Shown here: one piece after another, positions 1 to 64,000 of the stretch | How positions within the stretch are numbered: position 1 is the first letter of the stretch | Layout of the letters: each line of letters starts with the position of its first letter | Assembly (NCBI GenBank): GCA_964017235.1 | Contig: OZ024936.1 | Location: forward strand, 35,734,040-35,798,039 | From: Sabellastarte sp. h YS-2021 | Taxonomy: Eukaryota; Annelida; Polychaeta; Sabellida; Sabellidae | Length of the DNA: 64,000 nucleotides | Direction of reading: 5' to 3' | Notes under the pieces: generated by a model | What the model saw: the letters and a program-made list of their open reading frames with translations, nothing else | The model's database searches: none | Told to the model about the DNA's origin: nothing | Program-made: the position numbers and the translations under genes

Positions 1-2059
1 TTAAACTATGTGATTGATGGAGCTGAAATCCCATCTGGGAATGCATTATTATGTCCTTTTTACATATGGCGAAAATCAAGGTTTTTAGTAGACATTTAAC
101 CTGTGTATGAGGGCCATAGACACTCGCCCAAGTGCCTTTTTGGACATTTTTTCCGTATTTTGCCCTGTTATTTGGAAATGCTTAGTGTGACAAGTCTTAA
201 ACTGTATTATATATAATTTTTGTTTGTTATGTATGTCCCCCAAAAAGTTTCAGATCTGTAGTTTAATTGCTAAGGTCTCTTTAACAATTGTAAAATGCCC
301 ACAGAAACCCAATTTATGGACATTATGCCACTTTAAAGCCCAGTAACTGTCAAACTATGTGGGTTATAGAGCTGAAATCTTTGAATTTTTAAAAGGAAAT
401 GCCTGTCTATTTAAATTTTGAATATTAATAATGTTATGGCTATCTTAGTCTTTTAAGAACTTATTTTTGTGTGTTATACCTCTGCTTGCTGAGTTTTTCA
501 CTTTTTAAAATGAAACTGGTTAAACGCCGGTTAAACATATTCAAGTAGACAAAATGGACACTTTAAGTGAGCTTTAAGTCCCAATATTAATGAAATTATA
601 TCCGTATGTAGTAAAACTAGGGGATTTTTAACCCTCAACTAGCCCAGTTTTATTCAACTTGCCTCAGTTAATTTTGACACAGCTCCTACAGTTATGAACT
701 CATTTCAGTTGATAATCACATACTTAAAATTCTCAATTCTTTTTGTATTTGAGTACCCCTTTTATATAGATTGTTTGTTTACCATTTATGCTGTAGCACT
801 CCATCTCTTTGAGAGAACATGTAAACTGTGTAAAAAAGAAGTAGAAGATGAGATACATTTTGTTTGTGTTTGTCCAGCTTTAGAGCTGATTCGTATGAAA
901 TATTTCAAAATTTTAAATATAGATAAATCTGAATTATTAATAGATCAATTATCAAGGGTATTAACTCATATGAATGTCAATATGGTTATTAATTTTATTT
1001 TTGATTTGTGGCAAGAAAGAAAAAGTAAAGTATATTGTTAATTTTTATGTATTGAATTGCTGTCTTTATTTACTGTATCTTACCTCAAAATATGTTTGCT
1101 CTGTTTGTTATTAACTCTCTATTTAAAGTGACTTATAAGCCCATATAGGGCTGGGTATTACTTCAATAGTTTTTGTATAATCCTTGTCAACATAATACAT
1201 GTCACTATAATAAACTAATAAACTAAACTAAGTCCCAACCCACATCCCCCACCCGGATTCCCCCCACCCACCTCTGGGACCTCCAGCTATATTGAGTGAC
1301 ACTAAATAAACAAAGGTATTTAATGATATCAGATGAGAAACAAAGACCTCAATGGGGTTGCAGATCTTGTGTAATAGTGAGAGAGGTGTGGAGAATGGGA
1401 GGGGGGTGGGGGTGGGAGGTGGTGGGCTTCATTACATATAACACAAAGGGGAGTCAGAACTGAGATTGTGTCACATATTTAGGTTGCATATATATGGACC
1501 ACATATACAGGTATAGAGGAAATGAATAACTGAAAACAATTTGCAAATTCTAAAAATAATATAATAAAATAATAATATAAATAATTTTTTTTTAAATAAT
1601 ATTTTATTTGTGAACAAATATAGAAACAGATATGCACTTTTGGGATTATGAATTTTAGAATGGACATTGAATCATCAATCATTTAAATACTTTGAAGGAA
1701 GATTGAAAAGTATGATGAGTTGAGTTAAAAATAATATTTTATTTGTCAACAAATATAGAAACAGATATGCTCTTTTGGGATTATTATTTTAGAATGGACA
1801 TTCAATCATCAATCATTTAAATACTTTGAAAATAGGTTTAGAGTTATCATTGCAGGAAGATTGAAAATATAATTTGAGTTATGTATTCGGCGTCTGGGGA
1901 TACACCATCTTCCTTGGAAGATATAAACAGAGTAGATTGATGTGCTGAAGTTCATATAATAATGGGTAATTATGTTTTTAAAAATTCCCGATCAAAACCT
2001 GTGGCGTGAGTGATGACCTGTCTGGGGATATGTTGGCGCCGAGTTGGCCCAATCTAGTT
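1..2059 (+). mobile_element. Element E1, copy C (3' part; 5' end outside window)
   Basis: Nearly identical to 36900-38509 and 58650-60240, apart from a LINE insertion at 796-1229 that the other copies lack. It ends with the E1 3' signature: the inverted arm GTCTGGGGATAT (2020-2031), a stem-loop at 2033-2052, then CTAG at 2054-2057 followed by TT. It contains a ~155 bp tandem duplication (about 1590-1830) and parts of the ~320 bp internal repeat of E1. No coding potential of its own; short ORFs here are AT-rich noise. Confidence 0.85.
796..1229 (+). mobile_element. 5'-truncated non-LTR retrotransposon (LINE) inserted in E1 copy C
   Basis: The two other E1 copies run uninterrupted through this point (ATGCT joined to CAACCCAC at 37683 and about 59415); here 434 bp intervene. 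Reading frame +1 up to the stop at 1039-1041 encodes the last ~80 residues of a reverse-transcriptase protein, with the C-x2-C...H-x4-C knuckle (CKLCKKEVEDEIHFVCVCP) typical of LINE C-termini (zf-RVT). About 190 bp of 3' UTR and a TAAAC-like repeated tail follow (about 1208-1228). Strong 5' truncation is usual for LINE insertions. No clear target duplication seen; clade not assigned. Confidence 0.75.
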
Positions 2060-2764
2060 TTACATGTAGTGCAATCATTGTTTTGCAATTGTTGTGCTGC
2101 ATATACATTATACAGAATGAGAATCTTTACATGATTGGGCTGAGGCAAATGACATTTATGTTGCTGATTTGAGTGCTTTCTTTGGTAATTTTGTACATAA
2201 TTTCATGTCTGGAAGTGTTAAGATTTGACAGAGACCGAAGGGTTGAATATTCCCAGAATCTCAATCTTTATAACAAAGTGTTTTGTGATGAGAACCTAGC
2301 TGTATTTACAAAGATTCTTAGAATTTTTCTTAGAATTAAACTTTAAGTCTAAGAAAATTCTAAGCCAAGATTTTCTTGTTCTGAGAAAAATAAATTCACA
2401 AAATAATTCTTAGATAAGGATAATTCTCAGAATATGACTAATTCTTGGAATAAGAATCTTAAAGTTTGTGAATACAGACCCAGCTTCATTTTTGCCCCAA
2501 TGAAACAGTTAATCTAAGTTAAAATTTTATTTTGTGTTGTTAATGAGAGTCTAATTGTGAAACCTGTTTCTGTGAAAGTGACGGAGATGGTTGTACACCT
2601 GATCCATGTCCATCTATGTCTTCATATTATTCTAATATACTTTTAAAATTTGTAGCCTTTATGTAACTTTGAAAATGGCATTCAGTCCATCCCATTTTAT
2701 TTATTTTTGAATTTTTGAGGTACATCCTTCTTATTCTATGGTAACATTTTGTATCTGTTGCTAG
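2060..2764. other. Non-coding stretch upstream of the EFHC exons
   Basis: After the end of E1 copy C this is unique AT-rich sequence, probably intron of the EFHC gene, with a small MITE at 2298-2484. I searched it for an upstream DM10 exon and saw none. Confidence 0.5.
2298..2484. mobile_element. MITE with GTATTCACAAA-type terminal inverted repeats
   Basis: The left end CTGTATTTACAAAGATTCTTA and the right end, read in reverse, CTGTATTCACAAACTTTAAG are inverted repeats. The interior is full of TTCTTAGAAT-type self-complementary words. The ends resemble those of the element at 18445-19002 (GGGCCCGTATTCACGAA), so it may be a degenerate relative. Confidence 0.55.
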
Positions 2765-5700
2765 GGACGATGTGCAGTCCACCTTCCCTGGTGTGGTTAT
2801 GGAGTTGACAGACCAGGAAATCAAGCGTTACTTCCAGCCAGTAGACTTTATGATTGGCAAAACCGTCACTCTCTACAGAAGAAGGTATGACGTAACAGAG
2901 TTACAGACAACAAAAAACATCCAAGATTGTAGACGATTCTTTTACAAATGTCAGCAGGTAAAGTGATATATATTAAGCTTGCTGTTTCTGGAGATAACAT
3001 TGCTGGTTTGGTGCAATTCAAACTTTGCTGAAAGCATATGCACTGCCCAGTATTGAAATAAGTAATTTTGCTTTTCCTTGTCTGATGACTGTATACAGAG
3101 AAACCTTGCAATGTTTTAAGAAAACCATTATCTGAATTACTTGTATTTGCAGGTTCCTGATTTATGACATGGATAACTTCACCAAGGCTTTCTACTTCAA
3201 AAACTTCAACATCACAAACTTTGACCTGGTGGACGTGGAGCAAAAGTACAAGGATTTCGCAAAAATGGTAAGATGTACAAGTTGTGATGGTCTTTTTATG
3301 AAGAGTTAAAACAGAGAGTAAATGATGGTTTAACTATGATGATCACTCTGGATATATAAGGTTCTGGTCATGGTCTCAAGTTGTTAAAAGGGATGCAAAA
3401 AATACACCTCTTGTCAGGGTAAATGGTGGGCACTTACTGCCTTCCCTTGTGTGTTGTGATGTGCTTTTTTGAATGAACTTTCACATAACATCTCATCACT
3501 TATTGTCATACTCGGTAAGTAATCTTCAAATTACCTAACAGTGCTGATTGTCCACCCCCACCCCATTAAGGGATGGCTCAGTAAATAACCTTTGTCACCT
3601 GTTCTCTGCATTATTAGGAAATCCCTCCATACAATGGGTTTGGGTCTCTGGAAGACTCGTTGCAGTCCTGTCTGTCACTCATCCCTCAACCACCTAAGAA
3701 GGATTTCATCAAGATGCTGGAGAATGATGGCAAGCAGCTTAGATTTGAGGCCATTATGGTGAGTGGAGATGCTGACTGGCTTATATAGGTTAATAAAACT
3801 AAATTGTGTCAGTACATGCATTTCAAAAGACCAGTGGACATTTATTTATATACTGTAGCTTCATTTTGAATTTTGATTGTCATCACAGAATATAAACCAT
3901 TATGTTACAACGATCATGAATATGTGACACTCAGGTTTATCCACCATAGTGCAGTGTTGTACTCGAGTACATGAACTTGAAGAACACCAGTATGATGAAA
4001 ATATTGTGTGATTCCAGTGTAACTACTGGTCATACTTGTGTTGCTGTCAAATACAAAACATGGAGCTTTTAGATACTCGGAAGCATTAATCAATTCTCCT
4101 GGTAGCCTAATTTTGGTTTCTAAATGTAAGCTTATCTCACTGAACAAACAACCAAAGTTCAGACCTAGGACTTTAGTCAAGACTCCCACTCTGTCCTGGA
4201 GTCCTCATACATAAAGCTCAAATAGTATATTTTTTATATCGGCGCAGGACTCCACAAAGCCCGAGGACCAGGGTCGCCGCTTCATCATCTGTTACCGTCT
4301 CTCTGACGACATGGTTACAATCTATGAGCCACCTGTCAGAAACTCTGGCATCATTGGCGGAAAGTTCCTTGAGAGGACACGAGTTGCCAAGCCTAACTGC
4401 CCACCAGATAGACCAGAGTTCTACGGACCCCAGGACTTCCAGATAGGATCTTGCATAGAAGTCTTTAAACACAGGTATGTGAAGCGGAGGCAAGAGATAA
4501 GTAATTATGTATGGGAATTGAACCCTTACATTTAGAGAGAGTTTGTGATTGGGACAGATATTTAATTAATTATAAATCCGTGGACAAATCTGAAACATAT
4601 TGTGGCCTACAACACAGTGGTGAAAGCTGTATTCATAGGATGAAAAAAAATGGTCAGTTTTCACTTGTAGAAAACTCAATTTGCATTTTGAAATAGCAGT
4701 TTGAACTTTTGAAAGTAATAATTAAAATAACGGCAAAATAATGGGGGCATCACGACTACAAATATTTCATGTTGGCTAATCACCAAGAATTATTCGTGTC
4801 GACACCGAATAACCGTGGAATTTATAAAACTACCAAAAGTCTTAAGTTTCATACTGTAAAAGGCAATGTAAACGATAAATATGTGAAATAAAATGAAAAT
4901 TTATGTCTATAATCTGTAAAATTTAATAAATTTGTGGTTTTTCTGCGACTTTTGATGCATTTTTCTCATACAGGAAGTGGGCGATACAAGAGGTATATGG
5001 TACTTCCGGTTTTACGTAAATGGATAAACAGTACAGAAAACATGGCTGATGTTGGATTTTAAGTTATTTTATGCGGCAATATGGACATATTTGATGGATT
5101 CAGACCTTCTGCCGTCTTGTATTACATTGAGTGATTATTCAAACTTTAAAAATATCTAATCGCACTATTCTAACCCTTGTCAATTAGTTGGCTAGTCGTG
5201 ATGCCCTTACTAAATAATACCACTTTTGTATTGCCTAAAACAAATTTAAACGGGTGCATTGCAGGTTTATCATAACAAATGCAGACCAGTATGTGCTGAA
5301 GTTCATGGAGCAGTACCCATCTCAGTTCCCAGGTGAGTGCATACTTCCACATGTAGAACGTTGAATGTTGCCAGAAGAGATACCCAAGTAATGTGCAACA
5401 CTTGTATTTGATGTATTTAAAAGCTGAAAGCCTGCTTTATACTTAGTCCAGTGTACATAATTGAATGGCAGAATCTGCCATGGCCACTTACTAGTGTAAA
5501 TTTGAATAAACGTCCATATCTGCACAGTAGTATTGCAATAGAACACAGTCTGATTTGTTTTTCAATGGAGTGAAAGGGTAGTTTATAATACTCTGTCAAT
5601 GGTAGCATTTGCTGAGAAAATAGGATTTTTTTTAGTGAGACTAAAACAAGAGTAAAATTGTTGACAAAATGAGGTAACTTTGTCATTTAATGTTAGTGAC

Positions 5701-6991
5701 ACCTAATGTATATCTTCAGGTTCCACTGAAACTTTTGATATGAGCAGTCGTGCAACTAAAAAAATTCAAGTGAACAATATACCACTTTCTTTACAACAGA
5801 CTGTATAATGTGATGGTAATTTTGAAACAAAAAGTGGACATTTTTATCTACACAGGGCATTGTTTAATTTAATTTTGATGTGTTTGTAGAGACCACAGTG
5901 AAAAGTTTACAGGACAAGTTGAGTTCACAGCCACCCCGCAGGTCTGGCATGCCTTCCTCAGTGGGCACAAGAAACTACCAGTAAGTCATTCCACACTGTG
6001 TGCAAACTGATTCCCCAGAGTAATTTGAAAATCAATTCCCTAAAGACTGTAATAGAATGCAACCATGATGAATGTTAAAATCCCAAACGTGTCCTGAATT
6101 TTTTTTGTTTTCAACCGAGGATAAAACTCCCACTGGTGTCCTTAATAATAGTAATAGTAATACTGGAAATCATGCAAACATTCTATGTAGTCTCTGCAGT
6201 GCTGCACTACTGCTTACATTCCTGAACTCCCCAGTTTGACCTGAGCTCTGAAATTCCATGTAAAACTGCATAAAATGCGATCAAATACTTTCGATTGTCA
6301 GTTTAATTTTTTTGTTAAACTTTTTGTGTGTACATGTCAGTTTAAAATACTTTCAATCTATTTTTGATCTTCAGACAAGGTGAGCTGGAAGAGCTTGTAC
6401 AAGAGGTCAAAGGTCAGCTGAAGAAGATTGCCATCACAGCAAGCAACAGGAAAGACAAGGTGTTTTTGGACATTGATATGGACAGACAGGGCTTCATCAG
6501 CAAGGAGAACCTTCAGGAAATGTGTTTGAAGCAGCACCTGCCATCTGATGCTCAGATCATTGACAGGGTGAATACGGAAACTCGAATTTATAGTGGGGGG
6601 AGAGCAAGTACTGAAAATTACAACTGGGTTTTTATTCCTACTAAAGCCTAAGCTAAATTTCATTGTTTAATTAAAAATAAAATCTAAAAGTTTCATCAGA
6701 TTAACTACTTCAGAATTTCTTTTTTTTCCTTGGGAAACTGCTCATTGTCTCAAACAAAATCAGAGAGTAAAAGTCTGGAAAATAAGACCAATTTTAATAG
6801 CAAGCATTTTTGTAACTATAGCTCCTTCTTTTAAAAGACACAAGTTTTATCATGAGTTATTTGAAACATTGTTTTGGTAGCAATGGACTCAGTTTATGTT
6901 GCTGTATTTGTAGCTTGCGGAGGAAATCAGCCCTCAAAACCCTGACCGCATCTCACTAGAAGATCTTCGTGCCTTCCTGGAGAGTGCATAA
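2765..6991 (+). CDS. EFHC1/EFHC2: EFHC1/EFHC2-like ciliary DM10 protein, last eight exons (partial)
   Basis: Exons: 2765-2884, 3153-3267, 3618-3758, 4248-4474, 5265-5332, 5890-5980, 6375-6567, 6914-6991 (stop TAA 6989-6991). All introns are GT-AG and phases agree, giving 343 residues. The first exons encode the end of one DM10 domain (IGKTVTLYRRRFLIYDMDNF); exons 3-5 encode a complete DM10 domain (RRFIICYRLSDDMVTIYEPP, NSGIIGGKFLERTRV, ending ITNADQYVLKFMEQ). A linker and a helical segment follow, then a C-terminal EF-hand region (DMDRQGFISKEN) that keeps Gly6 and Ile8 but has Gln at position 5 and Asn instead of Glu at 12, so calcium binding is doubtful. The family are inner-lumen proteins of ciliary doublet microtubules. 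Human members have three DM10 domains, so the 5' exons (about the first half) must lie before the window. EFHC1 versus EFHC2 is not resolved. Confidence 0.95.
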
Positions 6992-7320
6992 AAACCCCAC
7001 AGTCTGTGACAAAAACTGTGATATGAAACACTTGTATACAAGTCATCCCCTCATCACTCACACTACAACCAAGCAACCCTCCTGTCTTCAGGGGGAAAAC
7101 ACTGCTTCACCAATGTCTGATAACTTGCAACTTTCCTGTTATATCATCAGAAACAAAGACATTTTATCTTGTGATTTTAAGCTGTTTTAATGTCATATAT
7201 TGATGACACATATATACTTTTACAAAGCATGCATTGAACTTTTTGTGACACTTGTTTCTGAGACATCAATATATATTAAGTTATGAATTGTTGAAGTATG
7301 TTATTGTAAATTCTAAAGAA

Positions 7321-7326
7321 AATAAA
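7321..7326 (+). promoter_or_regulatory. Polyadenylation signal AATAAA of the EFHC gene
   Basis: Canonical hexamer 330 bp after the stop codon at 6991; cleavage would fall near 7340-7350. The 3' UTR is then about 350 nt. Confidence 0.6.
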
Positions 7327-7349
7327 GTGTCAAAACAAGAATATTGTTT

Positions 7350-9085
7350 GTGTCCATCACATTGTAAATCATGTCAATACAGTGAAGTACCTCAGTTTCA
7401 GCTCATGTTTTGAGGGTAACTTTGGTGAAACTTTTTGATCTTGCATACCCACTCATCTGAAACTTTGCAATGTGATCAATGTAGAGAATGTGAATAAGTT
7501 GACAAAAACAGCATAGAAGCAATAGTAAGTACTTAGGGATGTTATAAAAGGGCAGCTGGAAGAATCTGTTCACCAAAGCAGAGGAGTAATAACTTTTCAA
7601 GTAATCAAGATTTTTATTTAAGGCCACATGAACTTGCAAGCAATGGAGGCTAGCCTTTTAAACCATATATCCTGAAAACTGTGTGAAAACGGGTGGCTTA
7701 GTTTAATAATAAATACTGTCAAATAATTTATTTCAAAATAACTTGATAAGTACAGGAAATTAAAAGAAGACAAAGGGTCCAGCCCATTTACAAAGCACAG
7801 TAACACAATACACATGCCATTCTTCAGAAGAGATGGTAATGTCATTTGATGTGGAATGATGCAGTAGTTTAACACACATAGGTGCACAAAATGGGACTAG
7901 ATTGCTAACTTAACCATTCCTATCAAATACTTAGAAAACTACAACTAGTAACTTTTCCCCAAAATAACCAAATATAACTCCCAAAGCTGTACAGAAATCA
8001 TATGATTGATATATAGAAACTCGGGCTAGTAATATAAATCTAAATGAGAACTATGGTAAAATTCTTTGTATACATGTTGGCTTTTCTCACAATAGCCATA
8101 AACCAAGCATAATGGAAAAAACAGCCTTGTTTTCGGTATAATTTATAATCTTAAAATAGTTTGTCATGTTAGAACAGCAATATCATCCTCCAAACAATAG
8201 CATACAGCTTCACCTTCATGGTTTACAACCAACAATCATGATAAAATTCTGTCCGTGCCATAGCTTGTTGGGTGTTATTCGTATAACACCATCAATAACT
8301 GTATTTGCTCTAAAATATGGACAAATTCAAACTTTTATGAGATTTGGCTTTAAATCCATCTTCAACATGCTGAACAAGATCCTACAGCAAGAGATAAATG
8401 GGGAAGAGGAAATCTCTGTACACTAGTTCTTGACTGAAATCTACATGAATCCCTGCAAGGAACAACCAACTTGCCAGCTTATACTGGAGCCAGGATTCAA
8501 ACCAAGGACCTGACATATGATAGAGCATGATACCACTGCAGCCTGTGCCTGCCTGACATACCACTCTACTTGCCCTTCACACAACAGTGAGATCCAACTA
8601 TGCCTGCAGTCAAATACATCAGCATGGGAAAACCACATTACAGTAAAGAGGACATAGGAAATCAGCCATCCATATTCATAGCATTAAGAATACATGAATA
8701 CAGAACTTCTCGGCTATTACAAGTGAAAGGCACAAATGTAAATGTATGTGTGCAAATATATGACTCCTACACTATTCCCCAACTTGTTCAGAATATGTCT
8801 GGGTGACAGTGGTGTTCTGTATTCACTGCATTATGAATTAACACACTTGGTGAATATTCAGTTTCAGTTTAAACATAATCACAATAAGTGAACAAAGTTG
8901 TATACATAAAATACAAAATTCCCCTAAAACATGTCACCACACTGCCTACGTGTCACATACAGACTGCCCTGTTATGCTTAACATATGGTCTCCTGCCTTT
9001 TACAGTGACCTCCCTTCATCACTGGTCACTGTAAAAGTCTGCGGTAAACCATTCTTCCCCCATGTTTTATGTGGTCATGCAGTGG
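7350..9085 (-). other. Convergent intergenic region / probable TMEM18 3' UTR
   Basis: Between the two convergent genes. No splice-consistent coding sequence was found. Read on the minus strand it follows the TMEM18 stop codon and contains AATAAA-type signals (forward TTTATT, e.g. near 7613), so part is probably TMEM18 3' UTR. It contains a degenerate SINE at about 8440-8600. Confidence 0.4.
8440..8600 (-). mobile_element. Degenerate tRNA-derived SINE
   Basis: On the minus strand there is an A-box-like TAGAGTGGTA (forward 8560-8569) and, about 60 nt downstream, a B-box-like GGTTTGAATCCTGG (forward 8491-8504). The clearer SINEs at 12496, 16545 and 24655 have the same arrangement. No target duplication is recognisable, so it is an old copy. 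Confidence 0.55.
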
Positions 9086-11975
9086 TCAGTCTTGTTTCTT
9101 GTCAAGCCACTCTTTTACCCGGCTGTCACCAGCTTCTTTCTGCTCTCTTTTCTCCTTCTCTCCCTTGTGATATCTTGCCTTGGCACGTTGAGCCCTCACC
9201 AGCCAATGGTAAGCCTCATGCAGCCACACTATCTGTAAAAATACATTAGAAGTTAAATGGAGAAAACCTACCAATGGCAGGCCTCGTGCAGCCACACTAT
9301 CTGGACAAATATAAGTGAAATGCGGCAAAACCTGCCAATGGTACGCCTCATGCAGCCACGCCATCTTATACCAGGTATACTGAACACAAACCCAGTCTAT
9401 GGTAAGCATTGTGAATACCAAGATAAACCGAGCAAACACCTATGTTAAACGTTCTGAAGCCATACCATATGTATAAAGTAATAATATATAATATATGGTA
9501 TGAAAAGTATCAACCCATCATGTACTCTTACAAGGTAAACAGAGACACCGAATAGCTACTTTACCTACATAAAACAAGAATGCTACAAAAGTAAACAGGG
9601 CATGAACCACCTACTGGAACACAGCTTACAGACACCTAAGTATACACCAACTGCTGAGGTTTGTGAACAGCTGAAAGTGGTAATCTGTGAACTATCTGCT
9701 GACTACACAAATATACTTTACGTTTATTTTCATCTTAAACTTAACTAATTCTTATAGTTTTTCTTGTGATCATTAAAGACAGCACATTCTTCACCAGTCA
9801 AGGAAAAATGAAAACTGCTTTAATGTAGTATTAACTTTTCTAGAGTGTGGTATGTGATCAAAGAAAGTAATTTATCATTAAATATTTAACGGAATTTCTC
9901 TCACCAGAAAGACAATGGAGTTGATCAACAATGGAGTGGACAGGACAACTGAAATAAACAGCCCATTACCATCAAAGTACTGCTCTCTCGAAAATAACCT
10001 GAAACACAATACATCTGATCCCTGTAACCAAAAACACAGATATGAAGTTCACATGATATGAAAATTAAATGCAAATCACAGACAACTCATGCCACTTACT
10101 TGTCAAAGAAAGAACCAGCGTAACAAAATTTATGCTGTTTATAAGTTCTTTAATTTGACTTGGCCTGTGTGATATTTTTCTCTCCAAATTATATTTACAC
10201 TGATTCATCTTGAACAACTGCAGATATTCTTCCGAGTTTTTCTTTACAGCAGGTTATTTCACAGAAAGAAAAATTAAGAACTAATACTGACATTATTATG
10301 ACCTCATTATATACTACAAATACTGAGAGGAGTTTGTGAACAATTGAACACTAAAAATAATCTTACCTGTAATTACTGGCTGCCCATTCATTTATGTTTT
10401 CTGAAGCATACACGGTTATCACTGAAAAATTGAAACACTTTTTAAAAGATAAAATACAAGTATACATATTTTATATTATCTGTTGAACCATGTATCTGAT
10501 CTAAATGAGGGAAATTACATGTCAGGTAATAAATCATGATTTTTTCATTAAAGAAACATGTCTCAAATATGGCAGGTTAACTCACTTTGGCAGAGCCAAA
10601 GATAAAGGTCACACGATGATGTTGCACACCCACACTACCCAATCAATGTGCCTATCAAGTATCAACTTGCTACACCTTAAGGTCTAAGATATAGCCCAGA
10701 CAAGAAATTATACATCAAGGTCACTACAGCAAGGTCAAATGTCAAATCAAGGTTACACCATGATGTTGCACATCATCTTTCTACACCTTACGGTTTCAGA
10801 TATAGCCAGGACAATATTTTATAGGTCAATGTCACTACAGCAAGGTCAAAGGTCAAATCAAGGTCACACCATGACATAGCACACCTACAACCCCCAACCA
10901 ATGTCTCTATCAAATATCAACTTCCTTACACTTTTTGAGATATACCCCGGACAGATATTATAGTTCAAGGTCACTACGGCAAGGTCAAAGGTCAAATCAA
11001 GGTCACACCATGATGTTGCAGACCTACATCCCCTAACCAATGTCCCTACCAAGTATCAACTTCCTACACCTTACGGTTTCTGAGATATACCCCGGACAAG
11101 ATATTATAGGTCAAGGTCACTACAGCAAGGTCAAATCAAGGTTACACTATGACAGTGCACGCCTACAGCCCCTAACTAATGTCCCTACCAAGAATCAAAT
11201 TCCTACACATGATGGTTTCCGTGACATGCCCCAGACAAGATTTTTAAACTCAAGTTCACTACGGCAAGGTCAAATCAAGGTCACACCATGATGTTGCACA
11301 CCTACACCCTTAACCAATGTCCCTACCAAGTATCAACTACCTACACCTTATGGTTTCTGAGATACAGCCTGGACAAAGTTTTTCCCACTCGACTGCCCAT
11401 CCGGACACCATGGGTGAAAACAATACCCCTACAGCCCTTAAGGGCTGTGGGGTAAAAAGTGACCACACCTTAGTGGCAACAAATGTTGGATGTCTTTAGA
11501 TGACTGTAAATGTGCAATACCAAAGGCACTTGAAGTGCTGTATTATCACCCAAAATGTTACATTTTTGAAAGAGTTCAACTTACAAGAGTCTAATTCATT
11601 TACTTTAGTTTATTTTTCAAGCATACTATGAAATGGTGATAAAACACTTTACACAATATTCTATTGCGAGACATTTTTTTAAAATAGTTTTCTATTTATT
11701 TCTATGAGCAGAGTATTATATCTTTGGAGTAAATAGTACCAAAAAACAAGAAACAAGTTTACTTTCTTTACATCTTTAAAATATTTATCATTATGATCAT
11801 TCTTTGTCTCAACTAAAGGTTTACGCAAATAATAAAGCTTATATGACATACAGTATATGCAAAACAGAAATATCTGGAAGTTGTGAAGCTGTGTAATGAT
11901 GGACACGCATGTCAGAAAACCAGCAAAGAAGTGAAAAGCAATAAGTCCCCACAGCCAAGGATCAGTCCAGTCAAT
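9086..11975 (-). CDS. TMEM18: Transmembrane protein 18, four coding exons (first exon not found)
   Basis: Minus-strand exons: 11975-11852 (IDWTDPWLWGLIAFHF..., first membrane helix), 10421-10367 (ITVYASENINEWAASNY), 9998-9905 (FSREQYFDGNGLFISVVLST, second/third membrane part) and 9232-9086 (IVWLHEAYHWLVRAQRAK, ending in a charged tail WLDKKQD and TAA). Introns are GT-AG, phases agree, and the 420 nt give 139 residues plus stop. The family is a small multi-pass protein of the inner nuclear membrane; the Lys/Arg-rich C-terminus is reported to bind DNA in mammals. The tail here is about 20 residues longer than the human one. The exon with the start codon, expected to encode about 20 residues upstream of the Ile-Asp-Trp motif, was not identified. 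The open frame upstream of 11975 is intron: it runs into a repeat relic (12018-12050) and has a good TTTCAG acceptor. Confidence 0.93.
9205..9366 (-). repeat. Three tandem copies of the last TMEM18 exon's acceptor and start
   Basis: A ~32 nt block reading AGTGTGGCTGCATGAGGC on the minus strand occurs at the true exon start (9232 downward), again from 9300 downward and again from about 9364 downward, spaced 68 and 64 bp. The middle copy keeps an AG acceptor (TTTGTCCAG). The true exon is chosen because only it stays open to the end of the protein; the middle copy meets a stop after 10 codons. Confidence 0.85.
10597..11452 (-). repeat. Tandem ~135 bp repeat rich in AGGTCA, ending in a hairpin
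   Basis: Units begin with AAGGTCACACCATGATGTTG near 10606, 10739, 10859, 10999, 11139 and 11277 (six copies, periods about 120-140 bp), inside a TMEM18 intron. Each carries several AGGTCA words, some as AGGTCAAAGGTCA. The block ends with an 11 bp stem (CCCC-T-ACAGCCC / GGGCTGTGGGG, loop TTAA, 11426-11452), like the terminal hairpins of the array elements elsewhere in this window, so it is probably the end of such an element in minus orientation. Related sequence, opposite orientation, at 25160-25310. Confidence 0.8.
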
Positions 11976-12017
11976 CTGAAACAGAGAATGATAAAGATCT
12001 AATTTAGTCAGAACAAG

Positions 12018-12050
12018 ACAACTGCTGCAGTGTTTATCTCCCACCATGTA
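12018..12050 (-). repeat. Relic of the E4 terminal sequence
   Basis: The minus strand reads TGGTGGGAGATAAACACTGC, matching the E4 end (minus-strand CGGTGGGAGATACACACCGC at 53750-53780). It lies just upstream of a TMEM18 exon. Confidence 0.55.
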
Positions 12051-12179
12051 TTAAGACGAGCAATCAGTGACAAGCAATCAGTGACCATGAACAGGCTGTG
12101 TCAGATGACTTTGTGTTTTGAGCTTCAGAGCACAAGTGACAGTAAAGTAAAGGATTAAAAATAGCAATGACTAATTTGA

Positions 12180-12850
12180 CTTTGAAGAGAGGGTCAAAGG
12201 TAAAATCTGAATCCACAATAGGATTCAGGGCACATGATTTCCTAAAAGTTATTTTTCCATCCCAAACCTCTGAGACCCATAATAAAGGAGATGCAAAGTA
12301 TTAAATGTATCAATGAGCCCATTTAAATCAGACCCAATAAAAAATTCAGGGCACCTGATTTCCTACAAACTGTCTTCATATCCCAAACCTTTAAGACCAA
12401 TAACAAAGGAGATACAGGGGATTGAAAGTATCAACAACCCCATATGACCTTGAGGGAAGGGTCAAAGGTCAACTTTGATCCCACCAAAATATGCATTTAT
12501 TTATTTATTGGCGGTTTTACGTCGCTTTCAACACTGTACAGGTCATATCACGACGGGTGGTTTTGTATGCAGAGGAAACCAGTACATACAGTTGGTCAAG
12601 GTTCTGTACTGTAAACTGCCGACCATCGGTACGTAACTATCAACTTTCCCAGATAAGGTCCGCGGGTTTGAAACGCCGACCTCAGAGGTGGGAGGCGAGT
12701 GTGTTACCACTGCGCCACCATGCCGCCTGACCAAAATATGCAACCCACATACTTTCCCACAACTGATCTTCAAATACCAAACCCCTAGGATCAATAATAA
12801 AGGAGATAAAAAATAGCATCAGAGATGCCCGTACCCCACAGCCTGGGGAA
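12180..12850. repeat. Degenerate ~145 bp tandem repeat split by a SINE
   Basis: Words such as ATTCAGGGCACATGATTTCC, CATCCCAAACCTCTGAGACC and AATAAAGGAGATGCAAAGTA recur near 12230, 12355, 12480 and 12770. About four diverged units; the SINE at 12496-12730 interrupts one of them. Confidence 0.6.
12496..12730 (-). mobile_element. tRNA-derived SINE, copy 1
   Basis: Flanked by a perfect 12 bp target duplication CCAAAATATGCA (12484-12495 and 12731-12742). On the minus strand: tRNA-like head with A box TGGCGCAGTGGTA and B box GTTTCAAACCC, a conserved central part, then ACGTAAAACCGCC and a TAAA-repeat tail. Same family as 16545-16791 and 24655-24858. Confidence 0.92.
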
Positions 12851-13450
12851 ATAATTTCCAACACCATGAGATACTGAAGTAGTGCAACAGTACAAAGATC
12901 GGGATACTTTCAGAGCAGTGTCAGTTATATAAAGGTCCAACTAATGTTTAAGTAGAGAATATAATGTTTAAGAGAAAGAAAATGTATGTAAAGACAAAGT
13001 ATTAAAACATTAATCAGTAAACTAAAAACGATGACGCTGTAAAATTTATTAACTGGAGAATAGATGTCAATGGAAAATAGCGCAATTATGTAAAAGTATA
13101 TATAACAATCAGTAGAAGCAATCCATGTATCTTTGTCAAAAGAGAAACATGTCTCAAATATGGCAGGTGAACACACTTTGACAGAGCCAAAGCTAAAGAT
13201 AAGAATATCCCTTTTGACAACCTGGATAAATGTGTCAAGTTTAGTTTAAGAAATAGCATCACAGATGCCCGTACCCCAAAGCCTAGGGAAATAGTTTTCA
13301 TCACCATGAGATATAGAATAAAACAGTACAAAGATCTGGATACTTTCAGAGCAGTGTCAGTTATATAAAGCTCTAAATAATGTTTAAGTAGACAAAATAA
13401 CATCTAAGAGAAAGAAAATGCATGTAAAGATAAACTATTAAAATAATACA
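12805..13450 (+). repeat. Direct duplication of a ~190 bp segment, ~440 bp apart
   Basis: AGATGCCCGTACCCCACAGC ... ATACTTTCAGAGCAGTGTCA ... at about 12820-13010 recurs at about 13263-13450 with scattered differences. The segment between (13140-13200, AAACATGTCTCAAATATGGC) also occurs at 10555-10605, so this is a dispersed composite repeat. Confidence 0.75.
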
Positions 13451-13469
13451 TTTGAATAGCAAGATGACA

Positions 13470-14190
13470 ATTGTCCAATTGGAGTTTCTACTGGTAGAAA
13501 GTCCAATCAAGGAGATTTGGGTATTGCCCTGGGGTCCAAAATCTAAAAAACTTGGCATAATAAAAAACCTGCTCAAAATCTGGATGAGGAGACAGTACTG
13601 CAAGCTTTACATGCTGAGACCAACAACTGGGCCGTTGTGACAAAAAATGCTGGGTCTTAATAGGTTAACTAAATGCCATGTAAAAAGTGACTGCTGTCAA
13701 AATTTAATTGGGTAAAACTGTACTTCACTTGAAAAATGGTGATAAAATTTGAAGCTGATTGTAAAATTCTTGAAATAGATTGAAAATTTCTGTTTCTGTC
13801 ATGTCTATATCAAATTGGTGTTACAGTAAAAAAATTTCTTTAATATACATTTTCTTCATTTATGAAAGTTGCACCTTGCTTAGATGACAGATTTATATGG
13901 ATAGAAGGCCCACTGTTTCTGTTTTAATTGGACTTTCTTTCAAGCTTTTATTGAGTTTTTACAAAGATTATATTCTGGTATACAGAGCCATACCTAAATC
14001 TCTGAGATTAGAATATTAAACAAGTTTATTAAATTTTGGATTCCCGAGCAATACCCAAATCTAGATTGGACTTTCTACCGGTAGAAACTCCAATTGGACT
14101 TTCTACCAAGTTTATGTTGGTAGAAACTCCAATTGGACTTTCTACCAGTAGAATTTGAAATTCTACCAGATTGGACTTTCTACCATGACA
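13470..14190. repeat. Cluster of inverted copies of GGACTTTCTACC/GGTAGAAACTCC
   Basis: The self-complementary block TTTCTACCGGTAGAAA with flanks TTGGAC and CTCCAA occurs at 13475-13510 in one orientation and at 14066-14190 as three or four partial copies in the other. Looks like terminal inverted repeats of a small element (about 715 bp) with extra copies at the right end; no target duplication recognised. Nothing coding between. Confidence 0.5.
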
Positions 14191-14937
14191 TACATATAAA
14201 TACATGAATTAGTTTAATTTAAAATAAATAACTTTAATGGAAGGTTCATTAAAAAACGATTTTGTTATATGAAATAATATACAGTGTTTCCGTTTACGCA
14301 CAAATGTGAGTAAATTTACGTCAAAATCAAGCGATTTACGCACATAATATTTACCTGAGGGTCAAACTGACGCCGAAGCATTTGTAAAAAGAAATATCAA
14401 TATTTCGCCTATATATATTCTTTATTTATTACCTGTTACTGCGCATGTGTGGGATCAAAAGGTGAAGAGTCTACGAGGTCACGCATGCGCATTTCGCGTT
14501 ATTCAATAACAAACCCCCCCAAAGGACGCAAGATTTTTTACTGAAACTGAGATGCCATGCAATAAAACAGTAATGAAGATAAAATTTCAAGTGGGGCGAG
14601 AGCTACGCAGATGAGATCCATCTTAAACGGCCAGTGGTAGAATGTACCCTAGCAAATCTTACTCAAAACGTGATCTCTGCTAGGACGCCGAATGATGACA
14701 AATACCAAGTGTGCAGTGGGAGACACGTTCTACTAAATCTTGGAAATTCTTGAATTTTTAACCCCGGAAACTTCCCCAGAAAATATTACCTCTGAGATCC
14801 GAAAATATTTACAGGGGTTGTAGCAAAAACACTGTAATTTTAGAACCACTCGATGGATTTTTGTCAAATAAAAAGCAACATAAACTACAATAATTTGTCT
14901 TTCAAACAGTATAAATATCATATTTGTAGCATAAACA
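14191..14937. other. Non-coding, no feature recognised
   Basis: AT-rich sequence with a short GC-richer patch (14330-14520) containing GCGCATGTGTG and CGCATGCGCATTTCGCG words. I see no exon or repeat family here. Confidence 0.4.
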
Positions 14938-16320
14938 AGACCACTGCCGCGGTGTGTATCTCCCGCCGAGCATTAAAGGGGAAGAAATACCTTTTCCGAG
15001 ATATTCATAATTTTTCAATTTCCGCTAAAATCCAAAATGGCTGCCAAAAGTGGCGAAAACTGAAATTTTTACCCTAGGCACAGAATACTCTTGTACTACC
15101 CTGCAGGTCAAAAATTCGCTCAAAATCGCTCTATCTATTACGATTTTCTAGATATTCACACTTTTTCATTTTCCGCTAAAATCCAAGATGGCTGCCAAAA
15201 GTGGCAAAAATTGAAATTTTTCCCCTAGCCACAGGACACTCCTGTACTACCCTGTGGGTCAAAAATTTGTTCAGAATCACTCTATCTCTTACCGTTTCCG
15301 AGATATTTTCAATCTTTTATTTTCCGCTTAAATCCAAGATGGCCGCCAAAAGTGGTGAAAAATTCAAATTTTTCCTCTTTGTAGTTTGTATAGGATACTC
15401 TTGTACTACCATGTGGGTCAAAACTTCGGTCAATATCGCTCTATCTCGTACAGTTTTTGAGATATTCACACTTTTTCATTTTCTGCAAAAATCCAAGATG
15501 GCCGCCAAAGTGGCAAAAATTGAAATTTTTCCCTTTGAGTATGATACTCCTGTCCTACCCTGCAGGTCAAAAATTCGCTCGAAATCGCTCTATCTCTTAT
15601 GGTTTTCATGATATTCACACTTTTTCATTTTCCGCTAAAATCCAAGATGGCCGCCAAAAGTGGCGAAAATTCAAATTTTTTCCTTGGGCACAGGATACTC
15701 CTAAACTACCATGTGGGTCAAAAATTTGCTCAAAATCGCTCTATCTCTTATGGTTTTCAAGATATTTGTGATTGTTTTTCACATTTCCACTAAAAGTAGC
15801 AATAAAGTAGCCATTACTCACTTGTACATTGAGCAACAGGTGTGAAACTTAAATATGTTACAGTTCACAAAAAAGTAGATGAACAACATATTTGAGAGAA
15901 ATTGTGTAGCTGCAATACTTTTGAAGATATAGGCCATTTACTCATTATGGTTACCATTAAAAATTGACAAAGTAGCTATTACGCACTTAGCTATGGAGAT
16001 ACACTTCCAAACTACTGACCATGCTGTAGCTGTGGAGAAAGTACCTGAACAACATATTGGAACAAAATACTCTAAATGCAATAGTTTGAGAGTTATAAGT
16101 CATATAATTATATTAGGTAAAAGTGCTATTACTCACTCAAAAGTAGGCCAAAGTTCACCAAACCCCAAAAAATATTGAAGAGCATAAAAATTCATTACGA
16201 CAAGTAATTTCCCAAAAATGTGTAACTGTAGTAGTTTCAGAGAAAACTGCATGGACGCACGTACACACACACACATGGTGCAAATTATAATCTCCCACCG
16301 GCGAGCCGGGCGGGAGATAA
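14938..16320 (+). mobile_element. Array-bearing element E4
   Basis: The left end is CACTGCCGCGGTG (a 6 bp stem) followed by TATCTCCCGCC (14957-14967). The right end is a strong stem-loop at 16290-16318 (ATCTCCC...CCGGC-GA-GCCGG...GGGAGAT) followed by GATAATA, so the left arm TATCTCCCGCC is repeated inverted at the right end. The core is a tandem array of five ~150 bp units (15020-15765) containing ATCCAAGATGGCCGCCAAAA. The rest (15780-16260) has GAGTAATAGCTACTTT-type words, inverted, also found in element X. Fragments of this family occur at 12018, 48335-48440 and 53570-53790. Confidence 0.75.
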
Positions 16321-16544
16321 TAAAAATTATTTTTTAGAAACTATCAACATAGAGTATGTCATTGAAAACTGAATAGTGCTTCTGTTCATTTTTGCTACCT
16401 TAAAAATCACCCAAAAGTAAGAGGAAAAAAGTCAAGTTTATTTTTTGACTGTTTTCTTTACCCTGATGTACACAGGTGTATTTAGATATTTTTTATGAAT
16501 GTACAACCATGTACAATGTACTATGATTTGCTGTCAAAGTGATA

Positions 16545-16791
16545 AAAATTTATTTATTTATTTATTTATTTGGGGTTTTACGTCACTTTCAACACTGTAC
16601 AGATCATATCACGACGGGTAGTTGGGAGGGCAGAGGAAACCAGTACATACAGTTGGTCAAGGTTCGGTACTGTAAACTGCCAACCAACGGCAAGCAGCTA
16701 CTAGCTTTCCCACTCGAGGTCGGGCCTGGAACCGAACCCCAATCTGAGAGGTGGGAGGCAAGAGTGTTACCACTTTGCCACCATGGCCCCT
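16545..16791 (-). mobile_element. tRNA-derived SINE, copy 2
   Basis: Perfect 10 bp target duplication CAAAGTGATA (16535-16544 and 16792-16801). Minus strand: A box TGGCAAAGTGGTAA, B box GGTTCGGTTCC, central domain, then ACGTAAAACCCC and a (TAAA)n tail. The best preserved of the three copies. Confidence 0.93.
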
Positions 16792-17850
16792 CAAAGTGAT
16801 ACCCAACGGCTGTGTACGCAAGACCCATATCACTGCTAGCATACCCAACAGCTGTGTACATACACTAATGGCATCCCCAACTATCCTGCACTCAAAGTAG
16901 TGAACTTATGTTCCTAATGGTGATGCACCCTAGATCAATATCATCGTTAGTGAACCCAGCAGTTGTGTAGCACAGTGTAGGCAAGATGTATTTCACTGCT
17001 AGTGTACCCAACGGCTGTGTATGTACACTAACGGCATACCCAACTATCCTGTATCCAGTTAAAGCACTAAGTTCTATTTCCCCAATGGTTATGTACCCTA
17101 GATTTATATCATTGTTGTTTTTTTTTGTGTACCCAAAAGCTGTGTAAGGTACTGGGCTACTGGCATACCCAAATACCCTGTACCCAAGGCTGTAAACTCT
17201 GTGTTCCCAATGGTTGTGCACCCAAGATCAATATCAGTGCTGGCATACCCTGTGGCTGTGTACACAAGACCCATATCACTACTAGCGTACCCAGCGGTTG
17301 TGTACACTAGCAGTGATATTGGTCTACTGTACCCAGCGGTTGTGCACACAAGATCTATATCGCTGCTACTAGACTGAGGCTGCTAGTGTTGCCAACAACT
17401 CCAAATTTTTTACAGCCTACCCTATTTCTCATTACCCCAAGTTAGTATGCGCTCAATGCTTGTACACTCAACATCAGTACCTTTTACAACACACTCAACA
17501 GGTCTGCATCCAAGGCACTGTGAAGCAATTAGTTTTTAAGGAATTTTTTGAGTAGTCACAAATGGGCCAAGGATAACTCTGTATTAAAATGATTCAGCTT
17601 ATCATGGGTTTGCACTGTGAAACATCAGAATAACTTGGTTATTGTTAATTTTGACAAAGTTCAAAGGACATGCCAGAAATTGAGGTAAGGAAGAAGTGAT
17701 TAAAATTTGGGTACACTGGGAGTGATCTTGTGTACATAGCCGTTGGGTATGCTATCGATAATATAGATCTTGTATAAACAGCCGTTGGGTATGCTAGACC
17801 AATATCACAACTAGCGTACACAGCTGTTGTGTAAATAACCACTCCGTTTA
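16792..17850. repeat. Degenerate ~50 bp minisatellite with an inverted segment
   Basis: Words CCCAACGGCTGTGTACGCAA and GACCCATATCACTGCTAGC recur about every 50-60 bp from 16800 to 17370. After a unique spacer (17380-17700) the same words appear in reverse complement (17715-17840, AGCCGTTGGGTATGCTA). The open frames on both strands here are by-products of the repeat. Confidence 0.8.
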
Positions 17851-18444
17851 ATTATAGTACTAGATCATTGATTCAATATATTGCACCGACAGAATGTTTT
17901 AATTCCACAGCCAATGTAAGTATAAGTAGGTAGGTTATAAAATACTTTATAATGTATGGCGTTTATAACATGGACGTGACGGTTCTGAAATCAAGAGAAT
18001 TATGACCCATGCCGGTTCCGAAGACACTGATTATTTCATTATCGCTCAAAACCACACTCATACACTACACGTCCTTACATGCAATATGAAAGATAATATC
18101 CCAGTTATTTCTTGTGGATCTATAGGAGTATTTGCCATTTGAAAACTGCAGATCTTTGCAGATATGTAGCAAAGATATGGGAGTGAACCAGTTTCAGAAC
18201 ACTGCCAACTCAAACCTGACAACACATAACGTAGTGGAGCACGACAGCAAAATATTTTGGTAATCACAGTACACTCGTGTCACTAATAGATTTTCCATAT
18301 TGTCCACAATACCCACGTCATTCTGAAACACCAGTACACCCATGTCACTACTGTTAGACGGCATTAATGTGACACAGTGATACAAAACAGGTAGCTAAAC
18401 TCATGTTATGTGATACATATGTATACATTCATCCTCATAAACCA
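17851..18444. other. Non-coding, no feature recognised
   Basis: AT-rich sequence without a splice-consistent exon or a recognised repeat. Candidate location for the missing TMEM18 first exon, but I could not find one. Confidence 0.3.
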
Positions 18445-19002
18445 GGGCCCGTATTCACGAAAGGTCTTAGACTTAGCCAGGCCATAGGCTTAAATCCAGT
18501 CTTAAAGTTAAGACTTTTGTCTCAGCTAAGTTTTGTCTTAAAACCGTATTCACAAAGGCTGACTTAGCTAAGTCCAAGATTATCAAATAACCACAGTGGT
18601 TTTCTATGTCATGTGACCTTTCTTTTCTATTCAAACTATACTATTGGTGACATATATCCTTCATTTAATACATTTTATCTAAGGAAAAGTGCTGTTTTGA
18701 AATGGAAAACCTTATTACCACATATAAACTTGCAAACATATACTTTATTTACAGCCATTTCAAATTTTGAAGTGGAGAAAAGTTTATGGCGGCCATATTT
18801 AAGTCCTCTTTACAAAATTTAAGCCCACTACTAACCAGTCTTAAAGTTGAGCCCTTGGCTAAGCCTAAGACCAGTCTTAAATTCTTTGTGAATACCACTA
18901 AGCCTAAGACAAAAGTCTTAGCAGGTTTTGGGCAGAAACTTGAAACAAAAGTCTCAACTTTAAGCCTAAGCCCTGGCTAAGACCTTTTGTGAATACGGGC
19001 CC
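18445..19002. mobile_element. Non-autonomous TIR transposon (558 bp)
   Basis: The ends are inverted repeats GGGCCCGTATTCACGAAAGG and (reversed) GGGCCCGTATTCACAAAAGG, extending through AGTCTTAAAGTTAAGAC-like sequence. It shares GGCGGCCATATTTAAG with the larger element at 54086-55993, whose ends begin GGGGCCGGTTTCACGAAGCC, suggesting one superfamily. No transposase. Confidence 0.85.
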
Positions 19003-19329
19003 AGGGTTCACTAGGCTTATTCAATTCACGATCACTTGAATCATGATCTAAGTGTTCAGTCTCTCTCATAGGATCACTTGGTGTAATGATATTAGTTACA
19101 TGAGAGGCCCCAATAGAATAGAAAAGATCACTTCGGATCACTAAAATCACTTGAATCATTGTGGATAGAATAAGCCTAAAGATTGCATTTGTGAATAATT
19201 TAAGGAAATTACATAAATCAGACAATATAATGGCAACCCGTTTAACATTAATGCCGTAATTGCCCTTTGAAGAATTACAAAATTTATATGGTCTGTCAAG
19301 TAGATCTAGATTTACCTATTATAGACTAA

Positions 19330-19640
19330 CAGGTTTACTTCCCGCAGACACGTAACTTTGAAATCAGGATGAAGCCAACAGTGAAATCTGTTTGAAATTC
19401 ATGTAAACTTTGCAAACAAATTTTAGTTGATTCAATGGGTAAAAGCTGAATGTGAAATCTGGTTGAAATATGTGTGGATGTTGCAAACTATTTTAATTGG
19501 ATCCAAGAAGGAATTCATATGGAAATCAATGGGTGAAATCATGTTAAAATACATGTAGATTTTGCAAACCATATTTAGTTGGATCCAGTCAGTGAAATCA
19601 GGTTGAACCCATTGGATGATATTATGTTGCAGTATTTTTG
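19330..19640 (+). repeat. ~100 bp tandem repeat, about three copies
   Basis: GTGAAATCTGGTTGAAAT...TTTGCAAAC...TTAGTTGGATCCA recurs at about 19380, 19450, 19535 and 19600 with moderate divergence. Confidence 0.65.
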
Positions 19641-22600
19641 AAGTTGCAGGTTATTCTTAATTGGCCATGGATCCAGTGTTGTAATGTTACTCCAACACAG
19701 ATTTATTTTTAAAGAAATCATGGCATTTTTATTTCTTCTTTCTGGTTTAGCAGCTCAAACTATTCTTTCTAATATGGGTAGTTGAATTCTAAGAATGATA
19801 TATGAAATGGTAATTTTCCATTTAATTCATACATACATTTTTACTTGTTCATGGATGATGGTTGTTACATTGTATTTGTTCATAATATTACATGAGCAAT
19901 CAAACTTCACTGTTCAGTGTGTGATTATATATTATGATCTTTTGTATTTTTGAACTATATATCCATTAATTTATATTTATATAATAGACTCATCCAATTT
20001 TCATAATCTGATGAAGTCTGGGGAATATTTTAAACATTTTCTGTCTTATTGTTCATTTTAACATGATACGGATGTGTCCGTCATTCTGATTGGCCAAGAG
20101 CGATTTCTAAACCATCTAAAATTCTGCATCAACATTAAAGCTGTTCCATCAACCTTTCCATGCATTTCAAATAAACAGAATCAGCTGTTTCCATTTTTCT
20201 TATTTACATAAGTTACGGTGCAAAATATATGTAAATAGGGAAAATTTCTTTTAAAAGAAACAATTCTTTCAAATGTAAATTGAACAAATATTGAAAATGG
20301 ATGAATATGGTAATTTTGATCTACTTTGAGAAGAGTTTGAGTTACTCTCTGGCTGTGTTCAATTAACGGAACAGCCAACATGGCGGAGCCCTATTGTGTT
20401 CACTTGGACAATTTTTTTTTTAATCTTGCAAGTGTTTGAGGTATTTTATTTTAAACAGTCATGTTAGAATAGGATTCGCCTTTGTTCTTTAACCATGCCA
20501 ACCAGTCTAAAATCCTGTGTTTAGATGGTTTTTGGGTGCTATATTATTAGATATTATATTAAATATAGCCATTGCAGTTAGAGAGAAACTCTTATTATAC
20601 AGCAAAAATAAAAATAAAATCGCAATATTAGTTACTTAATTCTCTCCTCTTTTAAAATATTCATGTTCTGAATGTAATTTGAAAAACCATGCTAAATGCA
20701 TACAACTTAAAAATCTTTTTTCATGCTTGAATAATACTGATAAACTTGGTGCAAATAACATAATATATGATACAAGTCTAAAATAAAGATATCTGACCTG
20801 AATATGATAATTTGCCCGTATCTTTGATAAATAATCCATTGCTTATTAATGGATGCAGTCCTTTATGAGACCTAGAACTGGATTTTATTGAGAGCATCAG
20901 GACTAAATTAATCAAAAGAAAGTCTAGTTAGGCATATTTTTGATGTCCTTTATCTCTTATATTACAACTTGCTATCCATTTATTTTTTTTCAAAATGTCA
21001 TCTTTCTTGATGAAGCTTAAATTATTTTTAACAAAGCTGTATAAACTAATTTTAGATAGAATGCAGAAAACATAAAAATCTGATAAAAAAACATTACAGG
21101 CTTTCAAAATGGGATATGTGGGCTACTAATGTTGTGAAAGACATTAAGCTATGAAACTATTTTCTTACAATCCGAGCAACAATGTATCCATTTACAGCCA
21201 GCTAGTGTGTGAGACTCTCGTAGAAGTGATGTTATTTTACCCCTTCTTGCCAGTTTTGTGTGGTGAGAGGGATTGTTTATTAGAGGCAGATAAACTGTGT
21301 TTTACACATAACATAGCTTGTTGGGAGGTGTTTCTGTGTGAATTCATCACAACTCCCTGTATATTTTCAAATATATTTAAGTTCTTTCTTATCTCATTTA
21401 AAAGCTACTTGACAGTCTCTTGTTTTTTTTGGTTTTTGTTTTGTTATTCTTAAAATTAAACTAAAACACTTAAAATAAAAAGATTTTTCAAATTTTACAA
21501 CCTTTAGTTTAATTAATTTATGGTCACATATGACATGATTTTTTTTTTGTTATTTCTGTAGTGAACATATGATTTTTAGTAATGACTGATTAATGTAAAA
21601 ACAAAATTAAATTTGTATGTATGGTGAAGAAAATAATTTTCTACTGGAACTTTTTAATGTGCACATTCTGTATATAATACAAAAAGACAGTTGAATAAAT
21701 GAATGTTTAAAGAGATCAAAAAAAATACAAGAAGTCATTTTTAACAATATGTTTACTCATTTTGCCATAGTTAATTGTTTAAGAACAAACAATTTTCTAC
21801 CTCAGTATAATGTTTTACCACTCTCTCTTCAATCTGTTAATACATGATTGGTTCTGACTTGATTTTGTCATGAGGTCAAACTTTTTAAGCATGAGCTTTG
21901 GTGAGGCTGGTGCTTCTAGAAATCACTTGTTTTATTTTCATTTTTGTTTCCAAACTTGCATGAATTGTGGCATATCGTGGTGAGTACCCATCTCTTCAAT
22001 AAAGTTAAGCAGCAATGGGCTATGTTAGTGTTAGAAACCCGTTTCGTGTTTATCAAGGTAAATAGGAAATTTAGATTTTTATGGACAGAACCACTGTTAT
22101 CACCTAATACGAATTCTACCTGACTGATCCTGTTTTTTTTATTTCACAAGGAACATCTATTTTATTATCATAGTAAAGATAAAGTTTCTTATGATGGGGC
22201 ATTACCAAAAAAGGTGTTTAATTGTTTCTGTATTTATTTGGTAGAAAAACATTTTTCTGTGTTGACTAGATTACATCTAGAGAGACCCTTATTGCATGTT
22301 GGTATAGTTTGGAGTAAAATACTATCATGGAAGACCCTTAAAGAGGACTCACCTTTCAAAATTGATACTGTATATTTTTCCATTTTATGACCTCTATTAA
22401 TTTTTACCAGTCCAGCCTTATTTTAGTAGACATATTTACAAAGTTTAGGGGCAATTTTTACAATTTTCTGTTGGATATTCTGTTTTGCTTCAGTTTGTAT
22501 ATTTTTTTCCATATGTACTAAGATCTCTGTGTCTTAGGATACTGTTCATCAAACTGTAAAAGCCAGAAAATTTATATCATGCAATTTTATATTTCTGTTT

Positions 22601-23150
22601 AAAATCATGGAAACCATAATAATGACTAGTTTCCACTATAAGGTCATTTATATATAAAGCTCTATTACCTTGATGTTTTTTACACCACCTACTCCAAATT
22701 TATGGGATTGTCATTTACTAGAACTCATATGGGGAGGGTCATAGGGTCAACATCATCTGGCATTGTTAGTTTATAGATTCCCAGCTTGCTATAATGTCTT
22801 CCAAGAATGGATTTTTTCATACCTTGAGTAAAACATTTAATTAAAAACATATTTATTCACCTATGATAATGAACTCAATATACTAAAATATATTATTCAC
22901 CTGCTTGCGATAGCAAAATTAAAGGCTACCTGCAAACTGCATCCTGTTACTGTAACGGCATTCTGCTAGTGTGTCTTTTAAAATGGACAAGGTTGTGTGT
23001 GTCTGTAGAACTCTTTTATCATATAAGGACATTGGATCATAGATCTCTGTGTTTTGCAGCAAATTCTTTTTGTATGGCACTGATGGTTTACTAATGCAAT
23101 CTAGAACCGTTTGGGGTCTGTATTATTTACCTTTATATTATTATCCTTAT
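19641..23150. other. AT-rich non-coding region, no gene recognised
   Basis: Several short ORFs exist (e.g. 21151-21453 +) but none shows a known domain, splice-consistent extension or typical coding composition. Parts of 21990-22800 read like a badly decayed LINE on the plus strand, but I could not assign a domain. Confidence 0.3.
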
Positions 23151-23250
23151 TAAATTAATTAGTAGAAGTACTAATTAATGGCGTACCGGCACGAAATACT
23201 CACCAGGGCGGCGCTATGATCGATGTGACCTAAACAAAAAACGTATGTGA
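23150..23250. repeat. Perfect 11 bp-arm palindrome plus a segment shared with the CHRAC1 upstream region
   Basis: ATTAATTAGTA-GAAG-TACTAATTAAT at about 23155-23187. On the minus strand the adjacent GGTCACATCGATCATAGCGC...TACGCCATTA matches the plus strand at 27256-27325 (GGTCACATCGATAACGGCGC...CGCCATTAGTAGAAGTAG). Confidence 0.65.
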
Positions 23251-24115
23251 CAGAATAACCAGGAAGTAGCGAATATTAATTTATCTGATTTCTGGATTTA
23301 TACGCATTTATCTTATAAAAAATATAATGGAAATAGTGTAATAAATTATATAAATTAGTTCCGTGAAGAATATAGAATTTGTATGAGATATTTGTAGCAG
23401 TTTTAACATAAATCCCCTATTTTCGCCCAGTTGTAGCTAAATAGAGTAACGAAGATGTGTTTCAGACAAAAAATACTGGTTTGAATCTAATGAAAATAAA
23501 TTTTTAGAGGAAATCAAAAAAAGAAATATTTAAAAGAAATTCATTTCATCAATAAGGCCTCATTTTCTTCGATATTTCCAAAAATATTTAAATCACAAAT
23601 ATGTCATATACGTACATACAAATTTTTTTTTGTAATTTCATCCCAAATTTTTTCAATTTTTTTTTTATTTATGGACTTATTTTACTTATTATTTAAACAA
23701 ACTGGTGGATAATAAATAAAACACCCAATAAATTGTTTCATATATTTATGTACCTATTTCCTAATATTTTTGTACTATTTTCCCATTATTATCCTATTAT
23801 AAATTAAATAATCAGTCAAAAATCATCTCCAAAAATAACTGTACAGGTTAAAGAAACCCCATTTCGCCCACCTTAGAAGAACAAAAAAAAAAAATTCAAA
23901 GTACCTTTTCTTGGCCAAAAACCCCCACTATTCTGTAGCTTTATATTTATATTTTTATATAAAAAAATTAGCTTAGTGTGTGTAGTGTACATATTATTTT
24001 ATCTAAAATTTTCTGAAAATTTTTCGCTGATTTTTTTTTGGCAAATACACAAATATTTTTATCTAATTAACATGTACGTACCAATTACTGGTGTTCTCAA
24101 CCATTTTCTAAATTT
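23251..24115. other. Very AT-rich non-coding region
   Basis: Poly-A/T runs and no recognisable gene or repeat family. Confidence 0.3.
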
Positions 24116-24610
24116 ACCCAGATAGCATTCCGACGGTGGGCCAACGTTGGCCCGACGTCAGCACATCCGTCGGTCCGATGTTGGCTGCCAACATTGGCCC
24201 AACGGCTTGTTGACCAGCGGTCCGACGTTGGGCCAACGTCGGCAAGACAACGGTAAAAAAATTTTACTCAATGTATAGCATCAGCCAATGAGGTTCCAGC
24301 ATGGTGTTATATGTTATGAATTTATAATGAGAATATCATTTTTATGTCTAAAATTGTTAAATAGTTAGTTAAAATTCATGGGCTCACTGAAATATGATTT
24401 TTAGAAATACCATAATAAATAATTTTTTACTGAGTTTCACAAAATCCCCTATTATTGCTTGCCGCCATCTTGCATAAAAATCCACCGTTGGCCCAACGTC
24501 AGCATAATATAGAGATATCTAACCCGAGTTGCAGTTGGCAAGCCACCGTTGGGCCAACGTTGGCCCAACGTCGGCAAAATCTTCTGACCATGCGACCAAC
24601 AGCCAACGTC
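24116..24610. repeat. Cluster of self-complementary GTTGGGCCAACG / CGTTGGCCCAACG words
   Basis: About ten copies of GCCAACGT/ACGTTGGC in both orientations at 24130-24245 and 24480-24610, with a plain AT-rich centre. The paired clusters look like long terminal inverted repeats of a ~490 bp foldback element. Confidence 0.6.
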
Positions 24611-24654
24611 TTTCCGAAAAAATTTTAAAGAAATGCCAGGAAATTTTGTATGGA

Positions 24655-24858
24655 TTTTATTTATTTATTTGCTGCTTTACGTCACGTTCAACAGCCAGGG
24701 TCATATTGCGACGGGTAGCTTACAGGTGGAGGAAACCAGTGCATACTGGACTGTAAACCACCGGGCATCAACAAGTAACTACCAACTTTCCAACATGAAG
24801 CGCCCAGCCCGAGATTCGAACCGGCGGCCTCTAACCGCTACACCACTGAGCCCCCTAA
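24655..24858 (-). mobile_element. tRNA-derived SINE, copy 3
   Basis: Target duplication AAATTTTGTATGGA / AAATTCTGTATGGA (24641-24654, 24859-24872). Minus strand: A box TGGTGTAGCGGTTAG, B box GGTTCGAATCTC, tail ACGTAAAGCAGC plus AAATAAATAAAT. Somewhat shorter than copies 1 and 2. Confidence 0.9.
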
Positions 24859-24939
24859 AAATTCTGTATGGAAATTAATAGACAAGGATATACTTCTTTG
24901 ATTTAAAATTACATTTTACAACAATAAGTAATACAGTAG

Positions 24940-26030
24940 AATATTCTGACATATTGGGAGACCTGGGTTTGATTCCCAGTGGTGTTCCTCCAAAAAACAT
25001 CATAGCTTAGTGATAAAGCACTCAGTTTGTCAGTTATGGTACTCTTTTATTATTTATTCAAAATTAATTCTGCATGGATTTTCTGGGACTACATATGAGC
25101 AGAAGCACTGAGGAAATACATTACTAGTGATATATAGAACACATATCTGGGTTACATAGTGTGAAAGGCCATGGTGTGACCTTTGACCTTGCTGTAGTGA
25201 CCTTGAACTATAAAATCTTACAGTTTCTACATAGTGTGCAAGGTCATGGTGTGACCTTTGACTTTGCTGTAGTGACCTTGAACTTTAAAATCTTACAGTT
25301 TCTGCATGTGACGGTACACTTACAGAATTGCAAATTTAATAAGTAAATTAAATTTTTATAAGTTGATACACTATCCAATGGACCAGCAAGGCCCACCCAT
25401 CCAGCCCCGCTATCAGCCTACTAGGGGTCTTCATAGCACTGGACAACAAAAAAGATGCTATGATGTCATGCTGTCTGGACAGAAAGGAAGTACAAGGTGA
25501 CACCTAGCAAATGCACACTCCGTGACCGGTCCTGCCAGTAGTATATACAGGATGTCTTTTTTTGGAGTTTGGTGGGATCGGTCATACCCCCAACCAACAT
25601 CCATACCACATAATCCAGCGGCAGCGATCAATCGGTCGCATCCCCAACCAACATCCCTACCACATAATCCAGTGGCAGCGATCAATCGAACCAACCTGAA
25701 AACAAATAAGCACTCCCAACAGTCTGCTCAATAACTCTTGGAAACCCTTATTATAGTCCAGGCAACAAGCTAAATACACACAAAATAGAATATGGCTGGC
25801 AAAAAGGGGTATTTTAAACTCATGTTAGGTCCTCAGTAAGAGATATGTACCAATACAAAAAAGCAAATTTTCTTTAAAATATATATATAATTTTTTATCT
25901 TATAGTATTGCAGCAACAAAATAACAGACTGAGTGCTCTGTCACTGAGCTATGATGTCTCATTCCACATCACTGGGAATCAAACCCAGGTCTCCCAGTCT
26001 GAGCGGACAGTTAATATTTTGTTACAAGAA
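24940..26030. repeat. Inverted pair of tRNA-like blocks with B box before A box
   Basis: At 24955-25050 (+) GACCTGGGTTTGATTCCCAG is followed by ACATCATAGCTTAGTGATAAAGCACTCAG; the same order occurs on the minus strand at 25910-26020. GGTTTGATTCC is a good B box and TAGCTCAGTGACAGAGCA a good A box, but their order is permuted relative to a tRNA gene. Between them are AGGTCA-type repeats (25160-25310, two ~95 bp copies) and a ~64 bp tandem duplication (25573-25690). Confidence 0.65.
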
Positions 26031-26403
26031 TTAACATCACGGTCTCAAGTTTTATTTATTTATTTTTTTTTGGTCTTCTTCAACAACAGTGATAAGTTAG
26101 ACTTTTAAAAATGGAAAATAAAGGAGCCAGAGGGTTTTATTCAAATTTTATTACTTTAAGGATGACATATAGAGCTACTACATTAATATTTACAATTTAA
26201 ACCATAAAATCGAAGTATCCCCCAAAATTCTCATCCCTATAGTTTAAAACAAAGTATAATGAAGTAAAAACAATTCCAAAGACAAAGTTGTTATTCAAGT
26301 TTGGCCATAATCCGGCGATGGCGAACAGGTGTACCAACGTAAAACATGTAAGCACTCCTCCAGGCTGTTAGACGTCGTTACCTCGGCTCTACTTTACTTG
26401 CGT

Positions 26404-26643
26404 GTAGCCTAACGTTTTCAGCACTCTGTGGGTGTACAACTACCAGCAATTTATAATTTATTTGTTTTAAATATTTCGTGAAGGCAGTATTAGGTGCGGT
26501 GACAGTAAAATATTGCTGGATTATATATTTGTAAAATATTGTTAGAAACCCCATCGTAGCCTCACGTTTTCAGCACTCTGTGGGTGTACAACTACCAGCA
26601 ATTTATAATTTATTTGTTTTAAATATTTCGTGAAGGCAGTAGT
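26404..26643 (+). repeat. ~87 bp direct repeat, 152 bp apart
   Basis: GTAGCCT(A/C)ACGTTTTCAGCACTC ... ATTTCGTGAAGGCAGTA at 26404-26490 and again at 26556-26642, almost identical. Confidence 0.9.
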
Positions 26644-26695
26644 AGGTACTCGGACCAGCATCTCTTCTCTGATTGGCTGGGCGGTAAGTAGACCT

Positions 26696-26926
26696 CTACT
26701 GCTTCCCTGCATAAGTTGGCCACAGTCATAAGTTGGCTGCCCTCACCACACCTTCACAGGGCCTTAACACGAGTGGCCTACTACACTCTGAAATCATGTA
26801 TTACTGTTTAACTTATTATATGCAACAGTTTTCACTGGTGTACAAAAACCTATTTGTCTTTCTGGGGCCTGTAGATGAGCCGCGGCCAACTTAGGACTGC
26901 GGCCAACTTATGCAGGGTAGCAGTAG
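26696..26926. mobile_element. Small MITE nested in the Mutator-like MITE
   Basis: Ends are ~44 bp inverted repeats: CTACTGCTTCCCTGCATAAG... and (reversed) CTACTGCTACCCTGCATAAG..., each containing two TAAGTTGGC words. Total 231 bp. Target duplication not clear. Confidence 0.85.
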
Positions 26927-27240
26927 GGATATGTTTAGGGGATATAACCACCGCCCCACCGCCCTGGTCCGACCGCCCTTCCGGAAGTCCGGGTTTTATA
27001 ATATACCAAGTAAAATAGAGCCGAGGTAACCACGTCTACCAGGCTGTTTGAGTTTCAGATACCCCTATTATCGCCCATTTCACATGATAAATACACTAAA
27101 AATAAAACATGGCAGCCATCATAAACTGCATCAAAATAAGTATTATGCATCAATTGATAATTCTTATATATATATTTTCGAATAACTCTGCTGTATATAA
27201 CAGGACAAGAATTTATCCTCATTTGTTTATATTAGTTACT

Positions 27241-27391
27241 GTGTTTGGTTCAAAGGTCACATCGATAACGGCGCCACCTGGATTCGGGTACACGCTACTA
27301 TTAGTACGCCGGAACGCCATTAGTAGAAGTAGAACTTCGGGTAATTTTCCAACGTACAGTAGTATTCTGTTTTTCTTTTGCACTAGTACTA
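27241..27391 (+). promoter_or_regulatory. Probable CHRAC1 promoter / 5' UTR region
   Basis: Lies directly before the CHRAC1 start codon and is GC-richer than its surroundings (GGCGCCACCTGG, ACGCCGGAACGCC). No TATA box or initiator can be placed with confidence. Part of it (27256-27325) is also present inverted at 23160-23250. Confidence 0.4.
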
Positions 27392-27529
27392 ATGGCGGAA
27401 AATAAGAAATTGGAAAACAAACTGGGAACATGCGTTCTCCCAATATCTCGAATTCGAACTATAATGAAAAGTTCACCCGAAGTTTCCAATATCAACCCAG
27501 AAGCACTTTTCTTAATTGCTAAGTCAACT
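27392..27529 (+). CDS. CHRAC1: Chromatin accessibility complex protein 1, coding exon 1
   Basis: ATG at 27392 opens 46 codons ending at a GTAAGT donor (27530), phase 0. A short polar N-terminus is followed by the start of a histone fold of the NF-YC/CHRAC type: LPISRIRTIMKSSPEVSNIN, then PEALFLIAKST, which covers helix 1, loop 1 and the start of helix 2. CHRAC1 pairs with a POLE3-type partner in the CHRAC remodelling complex. Loop residues KSSPEVSNIN favour CHRAC1 over NF-YC or POLE4. The rest of the fold (usually ~80-90 more residues) must be in later exons; none was found in the 36 kb to the window end, where the DNA is nearly all transposons. Intact gene with a huge intron or orphan exon cannot be decided here. 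Confidence 0.88.
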
Positions 27530-28189
27530 GTAAGTTTTTTCATCATTTAACCGAAATTATTCCTGTATTATCCAGAGGCAGATACAGTACAGTACAGTAC
27601 AGGATTTCCCGAAAGGGGGGGCGTGGGTTATCGCCGGTATAGATTTTCGGTATGCGGAAAAAAGGCCTTGTGGAAAAAAGACCTTGTGGAAAAAAAGGAC
27701 TTGTGGAAAAAAGACCTTGTGGAAAAAAGGCCTAGTAAATATTTAGATATTGGAAAAAAGGCCTTGTGGAATAAATTTTTTGGCTATGATTTTATTTTAT
27801 AATTTTATTTTTCTTTTTAGATTTAACAAGATTAAACATATTAAGAACATATTAAATCAAAAGCACATTTATATTTGATTCACATTTAAAGACATCATAT
27901 GTGAAAAGCTAGTGAACATAGAAAATCAGTTTAAAAAGCACAACTGTACAAAATAAATCAGTCCAGAAAGAACTACTATATATAATAAACAAAATAAATC
28001 AGTCCAGAAAGAACTACTATATATAATAAATCTGTGTAAAAGCACTTCTGTACACACTAAACCTGTTTAAAAAGCACTACTGCACACACTAAATCTGTTT
28101 AAAAAGCATTACTGTACATAGTAAATCAGTCTAAGAATTACAAATTTTAAATCAGTCTAATGCAATGTCCAATGCCCTGTAAGAAGTCC

Positions 28190-29485
28190 TCAACTGATTT
28201 GCATGGTTCCACTTTTCCTGGCCTCACAAAGATAGAGTAGTCGGCGTTGTAAATCCTTTGTGGTTTTTCTCACACGCTTAGTGGGTGGCTGTCCTCTGTT
28301 TTCCTGGATTATGAGAGTCCTCATTAAGCTTTCATCCTCCTTCAGGTGAGTGATAAGCCGCCAAACGGAAGGGTGGCTGTGACCAACTAATTGTTTAAAG
28401 GAGTTGTTCCAACTCTCACAGTGATTGTTGGTGCGATATGTACCAGACACATAAGTGGCATCGAAATAGTCAAGAAGGGGCTCAAGGTCTGTGGGAACAT
28501 GGTCCTTTAGATACATCATGCCAGCATGTACATCATCCTCTGGGAGAAATGATAATCCATCAATCATGCCACAAAAATGCTTGATGTTTGGATCTTCTTT
28601 GTATGCTGATGACAGGCCAAGTTCTTGCACCTTCCTCCATTAACTCTGTGTCAAATGATAAAAGCAGCCTTTTGTGGTAACATGTGGCCCAAAGGTGTGT
28701 GCCACTGCATTTATAACTGATCTTTCAAAGTCCATATGCACTATCTCAGGATCTAAGGTAAACCCTAATTCTTCTGCCTTGTCACATATTGCCCTGAGCA
28801 TTTCCTCGTATAGACCTTGGGATTTCCCTGTCAGAAGAGCATATGCACATGAAACTGCAGACTCTCCAAGCTTGGCTCGAATAACTTACAACTGCGTGAA
28901 AAGTTTTGGGGCAGTATCAAAAGTACCATCCATAAACCAGTCTCCTTTGGTGGCTAGGTGACGAATCCCTTCACTGCTGGCAAACACTATGACCCTCTGA
29001 TTGGAACCTGGCCCGCTATCATGGATAAGGAACTGCTGGCCAGTTGCAGTTTGTGCCCACTCATCTTCAATGGTGAGCTCAGACAAAGTCTTGGGCTCCT
29101 TGGGTCGAGCACCTCTCTGCACATTCCGGATATTTCGCTTCAGGCTGTCCAGATTTCCCACTGCTCCTCTGATGTCTTCACTCATCTCAGCTAACTGACC
29201 GGACAGGATTTGAGCAGGCTTCTCCCTGGATGTCTTTGCTTTGGCCTTCATCTCTGCTTTTGACTTTGCAACTTCTATTGCTTTAAAATCTGGGTCATGG
29301 GAATGAGGCTTGGTTACATGAGGATTTTCTTTCTCCAAGGATGTGTAGAGGCACGCCTTGCAATTGTAAGCCCTCCTGTTGGAGCACTGCCATTGGATCT
29401 GTCTTCCAGTAGTTGTCTTCTGAGTATACATGAAACCCTCAAAACACAGTTTTGACCCTCCTTTATTATTTGTAATGAACTCCAT
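28190..29485 (-). pseudogene. FLYWCH/MULE-type transposase, broken by two stop codons
   Basis: One uninterrupted 432-codon frame except for two in-frame TAA codons (28886-28888 and 28640-28642). The N-terminal ~60 residues carry a FLYWCH-like zinc finger (LCFEGFMYTQK...WQCSNR...CKACLYTS...HSHDPD). The MULE catalytic region follows: DGTFDTAPKLF (first Asp), VHMDFERSVINAV (second Asp), the CFYHL motif, and NNHCESWNNSF (Glu). All DDE positions and the zinc ligands survive, so decay is recent: two point mutations to stops, no frameshift. The ATG at 29483-29485 is the first in frame. It would have moved the surrounding Mutator-like element. Similar genes are abundant in molluscs. It cannot be translated whole as it stands. 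Confidence 0.9.
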
Positions 29486-29559
29486 GTTGTCTCACTTAGA
29501 TATAATGAAGTAAATAAATTTGGGAGTCTTTTATAGGCTCTCATTTGGTAAGCCATTGT

Positions 29560-29832
29560 ATGAAAGATTAAAATTAATTTCTTTCATCTACCTGTTCATA
29601 GCTGTTGATTACCTGCTCAGGGGTACACTTACAAAAGTCTCAAAGACCAACTGGCTTTAGAAGCCTGCTCAGGATTGGATTGTAAAGCTATTTCAAAAAT
29701 GTTAGTCTTAACAGCTATTGCAATTAGTCTCTTTATTACAAACTTCTACTTTCCAATTAAAGAAAAGCCTCAAAGGTGAACTGCCTTTAGAAGGCTGCTC
29801 AGGATTGGATTGTAAAGCTGTTTAAAAATGTT
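29560..29832 (+). repeat. Subterminal ~130 bp tandem array of the Mutator-like element, left part
   Basis: Two units with TGCTCAGGATTGGATTGTAA, ATTGCAATTAGTCTCTTTAT and AAACTTCTACTTTCC words. The array continues at 51677-51990 with the same phase, showing that everything between was inserted. Confidence 0.85.
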
Positions 29833-30324
29833 CATAGTAAGAATACCAGAAAAAGTTCACTTCCTGTTATAAACCAAGCTGGGCAGATAAAGTAATGTGC
29901 CTTATATAATTGGCTGTATGTCAATTGTATTTCGACTGTATTATATTCATGCAGCAGTCTCATCAGAGGTTATGATTTATTCCAGTCAGCTCTCCCTGAA
30001 GTACATTTGGGGTTTTGGCTTGTACCACCGGTTTGTACCGCTATAGAACCGCTTTAGAACCGGTTCTGTACCTGTAAACCAGCAACTGTACCGGTTTGGG
30101 GGTTTGCCAAAAACTGACTTAAGTGATCTCCTGTAAAATATTGGTTTAATATTTGAGAGGGAATTAGAGAGTTTAGAGGCTGTAATTATATGTTTTAGAG
30201 CGCTCTAGAATTTATTCATACTGTATGTGTGCCTATGAAAGTGCATAAATGTTATTCATTGCCTGACTCTTCATTGAGTTCACTTTATAAGGGGATTCCA
30301 CCAGGTATAGGTCCAGTATTTATT
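29833..30324. other. Left part of the Penelope-like composite, non-coding
   Basis: No domain recognised. Contains a run of ACCGGTTTGTACCG / GAACCGGTTCTGTACC imperfect repeats (30030-30105). Confidence 0.35.
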
Positions 30325-31345
30325 ATATCCCCAGACGAAAGTCGGGGATATATTGGATTCAGGTCCGTCGCGCCGCCGCCGCCGCCGCCGCCGCCGTAGA
30401 AATTTCCTTGTGGACGCGATAACTCAAAAACAAATTAATATTTTTTTTTCAAACTTGGTACACATGTTAAGGGTGCCCAAAGGAAGATCCCTATTTTAAG
30501 GTGACCTTAAACTCCCAGTAAAAAAGAACTTATGGCCACCTTAAGGTCAGAAATTGCACTTTTGGCCACTTAGAGCCCTGTAGGTCACAAACTATGATGC
30601 TCAGCTGGCTGAAATTTTACCTGACAACACATTAATATGTTCTTAGTACATGTGCCGAAAATCATGACTTTAAGTTGAGGAGAAAATTGTGTTTGAGGCC
30701 CATAAATACCCCCACTTAGGGATTTTTTGCTATACTTTTCACATATTTTGCCCTATAATTTGGAAGTGATAATTCTGATGAGTCTCAAACTGCGCTAGGT
30801 ATAACTTTGATATGTAATCCTTGTCTGTAGAAAATTTTAGGGCTGTAGGTTTACCCAAAGGGGTCGACTTAAGGTCTCAAAAGTGCCCACAGAGACCCAA
30901 TTTATGCACTTTTTGTCACTTTCAAGCACTGTAGCTTTCAAACTATGTCTCTCATCTAAGTTAAATATCATCTGGGAATATATCTATGTGTTTTCTTATA
31001 TGTGCCCCAACATTTAGGCCTTTAATAGACAGTTAACCTGTGTATCAGGACCATAAACACCCACCCGAGTGACCCTTATAAGACATTTTTCACATCTTTT
31101 TCCCTGTAACTTGGAAATGGTAAGTCTGAGAAGTTTCAAACTGTATTAGATATATATTCTGTGTGTAATCTTAGTATGTAACAGATTTTAAGTCTGAAGC
31201 TTTAATTTTGAAGGTCAAATTGAGGTCTCTAAAAGGCTCCCAAAGACCCAATATTTGGACTTTTTGCTACTTTTAAGCCCTGTGACTGTCAAACTATGTG
31301 ACTGATAGAGCTCAAATCCTATCTGAGAAGATATTAGATGTTATT

Positions 31346-34300
31346 ATGTCCACCCCCCTGGGGGGTGGATATATTATTTTTGCTTTTTTCGCCGTCCGAT
31401 GTCCGGCGTCCGATGTCCGGCGTCACGCATGGTTTCCGCTCATTTAAAGGAAAAGTATTAGAGCTATTGTCACCAAATTTGGTATGCAGGCTTATTGGGT
31501 CAGTAGCTTGCTTGGGATTGCTTTTGGCTGTTGTACCTCTTTTGCTTACTGAGTAATACTTAAGTACAGCTATTTTCAGTACCCATTGGTTTCCGTGCAT
31601 TTAAGCCAAAATAATTAAAGATATTTTACTACAATTTTGAATACAAGATTGTTATGTCCATAGCTCGCTTGGTATTGCATTTGGGACTGATAGCTTTGTC
31701 AGTACATGAGTAATAGCCATTTAGGTACTTCATTGTGTATTTTCAGTACTACTTTTGAGTAATTTGCTAATATCTCAGAAACCGTGTGAGATAGAGCGAT
31801 TTCGTCGAAATTTTCGACCCACAGGGTATTTAAGGAATGTAATATTTGCAATTTTCAAAAAATTTTCCCCTCCCCAAAAATGGCGGCCATTTTGAATTTT
31901 CGAATTTTTGCCAAAAATGGCAAAACACAAATTTGCTTCTATCTCCTTAACCGTGCGAGATAGAGCGATTTCGTCGAAATTTTCGACCCACAGGGTATCT
32001 AAGGAATGCAATCTTTGCAATTTTCAAAAAAATTTTCCCCTCCCCAAAAATGGCGGCCATTTTGAATTTTCGAATTTTTGCCAAAAATGGCAAAACACCA
32101 ATCTGCTTCTATCTCCTTAACCGTGCGAGATAGAGCGATTTCGTCAAAATTTTCGACCCACAGGGTATCTGAGCATTGTACTCTTGGTAATTTTAAAAAA
32201 ATTTTCCCCTCCCCAAAAATGGCGGCCATTTTGAATTTTCGAATTTTTGCCAAAAATGGCAAAACACAAATTTGCTTCTATCTCCTTAACCGTGCCAGAT
32301 AGAGCGATTTCGTCAAAATTTTCGACCCACAGGGTATCTGAGCATTGTGCTCTTGGTAATTTTTACAAAATTTTCCCCTCCCCAAAAATGGCGGCCATTT
32401 TGAATTTTCGAATTTTTGCCAAAAATGACAAAACACTAATTTGCTTCTATCTCCTTAACCGTGCGAGATAGAGCGATTTCGTCGAAATTTTCGACCCACA
32501 GGGTATCTGAGCATTGTGCTCTTGGTAATTTTCCAAAAATTTTCCCCTCCCCAAAAATGGCGGCCATTTTGAATTTTCGAATTTTTGCCAAAAATGGCAA
32601 AACACTAATTTGCTTCTATCTCCTTAACCGTGCGAGATAGAGCGATTTCGTCGAAATTTTCGACCCACAGGGTATCTAAGGAATGCAATCTTTGCAATTT
32701 TCCAAAAATTTTCCCCTCCCCAAAAATGGCGGCCATTTTGAATTTTCGAATTTTTGCCAAAAATGGCAAAACACAAATTTCCTTCTATCTCCTTAACCGT
32801 GCCAGATAGAGCGATTTCGTCAAAATTTTCGACCCACAGGGTATCTGAGCATTGTACTCTTGGTAATTTAAAAAAAATTTTCCCCTCCCCAAAAATGGCG
32901 GCCATTTTGAATTTTTGAATTTTTGCCAAAAATGGCAAAACACAAATTTGCTTCTATCTCCTTAACCGTGCCAGATAGAGCGATTTCGTCAAAATTTTCG
33001 ACCCACAGGGTATCTAAGGAATGCAATCTTTGCAATTTTCCAAAAATTTTCCCCTCCCCAAAAATGGCGGCCATTTTGAATTTTCGAATTTTTGCCAAAA
33101 ATGGCAAAACACAAATTTCCTCCTATCTCCTTAACCGTGCCAGATAGACCGATTTCGTCAAAATTTTCGACCCACAGGGTATCTGAGCATTGTACTCTTT
33201 GCAATTTTCCAAAAATTTTCCCCTCCCCAAAAATGGCGGCCATTTTGAATTTTCGAATTTTTGCCAAAAATGGCAAAACACTAATTTGCTTCTATCTCCT
33301 TAACCGTGCGAGATAGAGCGATTTCGTCGAAATTTTCGACCCACAGGGTAACTAAGGAATGCAATCTTTGCAATTTTCCAAAAATTTTCCCCTCCCCAAA
33401 AAATGGCGGCCATTTTGAATTTTCGAATTTTTGCCAAAAATGGCAAAACACAAATTTCCTTCTATCTCCTTAACCGTGCCAGATAGAGCGATTTCGTCAA
33501 AATTTTCGACCCACAGGGTATCTGAGCATTGTACTCTTGGCAATTTTTTAAAAAATTTCCCCTCCCCAAATATGGCGGCCATTTTGAATTTTCGAATTTT
33601 TGCCAAAAATGGCAAAACACTAATTTGCTTCTATCTCCTTAACCGTGCGAGATAGAGTGATTTCGTCGAAATTTTCGACCCACAGGGTATCTAAGGAATG
33701 CAATCTTTGCAATTTTCCAAAAATTTTCCCCTCCCCAAAAATGGCGGCCATTTTGAATTTTCGAATTTTTGCCAAAAATGGCAAAACACCAATCTGCTTC
33801 TATCTCCTTAACCGTGCGAGATAGAGCGATTTCGTCAAAATTTTCGACCCACAGGGCATCTGAGCATTGTACTCTTGGTAATTTTTAAAAAATTTTCCCC
33901 TCCCCAAAAATGGCGGCCATTTTGAATTTTCGAATTTTTGCCAAAAATGGCAAAACACAAATTTCCTCCTATCTCCTTAACCGTGCCAGATAGAGCGATT
34001 TCGTCAAAATTTTCGACCCACAGGGTATCTGAACATTGTGCTCTTGGTAATTTTTACAAAATTTTCCCCTCCCCAAAAATGGCGGCCATTTTGAATTTTC
34101 GAATTTTTGCCAAAAATGACAAAACACTAATTTGCTTCTATCTCCTTAACCGTGCGAGATAGAGCGATTTCGTCGAAATTTTCGACCCACAGGGTATCTG
34201 AGCATTGTGCTCTTGGTAATTTTCCAAAAATTTTCCCCTCCCCAAAAATGGCGGCCATTTTGAATTTTCGAATTTTTGCCAAAAATGGCAAAACACTAAT

Positions 34301-36258
34301 TTGCTTCTATCTCCTTAACCGTGCGAGATAGAGCGATTTCGTCGAAATTTTCGACCCACAGGGTATCTAAGGAATGCAATCTTTGCAATTTTCCAAAAAT
34401 TTTCCCCTCCCCAAAAATGGCGGCCATTTTGAATTTTCGAATTTTTGCCAAAAATGGCAAAACACAAATTTGCTTCTATCTCCTTAACCGTGCCAGATAG
34501 AGCGATTTCGTCAAAATTTTCGACTCACAGGGTATCTGAGCATTGTACTCTTGGTAATTTAAAAAAAATTTTCCCCTCCCCAAAAATGGCGGCCATTTTG
34601 AATTTTCGAATTTTTGCCAAAAATGGCAAAACACAAATTTCCTCCTATCTCCTTAACCGTGCCAGATAGAGCGATTTCGTCAAAATTTTCGACCCACAGG
34701 GTATCTGAGCATTGTACTCTTGGTAATTTTTAAAAAATTTTCCCCTCCCCAAAAATGGCGGCCATTTGAATTTTCGAATTGTTGCCAAAAATGGCAAAAC
34801 ACTAATTTGCTTCTATCTCCTTAACCGTGCGAGATAGAGTGATTTCGTCGAAATTTTCGACCCACAGGGTATCTAAGGAATGCAATCTTTGCAATTTTCA
34901 AAAAATTTTCCCCTCCCCAAAATTGGCGGCCATTTTGAATTTTCGAATTTTTGCCAAAAATGGTAAAACACAAATTTGCTTCTATCTCCTTAACCGTGCG
35001 AGATAGAGCGATTTCGTCGAAATTTTCGACCCACAGGGTATCTAAGGAATGCAATCTTTGCAATTTTCCAACAAATTTTCCCCTCCCCAAAAATGGCAGC
35101 CATTTTGAATTTTCGAATTTTTGCCAAAAATGGCAAAACACAAATTTGCTTCTATCTCCTTAACCGTGCGAGATAGAGCGATTTCGTCGAAATTATCGAC
35201 CCACAGGGTATTTAAGGAATGCAATCTTTGCAATTTTCCAAAAAATTTTCCCCTCCCCAAAAATGGCAGCCATTTTGAATTTTCGAATTTTTGCCAAAAC
35301 TGGCAAAACACAAATTTGCTTCTATCTCCTTAACCGTGCGAGATAGAGCGATTTCGTCGAAATTTTCGACGCACAGGGTATCGAAGAAATGCAATCTTTG
35401 CAATTTTCCGAAAAATTTTCCCCTCCCCAAAAATGGCGGCCATTTTGAATTTTCGAATTTTTGCCAAAAATGGCAAAACACAAATTTGCTTCTATCTCCT
35501 TAACCGTGCGAGATAGATCGATTTCATCAAAATTTTCGACCCACAGGTATTTCAGCATTGTATTCTTGGCAATTTAAAAAAAAATTTCCCGTCCCCTAAA
35601 ATGGCGGCCATTTTGAATTTTCAAATTTTTGTCAAAAATGGCAAAACACAAATTTGCTTCTATCTCCTTAACCATGCGAGATAGAGCGATTTCGTCGAAA
35701 TTTTCAACCCACAGGGTATCTAAGGAATGTAATCTTTGCAATTTTCAAAAAATTTTCCCCTCCCCAAAAATGGCAGCCATTTTGAATTTTCGAATTTTTG
35801 CCCAAAATGGAAAAACACAAACTGGCCTTAACCGTGCAAAATAGAGTTATTTCGTTGAAATTTTCGACCCATAGGGTATCTAAAAAATGTACTCTTGGCA
35901 ATTTTCAAAAAAATTTCCTTTTCCCAAAAATGGCGGCCATTTTGAATTTTCAAATTTTTGCCAAAAATAGAAAAACAGGAATTTGCTTCTATCTTCTTAA
36001 CCGTGCCAGATAGAGTGATTTCGTCAAAATTTTCAACCCAACCAATGCAAAAAGGCATGAAGCTGAAATAATTTACATCTACACTAACAAATATTTAAGC
36101 GTCATTGATATATTTTACAAATGAAACAGGGTCTTGTAAGACTACTGTACAATTTGGGCAAAAGGTTCATGGGTGGACATTACACATGATAATGTGTGTT
36201 CTTCTATGCTATCCTGTTTCTATTCGCATCTACTATCAACAGGGCGGCCGATTTCTAG
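31346..36258 (+). mobile_element. Element E2, copy A, nested in E1A
   Basis: 5' hairpin ATGTCCACCCCCC / GGGGGGTGGATAT (31346-31372); GTCCGATGTCCGGCGTC repeats follow. The core is the 169 bp array. The inverted 5' arm GGGTGGACAT is at 36171-36180, the 3' stem-loop ACACAT-GATA-ATGTGT at 36182-36197, the end TCTAG at 36254-36258, then TT. E1B at 57985 shows the empty site: host GTTATT joins TTTATATG there, so insertion was at TT with no longer duplication. Confidence 0.88.
31760..36030 (+). repeat. 169 bp tandem array of E2A (about 25 units)
   Basis: Each unit has CTATCTCCTTAACCGTGCGA, GATAGAGCGATTTCGTC, TTTTCGACCCACAGGGTATC and the palindrome AAAATGGCGGCCATTTT. Two unit types differ after the GGGTATCT: AAGGAATGCAATCTTTGC or GAGCATTGTACTCTTGGTA. 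ORFs of 70-106 codons on both strands are by-products of the 169 bp period, not genes. Confidence 0.97.
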
Positions 36259-39200
36259 TTTTTATATGTGCCAAAAATTAAGGCTTTAAGAAGACATTTA
36301 ACCTGTGTATGAGGACCATAAATCCCCACCCGAGTGACCATTTTTAGACATTTTTCACATATTTTTCCCTGTAACTTGGAAATGGTAAGTCTAAGAAGTT
36401 TCAAACTGTATTAGATGCATATTCTATGTGTAATCTTAGTATGTGACAAATTTTAAGTTTGAAGCTTTAATTTGAAGGCCACATTTAGGTCTCTAGAAGG
36501 CCCCATAAAGACCCAGTATTTGGACTTTTTGCCAATTTTAAGGCCTGTGACTGTTAAACTATGTGACTGATAGAGCTGAAATCTCATCTGGGAATACATT
36601 GTTATGTTCTTTTTACATGTGCCAAAAATCAAGGCTTCAAGTAGACATTTAACCTGTGTATGAGGACCTTAAACACCCACCTGAGTGACCCTTTTAAGAC
36701 ATTTTTCACATATTTTGCTCTGTAACTTGGAAGTGGTAAGTCTGAGAAGTTTCAAACTTTATTAGATACATATTCTATGTGTAATCTTAGTATGTAACAA
36801 ATTTTAAGTCTGAAGCTTTAATTTGAAAGCCACATCGAGATCTCTAAAAGGCCCACAGAGACCCAATATTTGGACTTTTTACCACCTTTAAGCCCTGTAA
36901 CTGTTAAACTATGTGATTGATGGAGCTGAAATCCCATCTGGGAATGCATTATTATGTCCTTTTTACATATGCCGAAAATCAAGGTTTTTAGTAGACATTT
37001 AACCTGTGTATGAGGGCCATAGACACTCGCCCAAGTGCCTTTTTTGACATTTTTTCCGTATTTTGCCCTGTTATTTGGAAATGCTTAGTGTGACAAGTCT
37101 TAAACTGTATTATATATAATTTTTGTTTGTTATGTATGTCCCCCAAAAAGTTTCAGATCTGTAGTTTAATTGCTAAGGTCTCTTTAACAATTGTAAAATG
37201 CCCACAGAAACCCAATTTATGGATATTATGCCACTTTAAAGCCCAGTAACTGTCAAACTATGTGGGTTATAGAGCTGAAATCTTTGAATTTTTAAAAGGA
37301 AATGCCTGTCTATTTAAATTTTGAATATTAATAATGTTATGGCTATCTTAGTCTTTTAAGAACTTATTTTTGTGTGTTATACCTCTGCTTGCTGAGTTTT
37401 TCACTTTTTAAAATGAAACTGGTTAAACATATTCAAGTAGACAAAATGGACACTTTAAGTGAGCTTTAAGTCCCAATATTAATGAAATTATATCCTTATG
37501 TAGTAAAACTAGGGGATTTTTAACCCTCAACTAGCCCAGTTTTATTCAACTTGCCTCAGTTAATTTTGGCACAGCTCCTACAGTTATGAACTCATTTCAG
37601 TTGATAATCACATACTTAAAATTCTCAATTCTTTTTGTATTTGAGTACCCCTTTTATATAGATTGTTTGTTTACCATTTATGCTCAACCCACATCCCCCA
37701 CCCGGATTACCCCCACCCACCTCTGGGACCTCCAGCTATATTGAGTGACACTAAATAAACAAAGGTATTTAATGATATCAGATGAGAAACAAAGAACTCA
37801 ATGGGGTTGCAGATCTTGTGTAATAGTGAGAGAGGTGTGGAGAAGGGGAGAGGGGTGGGGGTGGGAGGTGGTGGGCTTCATTACATATAACACAAAGGGG
37901 AGTCAGAACTGAGATTGTGTCACATATTTAGGTTGCATATATATGGACCACATATATAGGTATAGAGGAAATGAATAACTGAAAACAATTTGCAAATTCT
38001 AAAAATAATATAATAAAATAATAATATAAATAATTTTTTTTTAAATAATATTTTATTTGTGAACAAATATAGAAACAGATATGCGCTTTTGGGATTATGA
38101 ATTTTAGAATGGACATTGAATCATCAATCATTTAAATATTTTGAAGGAAGATTGAAAAATATGATGAGTTGAGTTAAAAATAATATTTTATTTGTCAACA
38201 AATATAGAAACAGATATGCTCTTTTGGGATTATTATTTTAGAATGGACATTCAATCATCAATCATTTAAATACTTTGAAAATAGGTTTAGAGTTATCATT
38301 GCAGGAAGATTGAAAATATAATTTGAGTTATGTATTCGGCGTCTGGGGATACACCATCTTCCTTGGGGAGATATAAACAGAGTAGATTGATGTGCTGAAG
38401 TTCATATAATAATGGGTAATTATGTTTTAAAAAATTCCCGATCAAAACCTGTGGCGTGAGTGATGACCTGTCTGGGGATATGTTGGCGCCGAGTTGGCCC
38501 AATCTAGTTATTTATTATAATTGTATTTTTATGCTTCATTATTGTGTTTATTTAATGTGATTTGCAAACAAACACCATAAATCAAAGACATAAGACTCTT
38601 TTTCGGTCCATGGTAAGTATTTTATTATAATAAATTTTATTTATTTTAAATAATGTATATAGTGAGATAATAGGTACATAAATAAATGTAATAACAAAGT
38701 CTATTTATTACAGATTGTTCAAATTTATTTGGTATTAAAATTTGGTTGTCCTGTAGCTCCATGCTCCATTTGGCGGTGGAGGAGGTAGGATAATCTTTCT
38801 GGGTGATGTCACAAGGGTGGGTCTAGTGGGTACCCTTGAACATATGGCCTCATAGGCTGTATTGTCTATGGTTAGGGCCGATGGTTTCTTTAGGTGAGGG
38901 TTGAGGTTCTGCTGTGGTTTGCTGGTAACCTTTATTTCAGTTTTGGTGAATGCTGGGCTGTTTTTGTGCCTTGGAAATTCCTTGGGGCTTTTTGGTTTAG
39001 TTTCCCCTTGTAATCTAGACTTCCATTTTTTATAGGCCGAAGTGTTGGGGAGGGGCATTTTGTGTCTGTCCTCCCTGGAGGTGATGGGTTCTTCATGTTC
39101 TGGCAAGGTGCTTATTTCAGCATCCTTGATGATGTAGGCCTGTCTTTCTAAAATTAAATGTTCTTGATAGGTACATTTTCGGCATGTGATGTCTTCAGTT

Positions 39201-39639
39201 TGGGTACCCCCATTTTTATGTAGTGTGAGTGGTACACATCCTATCTGGCTAGTTGGCTTGGGGTTAATTTTTATGTCAGCTGACTTGTCAGTCAGCTGAC
39301 ATTATGTCGTCACTCTGCGGCGTGGGCGTGGCGTCCGCGTGAACAACTTCTCCTCCAAAACTACAAGGCCTAGAGACGTGCTGTTTTTTTTAAAAGATAC
39401 CTTATCTATCGAGGATGAAAAATTGTTCAAGGCATGCAAATCTGTCTGTTCGTCTGTTTGCTAGAGACATTACAAGGAGGGTACCCCCACCAAAAGTGTG
39501 AAAATTTCAACACTTAATCACAATTTTCTCAGTGACTATTGCAGGGATTTCTCTCATATCTTGCATATATGTACTAGGCCACAGGTAGATTCTCTTGTGT
39601 GAGTATGAGACCTGGATCTGTCTTACTTTTTTTTTAATA

Positions 39640-42600
39640 AATTTTTTTAATAATTTTTAATGCATTAAAATTCATGAAATCATGCACAAAATCATTTATA
39701 ACTTGAAAAGTGTTGCATTTAGAGCATTTTGTTAAAATATGTTATTCAGCTACTTTTTTCATAGCTACAATATGGTGAGTAAGTTGGGTGCCTGTCTCAA
39801 TAGCTAAGTGAGTAATAGCTACTTTTGGGCTTTTCAGTAAGTTCCATCATGAGTAAAATCACTTGTAACTTAAAAACTATTGCATTTAGAGAATTTCGTA
39901 TAAATATGTTATTCAGCTACTTTTGGGTCAGCTATAACATAGTAAAATTTTAGACCTGTAGCTCATGGCATAGCTGAGTAATAGCTACTTTTAGGTTATC
40001 ACTGTTGAGTAAATCGCTTATAACTTCAAAACTATTGCATTTAGAGAATTTCGTATAAATATGTTATTCAGCTACTTTTGGGTCAGCTATAACATAGTAA
40101 AATTTCAGATCTGTAGCTCATGGCATAGCTGAGTAATAGCTACTTTTAGGTTATCACTGTTGAGTAAATCGCTTATAACTTGGAAACTATTGCATTTACA
40201 GTATTTTGTTTCAATATGTTATTCACCTATTTTGGGATCAGCTATAACATAGTGAAGTTTCAGATCTGTGGCTCATTGCATAGCTGAGTAATAGCTACTT
40301 TGAAGTTCTCACTATTGAGTAAATCACTTGTAACTTAAAACCTATTGCATTTAGAGAATTTCGTATAAATATGTTATTCAGCTACTTTTGGGTCAGCTAT
40401 AAGCTATAACATAGTGAAATTTCAGATCTGTAGGTCATGGCATAGCTGAGTAATAGCTACTTTAAAGTTCTCACTATTGAGTAAATCAGTTGTAATTGGA
40501 AAACTATTGCATTTAGAGTATTTCGTATAAATATGTTATTCAGCTACTTTTGGGTCAGCTATAACATAGTAAAATTTCAGACCTGTAGCTCATGGCATAG
40601 CTGAGTAATAGCTACTTTTAGGTCATCACTATTGAGTAAATCAGTTGTAACTTCAAAACTATTGCATTTACAGTATTTTGCTTAAATATGTTGTTCACCT
40701 ACTTTTGGGTCAGCTATAACATAGTAAAATTTCAGACCTGTAGCTCATTGCATAGCTGAGTAATAACTACTTTGAGGTTCTCACTATTGAGTAAATCAGT
40801 TGTAATTGCAAAACTATTGCATTTAGAGAATTTCGTATAAATATGTTATTGAGCTACTTTTGGGCCAGCTATAACATAGTGAAATTTCAGATCTGTAGGT
40901 CATGGCACAGCTGAGTAATAGCTACTTTGAAGTTCTCACTATTGAGTAAATCAGTTGTAATTGGAAAACTATTGCATTTACAGAATTTCGTATAAATATG
41001 TTATTCAGCTACTTTTGGGTCAGCTATAACATAGTAAAATTTCAGACCTGTAGCTCATGGCATAGCTGAGTAATAGCTACTTTTAGGTCATCACTATTGA
41101 GTAAATCAGTTGTAACTTCAAAACTATTGCATTTACAGTATTTTGCTTAAATATGTTGTTCACCTACTTTTGGGTCAGCTATAACATAGTAAAATTTCAG
41201 ACCTGTAGCTCATTGCATAGCTGAGTAATAACTACTTTGAGGTTCTCACTATTGAGTAAATCAGTTGTAATTGCAAAACTATTGCATTTAGAGAATTTAA
41301 TATAAATATGTTATTCAGCTACTTTTGGGTCAGCTATAACATAGTAAAATTTCAGACCTGTAGCTCATGGCATAGCTGAGTAATAGCTACTTTTAGGTCA
41401 TCACTATTGAGTAAATCAGTTGTAACTTGAAAACTATTGCATGTACAGTATTTTGCTTAAATATGTTGTTCACCTACTTTTGGGTCAGCTATAACATAGT
41501 AAAATTTCAGACCTGTAGCTCATGGCATAGCTGAGTGATAGCTACTTTGAGGTTATCACTGTTGAGTAAATCGCTTATAACTTGGAAATTATTGCATTTA
41601 GAGTATTTTGTTTCAATATGTTATTCACCTATTTTGGGGTCAGCTATAACATAGTGAAGTTCCAGACCTGTGACTCATTGCATAGCTGAGTAATAGCTAC
41701 TTTGAAGTTCTCAATGTTGAGCAAATCACTTATATTTTGAAAACTATTGCATTTAGAGAATTTAGTGTAAATATGTTATTCAGCTACTTTTGGGTCAGCT
41801 ATAACATAGTAAAATTTCAGACCTGTAGCTCATGGCATAGCTGAGTAATAGCTACTTTTAGGTTATCACTGTTGAGTAAATCACTTATAACTTGGAAACT
41901 ATTGCATTTAGAGTATTTTGTTGCAATATGTTATTCACCTATTTTGGGGTCAGCTATAACATAGTGAAGTTCCAGACCTGTGGCTCATTGCATAGCTGAG
42001 TAATAGCTACTTTGAAGTTCTCACTGTTGAGTAAATCAGTTGTAATTGGAAAACTATTGCCTTTACAGAAATTTGTGCAAATATGTTATTCAGCTACTTT
42101 TGGGTCAGCTATAACATAGTGAAATTACAGACCTGTAGCTCATGGCACAACTGAGCAATAGCTATTCTCAGGCACTGACTGTTGAGTAAATCGGCTATAA
42201 CTTGAAAAATATTGCATTTGGAGTATTTTGTTAAAATATATTGTTCACCTACTTTTGGGTTAGCTATAACATAGTGAAATTACAGACCTATAGCTCATGG
42301 CATAGCGGAGCAATAGCTATTTTCAGGTTCTCACTATTGAGTAAATCAGTTGTAACTTGAAAACTATTGCATTTACAGTATTTTGCTTAAATATGTTGTT
42401 CACCTACTTTTAGGTCAGCTATAACAGAGCAAAAATTCAGACATGTAGCTCATTGCATAGCTGAGTAATAGTTACTTTGAGGTTCTCACTCTTGAGTAAA
42501 TCAGTAGTAACTTGAAAACTATTACATTTAGAGTATTTTGTTAAATATGTTTTTCACAGACGTTTTGGTCAGCTATAACATAGTGAAATTGCAGACCTCT

Positions 42601-42660
42601 ATGTCATGGCATAGCTGAGCAATAGCTTCTTTCAGGTTCTCACTGTTGAGTAAATCATTG
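39640..42660 (+). repeat. ~155 bp tandem array of element X (about 19 units)
   Basis: Units contain AACTATTGCATTTAGAGAAT, TATGTTATTCAGCTACTTTT, GGTCAGCTATAACATAGT and GCATAGCTGAGTAATAGCTA. Part is organised in trimers: the three-unit block 40480-40944 is repeated at 40945-41410. Confidence 0.95.
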
Positions 42661-43077
42661 TATCCAACCTGTAGGAAATCATGGGCTGGGAATCTGTTAA
42701 TATGGTCCGATTTGACCTTGGAACCCTCCTTCAAGGTCAAATGAGGATAGCCAAACATAAAAGTGCTTATAACTCGCTTATTATTGGTCCTAGAGGTTTG
42801 GAATGAAAACCAACCTATAGAAAATCATGAGCTGGGAATTTTTTGGTGTGGTCGGATTTCACCTTGGACCCCTCCTTCAAGGTCAAATGAGGATAGCCAA
42901 ACTTAAAAGTGCTTATAACTCGCTTATTATTGGTCCTAGAGGTTTGGAATGGAAAACCAACCTATAGAAAATCATGGGCTGGGAATCTTTTGGTGTGGTC
43001 AGATTTCACCTTAGACCCCTCCTTCCAGGTCAAACGAAGATAGCCAAACTTAAAGTGCTTATAACTCGCGTATTATT
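42660..43077 (+). repeat. ~140 bp satellite of element X, left part
   Basis: Three units with AAATCATGGGCTGGGAATCT, GGTCAGATTTGACCTTGGAC, CTCCTTCAAGGTCAAA and ATAACTCGCTTATTATTGGTCC. It is cut at TTATT by E3 and resumes at 48843 with GGTC. Confidence 0.9.
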
Positions 43078-43121
43078 AAGCGTCCCGCAAGGGACGCTTG
43101 TTTGTGTATGGGAGAGCTTCA

Positions 43122-43168
43122 GGCTCCGCCGGCTCCGGCGGCTCCGCCGGCTCCGCCGGCTCCGCATT
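43122..43168 (+). repeat. GC-rich microsatellite (GGCTCCGCC)n
   Basis: About five 9 bp units just inside the E3 5' hairpin. E1 has a (GCC)n run in the equivalent position. Confidence 0.9.
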
Positions 43169-43489
43169 TTGTTTTCCTTATAACTCTGTAACCGTTAGGC
43201 GGATTCTTTTCAAATTTGGCAGGTTTAGGCAGTAGCCTTGGGGAATTTTTTTGAATATGCTGCAGTGACATTTCAACCAATCAGAGAGGTCACATGACCA
43301 AAAATGTCTTTTTTCGGTGGGGAAGCTTGTCCGGATGATAACTTGAAAGGAATTTTATCAATTCACCTGAAACTTGGCAAATACATTCATTCTATTAAAA
43401 TCTGGAAATCATTAGATTTTGGCATTGATTGGTCAAGAAATGGCCGAGTAATTAATGATTAATTAATCATTACGAATTTTCCAAATAAG

Positions 43490-44590
43490 GAAAACACAAA
43501 AATGTTTATATCTCGAAAACCGTGCTAGATAGAGCGATTTCGGCGAAATTTTTGACCCGCAGGGTATCTCTGCGGAGTAGTTTTCCCAATTTTCAAAAAA
43601 TTTTTGTCTCGCCCAAAATGGCGGCCATTTTGAATTTTCGAAATTTTCGCAAAAATTGCAAAAGACAAAAATGCTTATATCTCAAAAACCGTGCTAGATA
43701 GAGCAATTTCGACAAAATTTTTGACCCGCAGGATATCTCTGCGGAGTACTTTTCCCAATTTTCAAAAAATTTTGGTCTCGCCAAAAATGGCGGCCATTTT
43801 GAATTTTCGAAATTTTCGCAAAAATTGCAAAACACAAAAATGCTTATATCTCGAAAACCCTGCTAGATAGAGCGATTTCGACGAAATTTTTGACCCAAAG
43901 GGTATCTCTGCAGGGTAGTTATCCCAATTTTGAAAAAAATTTTGTCTCGCCAAAAATGGCGGCCATTTTGAATTTTCGAATTTTTCGCAAAAATTGCAAA
44001 ACACAAAAATGCTTATATCTCGAAAACCGTGCTAGATAGAGCGATTTCGACGAAATTTTTGACCCAAAGGGTATCTCTGCAGAGTAGCCATGCCAATTTT
44101 GAAAAAAATTTTGTCTCGCCAAAAATGGCGGCCATTTTGAATTTTCGAATTTTTCGCAAAAATTGCAAAACATAAAAATGCTTATATCTCGAAAACCGTG
44201 CTAGATAGAGCGATTTCGACGAAATTTTTGACCCACAGGGTATCTCTGCAGAGTAGCCATGCCAATTTTCAAAAAAATTTTGTCTCGCCAAAAATGGCGG
44301 CCATTTTGAATTTTCGAATTTTTCGCAAAATTGCAAAACACAAAAATGCTTATATCTCGAAAACCGTGCTAGATAGAGCGATTTCGACGAAATTTTTGAC
44401 CCACAGGGTATCTCTGCAGAGTAGCCATGCCAATTTTCAAAAGAATTTTATCTTGCCAAAAATGGCGGCCATTTTGAATTTTCGAATTTTTGCGCAAAAA
44501 TTGCAAAACACAAAAATGCTAATATTTCGAAAACCATGCTACATAGAGCGATTTCGACGAAATTTTTTATCTTCAGGGTATCTCTGCAGA
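43490..44590 (+). repeat. ~170 bp tandem array of E3 (six to seven units)
   Basis: Units carry TATATCTCGAAAACCGTGCT, AGATAGAGCGATTTCGACGA and AAAATGGCGGCCATTTTG. Clearly homologous to the 169 bp array of E2A but a different subfamily (GCTAGATAGAGCG, CTCTGCAGAGTAG). Confidence 0.95.
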
Positions 44591-47500
44591 GCAGCTATCC
44601 CAAAGAGCTTTCACTTGGTGAAGTTTCAGACCTATAGCTAATTACTCACCTACTCAAAATGAGTAAATGCGAATTATCTCTAAAAGTATTGCAGATAGCC
44701 AATTTTTCTCAAATAACTCATTCACCTACTTTTGGGAGAGCTTTCACTCTGTGAAGTTTCAGACCCATAGCTAATTACTCACCTACTCAAAATGAGTAAA
44801 TGCGAATTATCTCTAAAAGTATTGCAGATAGCCAATTTTTCTCAAATAACTCATTCACCTACTTTTGGCAGAGCTTTCACTTGGTGAAGTTTCAGACCCA
44901 TAGCTAATTACTCACCTACTGAAAATGAGTAAATGCGAATTATCTCTAAAAGTATTGCAGATAGCCAATTTTTCTCAAATTAATCATTCACCTACTTTTG
45001 GGAGAGCTTTCACTCTGTGAAGTTTCAGACCCATAGCTAATTACTCACCTACTCAAAATGAGTAAATGCGAATTATCTCTAAAAGTATTGCAGATAGCCA
45101 ATTTTTCTCAAATTAATCATTCACCTACTTTTGGGAGAGCTTTCACTTGATGAAGTTTCAGACCCATAGCTAATTACTCACCTACTCAAAATGAGTAAAT
45201 GCGAATTATCTCTAAAAGTATTGCAGATAGCCAATTTTTCTCAAATAACTCATTCACCTACTTTTGGGAGAGCTTTCACTTGGTGAAGTTTCGGACCCAT
45301 AGCTAATTACTCACCTACTCAAAATGAGTAAATGCGAATTATCTCTAAAAGTATTGCAGATAGCCAATTTTTCTCAAATTAATCATTCACCTACTTTTGG
45401 GAGAGCTTTCACTTGGTGAAGTTTCAGACCCATAGCTAAATACTCACCTACTCAAAATGAGTAAATGCGAATTATCTCTAAAAGTATTGCAGATAGCCAA
45501 TTTTTCTCAAATAACTCATTCACCTACTTTTGGGAGAGCTTTCACTCTGTGAAGTTTCAGACCCATAGCTAATTACTCACCTACTGAAAATGAGTAAATG
45601 CGAATTATCTCTAAAAGTATTGCAGATAGCCAATTTTTCTCAAATAACTCATTCACCTACTTTTGTGAGAGCTTTCACTTGGTGAAGTTTCAGACCCATA
45701 GCTAATTACTCACCTACTCAAAATGAGTAAATGCGAATTATCTCTAAAAGTATTGCAGATAGCCAATTTTTCTCAAATAACTCATTCACCTACTTTTGGG
45801 AGAGCTTTCACTCTGTGAAGTTTCAGACCCATAGCTAATTACTCACCTACTCAAAATGAGTAAATGCGAATTATCTCTAAAAGTATTGCAGATAGCCAAT
45901 TTTTCTCAAATAACTCATTCACCTACTTTTGGCAGAGCTTTCACTTGGTGAAGTTTCAGACCCATAGCTAATTACTCACCTACTGAAAATGAGTAAATGC
46001 GAATTATCTCTAAAAGTATTGCAGATAGCCAATTTTTCTCAAATTAATCATTCACCTACTTTTGGGAGAGCTTTCACTCTGTGAAGTTTCAGACCCATAG
46101 CTAATTACTCACCTACTCAAAATGAGTAAATGCGAATTATCTCTAAAAGTATTGCAGATAGCCAATTTTTCTCAAATTAATCATTCACCTACTTTTGGGA
46201 GAGCTTTCACTTGGTGAAGTTTCAGACCCATAGCTAATTACTCACCTACTCAAAATGAGTAAATGCGAATTATCTCTAAAAGTATTGCAGATAGCCAATT
46301 TTTCTCAAATAACTCATTCACCTACTTTTGGGAGAGCTTTCACTTGGTGAAGTTTCGGACCCATAGCTAATTACTCACCTACTCAAAATGAGTAAATGCG
46401 AATTATCTCTAAAAGTATTGCAGATAGCCAATTTTTCTCAAATTAATCATTCACCTACTTTTGGGAGAGCTTTCACTTGGTGAAGTTTCAGACCCATAGC
46501 TAATTACTCACCTACTCAAAATGAGTAAATGCGAATTATCTCTAAAAGTATTGCAGATAGCCAATTTTTCTCAAATAACTCATTCACCTACTTTTGGGAG
46601 AGCTTTCACTCTGTGAAGTTTCAGACCCATAGCTAATTACTCACCTACTGAAAATGAGTAAATGCGAATTATCTCTAAAAGTATTGCAGATAGCCAATTT
46701 TTCTCAAATAACTCATTCACCTACTTTTGTGAGAGCTTTCACTTGGTGAAGTTTCAGACCCATAGCTAATTACTCACCTACTCAAAATGAGTAAATGCGA
46801 ATTATCTCTAAAAGTATTGCAGATAGCCAATTTTTCTCAAATTAATCATTCACCTACTTTTGGGAGAGCTTTCACTTGGTGAAGTTTCAGACCCATAGCT
46901 AATTACTCACCTACTGAAAATGAGTAAATGCGAATTATCTCTAAAAGTATTGCAGATAGCCAATTTTTCTCAAATAACTCATTCACCTACTTTTGTGAGA
47001 GCTTTCACTTGGTGAAGTTTCAGACCCATAGCTAATTACTCACCTACTCAAAATGAGTAAATGCGAATTATCTCTAAAAGTATTGCAGATAGCCAATTTT
47101 TCTCAAATTAATCATTCACCTACTTTTGGGAGAGCTTTCACTTGGTGAAGTTTCAGACCCATAGCTAATTACTCACCTACTCAAAATGAGTAAATGCGAA
47201 TTATCTCTAAAAGTATTGCAGATAGCCAATTTTTCTCAAATTAATCATTCACCTACTTTTGGGAGAGCTTTCACTTGGTGAAGTTTCAGACCCATAGCTA
47301 ATTACTCACCTACTCAAAATGAGTAAATGCGAATTATCTCTAAAAGTATTGCAGATAGCCAATTTTTCTCAAATAACTCATTCACCTACTTTTGGGAGAG
47401 CTTTCACTTGTTGAAGTTTCAGACCCATAGCTAATTACTCACCTACTGAAAATGAGTAAATGTGAATTATCTCTAAAAGTATTGCAGATAGCCAATTTTT

Positions 47501-48340
47501 CTCAAATAACTCATTCACCTACTTTTGGGAGAGCTTTCACTTGGTGAAGTTTCAGACCCATAGCTAATTACTCACCTACTCAAAATGAGTAAATGCGAAT
47601 TATCTCTAAAAGTATTGCAGATAGCCAATTTTTCTCAAATTAATCATTCACCTACTTTTGGGAGAGCTTTCACTTGGTGAAGTTTCAGACCCATAGCTAA
47701 TTACTCACCTACTCAAAATGACTAAATGCGAATTATCTCTAAAAGTATTGCAGATAGCCAATTTTTCTCAAATAACTCATTCACCTACTTTTGGGAGAGC
47801 TTTCACTTGGTGAAGTTTCAGACCCATAGCTAATTACTCACCTACTCAAAATGAGTAAATGCGAATTATCTCTAAAAGTATTGCAGATAGCCAATTTTTC
47901 TCAAATTAATCATTTACCTACTTCTGGGAGAGCTTTCACTTGGTGAAGTTTCAGACCCATAGCTAATTACTCACCTACTGAAAATGAGTAAATGCGAATT
48001 ATCTCTAAAAGTATTGCAGATAGCCAATTTTTCTCAAATAACTCATTCACCTACTTTTGGGAGAGCTTTCACTTGGTGAAGTTTCAGACCCATAGCTAAT
48101 TACTCACCTACTCAAAATGAGTAAATGCGAATTATCTCTAAAAGTATTGCAGATACCCAATTTTTCTCAAATAACTCATTCACCTACTTTTGGGAGAGCT
48201 TTCACTTGGTGAAGTTTCAGACCCATAGCTAATTATTCACCTCAAAATGAGTAAATGTGAATTATCTCTTAATAGTATTGCAGATAGCCAATTTTTCTCA
48301 AATAACTCATTCACCTACTTTTGGCAGAGCTTTCACACAC
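44590..48340 (+). repeat. 133 bp tandem array of E3 (about 28 units) with higher-order structure
   Basis: Units: GAGCTTTCACTTGGTGAAGT, TTCAGACCCATAGCTAATTA, CTCACCTACTCAAAATGAGT, AAATGCGAATTATCTCTAAA, AGTATTGCAGATAGCCAATT. Very low divergence. Diagnostic variants recur every 1063-1064 bp (eight units): GGCAGAG at 44868 and 45931, TTCGGACCC at 45290 and 46354, TTTTGTGAGAG at 45661 and 46725. Confidence 0.97.
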
Positions 48341-48700
48341 GAAAATGAAAAATTGTGAATATCTCGGAAAAGCTATTTCTTTTGCTTTAATGCTCGGCGG
48401 GAGATACATACCGCGGCAGTGGTTTTGACAAAAATTTTGGTCTCCCCAAAAATGGTGGCCATTTTGAATTTTCAAAGTTTTTGCAAAACACAAAAATGCT
48501 TATATCTCGAGAACCGTGCTATATGGAGCGAACTCAACAAAATTTTAGACCTGCTGGGTATCTCTGCAGAGTAGCCATGCCAATTTTCAAAATATTTTTG
48601 TCTCGCCAAATATAGCGGACATTTTTAATTTTTTTATTTTTTGCAAAACACAAAAATGCTTATATCTTGAAAACCGTGCTAGATAGAGCAGACTGCGCTT
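48335..48700 (-). repeat. Inverted E4 5' end plus extra 170 bp-type units inside E3
   Basis: The minus strand at 48335-48440 reads CCACTGCCGCGGTATGTATC, TCCCGCCGAGCATTAAAG and TTTTCCGAGATATTCAC as at the E4 start (14941-15010). Two degenerate 170 bp-type units follow (48440-48700). Confidence 0.75.
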
Positions 48701-48842
48701 ACTTTGGTTGCCACAACAGTATAAGGCTAGAAACGAAGCATTTTCTTAATACTTTAGCACTCACCTTTATATCCTTTTCGGGACGCTTTGTTTTTGCTAT
48801 GCAAAAACATTATCTTTTTTTTTTGCGAGCGATCCTCTAGTT

Positions 48843-49270
48843 GGTCTTGGAGGTTCGGGATGGTAAACCAACATATAGGAAATCATGGGCTGGGATTCTT
48901 TTGGTGTGGTCAGATTTGACCTGGGACCCCTCCTTCAAGGTCAATTGAGGATAGCCAAACTTACAATTGCTTAGAACTCGCTTATTATTGGTCCTACAGG
49001 TTTGGGATGGTAAACAAGCTACAGGAAATCATGGGCTGGGAATTTTTTTGTGTGGTCGGATTTGACCTTAGACCCCTCCGTCAAGGTCAAACAAGGATAG
49101 CCAAACTTAAAAAGTGCCTATGACTCACTTATTATTGGTCCGAGAGGTTTGGGATGGTAAACCATCCTAAATTCTTTGGCTGGGAATCTTTTGGTATGGT
49201 CAGATTTGACCTTTGGACCCCTTCTTCATGGTCGAACGAGGATATTGCATTTATAGTATTTCTTTAAATA
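48843..49270 (+). repeat. ~140 bp satellite of element X, right part
   Basis: Continues the array broken at 43077; three units, then the unique 3' end of X (49270-49525). Confidence 0.85.
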
Positions 49271-50498
49271 TTTTTAACCTACTTTTTACACTTAAACAAT
49301 TACCTTGTTACTTTATTTCATAATACCATTTGCAGGGCACAACTTTTTTGTCCTTTTTTTCTGTCAGCTTCGGAATATCTTTCGAACATGCTGTTCAGTT
49401 ACCATTTACTGTATTTCTGTACAGCCCTTTCCCTGATAATTATGCTTTCCTCTCATTATCACCATCACAAATCAAAAACATTCAGTCAGCTGACACAGTG
49501 CCCGTTCACGGGCACTCTCCTCTTGTTAGATAGGTTCTGGCTTCATCAGATAGCCCATGTGTAGTGAGTAGTTCCTTGTGGTATGGACCCATGTTTAGTA
49601 GACCCAATGGGGAGGTGTTCACCGCACTATCTGTGTCAGGGTTGATTTGTTTGTCTGTAGTGGTTGCAATGGAGACTTTTGTGGTAGGTTGTTCATCATC
49701 ACTAAGGGTCAGGTCCTCTTTAATGAGTGAGAGCCAGTCAGTGGTGCCATTGCACACAGAAGTGGTTTGCTCAATGTTGTGTGAGGTATTGATTCTAGTG
49801 CTAGTGGTGTCATTGGTGATAGAAGTGGTTTGCTCAATGTGGCGCGAGGTATTGGGTACACAGACTGGTGTGGGGTGTAGGTTAATATTCTCTTCTGATT
49901 GCTTTAATATCAATGGCTGGTGATATTTTGTAGTATGTTTGATAAAATCAGATCTTCTAACATAGGATTTATTACAACTACTGCAGATGTATCTGCGGTT
50001 GTTGTGGCAGCTGTTGATATGCCTTTGTAAGCTAGATCTGTTCTTATAGGCATTATTACATTCACCACACTTGTATTTAAGATTATCCATGATTATATGT
50101 GATTTTTGTTTTTCAAATATTCACTATTCCAACTTTCTCTATCTTAGTGATGAATTAGTGATGTCATCAAGTTGTTATAGTGAAAAGTGGTTGTGACGTA
50201 ATTATGGTGCTTACGTAATCGTAAGAATGGTGATTATGTCATAATTCATTGTAAATATTGAATAATTTATGATTTTATTCAATATTATGAGAATTAAAAA
50301 TATATTTAATAATTTGAATAAATCTTTCTCTGATTAAATGAAAAAACTTTATTCTGAAGAATAAATTATCTCGGTATGCGATAATTATCGTGAATATTAT
50401 AAATATCTCATTTTAATACTTAATATGTATTAAATAATTTATTCAACTCAGTGTGTTTTCAGGTTTATTTCCTGGTGATATGTAATGGCTATACAAGA

Positions 50499-51664
50499 CA
50501 TAGAAAGAAAGATAGGGGTGGATTACTGAGTGCCAGTGTAATCCGGATAATAGCCATCCATAATCACACAAATTGGTTGATGCCAATGGGTGCCAGAGAG
50601 TGCAATCTGAATATCCAAGACAACTCAGTACGTCTTCGTCTGGAAGTGTTGGCTGCTTCAGATTTTGGTGTGCACCACTCTAGCACTGAGAACTGGATAT
50701 GTTTGTGGCTGTGTCCATCACTTTTAAAGTGACGTGAGACTGGTGTGGGTTGTCCATCCTTTTGTGCAGAAGCCTTGTGTTCATACATCCTTTTTCTAAG
50801 TGCCCTTGAAGTTTCGCCAACATAATGTTTGGAGCACTTAGTGCATGTTATCAAATAGATTACATTTGATATTTCACATGTGACATGTTTTGGTAAGTCT
50901 ATAGTTTTGTGTGACTTTTTTGTGAAGTTACATTCAACTGTATCCTTATTTTTTAATAATGGGCAGTAGTTACATTTGCCTAGCCTGGTACAAATGGTGG
51001 GTTTGGGTTGGGTTTTTTCCAAAATGCTGGGTGGGTATTGGGTACTTGCGTTAGTGAGTAAATTCCTTAGATTAGGTAATTTCCTAAAGCCAATTATGGG
51101 CTTGTCTTTGAAGATCGGGCCACAGTCTGGGCTATTTTCTATAATATTCCAGTTTCTGTGAATTATTTCTTTGATGTTTGGATTACATGGATTGTAATCT
51201 GTTACCATGACAGGTGTGGTTAAGGGTTTTTTCTGGACCACATCTAAGAGGTCATTTTGACTATAATAGTCAAAACATGTCACATGTGAAATATCAAATG
51301 TAATCTATTTGATAACATGCACTAAGTGCTCCAAACATTATGTTGGCGAAACTTCAAGGGCACTTAGAAAAAGGATGTATGAACACAAGGCTTCTGCACA
51401 AAAGGATGGACAACCCACACCAGTCTCACGTCACTTTAAAAGTGATGGACACAGCCACAAACATATCCAGTTCTCAGTGCTAGAGTGGTGCACACCAAAA
51501 TCTGAAGCAGCCAACACTTCCAGACGAAGACGTACTGAGTTGTCTTGGATATTCAGATTGCACTCTCTGGCACCCATTGGCATCAACCAATTTGTGTGAT
51601 TATGGATGGCTATTATCCGGATTACACTGGCACTCAGTAATCCACCCCTATCTTTCTTTCTATG
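50499..51664. repeat. Large palindrome: two ~394 bp inverted arms
   Basis: 50499-50892 and 51271-51664 are reverse complements with no difference that I can see over the stretches compared; the spacer is 378 bp. Both arms contain the C-terminal half of the GIY-YIG domain, so the plus-strand ORF at 51309-51599 is a duplicate and not a separate gene. Confidence 0.93.
50564..51283 (-). pseudogene. Penelope-like GIY-YIG endonuclease fragment
   Basis: 239 residues, no stop codon, but lacking the reverse transcriptase that normally precedes this domain. The N-terminal part has CTRLGKCNYCPLLKNKDTVE, the cysteine motif of Penelope-like endonucleases. The GIY-YIG core follows: VIYLITCTKCSKHYVGETSR (IYL...YVG), LRKRMYEHKAS (Arg and His), HFKSDGHSHKHIQFSVLE (with a Glu), ending WIFRLHSLAPIGINQFV. 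These enzymes nick DNA to prime reverse transcription. The C-terminal half is duplicated in inverted orientation right upstream, so the 5' end is a rearrangement break. Confidence 0.9.
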
Positions 51665-51676
51665 TTTAAAAATGTT

Positions 51677-51990
51677 GGCTTTAATAGTTATTGCAATTAG
51701 TTTCTTTATTAAAAACTTCTACTTTGTAAAAAAAGCCTCAAAGTTGTACTAGCTTCAGAAGACTGCTCAGGAATGGATTATAAAGCAATTTAAAATGGCT
51801 GGCCTCTTTCTATTTATTGCAATTAATTTCTTTATTATAAACTGCTATTAAAGATATTATAACTCATGAAAAGGTTCAGAGGCCAATTGGCTTTCAGAAA
51901 ACTGCTCAGGATTGGATTAAAAGGAATTAAAAAAATATGTTGGCCTTTCTGTTGTTATTGGAGTTTATTATGAAATAATTAATTACAGAA
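51677..51990 (+). repeat. Subterminal array of the Mutator-like element, right part
   Basis: Continues 29560-29832: ATTGCAATTAGTTTCTTTAT, GCCTCAAAG, ACTGCTCAGGAATGGATTA, about two and a half units. Confidence 0.85.
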
Positions 51991-52329
51991 TGTTTGTGTT
52001 ATATCTATGTATCTATATTTTTGATATTTGTCAACATATAATAATTCTGGTTTTGTGTTTGTCTCTGTGTGGCTTAATTATCCCCCATTACTTAATTCTA
52101 TGCTCTACTTCACTTCCCATTACCTTCTAACTTTACTTCTGGCTTTAAAAATCTTGAAAATTTTTATTAAAATTTTTATTTCATTATTCAAAAATATTTT
52201 TACACAAGGCCTTTTTTCCAAATTTCCAAGAATGACAAGGCCTTTTTTCCACAAGTCCTTTTTACCACAAGGCCTTATTTCCACAAGGTCTTTTTTCCAC
52301 AAGGCCTTTTTTCCCGGATTCAGATTTTC

Positions 52330-52760
52330 ATACTTGGACCTTTTGTAGCGGGACATATCACGCGATGCATGGACAAAATGTCAACAGACAAAATACTGGG
52401 GGACAAAACACCAGTCAAAATTGCAAGGTGGGACAAAATGCTGTCCATTTTATGGGACAGGGAAAGCAAAATGCCAATCTTATCAAAAAAACTGTATATA
52501 TGATACTGATGGTCAAGTAAACTGAACAAGCCTCTAGCATAAAAAAGCCTCTGTAAAATCCTGCAGTAGAAAACCTCAGTATAAAAGCCCTCTAACTAAA
52601 TGGTTCATAACACATTTACACAAGCACTGCCAAATAGTGTACTTAATGTAACAAAGGTGGGGCAAAACCGCACTGGGCAAAACCCCACTCAGACCAAACC
52701 CCATCAAGCAAAACCCCCATTCAGACATAACCCCACTCAGATAAATAAGAATGAGGACAA
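52330..52760 (+). repeat. Short minisatellites GGACAAAATGC and CAAAACCCCACTCAGAC
   Basis: GACAAAAT-type words recur at 52365-52460; a ~17 bp CAAAACCCCACTCAG repeat runs from 52670 to 52770. Low-complexity, no gene. Confidence 0.6.
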
Positions 52761-53569
52761 AACCCCACTCTTCATGAAAAAAAAAAGAAATATTTTCTAC
52801 TTGGATTATTTGTTCATACACAAGTTTTCTACTGTGACTGTTTTTGCAGAATTTTTTTTGTACTGGGGCTTTTTCTACAATCAATTGTCAGACCAACACA
52901 GCAATAAATGTCAGACCAATACTGACATAAATAAAAACACTTGAAACCTAAAATAAACTCAAAGGGGCTTCCCATAATAAACAATGGTACAACTGAAAAA
53001 AAATGGAGGGAAACATACTTGAATGTTAATATAAATGCCACATTTTTTCTTTAACATTTTTATTTTAAAATAACTGATTCTTTCATTGTTTTTCTTTTAA
53101 AAACACATGCACCAATTGATTAAATTTGATGAAACGTTTTCAGAATTTAACTTTTTTTGAAACACAGAAGTGAAATAATAAATTATTAATTGGGGTGAGT
53201 GATTCTAGTTTTTGTAAACTGTATATCTCATGTTTAAACATACACTAGTAAACAAAACAGGTTTATAAACAAAGTTATTCACAAAAGATGTAATCCCCAG
53301 TTTGTTTGAGGATGAGACCTAACTTAGTATAAACACAAAAGAGCTTAATTCCCTTTGATATTAGACAGTGCACTTGTATAATAACTGTAACTTTAAAGAG
53401 ATATGTGACCCTAGTAAAAACAGATCTTGGGGTGGGGGATTGGGGGGGGGGGGGGGGCGTGGACAAAAATCCCCATGACTAAAGTTTCAAACTCTGAAAG
53501 GGGGGGCGTGCGCCCTCCACGCCCCCCCCCTAGATCTGCCTCTGTTATCGTTCACTTCTGTGGCCTATC
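52761..53569. other. Non-coding, no gene recognised
   Basis: AT-rich. At 53424-53535 a G-run/C-run inverted repeat (CAGATCTTGGGG...CCCCCTAGATCTG) flanks a short spacer. Confidence 0.35.
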
Positions 53570-53790
53570 CTATGCAAAGGAGAAAAATTTCATTTTTCGC
53601 CACTTTTGGCGGCAATCTTGGATTTTAGCGGAAAATAAAACATTGAAAATATCTTTCAAATGGTAAGAGATAGAGCGATTTTGAGCGAATTTTTGACCCG
53701 CAGGGTAGTACAACAGTATTCTGTGCCCAGGGTAAAAGTTTCAGTTTTCTCGGTGGGAGATACACACCGCGGCAGTGGTCTTGTTTTTTT
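53570..53790 (-). mobile_element. E4-family fragment, inverted
   Basis: The minus strand reads the E4 5' end (AACAAGACCACTGCCGCGGT, TGTATCTCCCACCGAG) followed by one array-type unit including ATCCAAGATTGCCGCCAAAA. Confidence 0.85.
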
Positions 53791-53944
53791 TTATTTTTAA
53801 AGAATCTATCTTATATTGATATTGAAGTTGATCAAAAGAAAACTCTAACTACCTTATGATTTAAATATTAATAATGTTATGGCCATCTTAAACTTAAAAT
53901 GTAGGTTTTTTCAGCCCTAAGTTCGGTTAATGTTTCAATTTTTA

Positions 53945-54085
53945 GAATACCGTAAATTTCCAAAATAACGCCCAGGTCCAAATAAACGCCTGGTTCAAAT
54001 TAACGCCTGGTACCAAGCACACTGTTTATAATTTATTACACTGTTTTTTGTATTTCAAAAGAACGCCTGGTTCAATTTAACGCCT
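53945..54085 (+). repeat. AACGCCTGG short interspersed repeat
   Basis: AACGCCTGG(T)TC recurs five times, irregularly spaced, directly before the TIR element at 54086. Confidence 0.7.
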
Positions 54086-55993
54086 GGGGCCGGTTTCACG
54101 AAGCCTCCTTAAGATAAAGGTCACCTTAAATTCTAGGATTTCCTTGACTTTCTCCCTCCTTTAAAAAATCTCAGTTTCACAAAGCCTCCTTCCTTAAAGG
54201 AGTCCTTGAAAACTCCCTTGAATTTCAAGGAAGCTAAGGACCTACCTTAGATTTAAGGAAGTGTCCTTCAAGGAATGTTTATTAACTTTCAGAAACATTG
54301 TAAAGGCTTTTAATTGCAAATATACTTGCCTATTATCATGGCAGGAGTGATTTTTATGAACAATTTTTGTGGAGAAGACGTGTTAGAATAGAGAGACGAT
54401 TAAGGGACAGGCTTAATCCATTGGAGGAGTTCAGTGATGAGAAGTGTTTACCCCGGTACACATATTTAAAATTAATACTCACAAATTATCTTGTCTCCTT
54501 ACAGGCACAAAATATGAATCTATCCATATTCATCACCAAATGCATTTTTTTTCTATCAAATAAAGGTATTTTTAGCAAACATTTAAAATCAGGTACACTT
54601 CAAAAGGAAAAGCAAATTACAGTGCTACAATAATATTAAAAGCACTGAAATGTGGTTTCCCAATTTTGTGCAACAAATTTTTCTACAAGAGAAAAAAATA
54701 ACAAACATATCCAGTTAAAACTGATGTATCCATATTGGCCATATTAAATTATAATTTGTTATTTACAAAAACATTGTACAAATATCCACATTGTTATTAC
54801 AACTGTATCACAGAGTCATCATTCTTTTATATAATTATAAACACTGAAAGGCATATGCATATTATTTTCAGAACTGTTTTCAAAGATATCTATATAATAT
54901 GCTATTTTGGAAAACATTGAAAAAAAATTATGTACTATTAATATCTCCTTTGTGTATTTTCACTATTACATAAACACTGACATGCTGTCCTTCATTGAGT
55001 TCGGTTAATATGATTGGTTTATGCCAGGGAATGTAAACACAAGTGAGCTGTTGGTTTCACCCTGCATGTGCCACTTTGACAAAAAAATCAATACACTGCA
55101 AATCATGTGATAATAATCTCTAGCTATGTCAAGGTCAGTAAACAACCTTTTCTTGGGGAAAAAAGACATGTTTAAGTAATATTACATATTTTATGTAAGT
55201 TATATGACTATAGCGTGGTGCAGTTTAGTAACTTTTATGAAGAATATATTTTTACTCTTATTTATATTTTGAGTTATAAAAGAATATAAATAGTAGTGGA
55301 ACCAACTAGATAAAAAACTTTTATAAAGTGACACATAAAACTTTAACAGTGGATATGTGTACATTATTTAATGTGTTCATTGTGGATATATTTTTTTTCT
55401 GTGGATATGTGTTAAATATTTGTTATATACAACAAACTAGTGGACATGTATTTCTCTGAATATGTGTTGATGTACACTGTAAAACTTGTCCACTTACTGT
55501 TAATAAATGGACCAGAAAGGGATAAGTTTTGCAGTTTAAAACCTTCAAACCACTTTAAAACATAAAATAAAATGCTTTACAGAGATGTGGTAAGTCTTTT
55601 AAACTCAATTTTAGTCGTATGAAGTTTTGAAGTGGGGAAAACATGACATGGCGGCCATATTTAAGACTGGTCCCTTTGATGCAGACACTTTTTCAGCAAT
55701 ATTTTTTTCTGTGGCCAGCAACAAGTAACATTACACAGTCGAAATGGCTGTTTCAACCCATTTCCACAATACTTTGTAATATTTACTCCCAGTTCAAAAA
55801 CAACTATCTCCTTCCTTAAACCTTAAGGAAGGACATTTGCTCCCTCCTTAAGATTCAAGGAAGACCTTTGGTAAGGAGAATTAAAGGAAGCTTTGCGAAA
55901 CTGAATTTTAAGGTGGCCTTCCCAAAGGAAAAAAAACCTCCTTCCTTTACTAAAGGAGGTCCTTTCCAAGGGAGGCTTCATGAAACCGGCCCC
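54086..55993 (+). mobile_element. PIF/Harbinger-like TIR transposon remnant
   Basis: Ends GGGGCCGGTTTCACGAAGCC and (reversed) GGGGCCGGTTTCATGAAGCC; subterminal CCTTAAGG-type repeats on both sides. It contains a short Harbinger-transposase-like fragment. Shares GGCGGCCATATTTAAG with the MITE at 18445-19002. Confidence 0.8.
54367..54500 (+). pseudogene. N-terminal fragment of a Harbinger (HARBI1-like) transposase
   Basis: WRRRVRIERRLRDRLNPLEE followed by FSDEKCLPRYTYLK matches the conserved N-terminal pattern of Harbinger transposases (RRRxxRRxRDRxNPLEExxDExxxxRY). Coding similarity ends after about 40 residues; the DDE domain is missing and no start ATG is in frame. Confidence 0.6.
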
Positions 55994-56039
55994 TGATCTG
56001 ATGCCATTTGAAAATAATTAATGCCCGGGCCATATTTCG

Positions 56040-56600
56040 AAAAAATACGATAAAACTTGGCATATTTATAAAGGTTGCCAGAAGGGATATCTGGGATATT
56101 TTATGGTCACCTTAAAGTCCCAATATCAATGAAGTTATGGTCACCTTACAGTGAAAAAAGGAAGTTTTCGGCTTTCTGCTATCTTATTGTTCAACTGACC
56201 TCAGCTAAACTTTGTCCACTTATAAAGGATGACAAAAGGAACATTCTTCTTTTATGGTCACCTTAAAATCAAAATATGAATGAAGTTATGGCCACCTTGC
56301 AGTGAAATTATGGAGTTTTTAACCTCCAGCTTTCGTATTATTCAACTGACCTCGGTTAAATTTTGCACACTTATTAAAGATGACAATAGGGACATTCTAA
56401 TTTTCTTTCCACCTTTGAGTTCCAATACAAGTACAGCCATGGCCATCTTGACGTAAAAATGAGTGTTTTCAGCCGCCAACTGACTTACGGTTCAAAAACA
56501 TCAGTTCAACTCGACACATTGATTAAGCTTAAGGAAGATATTTATGTTCTTTTTACTTAAAATTCTTATATTTCAGAGACTTTGGCCATCTTAACATAGT
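56040..56600 (+). repeat. ~170 bp tandem repeat, three units
   Basis: TATGGTCACCTTAAAGTCCC, CAATATCAATGAAGTTATGG and TCAACTGACCTCAGCTAAAC recur near 56100, 56260 and 56420. It resembles internal parts of E1 but is outside any E1 copy. Confidence 0.7.
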
Positions 56601-56628
56601 AAATATATAGTTCTTGCCCCCCCTCATT

Positions 56629-59600
56629 TTTATGTCAGCTGACTTGGCAGTCAGCTGACATTATGGCATCACTCTGCGAACAACTCCTCCTCCAAAACCA
56701 CAAGACCCAGAGACATGCTGTTACCTTTAAAAGACACCTTATCTATCGAGGATGATAAATCGTAAAATTCATGCAGATCAGTCTGTTTGCTAGAGCCATT
56801 AGAAGAGAGGTACCCCCACCCAAAGTATGAAAATTTCAACACTATCACAATTTTCTCATTGACTATTGCAGAGATCTCTCTCTTATCTTGCATATATGTA
56901 CTAGGCCATAAATAAATTCCCTTGTGTGAGTATCAGTCCTTTATCTTTCCTAATTTTTTTTATGAATTTTTTTAATAATTATATCCCCAGACGAAAGTCG
57001 GGGATATATTGGATTCAGGTCCGTCGCGCCGCCGCCGCCGCCGTAGAAATTTCCTTGTGGACGCGATAACTCAAAAACAAATTAATATTTTTTTTTCAAA
57101 CTTGGTACACATGTTAAGGGTGCCCAAATGAAGATCCCTATTTTAAGGTGACCTTAAACTCCCAGTAAAAAAGAACTTATGGCCACCTTAAGGTCAGAAA
57201 TTGGACTTTTGGCCACTTAGAGCCCTGTAGGTCACAAACTATGATGCTCAGCTGGCTGAAATTTTACCTGACAACACATTAATATGTTCTTAGTACATGT
57301 GCCGAAAATCATGACTTTAAGTTGAGGAGAAAATTGTGTTTGAGGCCCATAAATACCCCCACTTAGGGATTTTTTGCTATACTTTACACATATTTTGCCC
57401 TATAATTTGGAAGTGATAATTCTGATGAGTCTCAAACTGCGCTAGGTATAACTTTGATATGTAATCCTTGTCTGTAGAAAATTTTAGAGCTGTAGGTTTA
57501 CCCAAAGGGGTCGACTTAAGGTCTCAAAAGTGCCCACAGAGACCCAATTTATGCACTTTTTGCCACTTTCAAGCACTGTAGCTTTCAAACTATGTCTCTC
57601 ATCTAAGTTAAATATCATCTGGGAATATATCTATGTGTTTTCTTATATGTGCCCCAACATTTAGGCCTTTAATAGACAGTTAACCTGTGTATCAGGACCA
57701 TAAACACCCACCCGAGTGACCCTTATAAGACATTTTTCACATCTTTTTCCCTGTAACTTGGAAATGGTAAGTCTGAGAAGTTTCAAACTGTATTAGATAT
57801 ATATTCTGTGTGTAATCTTAGTATGTAACAGATTTTAAGTCTGAAGCTTTAATTTTGAAGGTCAAATTGAGGTCTCTAAAAGGCTCCCAAAGACCCAATA
57901 TTTGGACTTTTTGCTACTTTTAAGCCCTGTGACTGTCAAACTATGTGACTGATAGAGCTCAAATCCTATCTGAGAAGATATTAGTATGTTATTTTTATAT
58001 GTGCCAAAAATTAAGGCTTTAAGAAGACATTTAACCTGTGTATGAGGACCATAAATCCCCACCCGAGTGACCATTTTTAGACATTTTTCACATATTTTTC
58101 CCTGTAACTTGGAAATGGTAAGTGTAAGAAGTTTCAAACTGTATTAGATGCATATTCTATGTGTAATCTTAGTATGTGACAAATTTTAAGTCTGAAGCTT
58201 TAATTTGAAGGCCACATTTAGGTCTCTAGAAGGCCCCATAAAGACCCAGTATTTGGACTTTTTGCCAATTTTAAGGCCTGTGACTGTTAAACTATGTGAC
58301 TGATAGAGCTGAAATCTCATCTGGGAATACATTATTATGTTCTTTTTACATGTGCCAAAAATCAAGGCTTCAAGTAGACATTTAACCTGTGTATGAGGAC
58401 CTTAAACACCCACCTGAGTGACCCTTTTAAGACATTTTTCACATATTTTGCTCTGTAACTTGGAAATGGTAAGTCTGAGAAGTTTCAAACTTTATTAGAT
58501 ACATATTCTATGTGTAATCTTAGTATGTAACAAATTTTAAGTCTGAAGCTTTAATTTGAAAGCCACATCGAGATCTCTAAAAGGCCCACAGAGACCCAAT
58601 ATTTGGACTTTTTACCACCTTTAAGCCCTGTAACTGTTAAACTATGTGATTGATGGAGCTGAAATCCCATCTGGGAATGCATTATTATGTCCTTTTTACA
58701 TATGCCGAAAATCAAGGTTTTTAGTAGACATTTAACCTGTGTATGAGGGCCATAGACACTCGCCCAAGTGCCTTTTTTGACATTTTTTCCGTATTTTGCC
58801 CTGTTATTTGGAAATGCTTAGTGTGACAAGTCTTAAACTGTATTATATATAATTTTTGTTTGTTATGTATGTCCCCCAAAAAGTTTCAGATCTGTAGTTT
58901 AATTGCTAAGGTCTCTTTAACAATTGTAAAATGCCCACAGAAACCCAATTTATGGATATTATGCCACTTTAAAGCCCAGTAACTGTCAAACTATGTGGGT
59001 TATAGAGCTGAAATCTTTGAATTTTAAAAAGGAAATGCCTGTCTATTTAAATTTTGAATATTAATAATGTTATGGCTATCTTAGTCTTTTAAGAACTTAT
59101 TTTTGTGTGTTATACCTCTGCTTGCTGAGTTTTACACTTTTTAAAATGAAACTGGTTAAACATATTCAAGTAGACAAAATGGACGCTTTAAGTGAGCTTT
59201 AAGTCCCAATATTAATGAAATTATATCCTTATGTAGTAAAACTAGGGGATTTTTAACCCTCAACTAGCCCAGTTTTATTCAACTTGCCTCAGTTAATTTT
59301 GGCACAGCTCCTACAGTTATGAACTCATTTCAGTTGATAATCCATACTTAAAATTCTCAATTCTTTTTGTATTTGAGTACCCCTTTTATATAGATTGTTT
59401 GTTTACCATTTATGCTCAACCCACATCCCCCACCCGGATTCCCCCCACCCACCTCTGGGACCTCCAGCTATATTGAGTGACACTAAATAAACAAAGGTAT
59501 TTAATGATATCAGATGAGAAACAAAGAACTCAATGGGGTTGCAGATCTTGTGTAATAGTGAGAGAGGTGTGGAGAAGGGGAGAGGGGTGGGGGTGGGAGG

Positions 59601-60430
59601 TGGTGGGCTTCATTACATATAACACAAAGGGGAGTCAGAACTGAGATTGTGTCACATATTTAGGTTGCATATATATGGACCACATATATAGGTATAGAGG
59701 AAATGAATAACTGAAAACAATTTGCAAATTCTAAAAATAATATAATAAAATAATAATATAAATAATTTTTTTTAAATAATATTTTATTTGTGAACAAATA
59801 TAGAAACAGATATGCGCTTTTGGGATTATGAATTTTAGAATGGACATTGAATCATCAATCATTTAAATACTTTGAAGGAAGATTGAAAAATATGATGAGT
59901 TGAGTTAAAAATAATATTTTATTTGTCAACAAATATAGAAACAGATATGCTCTTTTGGGATTATTATTTTAGAATGGACATTCAATCATCAATCATTTAA
60001 ATACTTGGAAAATAGGTTTAGAGTTATCATTGCAGGAAGATTGAAAATATAATTTGAGTTATGTATTCGGCGTCTGGGGATACACCATCTTCCTTGGGGA
60101 GATATAAACAGAGTAGATTGATGTGCTGAAGTTCATATAATAATGGGTAATTATGTTTTAAAAAATTCCCGATCAAAACCTGTGGCGTGAGTGATGACCT
60201 GTCTGGGGATATGTTGGCGCCGAGTTGGCCCAATCTAGTTTTTTCAGGCATTAAAACCCATGACTTCATGCAGTAAATCACTTATAACATGAAAAGTATT
60301 GCATTTAGAACATTTTGTTAAATATGTTTTTCACCTATTTTTCGTTCAGCTATAACATAGTAAAATTTCAGACTTGTAGCTGATTGCAAAATTATGTAAT
60401 AGCTGCATATAAAGCTATACATTTGTCACA
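56629..60430 (+). mobile_element. Element X, copy 2 (partial; split by E1B)
   Basis: 5' hairpin ATGTCAGCTGAC-TTGGCA-GTCAGCTGACAT (56632-56661); the following 320 bp match 39303-39650. E1B interrupts it at 56981-60238. Afterwards X-like sequence resumes (GGCATTAAAACCCATGACTT ... GCTATAACATAGTAAAATTTC) to about 60430. The 3' end was not found. Confidence 0.8.
56981..60238 (+). mobile_element. Element E1, copy B (complete, 3.26 kb)
   Basis: Full length with both ends: 5' hairpin with GACGAAAGTC core, shorter (GCC)n than in E1A, 3' inverted arm and CTAG (60235-60238), TT. Uninterrupted where E1A carries E2A (57985) and where E1C carries the LINE (about 59415). Inserted in X copy 2. Confidence 0.92.
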
Positions 60431-61108
60431 TTTTCTGATCTGTGAAAAATCTGCACCAGAGAAAAGAATTGCCTGTGTGTGTGCGCGCGTGTGTTACAGA
60501 AACAGAATTGCCTCTGTGTGTGTTATATATGTCTGTGTTTTTCTCCCTTAAGTGTTTCAATTGAAGTGGAGAGGGGTGGGGGGAGGGGTGGGGAAGATTT
60601 ACAATAGACCTTTTCAACATCTCCTCAGGTGACTGAACTTAGGTAAACACTCACTCCTGCATGCACAGATTTACTGCAGTGCACACACAAACATTCTTTG
60701 TTTTTCTCTTAGTGTACATTATGCAGGCACAAATATCACTTAAATTCTATGATATTTAATACTTTGAGTTATTTTGTGTTGCATGTTAACTTTCAAAATA
60801 ATTTAGAATTAGAAAATCAGTTTACAAGACTGTTCTTTATTCACATTGTCCCAGGTTTTTAATGGAGAGGGGTTGCAATATGCATGTACTTGAATATTTT
60901 GACAAATTACCCAGAAAAAATGTTTAAGTTAAAAACAAAGCTTCTTATGGTCAGCCGTACTTTGTGGAAAGTCAAAATAAATGCATTAGCAAAGAAAATC
61001 CATAAAGATTCCTTATTACATGCACAATTTGTATATGATCAATGAAGAGTATTTTAAATTCATATTTTGACATATTCAGAAATATTACCTTATACGAATA
61101 TCTGTTCT
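60431..61108. other. Non-coding with a (TG)n-rich patch
   Basis: 60472-60535 is rich in TGTGTGTG/GCGCGCGTG. The rest shows no gene or repeat family. Confidence 0.35.
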
Positions 61109-61671
61109 CATAACTACCATAAGGAGGTTATGTTTTTGATGTGTTTGTCTGTGTCTCTGTTTCTTAATACTCGAAAAGATATGAACAGATGTTTGTGAAA
61201 TTTTTTATGTACATAGGACCTGACTGAAGGAAATGAAATGAAATTTTGTGAAAAATCCAGATCACATTCTGGATACAAAAACCCTGAATTTTCAAATGTT
61301 AATGTATTTTTTCAAATGGTTTGGGTTTATTATGGAATCACTCTGCTGCATCTTGTCTGTTTTGAGAGAATGGAAAAAGCCTTAAATTAAATATCTCCTG
61401 GAAACAATTTACGATTCCACATTTACAGCTACAGTTTCTCTTCTGCCAACATCTAGTAAAAATGATTTGTAAAATATAGTACTTCATGAAACACAAAAAA
61501 GCTCACATTCTGCTTACAGTTTAATACTGCAACTGCTACAGTTTTTAAATAATCCACTTTTCGATCAGATACAAAACACAGTAAAACTTATGTTCTGCTT
61601 ACAATCTCATACTGCAACTACTACTGCTCTCCATCCGGGCCGCTAGTTTTGTTAGCAAATCCTTTTTCTAG
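61109..61671 (+). mobile_element. Possible small hairpin-capped element E5
   Basis: Begins with CATAACTACC-ATAA-GGAGGTTATG (61109-61132, 9 of 10 pairs) and ends with CCTTTTTCTAG followed by TT, like E1-E3. The 3' inverted arm was not found, so assignment is tentative. Confidence 0.45.
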
Positions 61672-61677
61672 TTAATT

Positions 61678-61993
61678 ATGTCCACCCCCCTGGGGGGTGG
61701 ATATATTATTTTTGCTTTTTTCGCCGTCCGATGTCCGATGTCCGGCGTCCGATGTCCGGCGTCACGCATGGTTTCCGCTCATTTAAAGGAAAAGTATTAG
61801 AGCTATTGTCACCAAATTTGGTATGCAGGCTTATTGGGTCAGTAGCTTGCTTGGGATTGCTTTTGGTCTATCTCCTTAACCATGCGAGATAGAGCGATTT
61901 CGTCGAAATTTTCAACCCACAGGGTATCTAAGGAATGTAATCTTTGCAATTTTCAAAAAAATTTCCCCTCCCCAAAAATGGCAGCCATTTCGA
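61678..61993 (+). mobile_element. Element E2, copy B (internally deleted, 3' cut by a LINE)
   Basis: Same 5' hairpin and first ~180 bp as E2A (31346-31527), then directly joined to the array unit corresponding to 35659-35790, identified by its private variants CTTAACCATGCGAG and TTTTCAACCC. Broken at 61994 by the poly(A) end of the LINE. Confidence 0.85.
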
Positions 61994-63370
61994 TTTTTTT
62001 TTTTGCTCTCATATATTTTATTTACCCTTTTGCAATAAAAAAGAAAGAGTCTCGGGAGGGCGAGGGTAGCAAACCCTCCATCGAGACTATGTACAGTAAT
62101 TTCTACATAAAAATATTACTATACATATACATAGTGAGTATATAAACACAAACGGTAATTACTGTATGAAACATTACATTTGCCTTCAATAAATAAATTC
62201 TAGTAAAAAAAATTGTATACACTCATTCTCATAATAAATTTTTGAGTCTTCTTAGTTACATAAATCTATTAACACTGACCATTTTTCAAAAAAATTTTCA
62301 ACCAACATTTCTGTTTTGGCTAACAATAATTGTTCATTATATATATTACTTAGATACTTTTTATACTCAAACAAGTTTAAAGATCTGTTTGATCTTGCAC
62401 ATTTAAAGATATAATATTTTCCAGTGATAGTTATAATATTTACCGAATTATCTGAACAAACATCCTCCCAAACTCCAAAAATTATGTGTGATGGGGAACA
62501 AACAAAATTTTTATTTGTGTTTTGAAAGATCCAAGATTTTATGCTTCCCCAAAATTCATTACTTTTAGGGCAGAAGACAAACAGATGTATTATGGTTTCT
62601 TCACTTTCATGGCATAAGCGACATACAGAATTTTCTGATTGCTTCATCTTAAAAAGGTGTCGATTGGTCGCAATTAACCTGTAGATTATTTTATATTGGA
62701 ACCAAATCAGAAAATTGTCCTTTAAACTGTAGAAACATATTCTATAAATATTTTTCCAGGTTAATGTATCCAGAATTAAACTTAAATCAGCTTCCCATTT
62801 TTTCTTAAAATTGTTCCCTTGGATGATTGATGGCAAGATTATGTTGTAGAAATCCTTTGTTCCTTTTCGTGACCTATGTAACAGTTGGACCTGAGTTGGA
62901 AATATTGGTCGTTGGTACGCGTTAGTGTTGAGATTTGTTAACCCAATAAGTTTTTTCAAGCATAGATACAATCTATGGTAAGTCAAAAAATCTAATGCGA
63001 TATTATAAAACAGGGCGATATTTTCCCTAGTCATTATGTCACCATTTCTCGTAAGGTCTATAGGATATAAGATGCCCTGTTGATATAATTCAGGTATATA
63101 GAGAGTTGTCCGTGTTATTTCTGGGTTGTACCACAATGGTAGATGTAATATTTCATAAATATTACACTTTTAGTGAAAGTTCTGTAATACACAGGCCCAA
63201 GCCGAAAGAACATCTTTCCAAAAACGGTTGTCCATTTGTTTTGCCTTTTGGACTGTCCAATCAGAGCCAAACAATGCTATTTTATTGGTGTCACCAACAA
63301 TATATTTTGCCAACTGTACCCAAGGAGCTGCTGTTTTAATATACAGGTTACGAATCCAAGAAGCCTTTAG
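61994..63370 (-). mobile_element. 5'-truncated LINE (L1/Tx1-like) with poly(A) tail
   Basis: Minus orientation: coding remnant 63370-62252, 3' UTR, then an 11 nt A-run (forward 61994-62004) at the junction with E2B. Upstream it runs straight into the satellite at 63377. Confidence 0.85.
62252..63370 (-). pseudogene. C-terminal part of a LINE reverse transcriptase ORF
   Basis: One frame from 63370 to the stop at 62252 with a single in-frame TAA at 63170-63172, about 370 codons. Near the start it reads KASWIRNLYIKTAAPW and ALFGSDWTVQK. The middle has a Trp-rich region (LSLILDTLTWKNIYRICFYS, FLIWFQYKIIYRLIATNRHL), then the zinc knuckle CRLCHESEETIIHLFVFCPK and WGSIKSWIF, the usual end of L1/Tx1-type ORF2 proteins. 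Polymerase and endonuclease domains are absent. Confidence 0.85.
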
Positions 63371-63376
63371 ACCTTT

Positions 63377-63880
63377 TAGCTGGTCAGATTTACCCCCGGA
63401 CCCCCCCCCTTATGGGTCAAACTGGGGGTCATAAAATAGCTGATTTTGTGTTTTTGCCTTATAGCTCCTTTATTCTTGCTTTTATAGTTTAGAATGTATT
63501 AAGAGGTATTGGGAAACCCTGTGTGAAGAGTCTAGGTAGTTGGTCAGATTTACCCCCGGATCCCCCCCTTATGGGTCAAACTGGGGTTATAAAATAGCCG
63601 ATTATGTGTTTTGGCCTTTTATCTCCTTTATTCTTGCTTTTAGAGCTTTAGAATGTATTAAGAGGTATTGGGAAACCTTATGTGAAGAGTCTAGATAGCT
63701 GGTCAGATTTACCCCCGGATCCCCTCCTTATGGGTCAAACTGGGGTCATCAAATAGCCGATTTTGTGTTTTTGCCTTATATCTATTTTATTCTTGCTTTT
63801 AGAGATTTACAATGTATTCAGAGGTATTGGGAAACCTTATGTGAAGAGTCTAGATAGCTGGTCAGATTTACCAGATAGAT
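63377..63880 (+). repeat. ~160 bp satellite, three units
   Basis: GGTCAGATTTACCCCCGGAT, CTTATGGGTCAAACTGGGGT and GAATGTATTAAGAGGTATTGGG recur at 63380, 63542, 63701 and 63860. Organisation resembles the ~140 bp satellite of X (GGTCAGATTTGACC...GGTCAAA). 63881-64000 has nothing recognisable. Confidence 0.9.
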
Positions 63881-64000
63881 GTGTTCAGAGCATTGTGTCA
63901 TAAACTTCTTGCCTTTCTAAAGGCTCACATTTTACTATGCCTTTTTCTAAAATGTAAATAGATATATGGCATTTATAAAGCACTGTTACTCTTTAATTAA

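Follow-up and report, generated by a model that had tools for sequence, protein, structure and literature searches.

The satellite-carrying elements of the window, the whole stretch of 64,000 nucleotides that was analysed, are almost certainly families of HINEs, which are non-autonomous Helentrons (the Helitron2 group of rolling-circle transposons). We base this assignment of the five families E1, E2, E3, X and E4 on their ends, their TT target, their insertion-free sites and on coding Helentrons of the same genome with 3' ends matching a nearby HINE. The families display exact ends, a T-rich target gaining one extra TT, a 5' terminal hairpin, a 3' subterminal repeat complementary to the 5' arm, a 3' stem-loop and a satellite core. 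A preliminary description of the sequence had delimited E1, E2, E3 and X and proposed that they fit Helentrons and HINEs. Both proposals are borne out, the first by copies and insertion-free sites, the second by the evidence just named. The elements are nested, with E2 residing within E1 and with E1 and E3 each residing within copies of X. Their features are as follows, where 264 kb denotes the window together with 200 kb of surrounding sequence.

30325..38507, + strand: E1 copy A, whole; 3.27 kb of own sequence, split by E2; ends common to three more copies in 264 kb
30325..30352, + strand: E1 5' terminal hairpin, GAAA loop, one bulged A; identical in 4/4 copies
30371..30396, + strand: E1 GC-rich microsatellite, downstream of the hairpin
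38470..38481, + strand: E1 3' subterminal inverted repeat GTCTGGGGATAT, complementary to the 5' arm over 12 nt
38483..38502, + strand: E1 3' stem-loop, one bulge; end CTAG of E1-A at 38507
56981..60238, + strand: E1 copy B, lacking E2; located within X copy B
1..2057, + strand: E1 copy C, 3' part, carrying a 443-bp insert; 5' end outside the window, 1.7 kb to its left
31346..36258, + strand: E2 copy A, inserted in E1-A; insertion-free counterpart is E1-B
31346..31372, + strand: E2 5' terminal hairpin
31393..31424, + strand: E2 microsatellite, GTCC-type 14-bp unit
31761..36040, + strand: E2 satellite array, about 25 copies of a 169-bp unit
36171..36180, + strand: E2 3' subterminal inverted repeat GGGTGGACAT
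36182..36197, + strand: E2 3' stem-loop; end CTAG of E2-A at 36258
61678..61998, + strand: E2 copy B, 5' part only
39273..49525, + strand: X copy A, whole, containing E3; about 4.5 kb of own sequence; used in the host-frame test
39273..39302, + strand: X 5' terminal hairpin
39850..42662, + strand: X 155-bp satellite array
42664..43077, resuming 48851-49244, + strand: X 146-bp units, target of E3
49484..49495, + strand: X 3' subterminal inverted repeat AGTCAGCTGACA
49497..49516, + strand: X 3' stem-loop; end CTCTTG of X-A at 49525
56632..56661, + strand: 5' hairpin of X copy B, for which a 3' end was not found
43078..48840, + strand: E3 copy A, interrupting a 146-bp unit of X-A
43078..43099, + strand: E3 5' terminal hairpin, GCAA loop
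43122..43165, + strand: E3 GC-rich microsatellite (GGCTCCGCC)n
43491..48336, + strand: E3 satellite arrays, 169-bp (43491-44603), then 133-bp (44604-48336)
48343..48427, + strand: E4-type 3' tail buried in E3
48779..48788, + strand: E3 3' subterminal inverted repeat CGGGACGCTT
48789..48809, + strand: E3 3' stem-loop; end CTAG of E3-A at 48840
14936..16318, - strand: E4, fifth family on the same plan; TT, ATCTCCCGCC hairpin ... GGCGGGAGAT ... CTTG, TT

The terminal plan is shared by all five families. Each carries a hairpin at its 5' end and a 3' repeat forming a 9-12 nt Watson-Crick complement of the 5' arm (5/5 families), which is located 22 nt from the element end in E4, 26 nt in E1, 30 nt in X, 52 nt in E3 and 78 nt in E2. 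The 3' stem-loop is clear in E1, E2, E3 and X and weak in E4. In the preliminary description, the hairpins of the first four families had been called perfect; all four are present, although this attribute applies to E3 and X only, because a bulged A is present in the E1 stem (ATATCCCC-A-GAC GAAA GTC-GGGGATAT) and a G.T wobble in that of E2. The proposed inverted returns (at 38470, 36171, 48779 and 49484) and 3' stem-loops (at 38483, 36182, 48789 and 49497) were all recovered within two bases of their initial assignment. E1, E2 and E3 have CTAG ends, while the end of X, initially read as TTG, is corrected to CTTG, which it has in common with E4. Satellite arrays, suspected to form the core, were mapped in E2 (169-bp), E3 (169- and 133-bp) and X (155- and 146-bp). 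The claim that stems co-vary between elements holds loosely but not strictly, since the families are not alignable. A search pattern for the plan, consisting of TT, a stem of 9 bp or with 12/13 pairs, a 9-nt inverted return within 12 kb and CTAGTT within 115 nt, identified four loci in the window (E1-A, E2-A, E3 and E1-B) compared to seven in total in 199 dinucleotide shuffles in 1-kb blocks; X is excluded from this search because it ends in CTTG, whereas the pattern requires CTAGTT. Genome-wide, the E3 hairpin has 9,583 matches at up to two mismatches, and the copy number of E3 is very high.

The definition of the ends was examined on multiple copies in the 264 kb, where 22 5' ends and 30 3' ends were listed. 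The copies break mostly at the same bases, with TT directly preceding the A of the hairpin in 19/22 5' ends (the other three being decayed or devoid of a hairpin) and TT directly following CTAG or CTTG in 23/30 3' ends. The remaining seven 3' ends comprise four E4 tails buried inside E3 and three deviant cases (CTAG followed by GT, CTTG followed by TA and one that is unclear). Beyond the end points, the flanks of the copies diverge. The TT noted at both junctions is manifested in a comparison of occupied sites, which are flanked by TT on each side, with insertion-free sites, which contain a single TT. At the insertion site of E2, the junction is identical to E1-B, with one base being different a few bases upstream. 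For E3, TATTATTGGTC is found in 4/4 sister 146-bp units, with small differences further out. The site of E1-B corresponds to the same T-run site in X-A, where the run is one T longer in one of the two and several differences are found in the flanks; the X copies are 80% alike. In X-A, the open frame of the host is kept only with 2, 5 or 8 A (1-9 tried), and 5 A is the number predicted from removing one TT. As found here, Helentrons and HINEs are expected to be flanked by two or more T's per side and to lack any longer target duplication. At T-run sites, the extra TT may be a 2-bp target duplication or a TT brought by the element, an ambiguity also left by PMC4067079.

The genome also contains coding Helentrons. 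Helitron_like_N was detected in at least 24 places and in none of 14 control genomes. One open frame of 2245 aa combines Helitron_like_N, PIF1 and Exo_endo_phos, latter with a score of 24.2, just under the Pfam cut-off of 24.5, and three more Rep loci show 98.9-99.4% identity to the locus of this frame. Two Helentron copies, H1 and H2, diverge right after CTCTTG. A corresponding HINE, termed H-type, extends from 147375 to 146529 on the minus strand (window coordinates), 83 kb beyond the window. It starts, directly after TTTTT, with a AGGCGGGTTG-CATGTAAC-CAACCCGCCT hairpin followed by a GTCC/GTCT-rich stretch, contains about four tandem units that are 78-85% like 5'-side units of H1, matches the last 186 bp of H1 at 88% and ends in CTCTTG before TT. 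In H1 and H2, CAACCCGCCT is found 25 nt before the end as exact complement of the hairpin arm of the H-type HINE, whose own 3' repeat departs at one position from full complementarity to the 5' arm. The 36-nt tail of H has 2,840 genome matches at up to three mismatches, compared to 0 for the reversed control. As judged from sequence, the Rep-PIF1-endonuclease Helentron is putatively linked to the H-type HINE by the 3' end, the 3' repeat and the 5'-side tandem units.

Of the autonomous partner called for in the preliminary description, a candidate was found for the H-type HINE, by its 3' end and units, but not for E1, E2, E3 or E4. The tail of X resembles that of H, with 1/2000 random genomic 60-mers scoring as high, a likeness suggestive of a possible partnership with the H-type Helentron. 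For E1, E2, E3 and E4, the corresponding numbers out of 2000 are 19, 56, 50 and 36, and the likeness is not clear. Among the 24 Rep places, of which H1 and H2 had their flanks read beyond 1.5 kb, there was no Rep-coding element with termini like those of E1, E2 or E3, and no coding partner was found for E4 either. Within the 264 kb, there was no match to one helicase motif and no Rep or helicase among the 25 longest frames listed. Pfam searches of 10 of the 22 window frames of at least 110 aa detected no Rep and no helicase, and Rfam gave no match within the window at gathering scores. Pattern scans for the 169-bp satellite were negative in both genome_contigs and viral_contigs, as were those for the hairpins of E1 and X in viral_contigs.

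Could the same observations reflect cut-and-paste transposition of MITE-like elements with a TT target duplication? The single extra TT gained on insertion resembles a 2-bp duplication, and bivalve array-carrying pearl elements were initially classed as MITEs (PMC7492417), yet we consider this very improbable, as the 3' inverted repeat is not terminal but 22-78 nt inside, a hairpin forms the 5' end, and a HINE built to this plan has its 3' end and units in common with the coding Helentron. Even less credible is a spread of satellite arrays by recombination, where hairpins would be incidental flanks. Related units of 151-169 bp in E2, E3 and E4 and of 133/155 bp in X, E3 and E4 are in line with such a process, which is contradicted by fixed end bases within unrelated flanks, by the insertion-free sites and by E1, which keeps the plan without matching other cores among the self-comparison matches listed. 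Canonical Helitrons (Helitron1) would agree with the CTAG end and the 3' hairpin (CTRR; features per PMC5148889) but can be dismissed with similar confidence, since the elements lack a 5' TC, insert at TT instead of between A and T and contain a 5' hairpin and ATIR, and the C-terminus of the coding relative is endonuclease-like.

The HINE assignment places the families next to several described systems. Helitron2 was defined by a 5'-terminal hairpin made with the 5' ATIR, with compensatory changes reported (Bao and Jurka 2013, PMC3627910), and shares with our families this hairpin, a subterminal 3' ATIR, a 3' hairpin and insertion after T runs; its 3' ATIR is located about 20-30 bp from the end, which fits E4, E1 and X (22, 26 and 30 nt) but not E3 and E2 (52 and 78 nt). 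Helentrons, HINEs and DINE-1 (Thomas et al. 2014, PMC4067079) are alike in their TT target with at least two T's per side, subTIRs, 3' palindrome, central repeats and a partner with Rep, helicase and endonuclease, and differ in end sequences and core repeats. Oyster HINEs were described to contain a subTIR and complementary IR, microsatellite, satellite array, 3' subTIR and palindrome at an oligo-T target (Vojvoda Zeljko et al. 2020, PMC7492417). Cg_HINE of the Pacific oyster follows this organization, with the complementary IR 1-12 bp away from the 5' subTIR and a satellite-like array, at times of two kinds in succession, where flanks and arrays are combined whether related or unrelated. The likeness of Cg_HINE to E1-E4 and X is judged on plan. 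An autonomous partner was not linkable in that account, whereas a candidate is linked here for the H-type HINE, though not for E1, E2 and E3. FoHeli of Fusarium (PMC5148889) has a 5' hairpin and ATIR, with GAA between the hairpin arms of FoHeli1/2, and differs in its ends and its target (TNAT/T). The suggestion that the perfect 5' hairpin might be little described therefore does not stand, as such hairpins appear in PMC3627910, PMC4067079 and PMC7492417. New are the families of a known transposon type and the genome's Rep-PIF1-endonuclease Helentrons, whose 3' end, 3' repeat and tandem units match the H-type HINE.

For the mobilization of these elements, we envisage that a Helentron Rep protein would nick at the TT adjoining the hairpin and that the strand would be copied by rolling circle through the satellite array. 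Copying would stop once pairing between 3' repeat and 5' arm displaces the hairpin's own second arm, and the freed single strand would then join a TT target, while arrays might grow or shrink via slippage or repeated passage. An exchange between 5' and 3' ATIRs was already proposed in 2013, and their pairing was suggested to open the Helitron2 hairpin (PMC3627910). The longest Watson-Crick run of the 5' arm with the 3' repeat and with its own second arm is 12 and 8 in E1, 10 and 9 in E3, 9 and 6 in E4, 10 and 10 in E2 and 12 and 13 in X. The second arm is thus often the poorer partner, which would give the exchange a single direction as replication ends. By duplex energy, pairing with the 3' repeat is preferred in three of the five families and the hairpin in E2, while the two are nearly equal in X, and this mixed outcome makes the support for a one-way exchange weak; a general rule that the 3' repeat outcompetes the second arm of the hairpin fails, being true in 3/5 families. 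As a speculative and rather doubtful extension, the ends might act as a structure-read switch with a private code for each family, where one Rep class would read shape (T-T, hairpin and exchange partner) and not letters, so that families with unrelated ends could be moved in one genome.

The nested insertions and their insertion-free sites constitute a natural experiment that fixes the ends of satellite-carrying HINE families. They make it testable how rolling-circle transposons spread tandem satellite arrays and whether one protein mobilises families that are alike in structure only.

The preliminary description had proposed that four satellite-carrying elements, E1, E2, E3 and X, share a plan consisting of a 5' terminal hairpin, its inverted return near the 3' end, a 3' stem-loop and a TT target. 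Direct reading of the sequence located every stem at, or within two bases of, the coordinates proposed there, with one A bulged out in the 5' stem of E1 and one G.T pair in that of E2. Comparison of the window (G000:C14:35734040-35798039; genome 1.786 Gb) with itself added further copies.

Copies in the window (where a 3' end is given, the first base is the A of the hairpin directly after TT)
30325-38507, E1-A, 3' end CTAG, then TT
31346-36258, E2-A, 3' end CTAG, then TT
39273-49525, X-A, 3' end CTCTTG, then TT
43078-48840, E3, 3' end CTAG, then TT
56981-60238, E1-B (self-comparison)
1-2057, E1-C, 3' part (self-comparison)
56632, 5' end of X-B (self-comparison)
61678-61998, E2-B (self-comparison)

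A pattern search of the window required TT, a stem of 9 pairs (or 12 of 13), a 9-nt return in inverted orientation no more than 12 kb away, and CTAGTT at a distance of up to 115 nt. Four loci fit this pattern, E1-A, E2-A, E3 and E1-B; 199 shuffles preserving dinucleotides in 1-kb blocks gave 7 matches altogether. X is unable to pass since its 3' end is CTTG. BLAST matches in the window and the surrounding 200 kb served to align the ends of these families and of a fifth, E4, which were judged by eye. TT precedes the hairpin A in 19 of the 22 listed 5' ends, two of which have decayed stems (E3 at -42955, E4 at -26404); the exceptions are an X at 99015 with a replaced left arm, an X at 77858 whose hairpin is gone exactly and one decayed E4. 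On the 3' side, TT follows CTAG or CTTG in 23/30 listed ends, the remaining seven being four E4 tails within E3 and three divergent ends. The X copy at 77858 (locus L003), which occupies a run of T in an array of E3 type, has lost its hairpin by a precise cut between two ATGTC repeats, the outcome expected of slippage past such a structure. Both older E3 copies carry GCGA instead of the GCAA loop, and an E1 copy in L001 (1501-1522) has a short loop, with AGTC replacing the GAC-GAAA-GTC top.

The elements are nested, with E1-A hosting E2, X-B hosting E1-B and X-A hosting E3, and insertion-free sites are available for comparison. E1-A minus E2 and one TT reads GTTATTTTTATATGTGCC, matching the E2-less E1-B, with a single base differing just upstream. 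E3 resides in a 146-bp unit, and taking it out leaves TATTATTGGTC, the same as in four sister units. The site of E1-B without insertion is visible in X-A, with 5 T compared to 6 and flanks differing at several more bases. Finally, the zinc-finger open frame interrupted by X-A is kept by run lengths of 2, 5 and 8 (1-9 tried), and removal of one TT yields 5. Every insertion thus adds one TT, and within T runs a duplication is indistinguishable from a TT owned by the element, a question that PMC4067079 likewise left open.

The two parts of E1-A show 98.5% and 99.4% identity to E1-B. Between X-A and X-B the match is 80% over the first 389 bp, and the remaining X copies in the window and the 200 kb match the X-A 5' end at 88-98%. 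Motif counts give 29 and 17 units of 133 bp in two E3 copies and 17, 6 and 10 units of 155 bp in three X copies. Between its 133-bp array and its last repeats, E3 contains an E4-type 3' tail in 4/4 recent copies (48343-48427 in the window; other copies at -85257, 73456 and 83316), and was therefore probably assembled from the 3' part of another non-autonomous Helentron (HINE).

Other features of the window include a TMEM18-like exon (11679-12150, minus strand) directly after decayed X-type and E4-type 3' tails, an arrangement that probably places HINEs inside the intron of a host gene or its copy. A GIY-YIG frame occurs as head-to-head inverted partial copies (50564-51304, minus; about 51270-51599, plus) adjoining the zinc-finger frame interrupted by X-A. 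A FLYWCH zinc-finger frame (28190-29491, minus) is followed by a second frame without Pfam match, which resembles a MULE-type transposase. A 16-bp minisatellite (GGAAAAAAGGCCTTGT) is found at 27656-27775 and 52189-52314, in inverse orientation and 24 kb apart.

Switching of the 5' arm from its own partner to the 3' repeat, the subterminal sequence complementary to it, was proposed as replication stop signal in PMC3627910. Calculated DNA energies (kcal/mol, own second arm/3' repeat) are -11.3/-14.8 for E1, -15.2/-13.3 for E2, -13.0/-15.1 for E3, -15.9/-15.8 for X and -12.9/-14.0 for E4, the 3' repeat being stronger in three families, tied in one and weaker in one. These values are compatible with such an exchange, while falling short of proof.

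The authors of PMC7492417 state that they were unable to relate an autonomous partner to their array-carrying HINEs, and titles and abstract openings of the papers listed claim none by name for those of molluscs, which does not establish absence in print. In this genome, PF14214 matches at least 24 places, compared to none in 14 control genomes. The match at locus L028 falls inside a 2245-residue open frame with matches to Helitron_like_N, PIF1 and Exo_endo_phos, the last just under its cut-off (24.2 versus 24.5 bits). Loci L025, L027 and L030 share 98.9-99.4% identity with L028. Two copies of this coding Helentron H, H1 and H2, are alike through ...GACCCTCTTG and diverge afterwards (TTCTG versus TATTA). 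Its 36-nt tail occurs 1502+1338 times with up to 3 mismatches (reversed control, 0); compared to 24 Rep places, most tails are probably without the gene. Behind the H1 3' end (L047, about 3591-3640), repeats include a 51-bp stretch 92% like the E1 5' part.

When the last 60 nt were right-anchored to those of H, X scored 15, a value reached by 1 of 2000 random genomic 60-mers, and judged from this likeness X is probably related to H. For E1 (8; 19/2000), E4 (7; 36/2000), E3 (5; 50/2000) and E2 (4; 56/2000) this alignment provides no clear sequence evidence for a tie to H, and their Helentron/HINE membership rests on structure and target.

The following H-related element is located at locus L020, about 83 kb beyond the window:
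147375 to 146529 (window coordinates), minus strand, HINE

Directly after TTTTT it starts with AGGCGGGTTG-CATGTAAC-CAACCCGCCT, followed by a GTCC/GTCT-rich stretch, continues with about four units 78-85% like the 164-bp units on the 5' side of H1 and closes with the last 186 bp of H1 at 88%, ending in CTCTTG before TTTTTTT. The exact complement of its 5' arm, CAACCCGCCT, is present in H1 and H2 25 nt before the end, and its own 3' repeat has one mismatch at this position. Compared with H1 over the 5'-side units and the 3' end, this HINE shows the proposed plan in an element that either derives from a coding Helentron or has a common ancestor with one.
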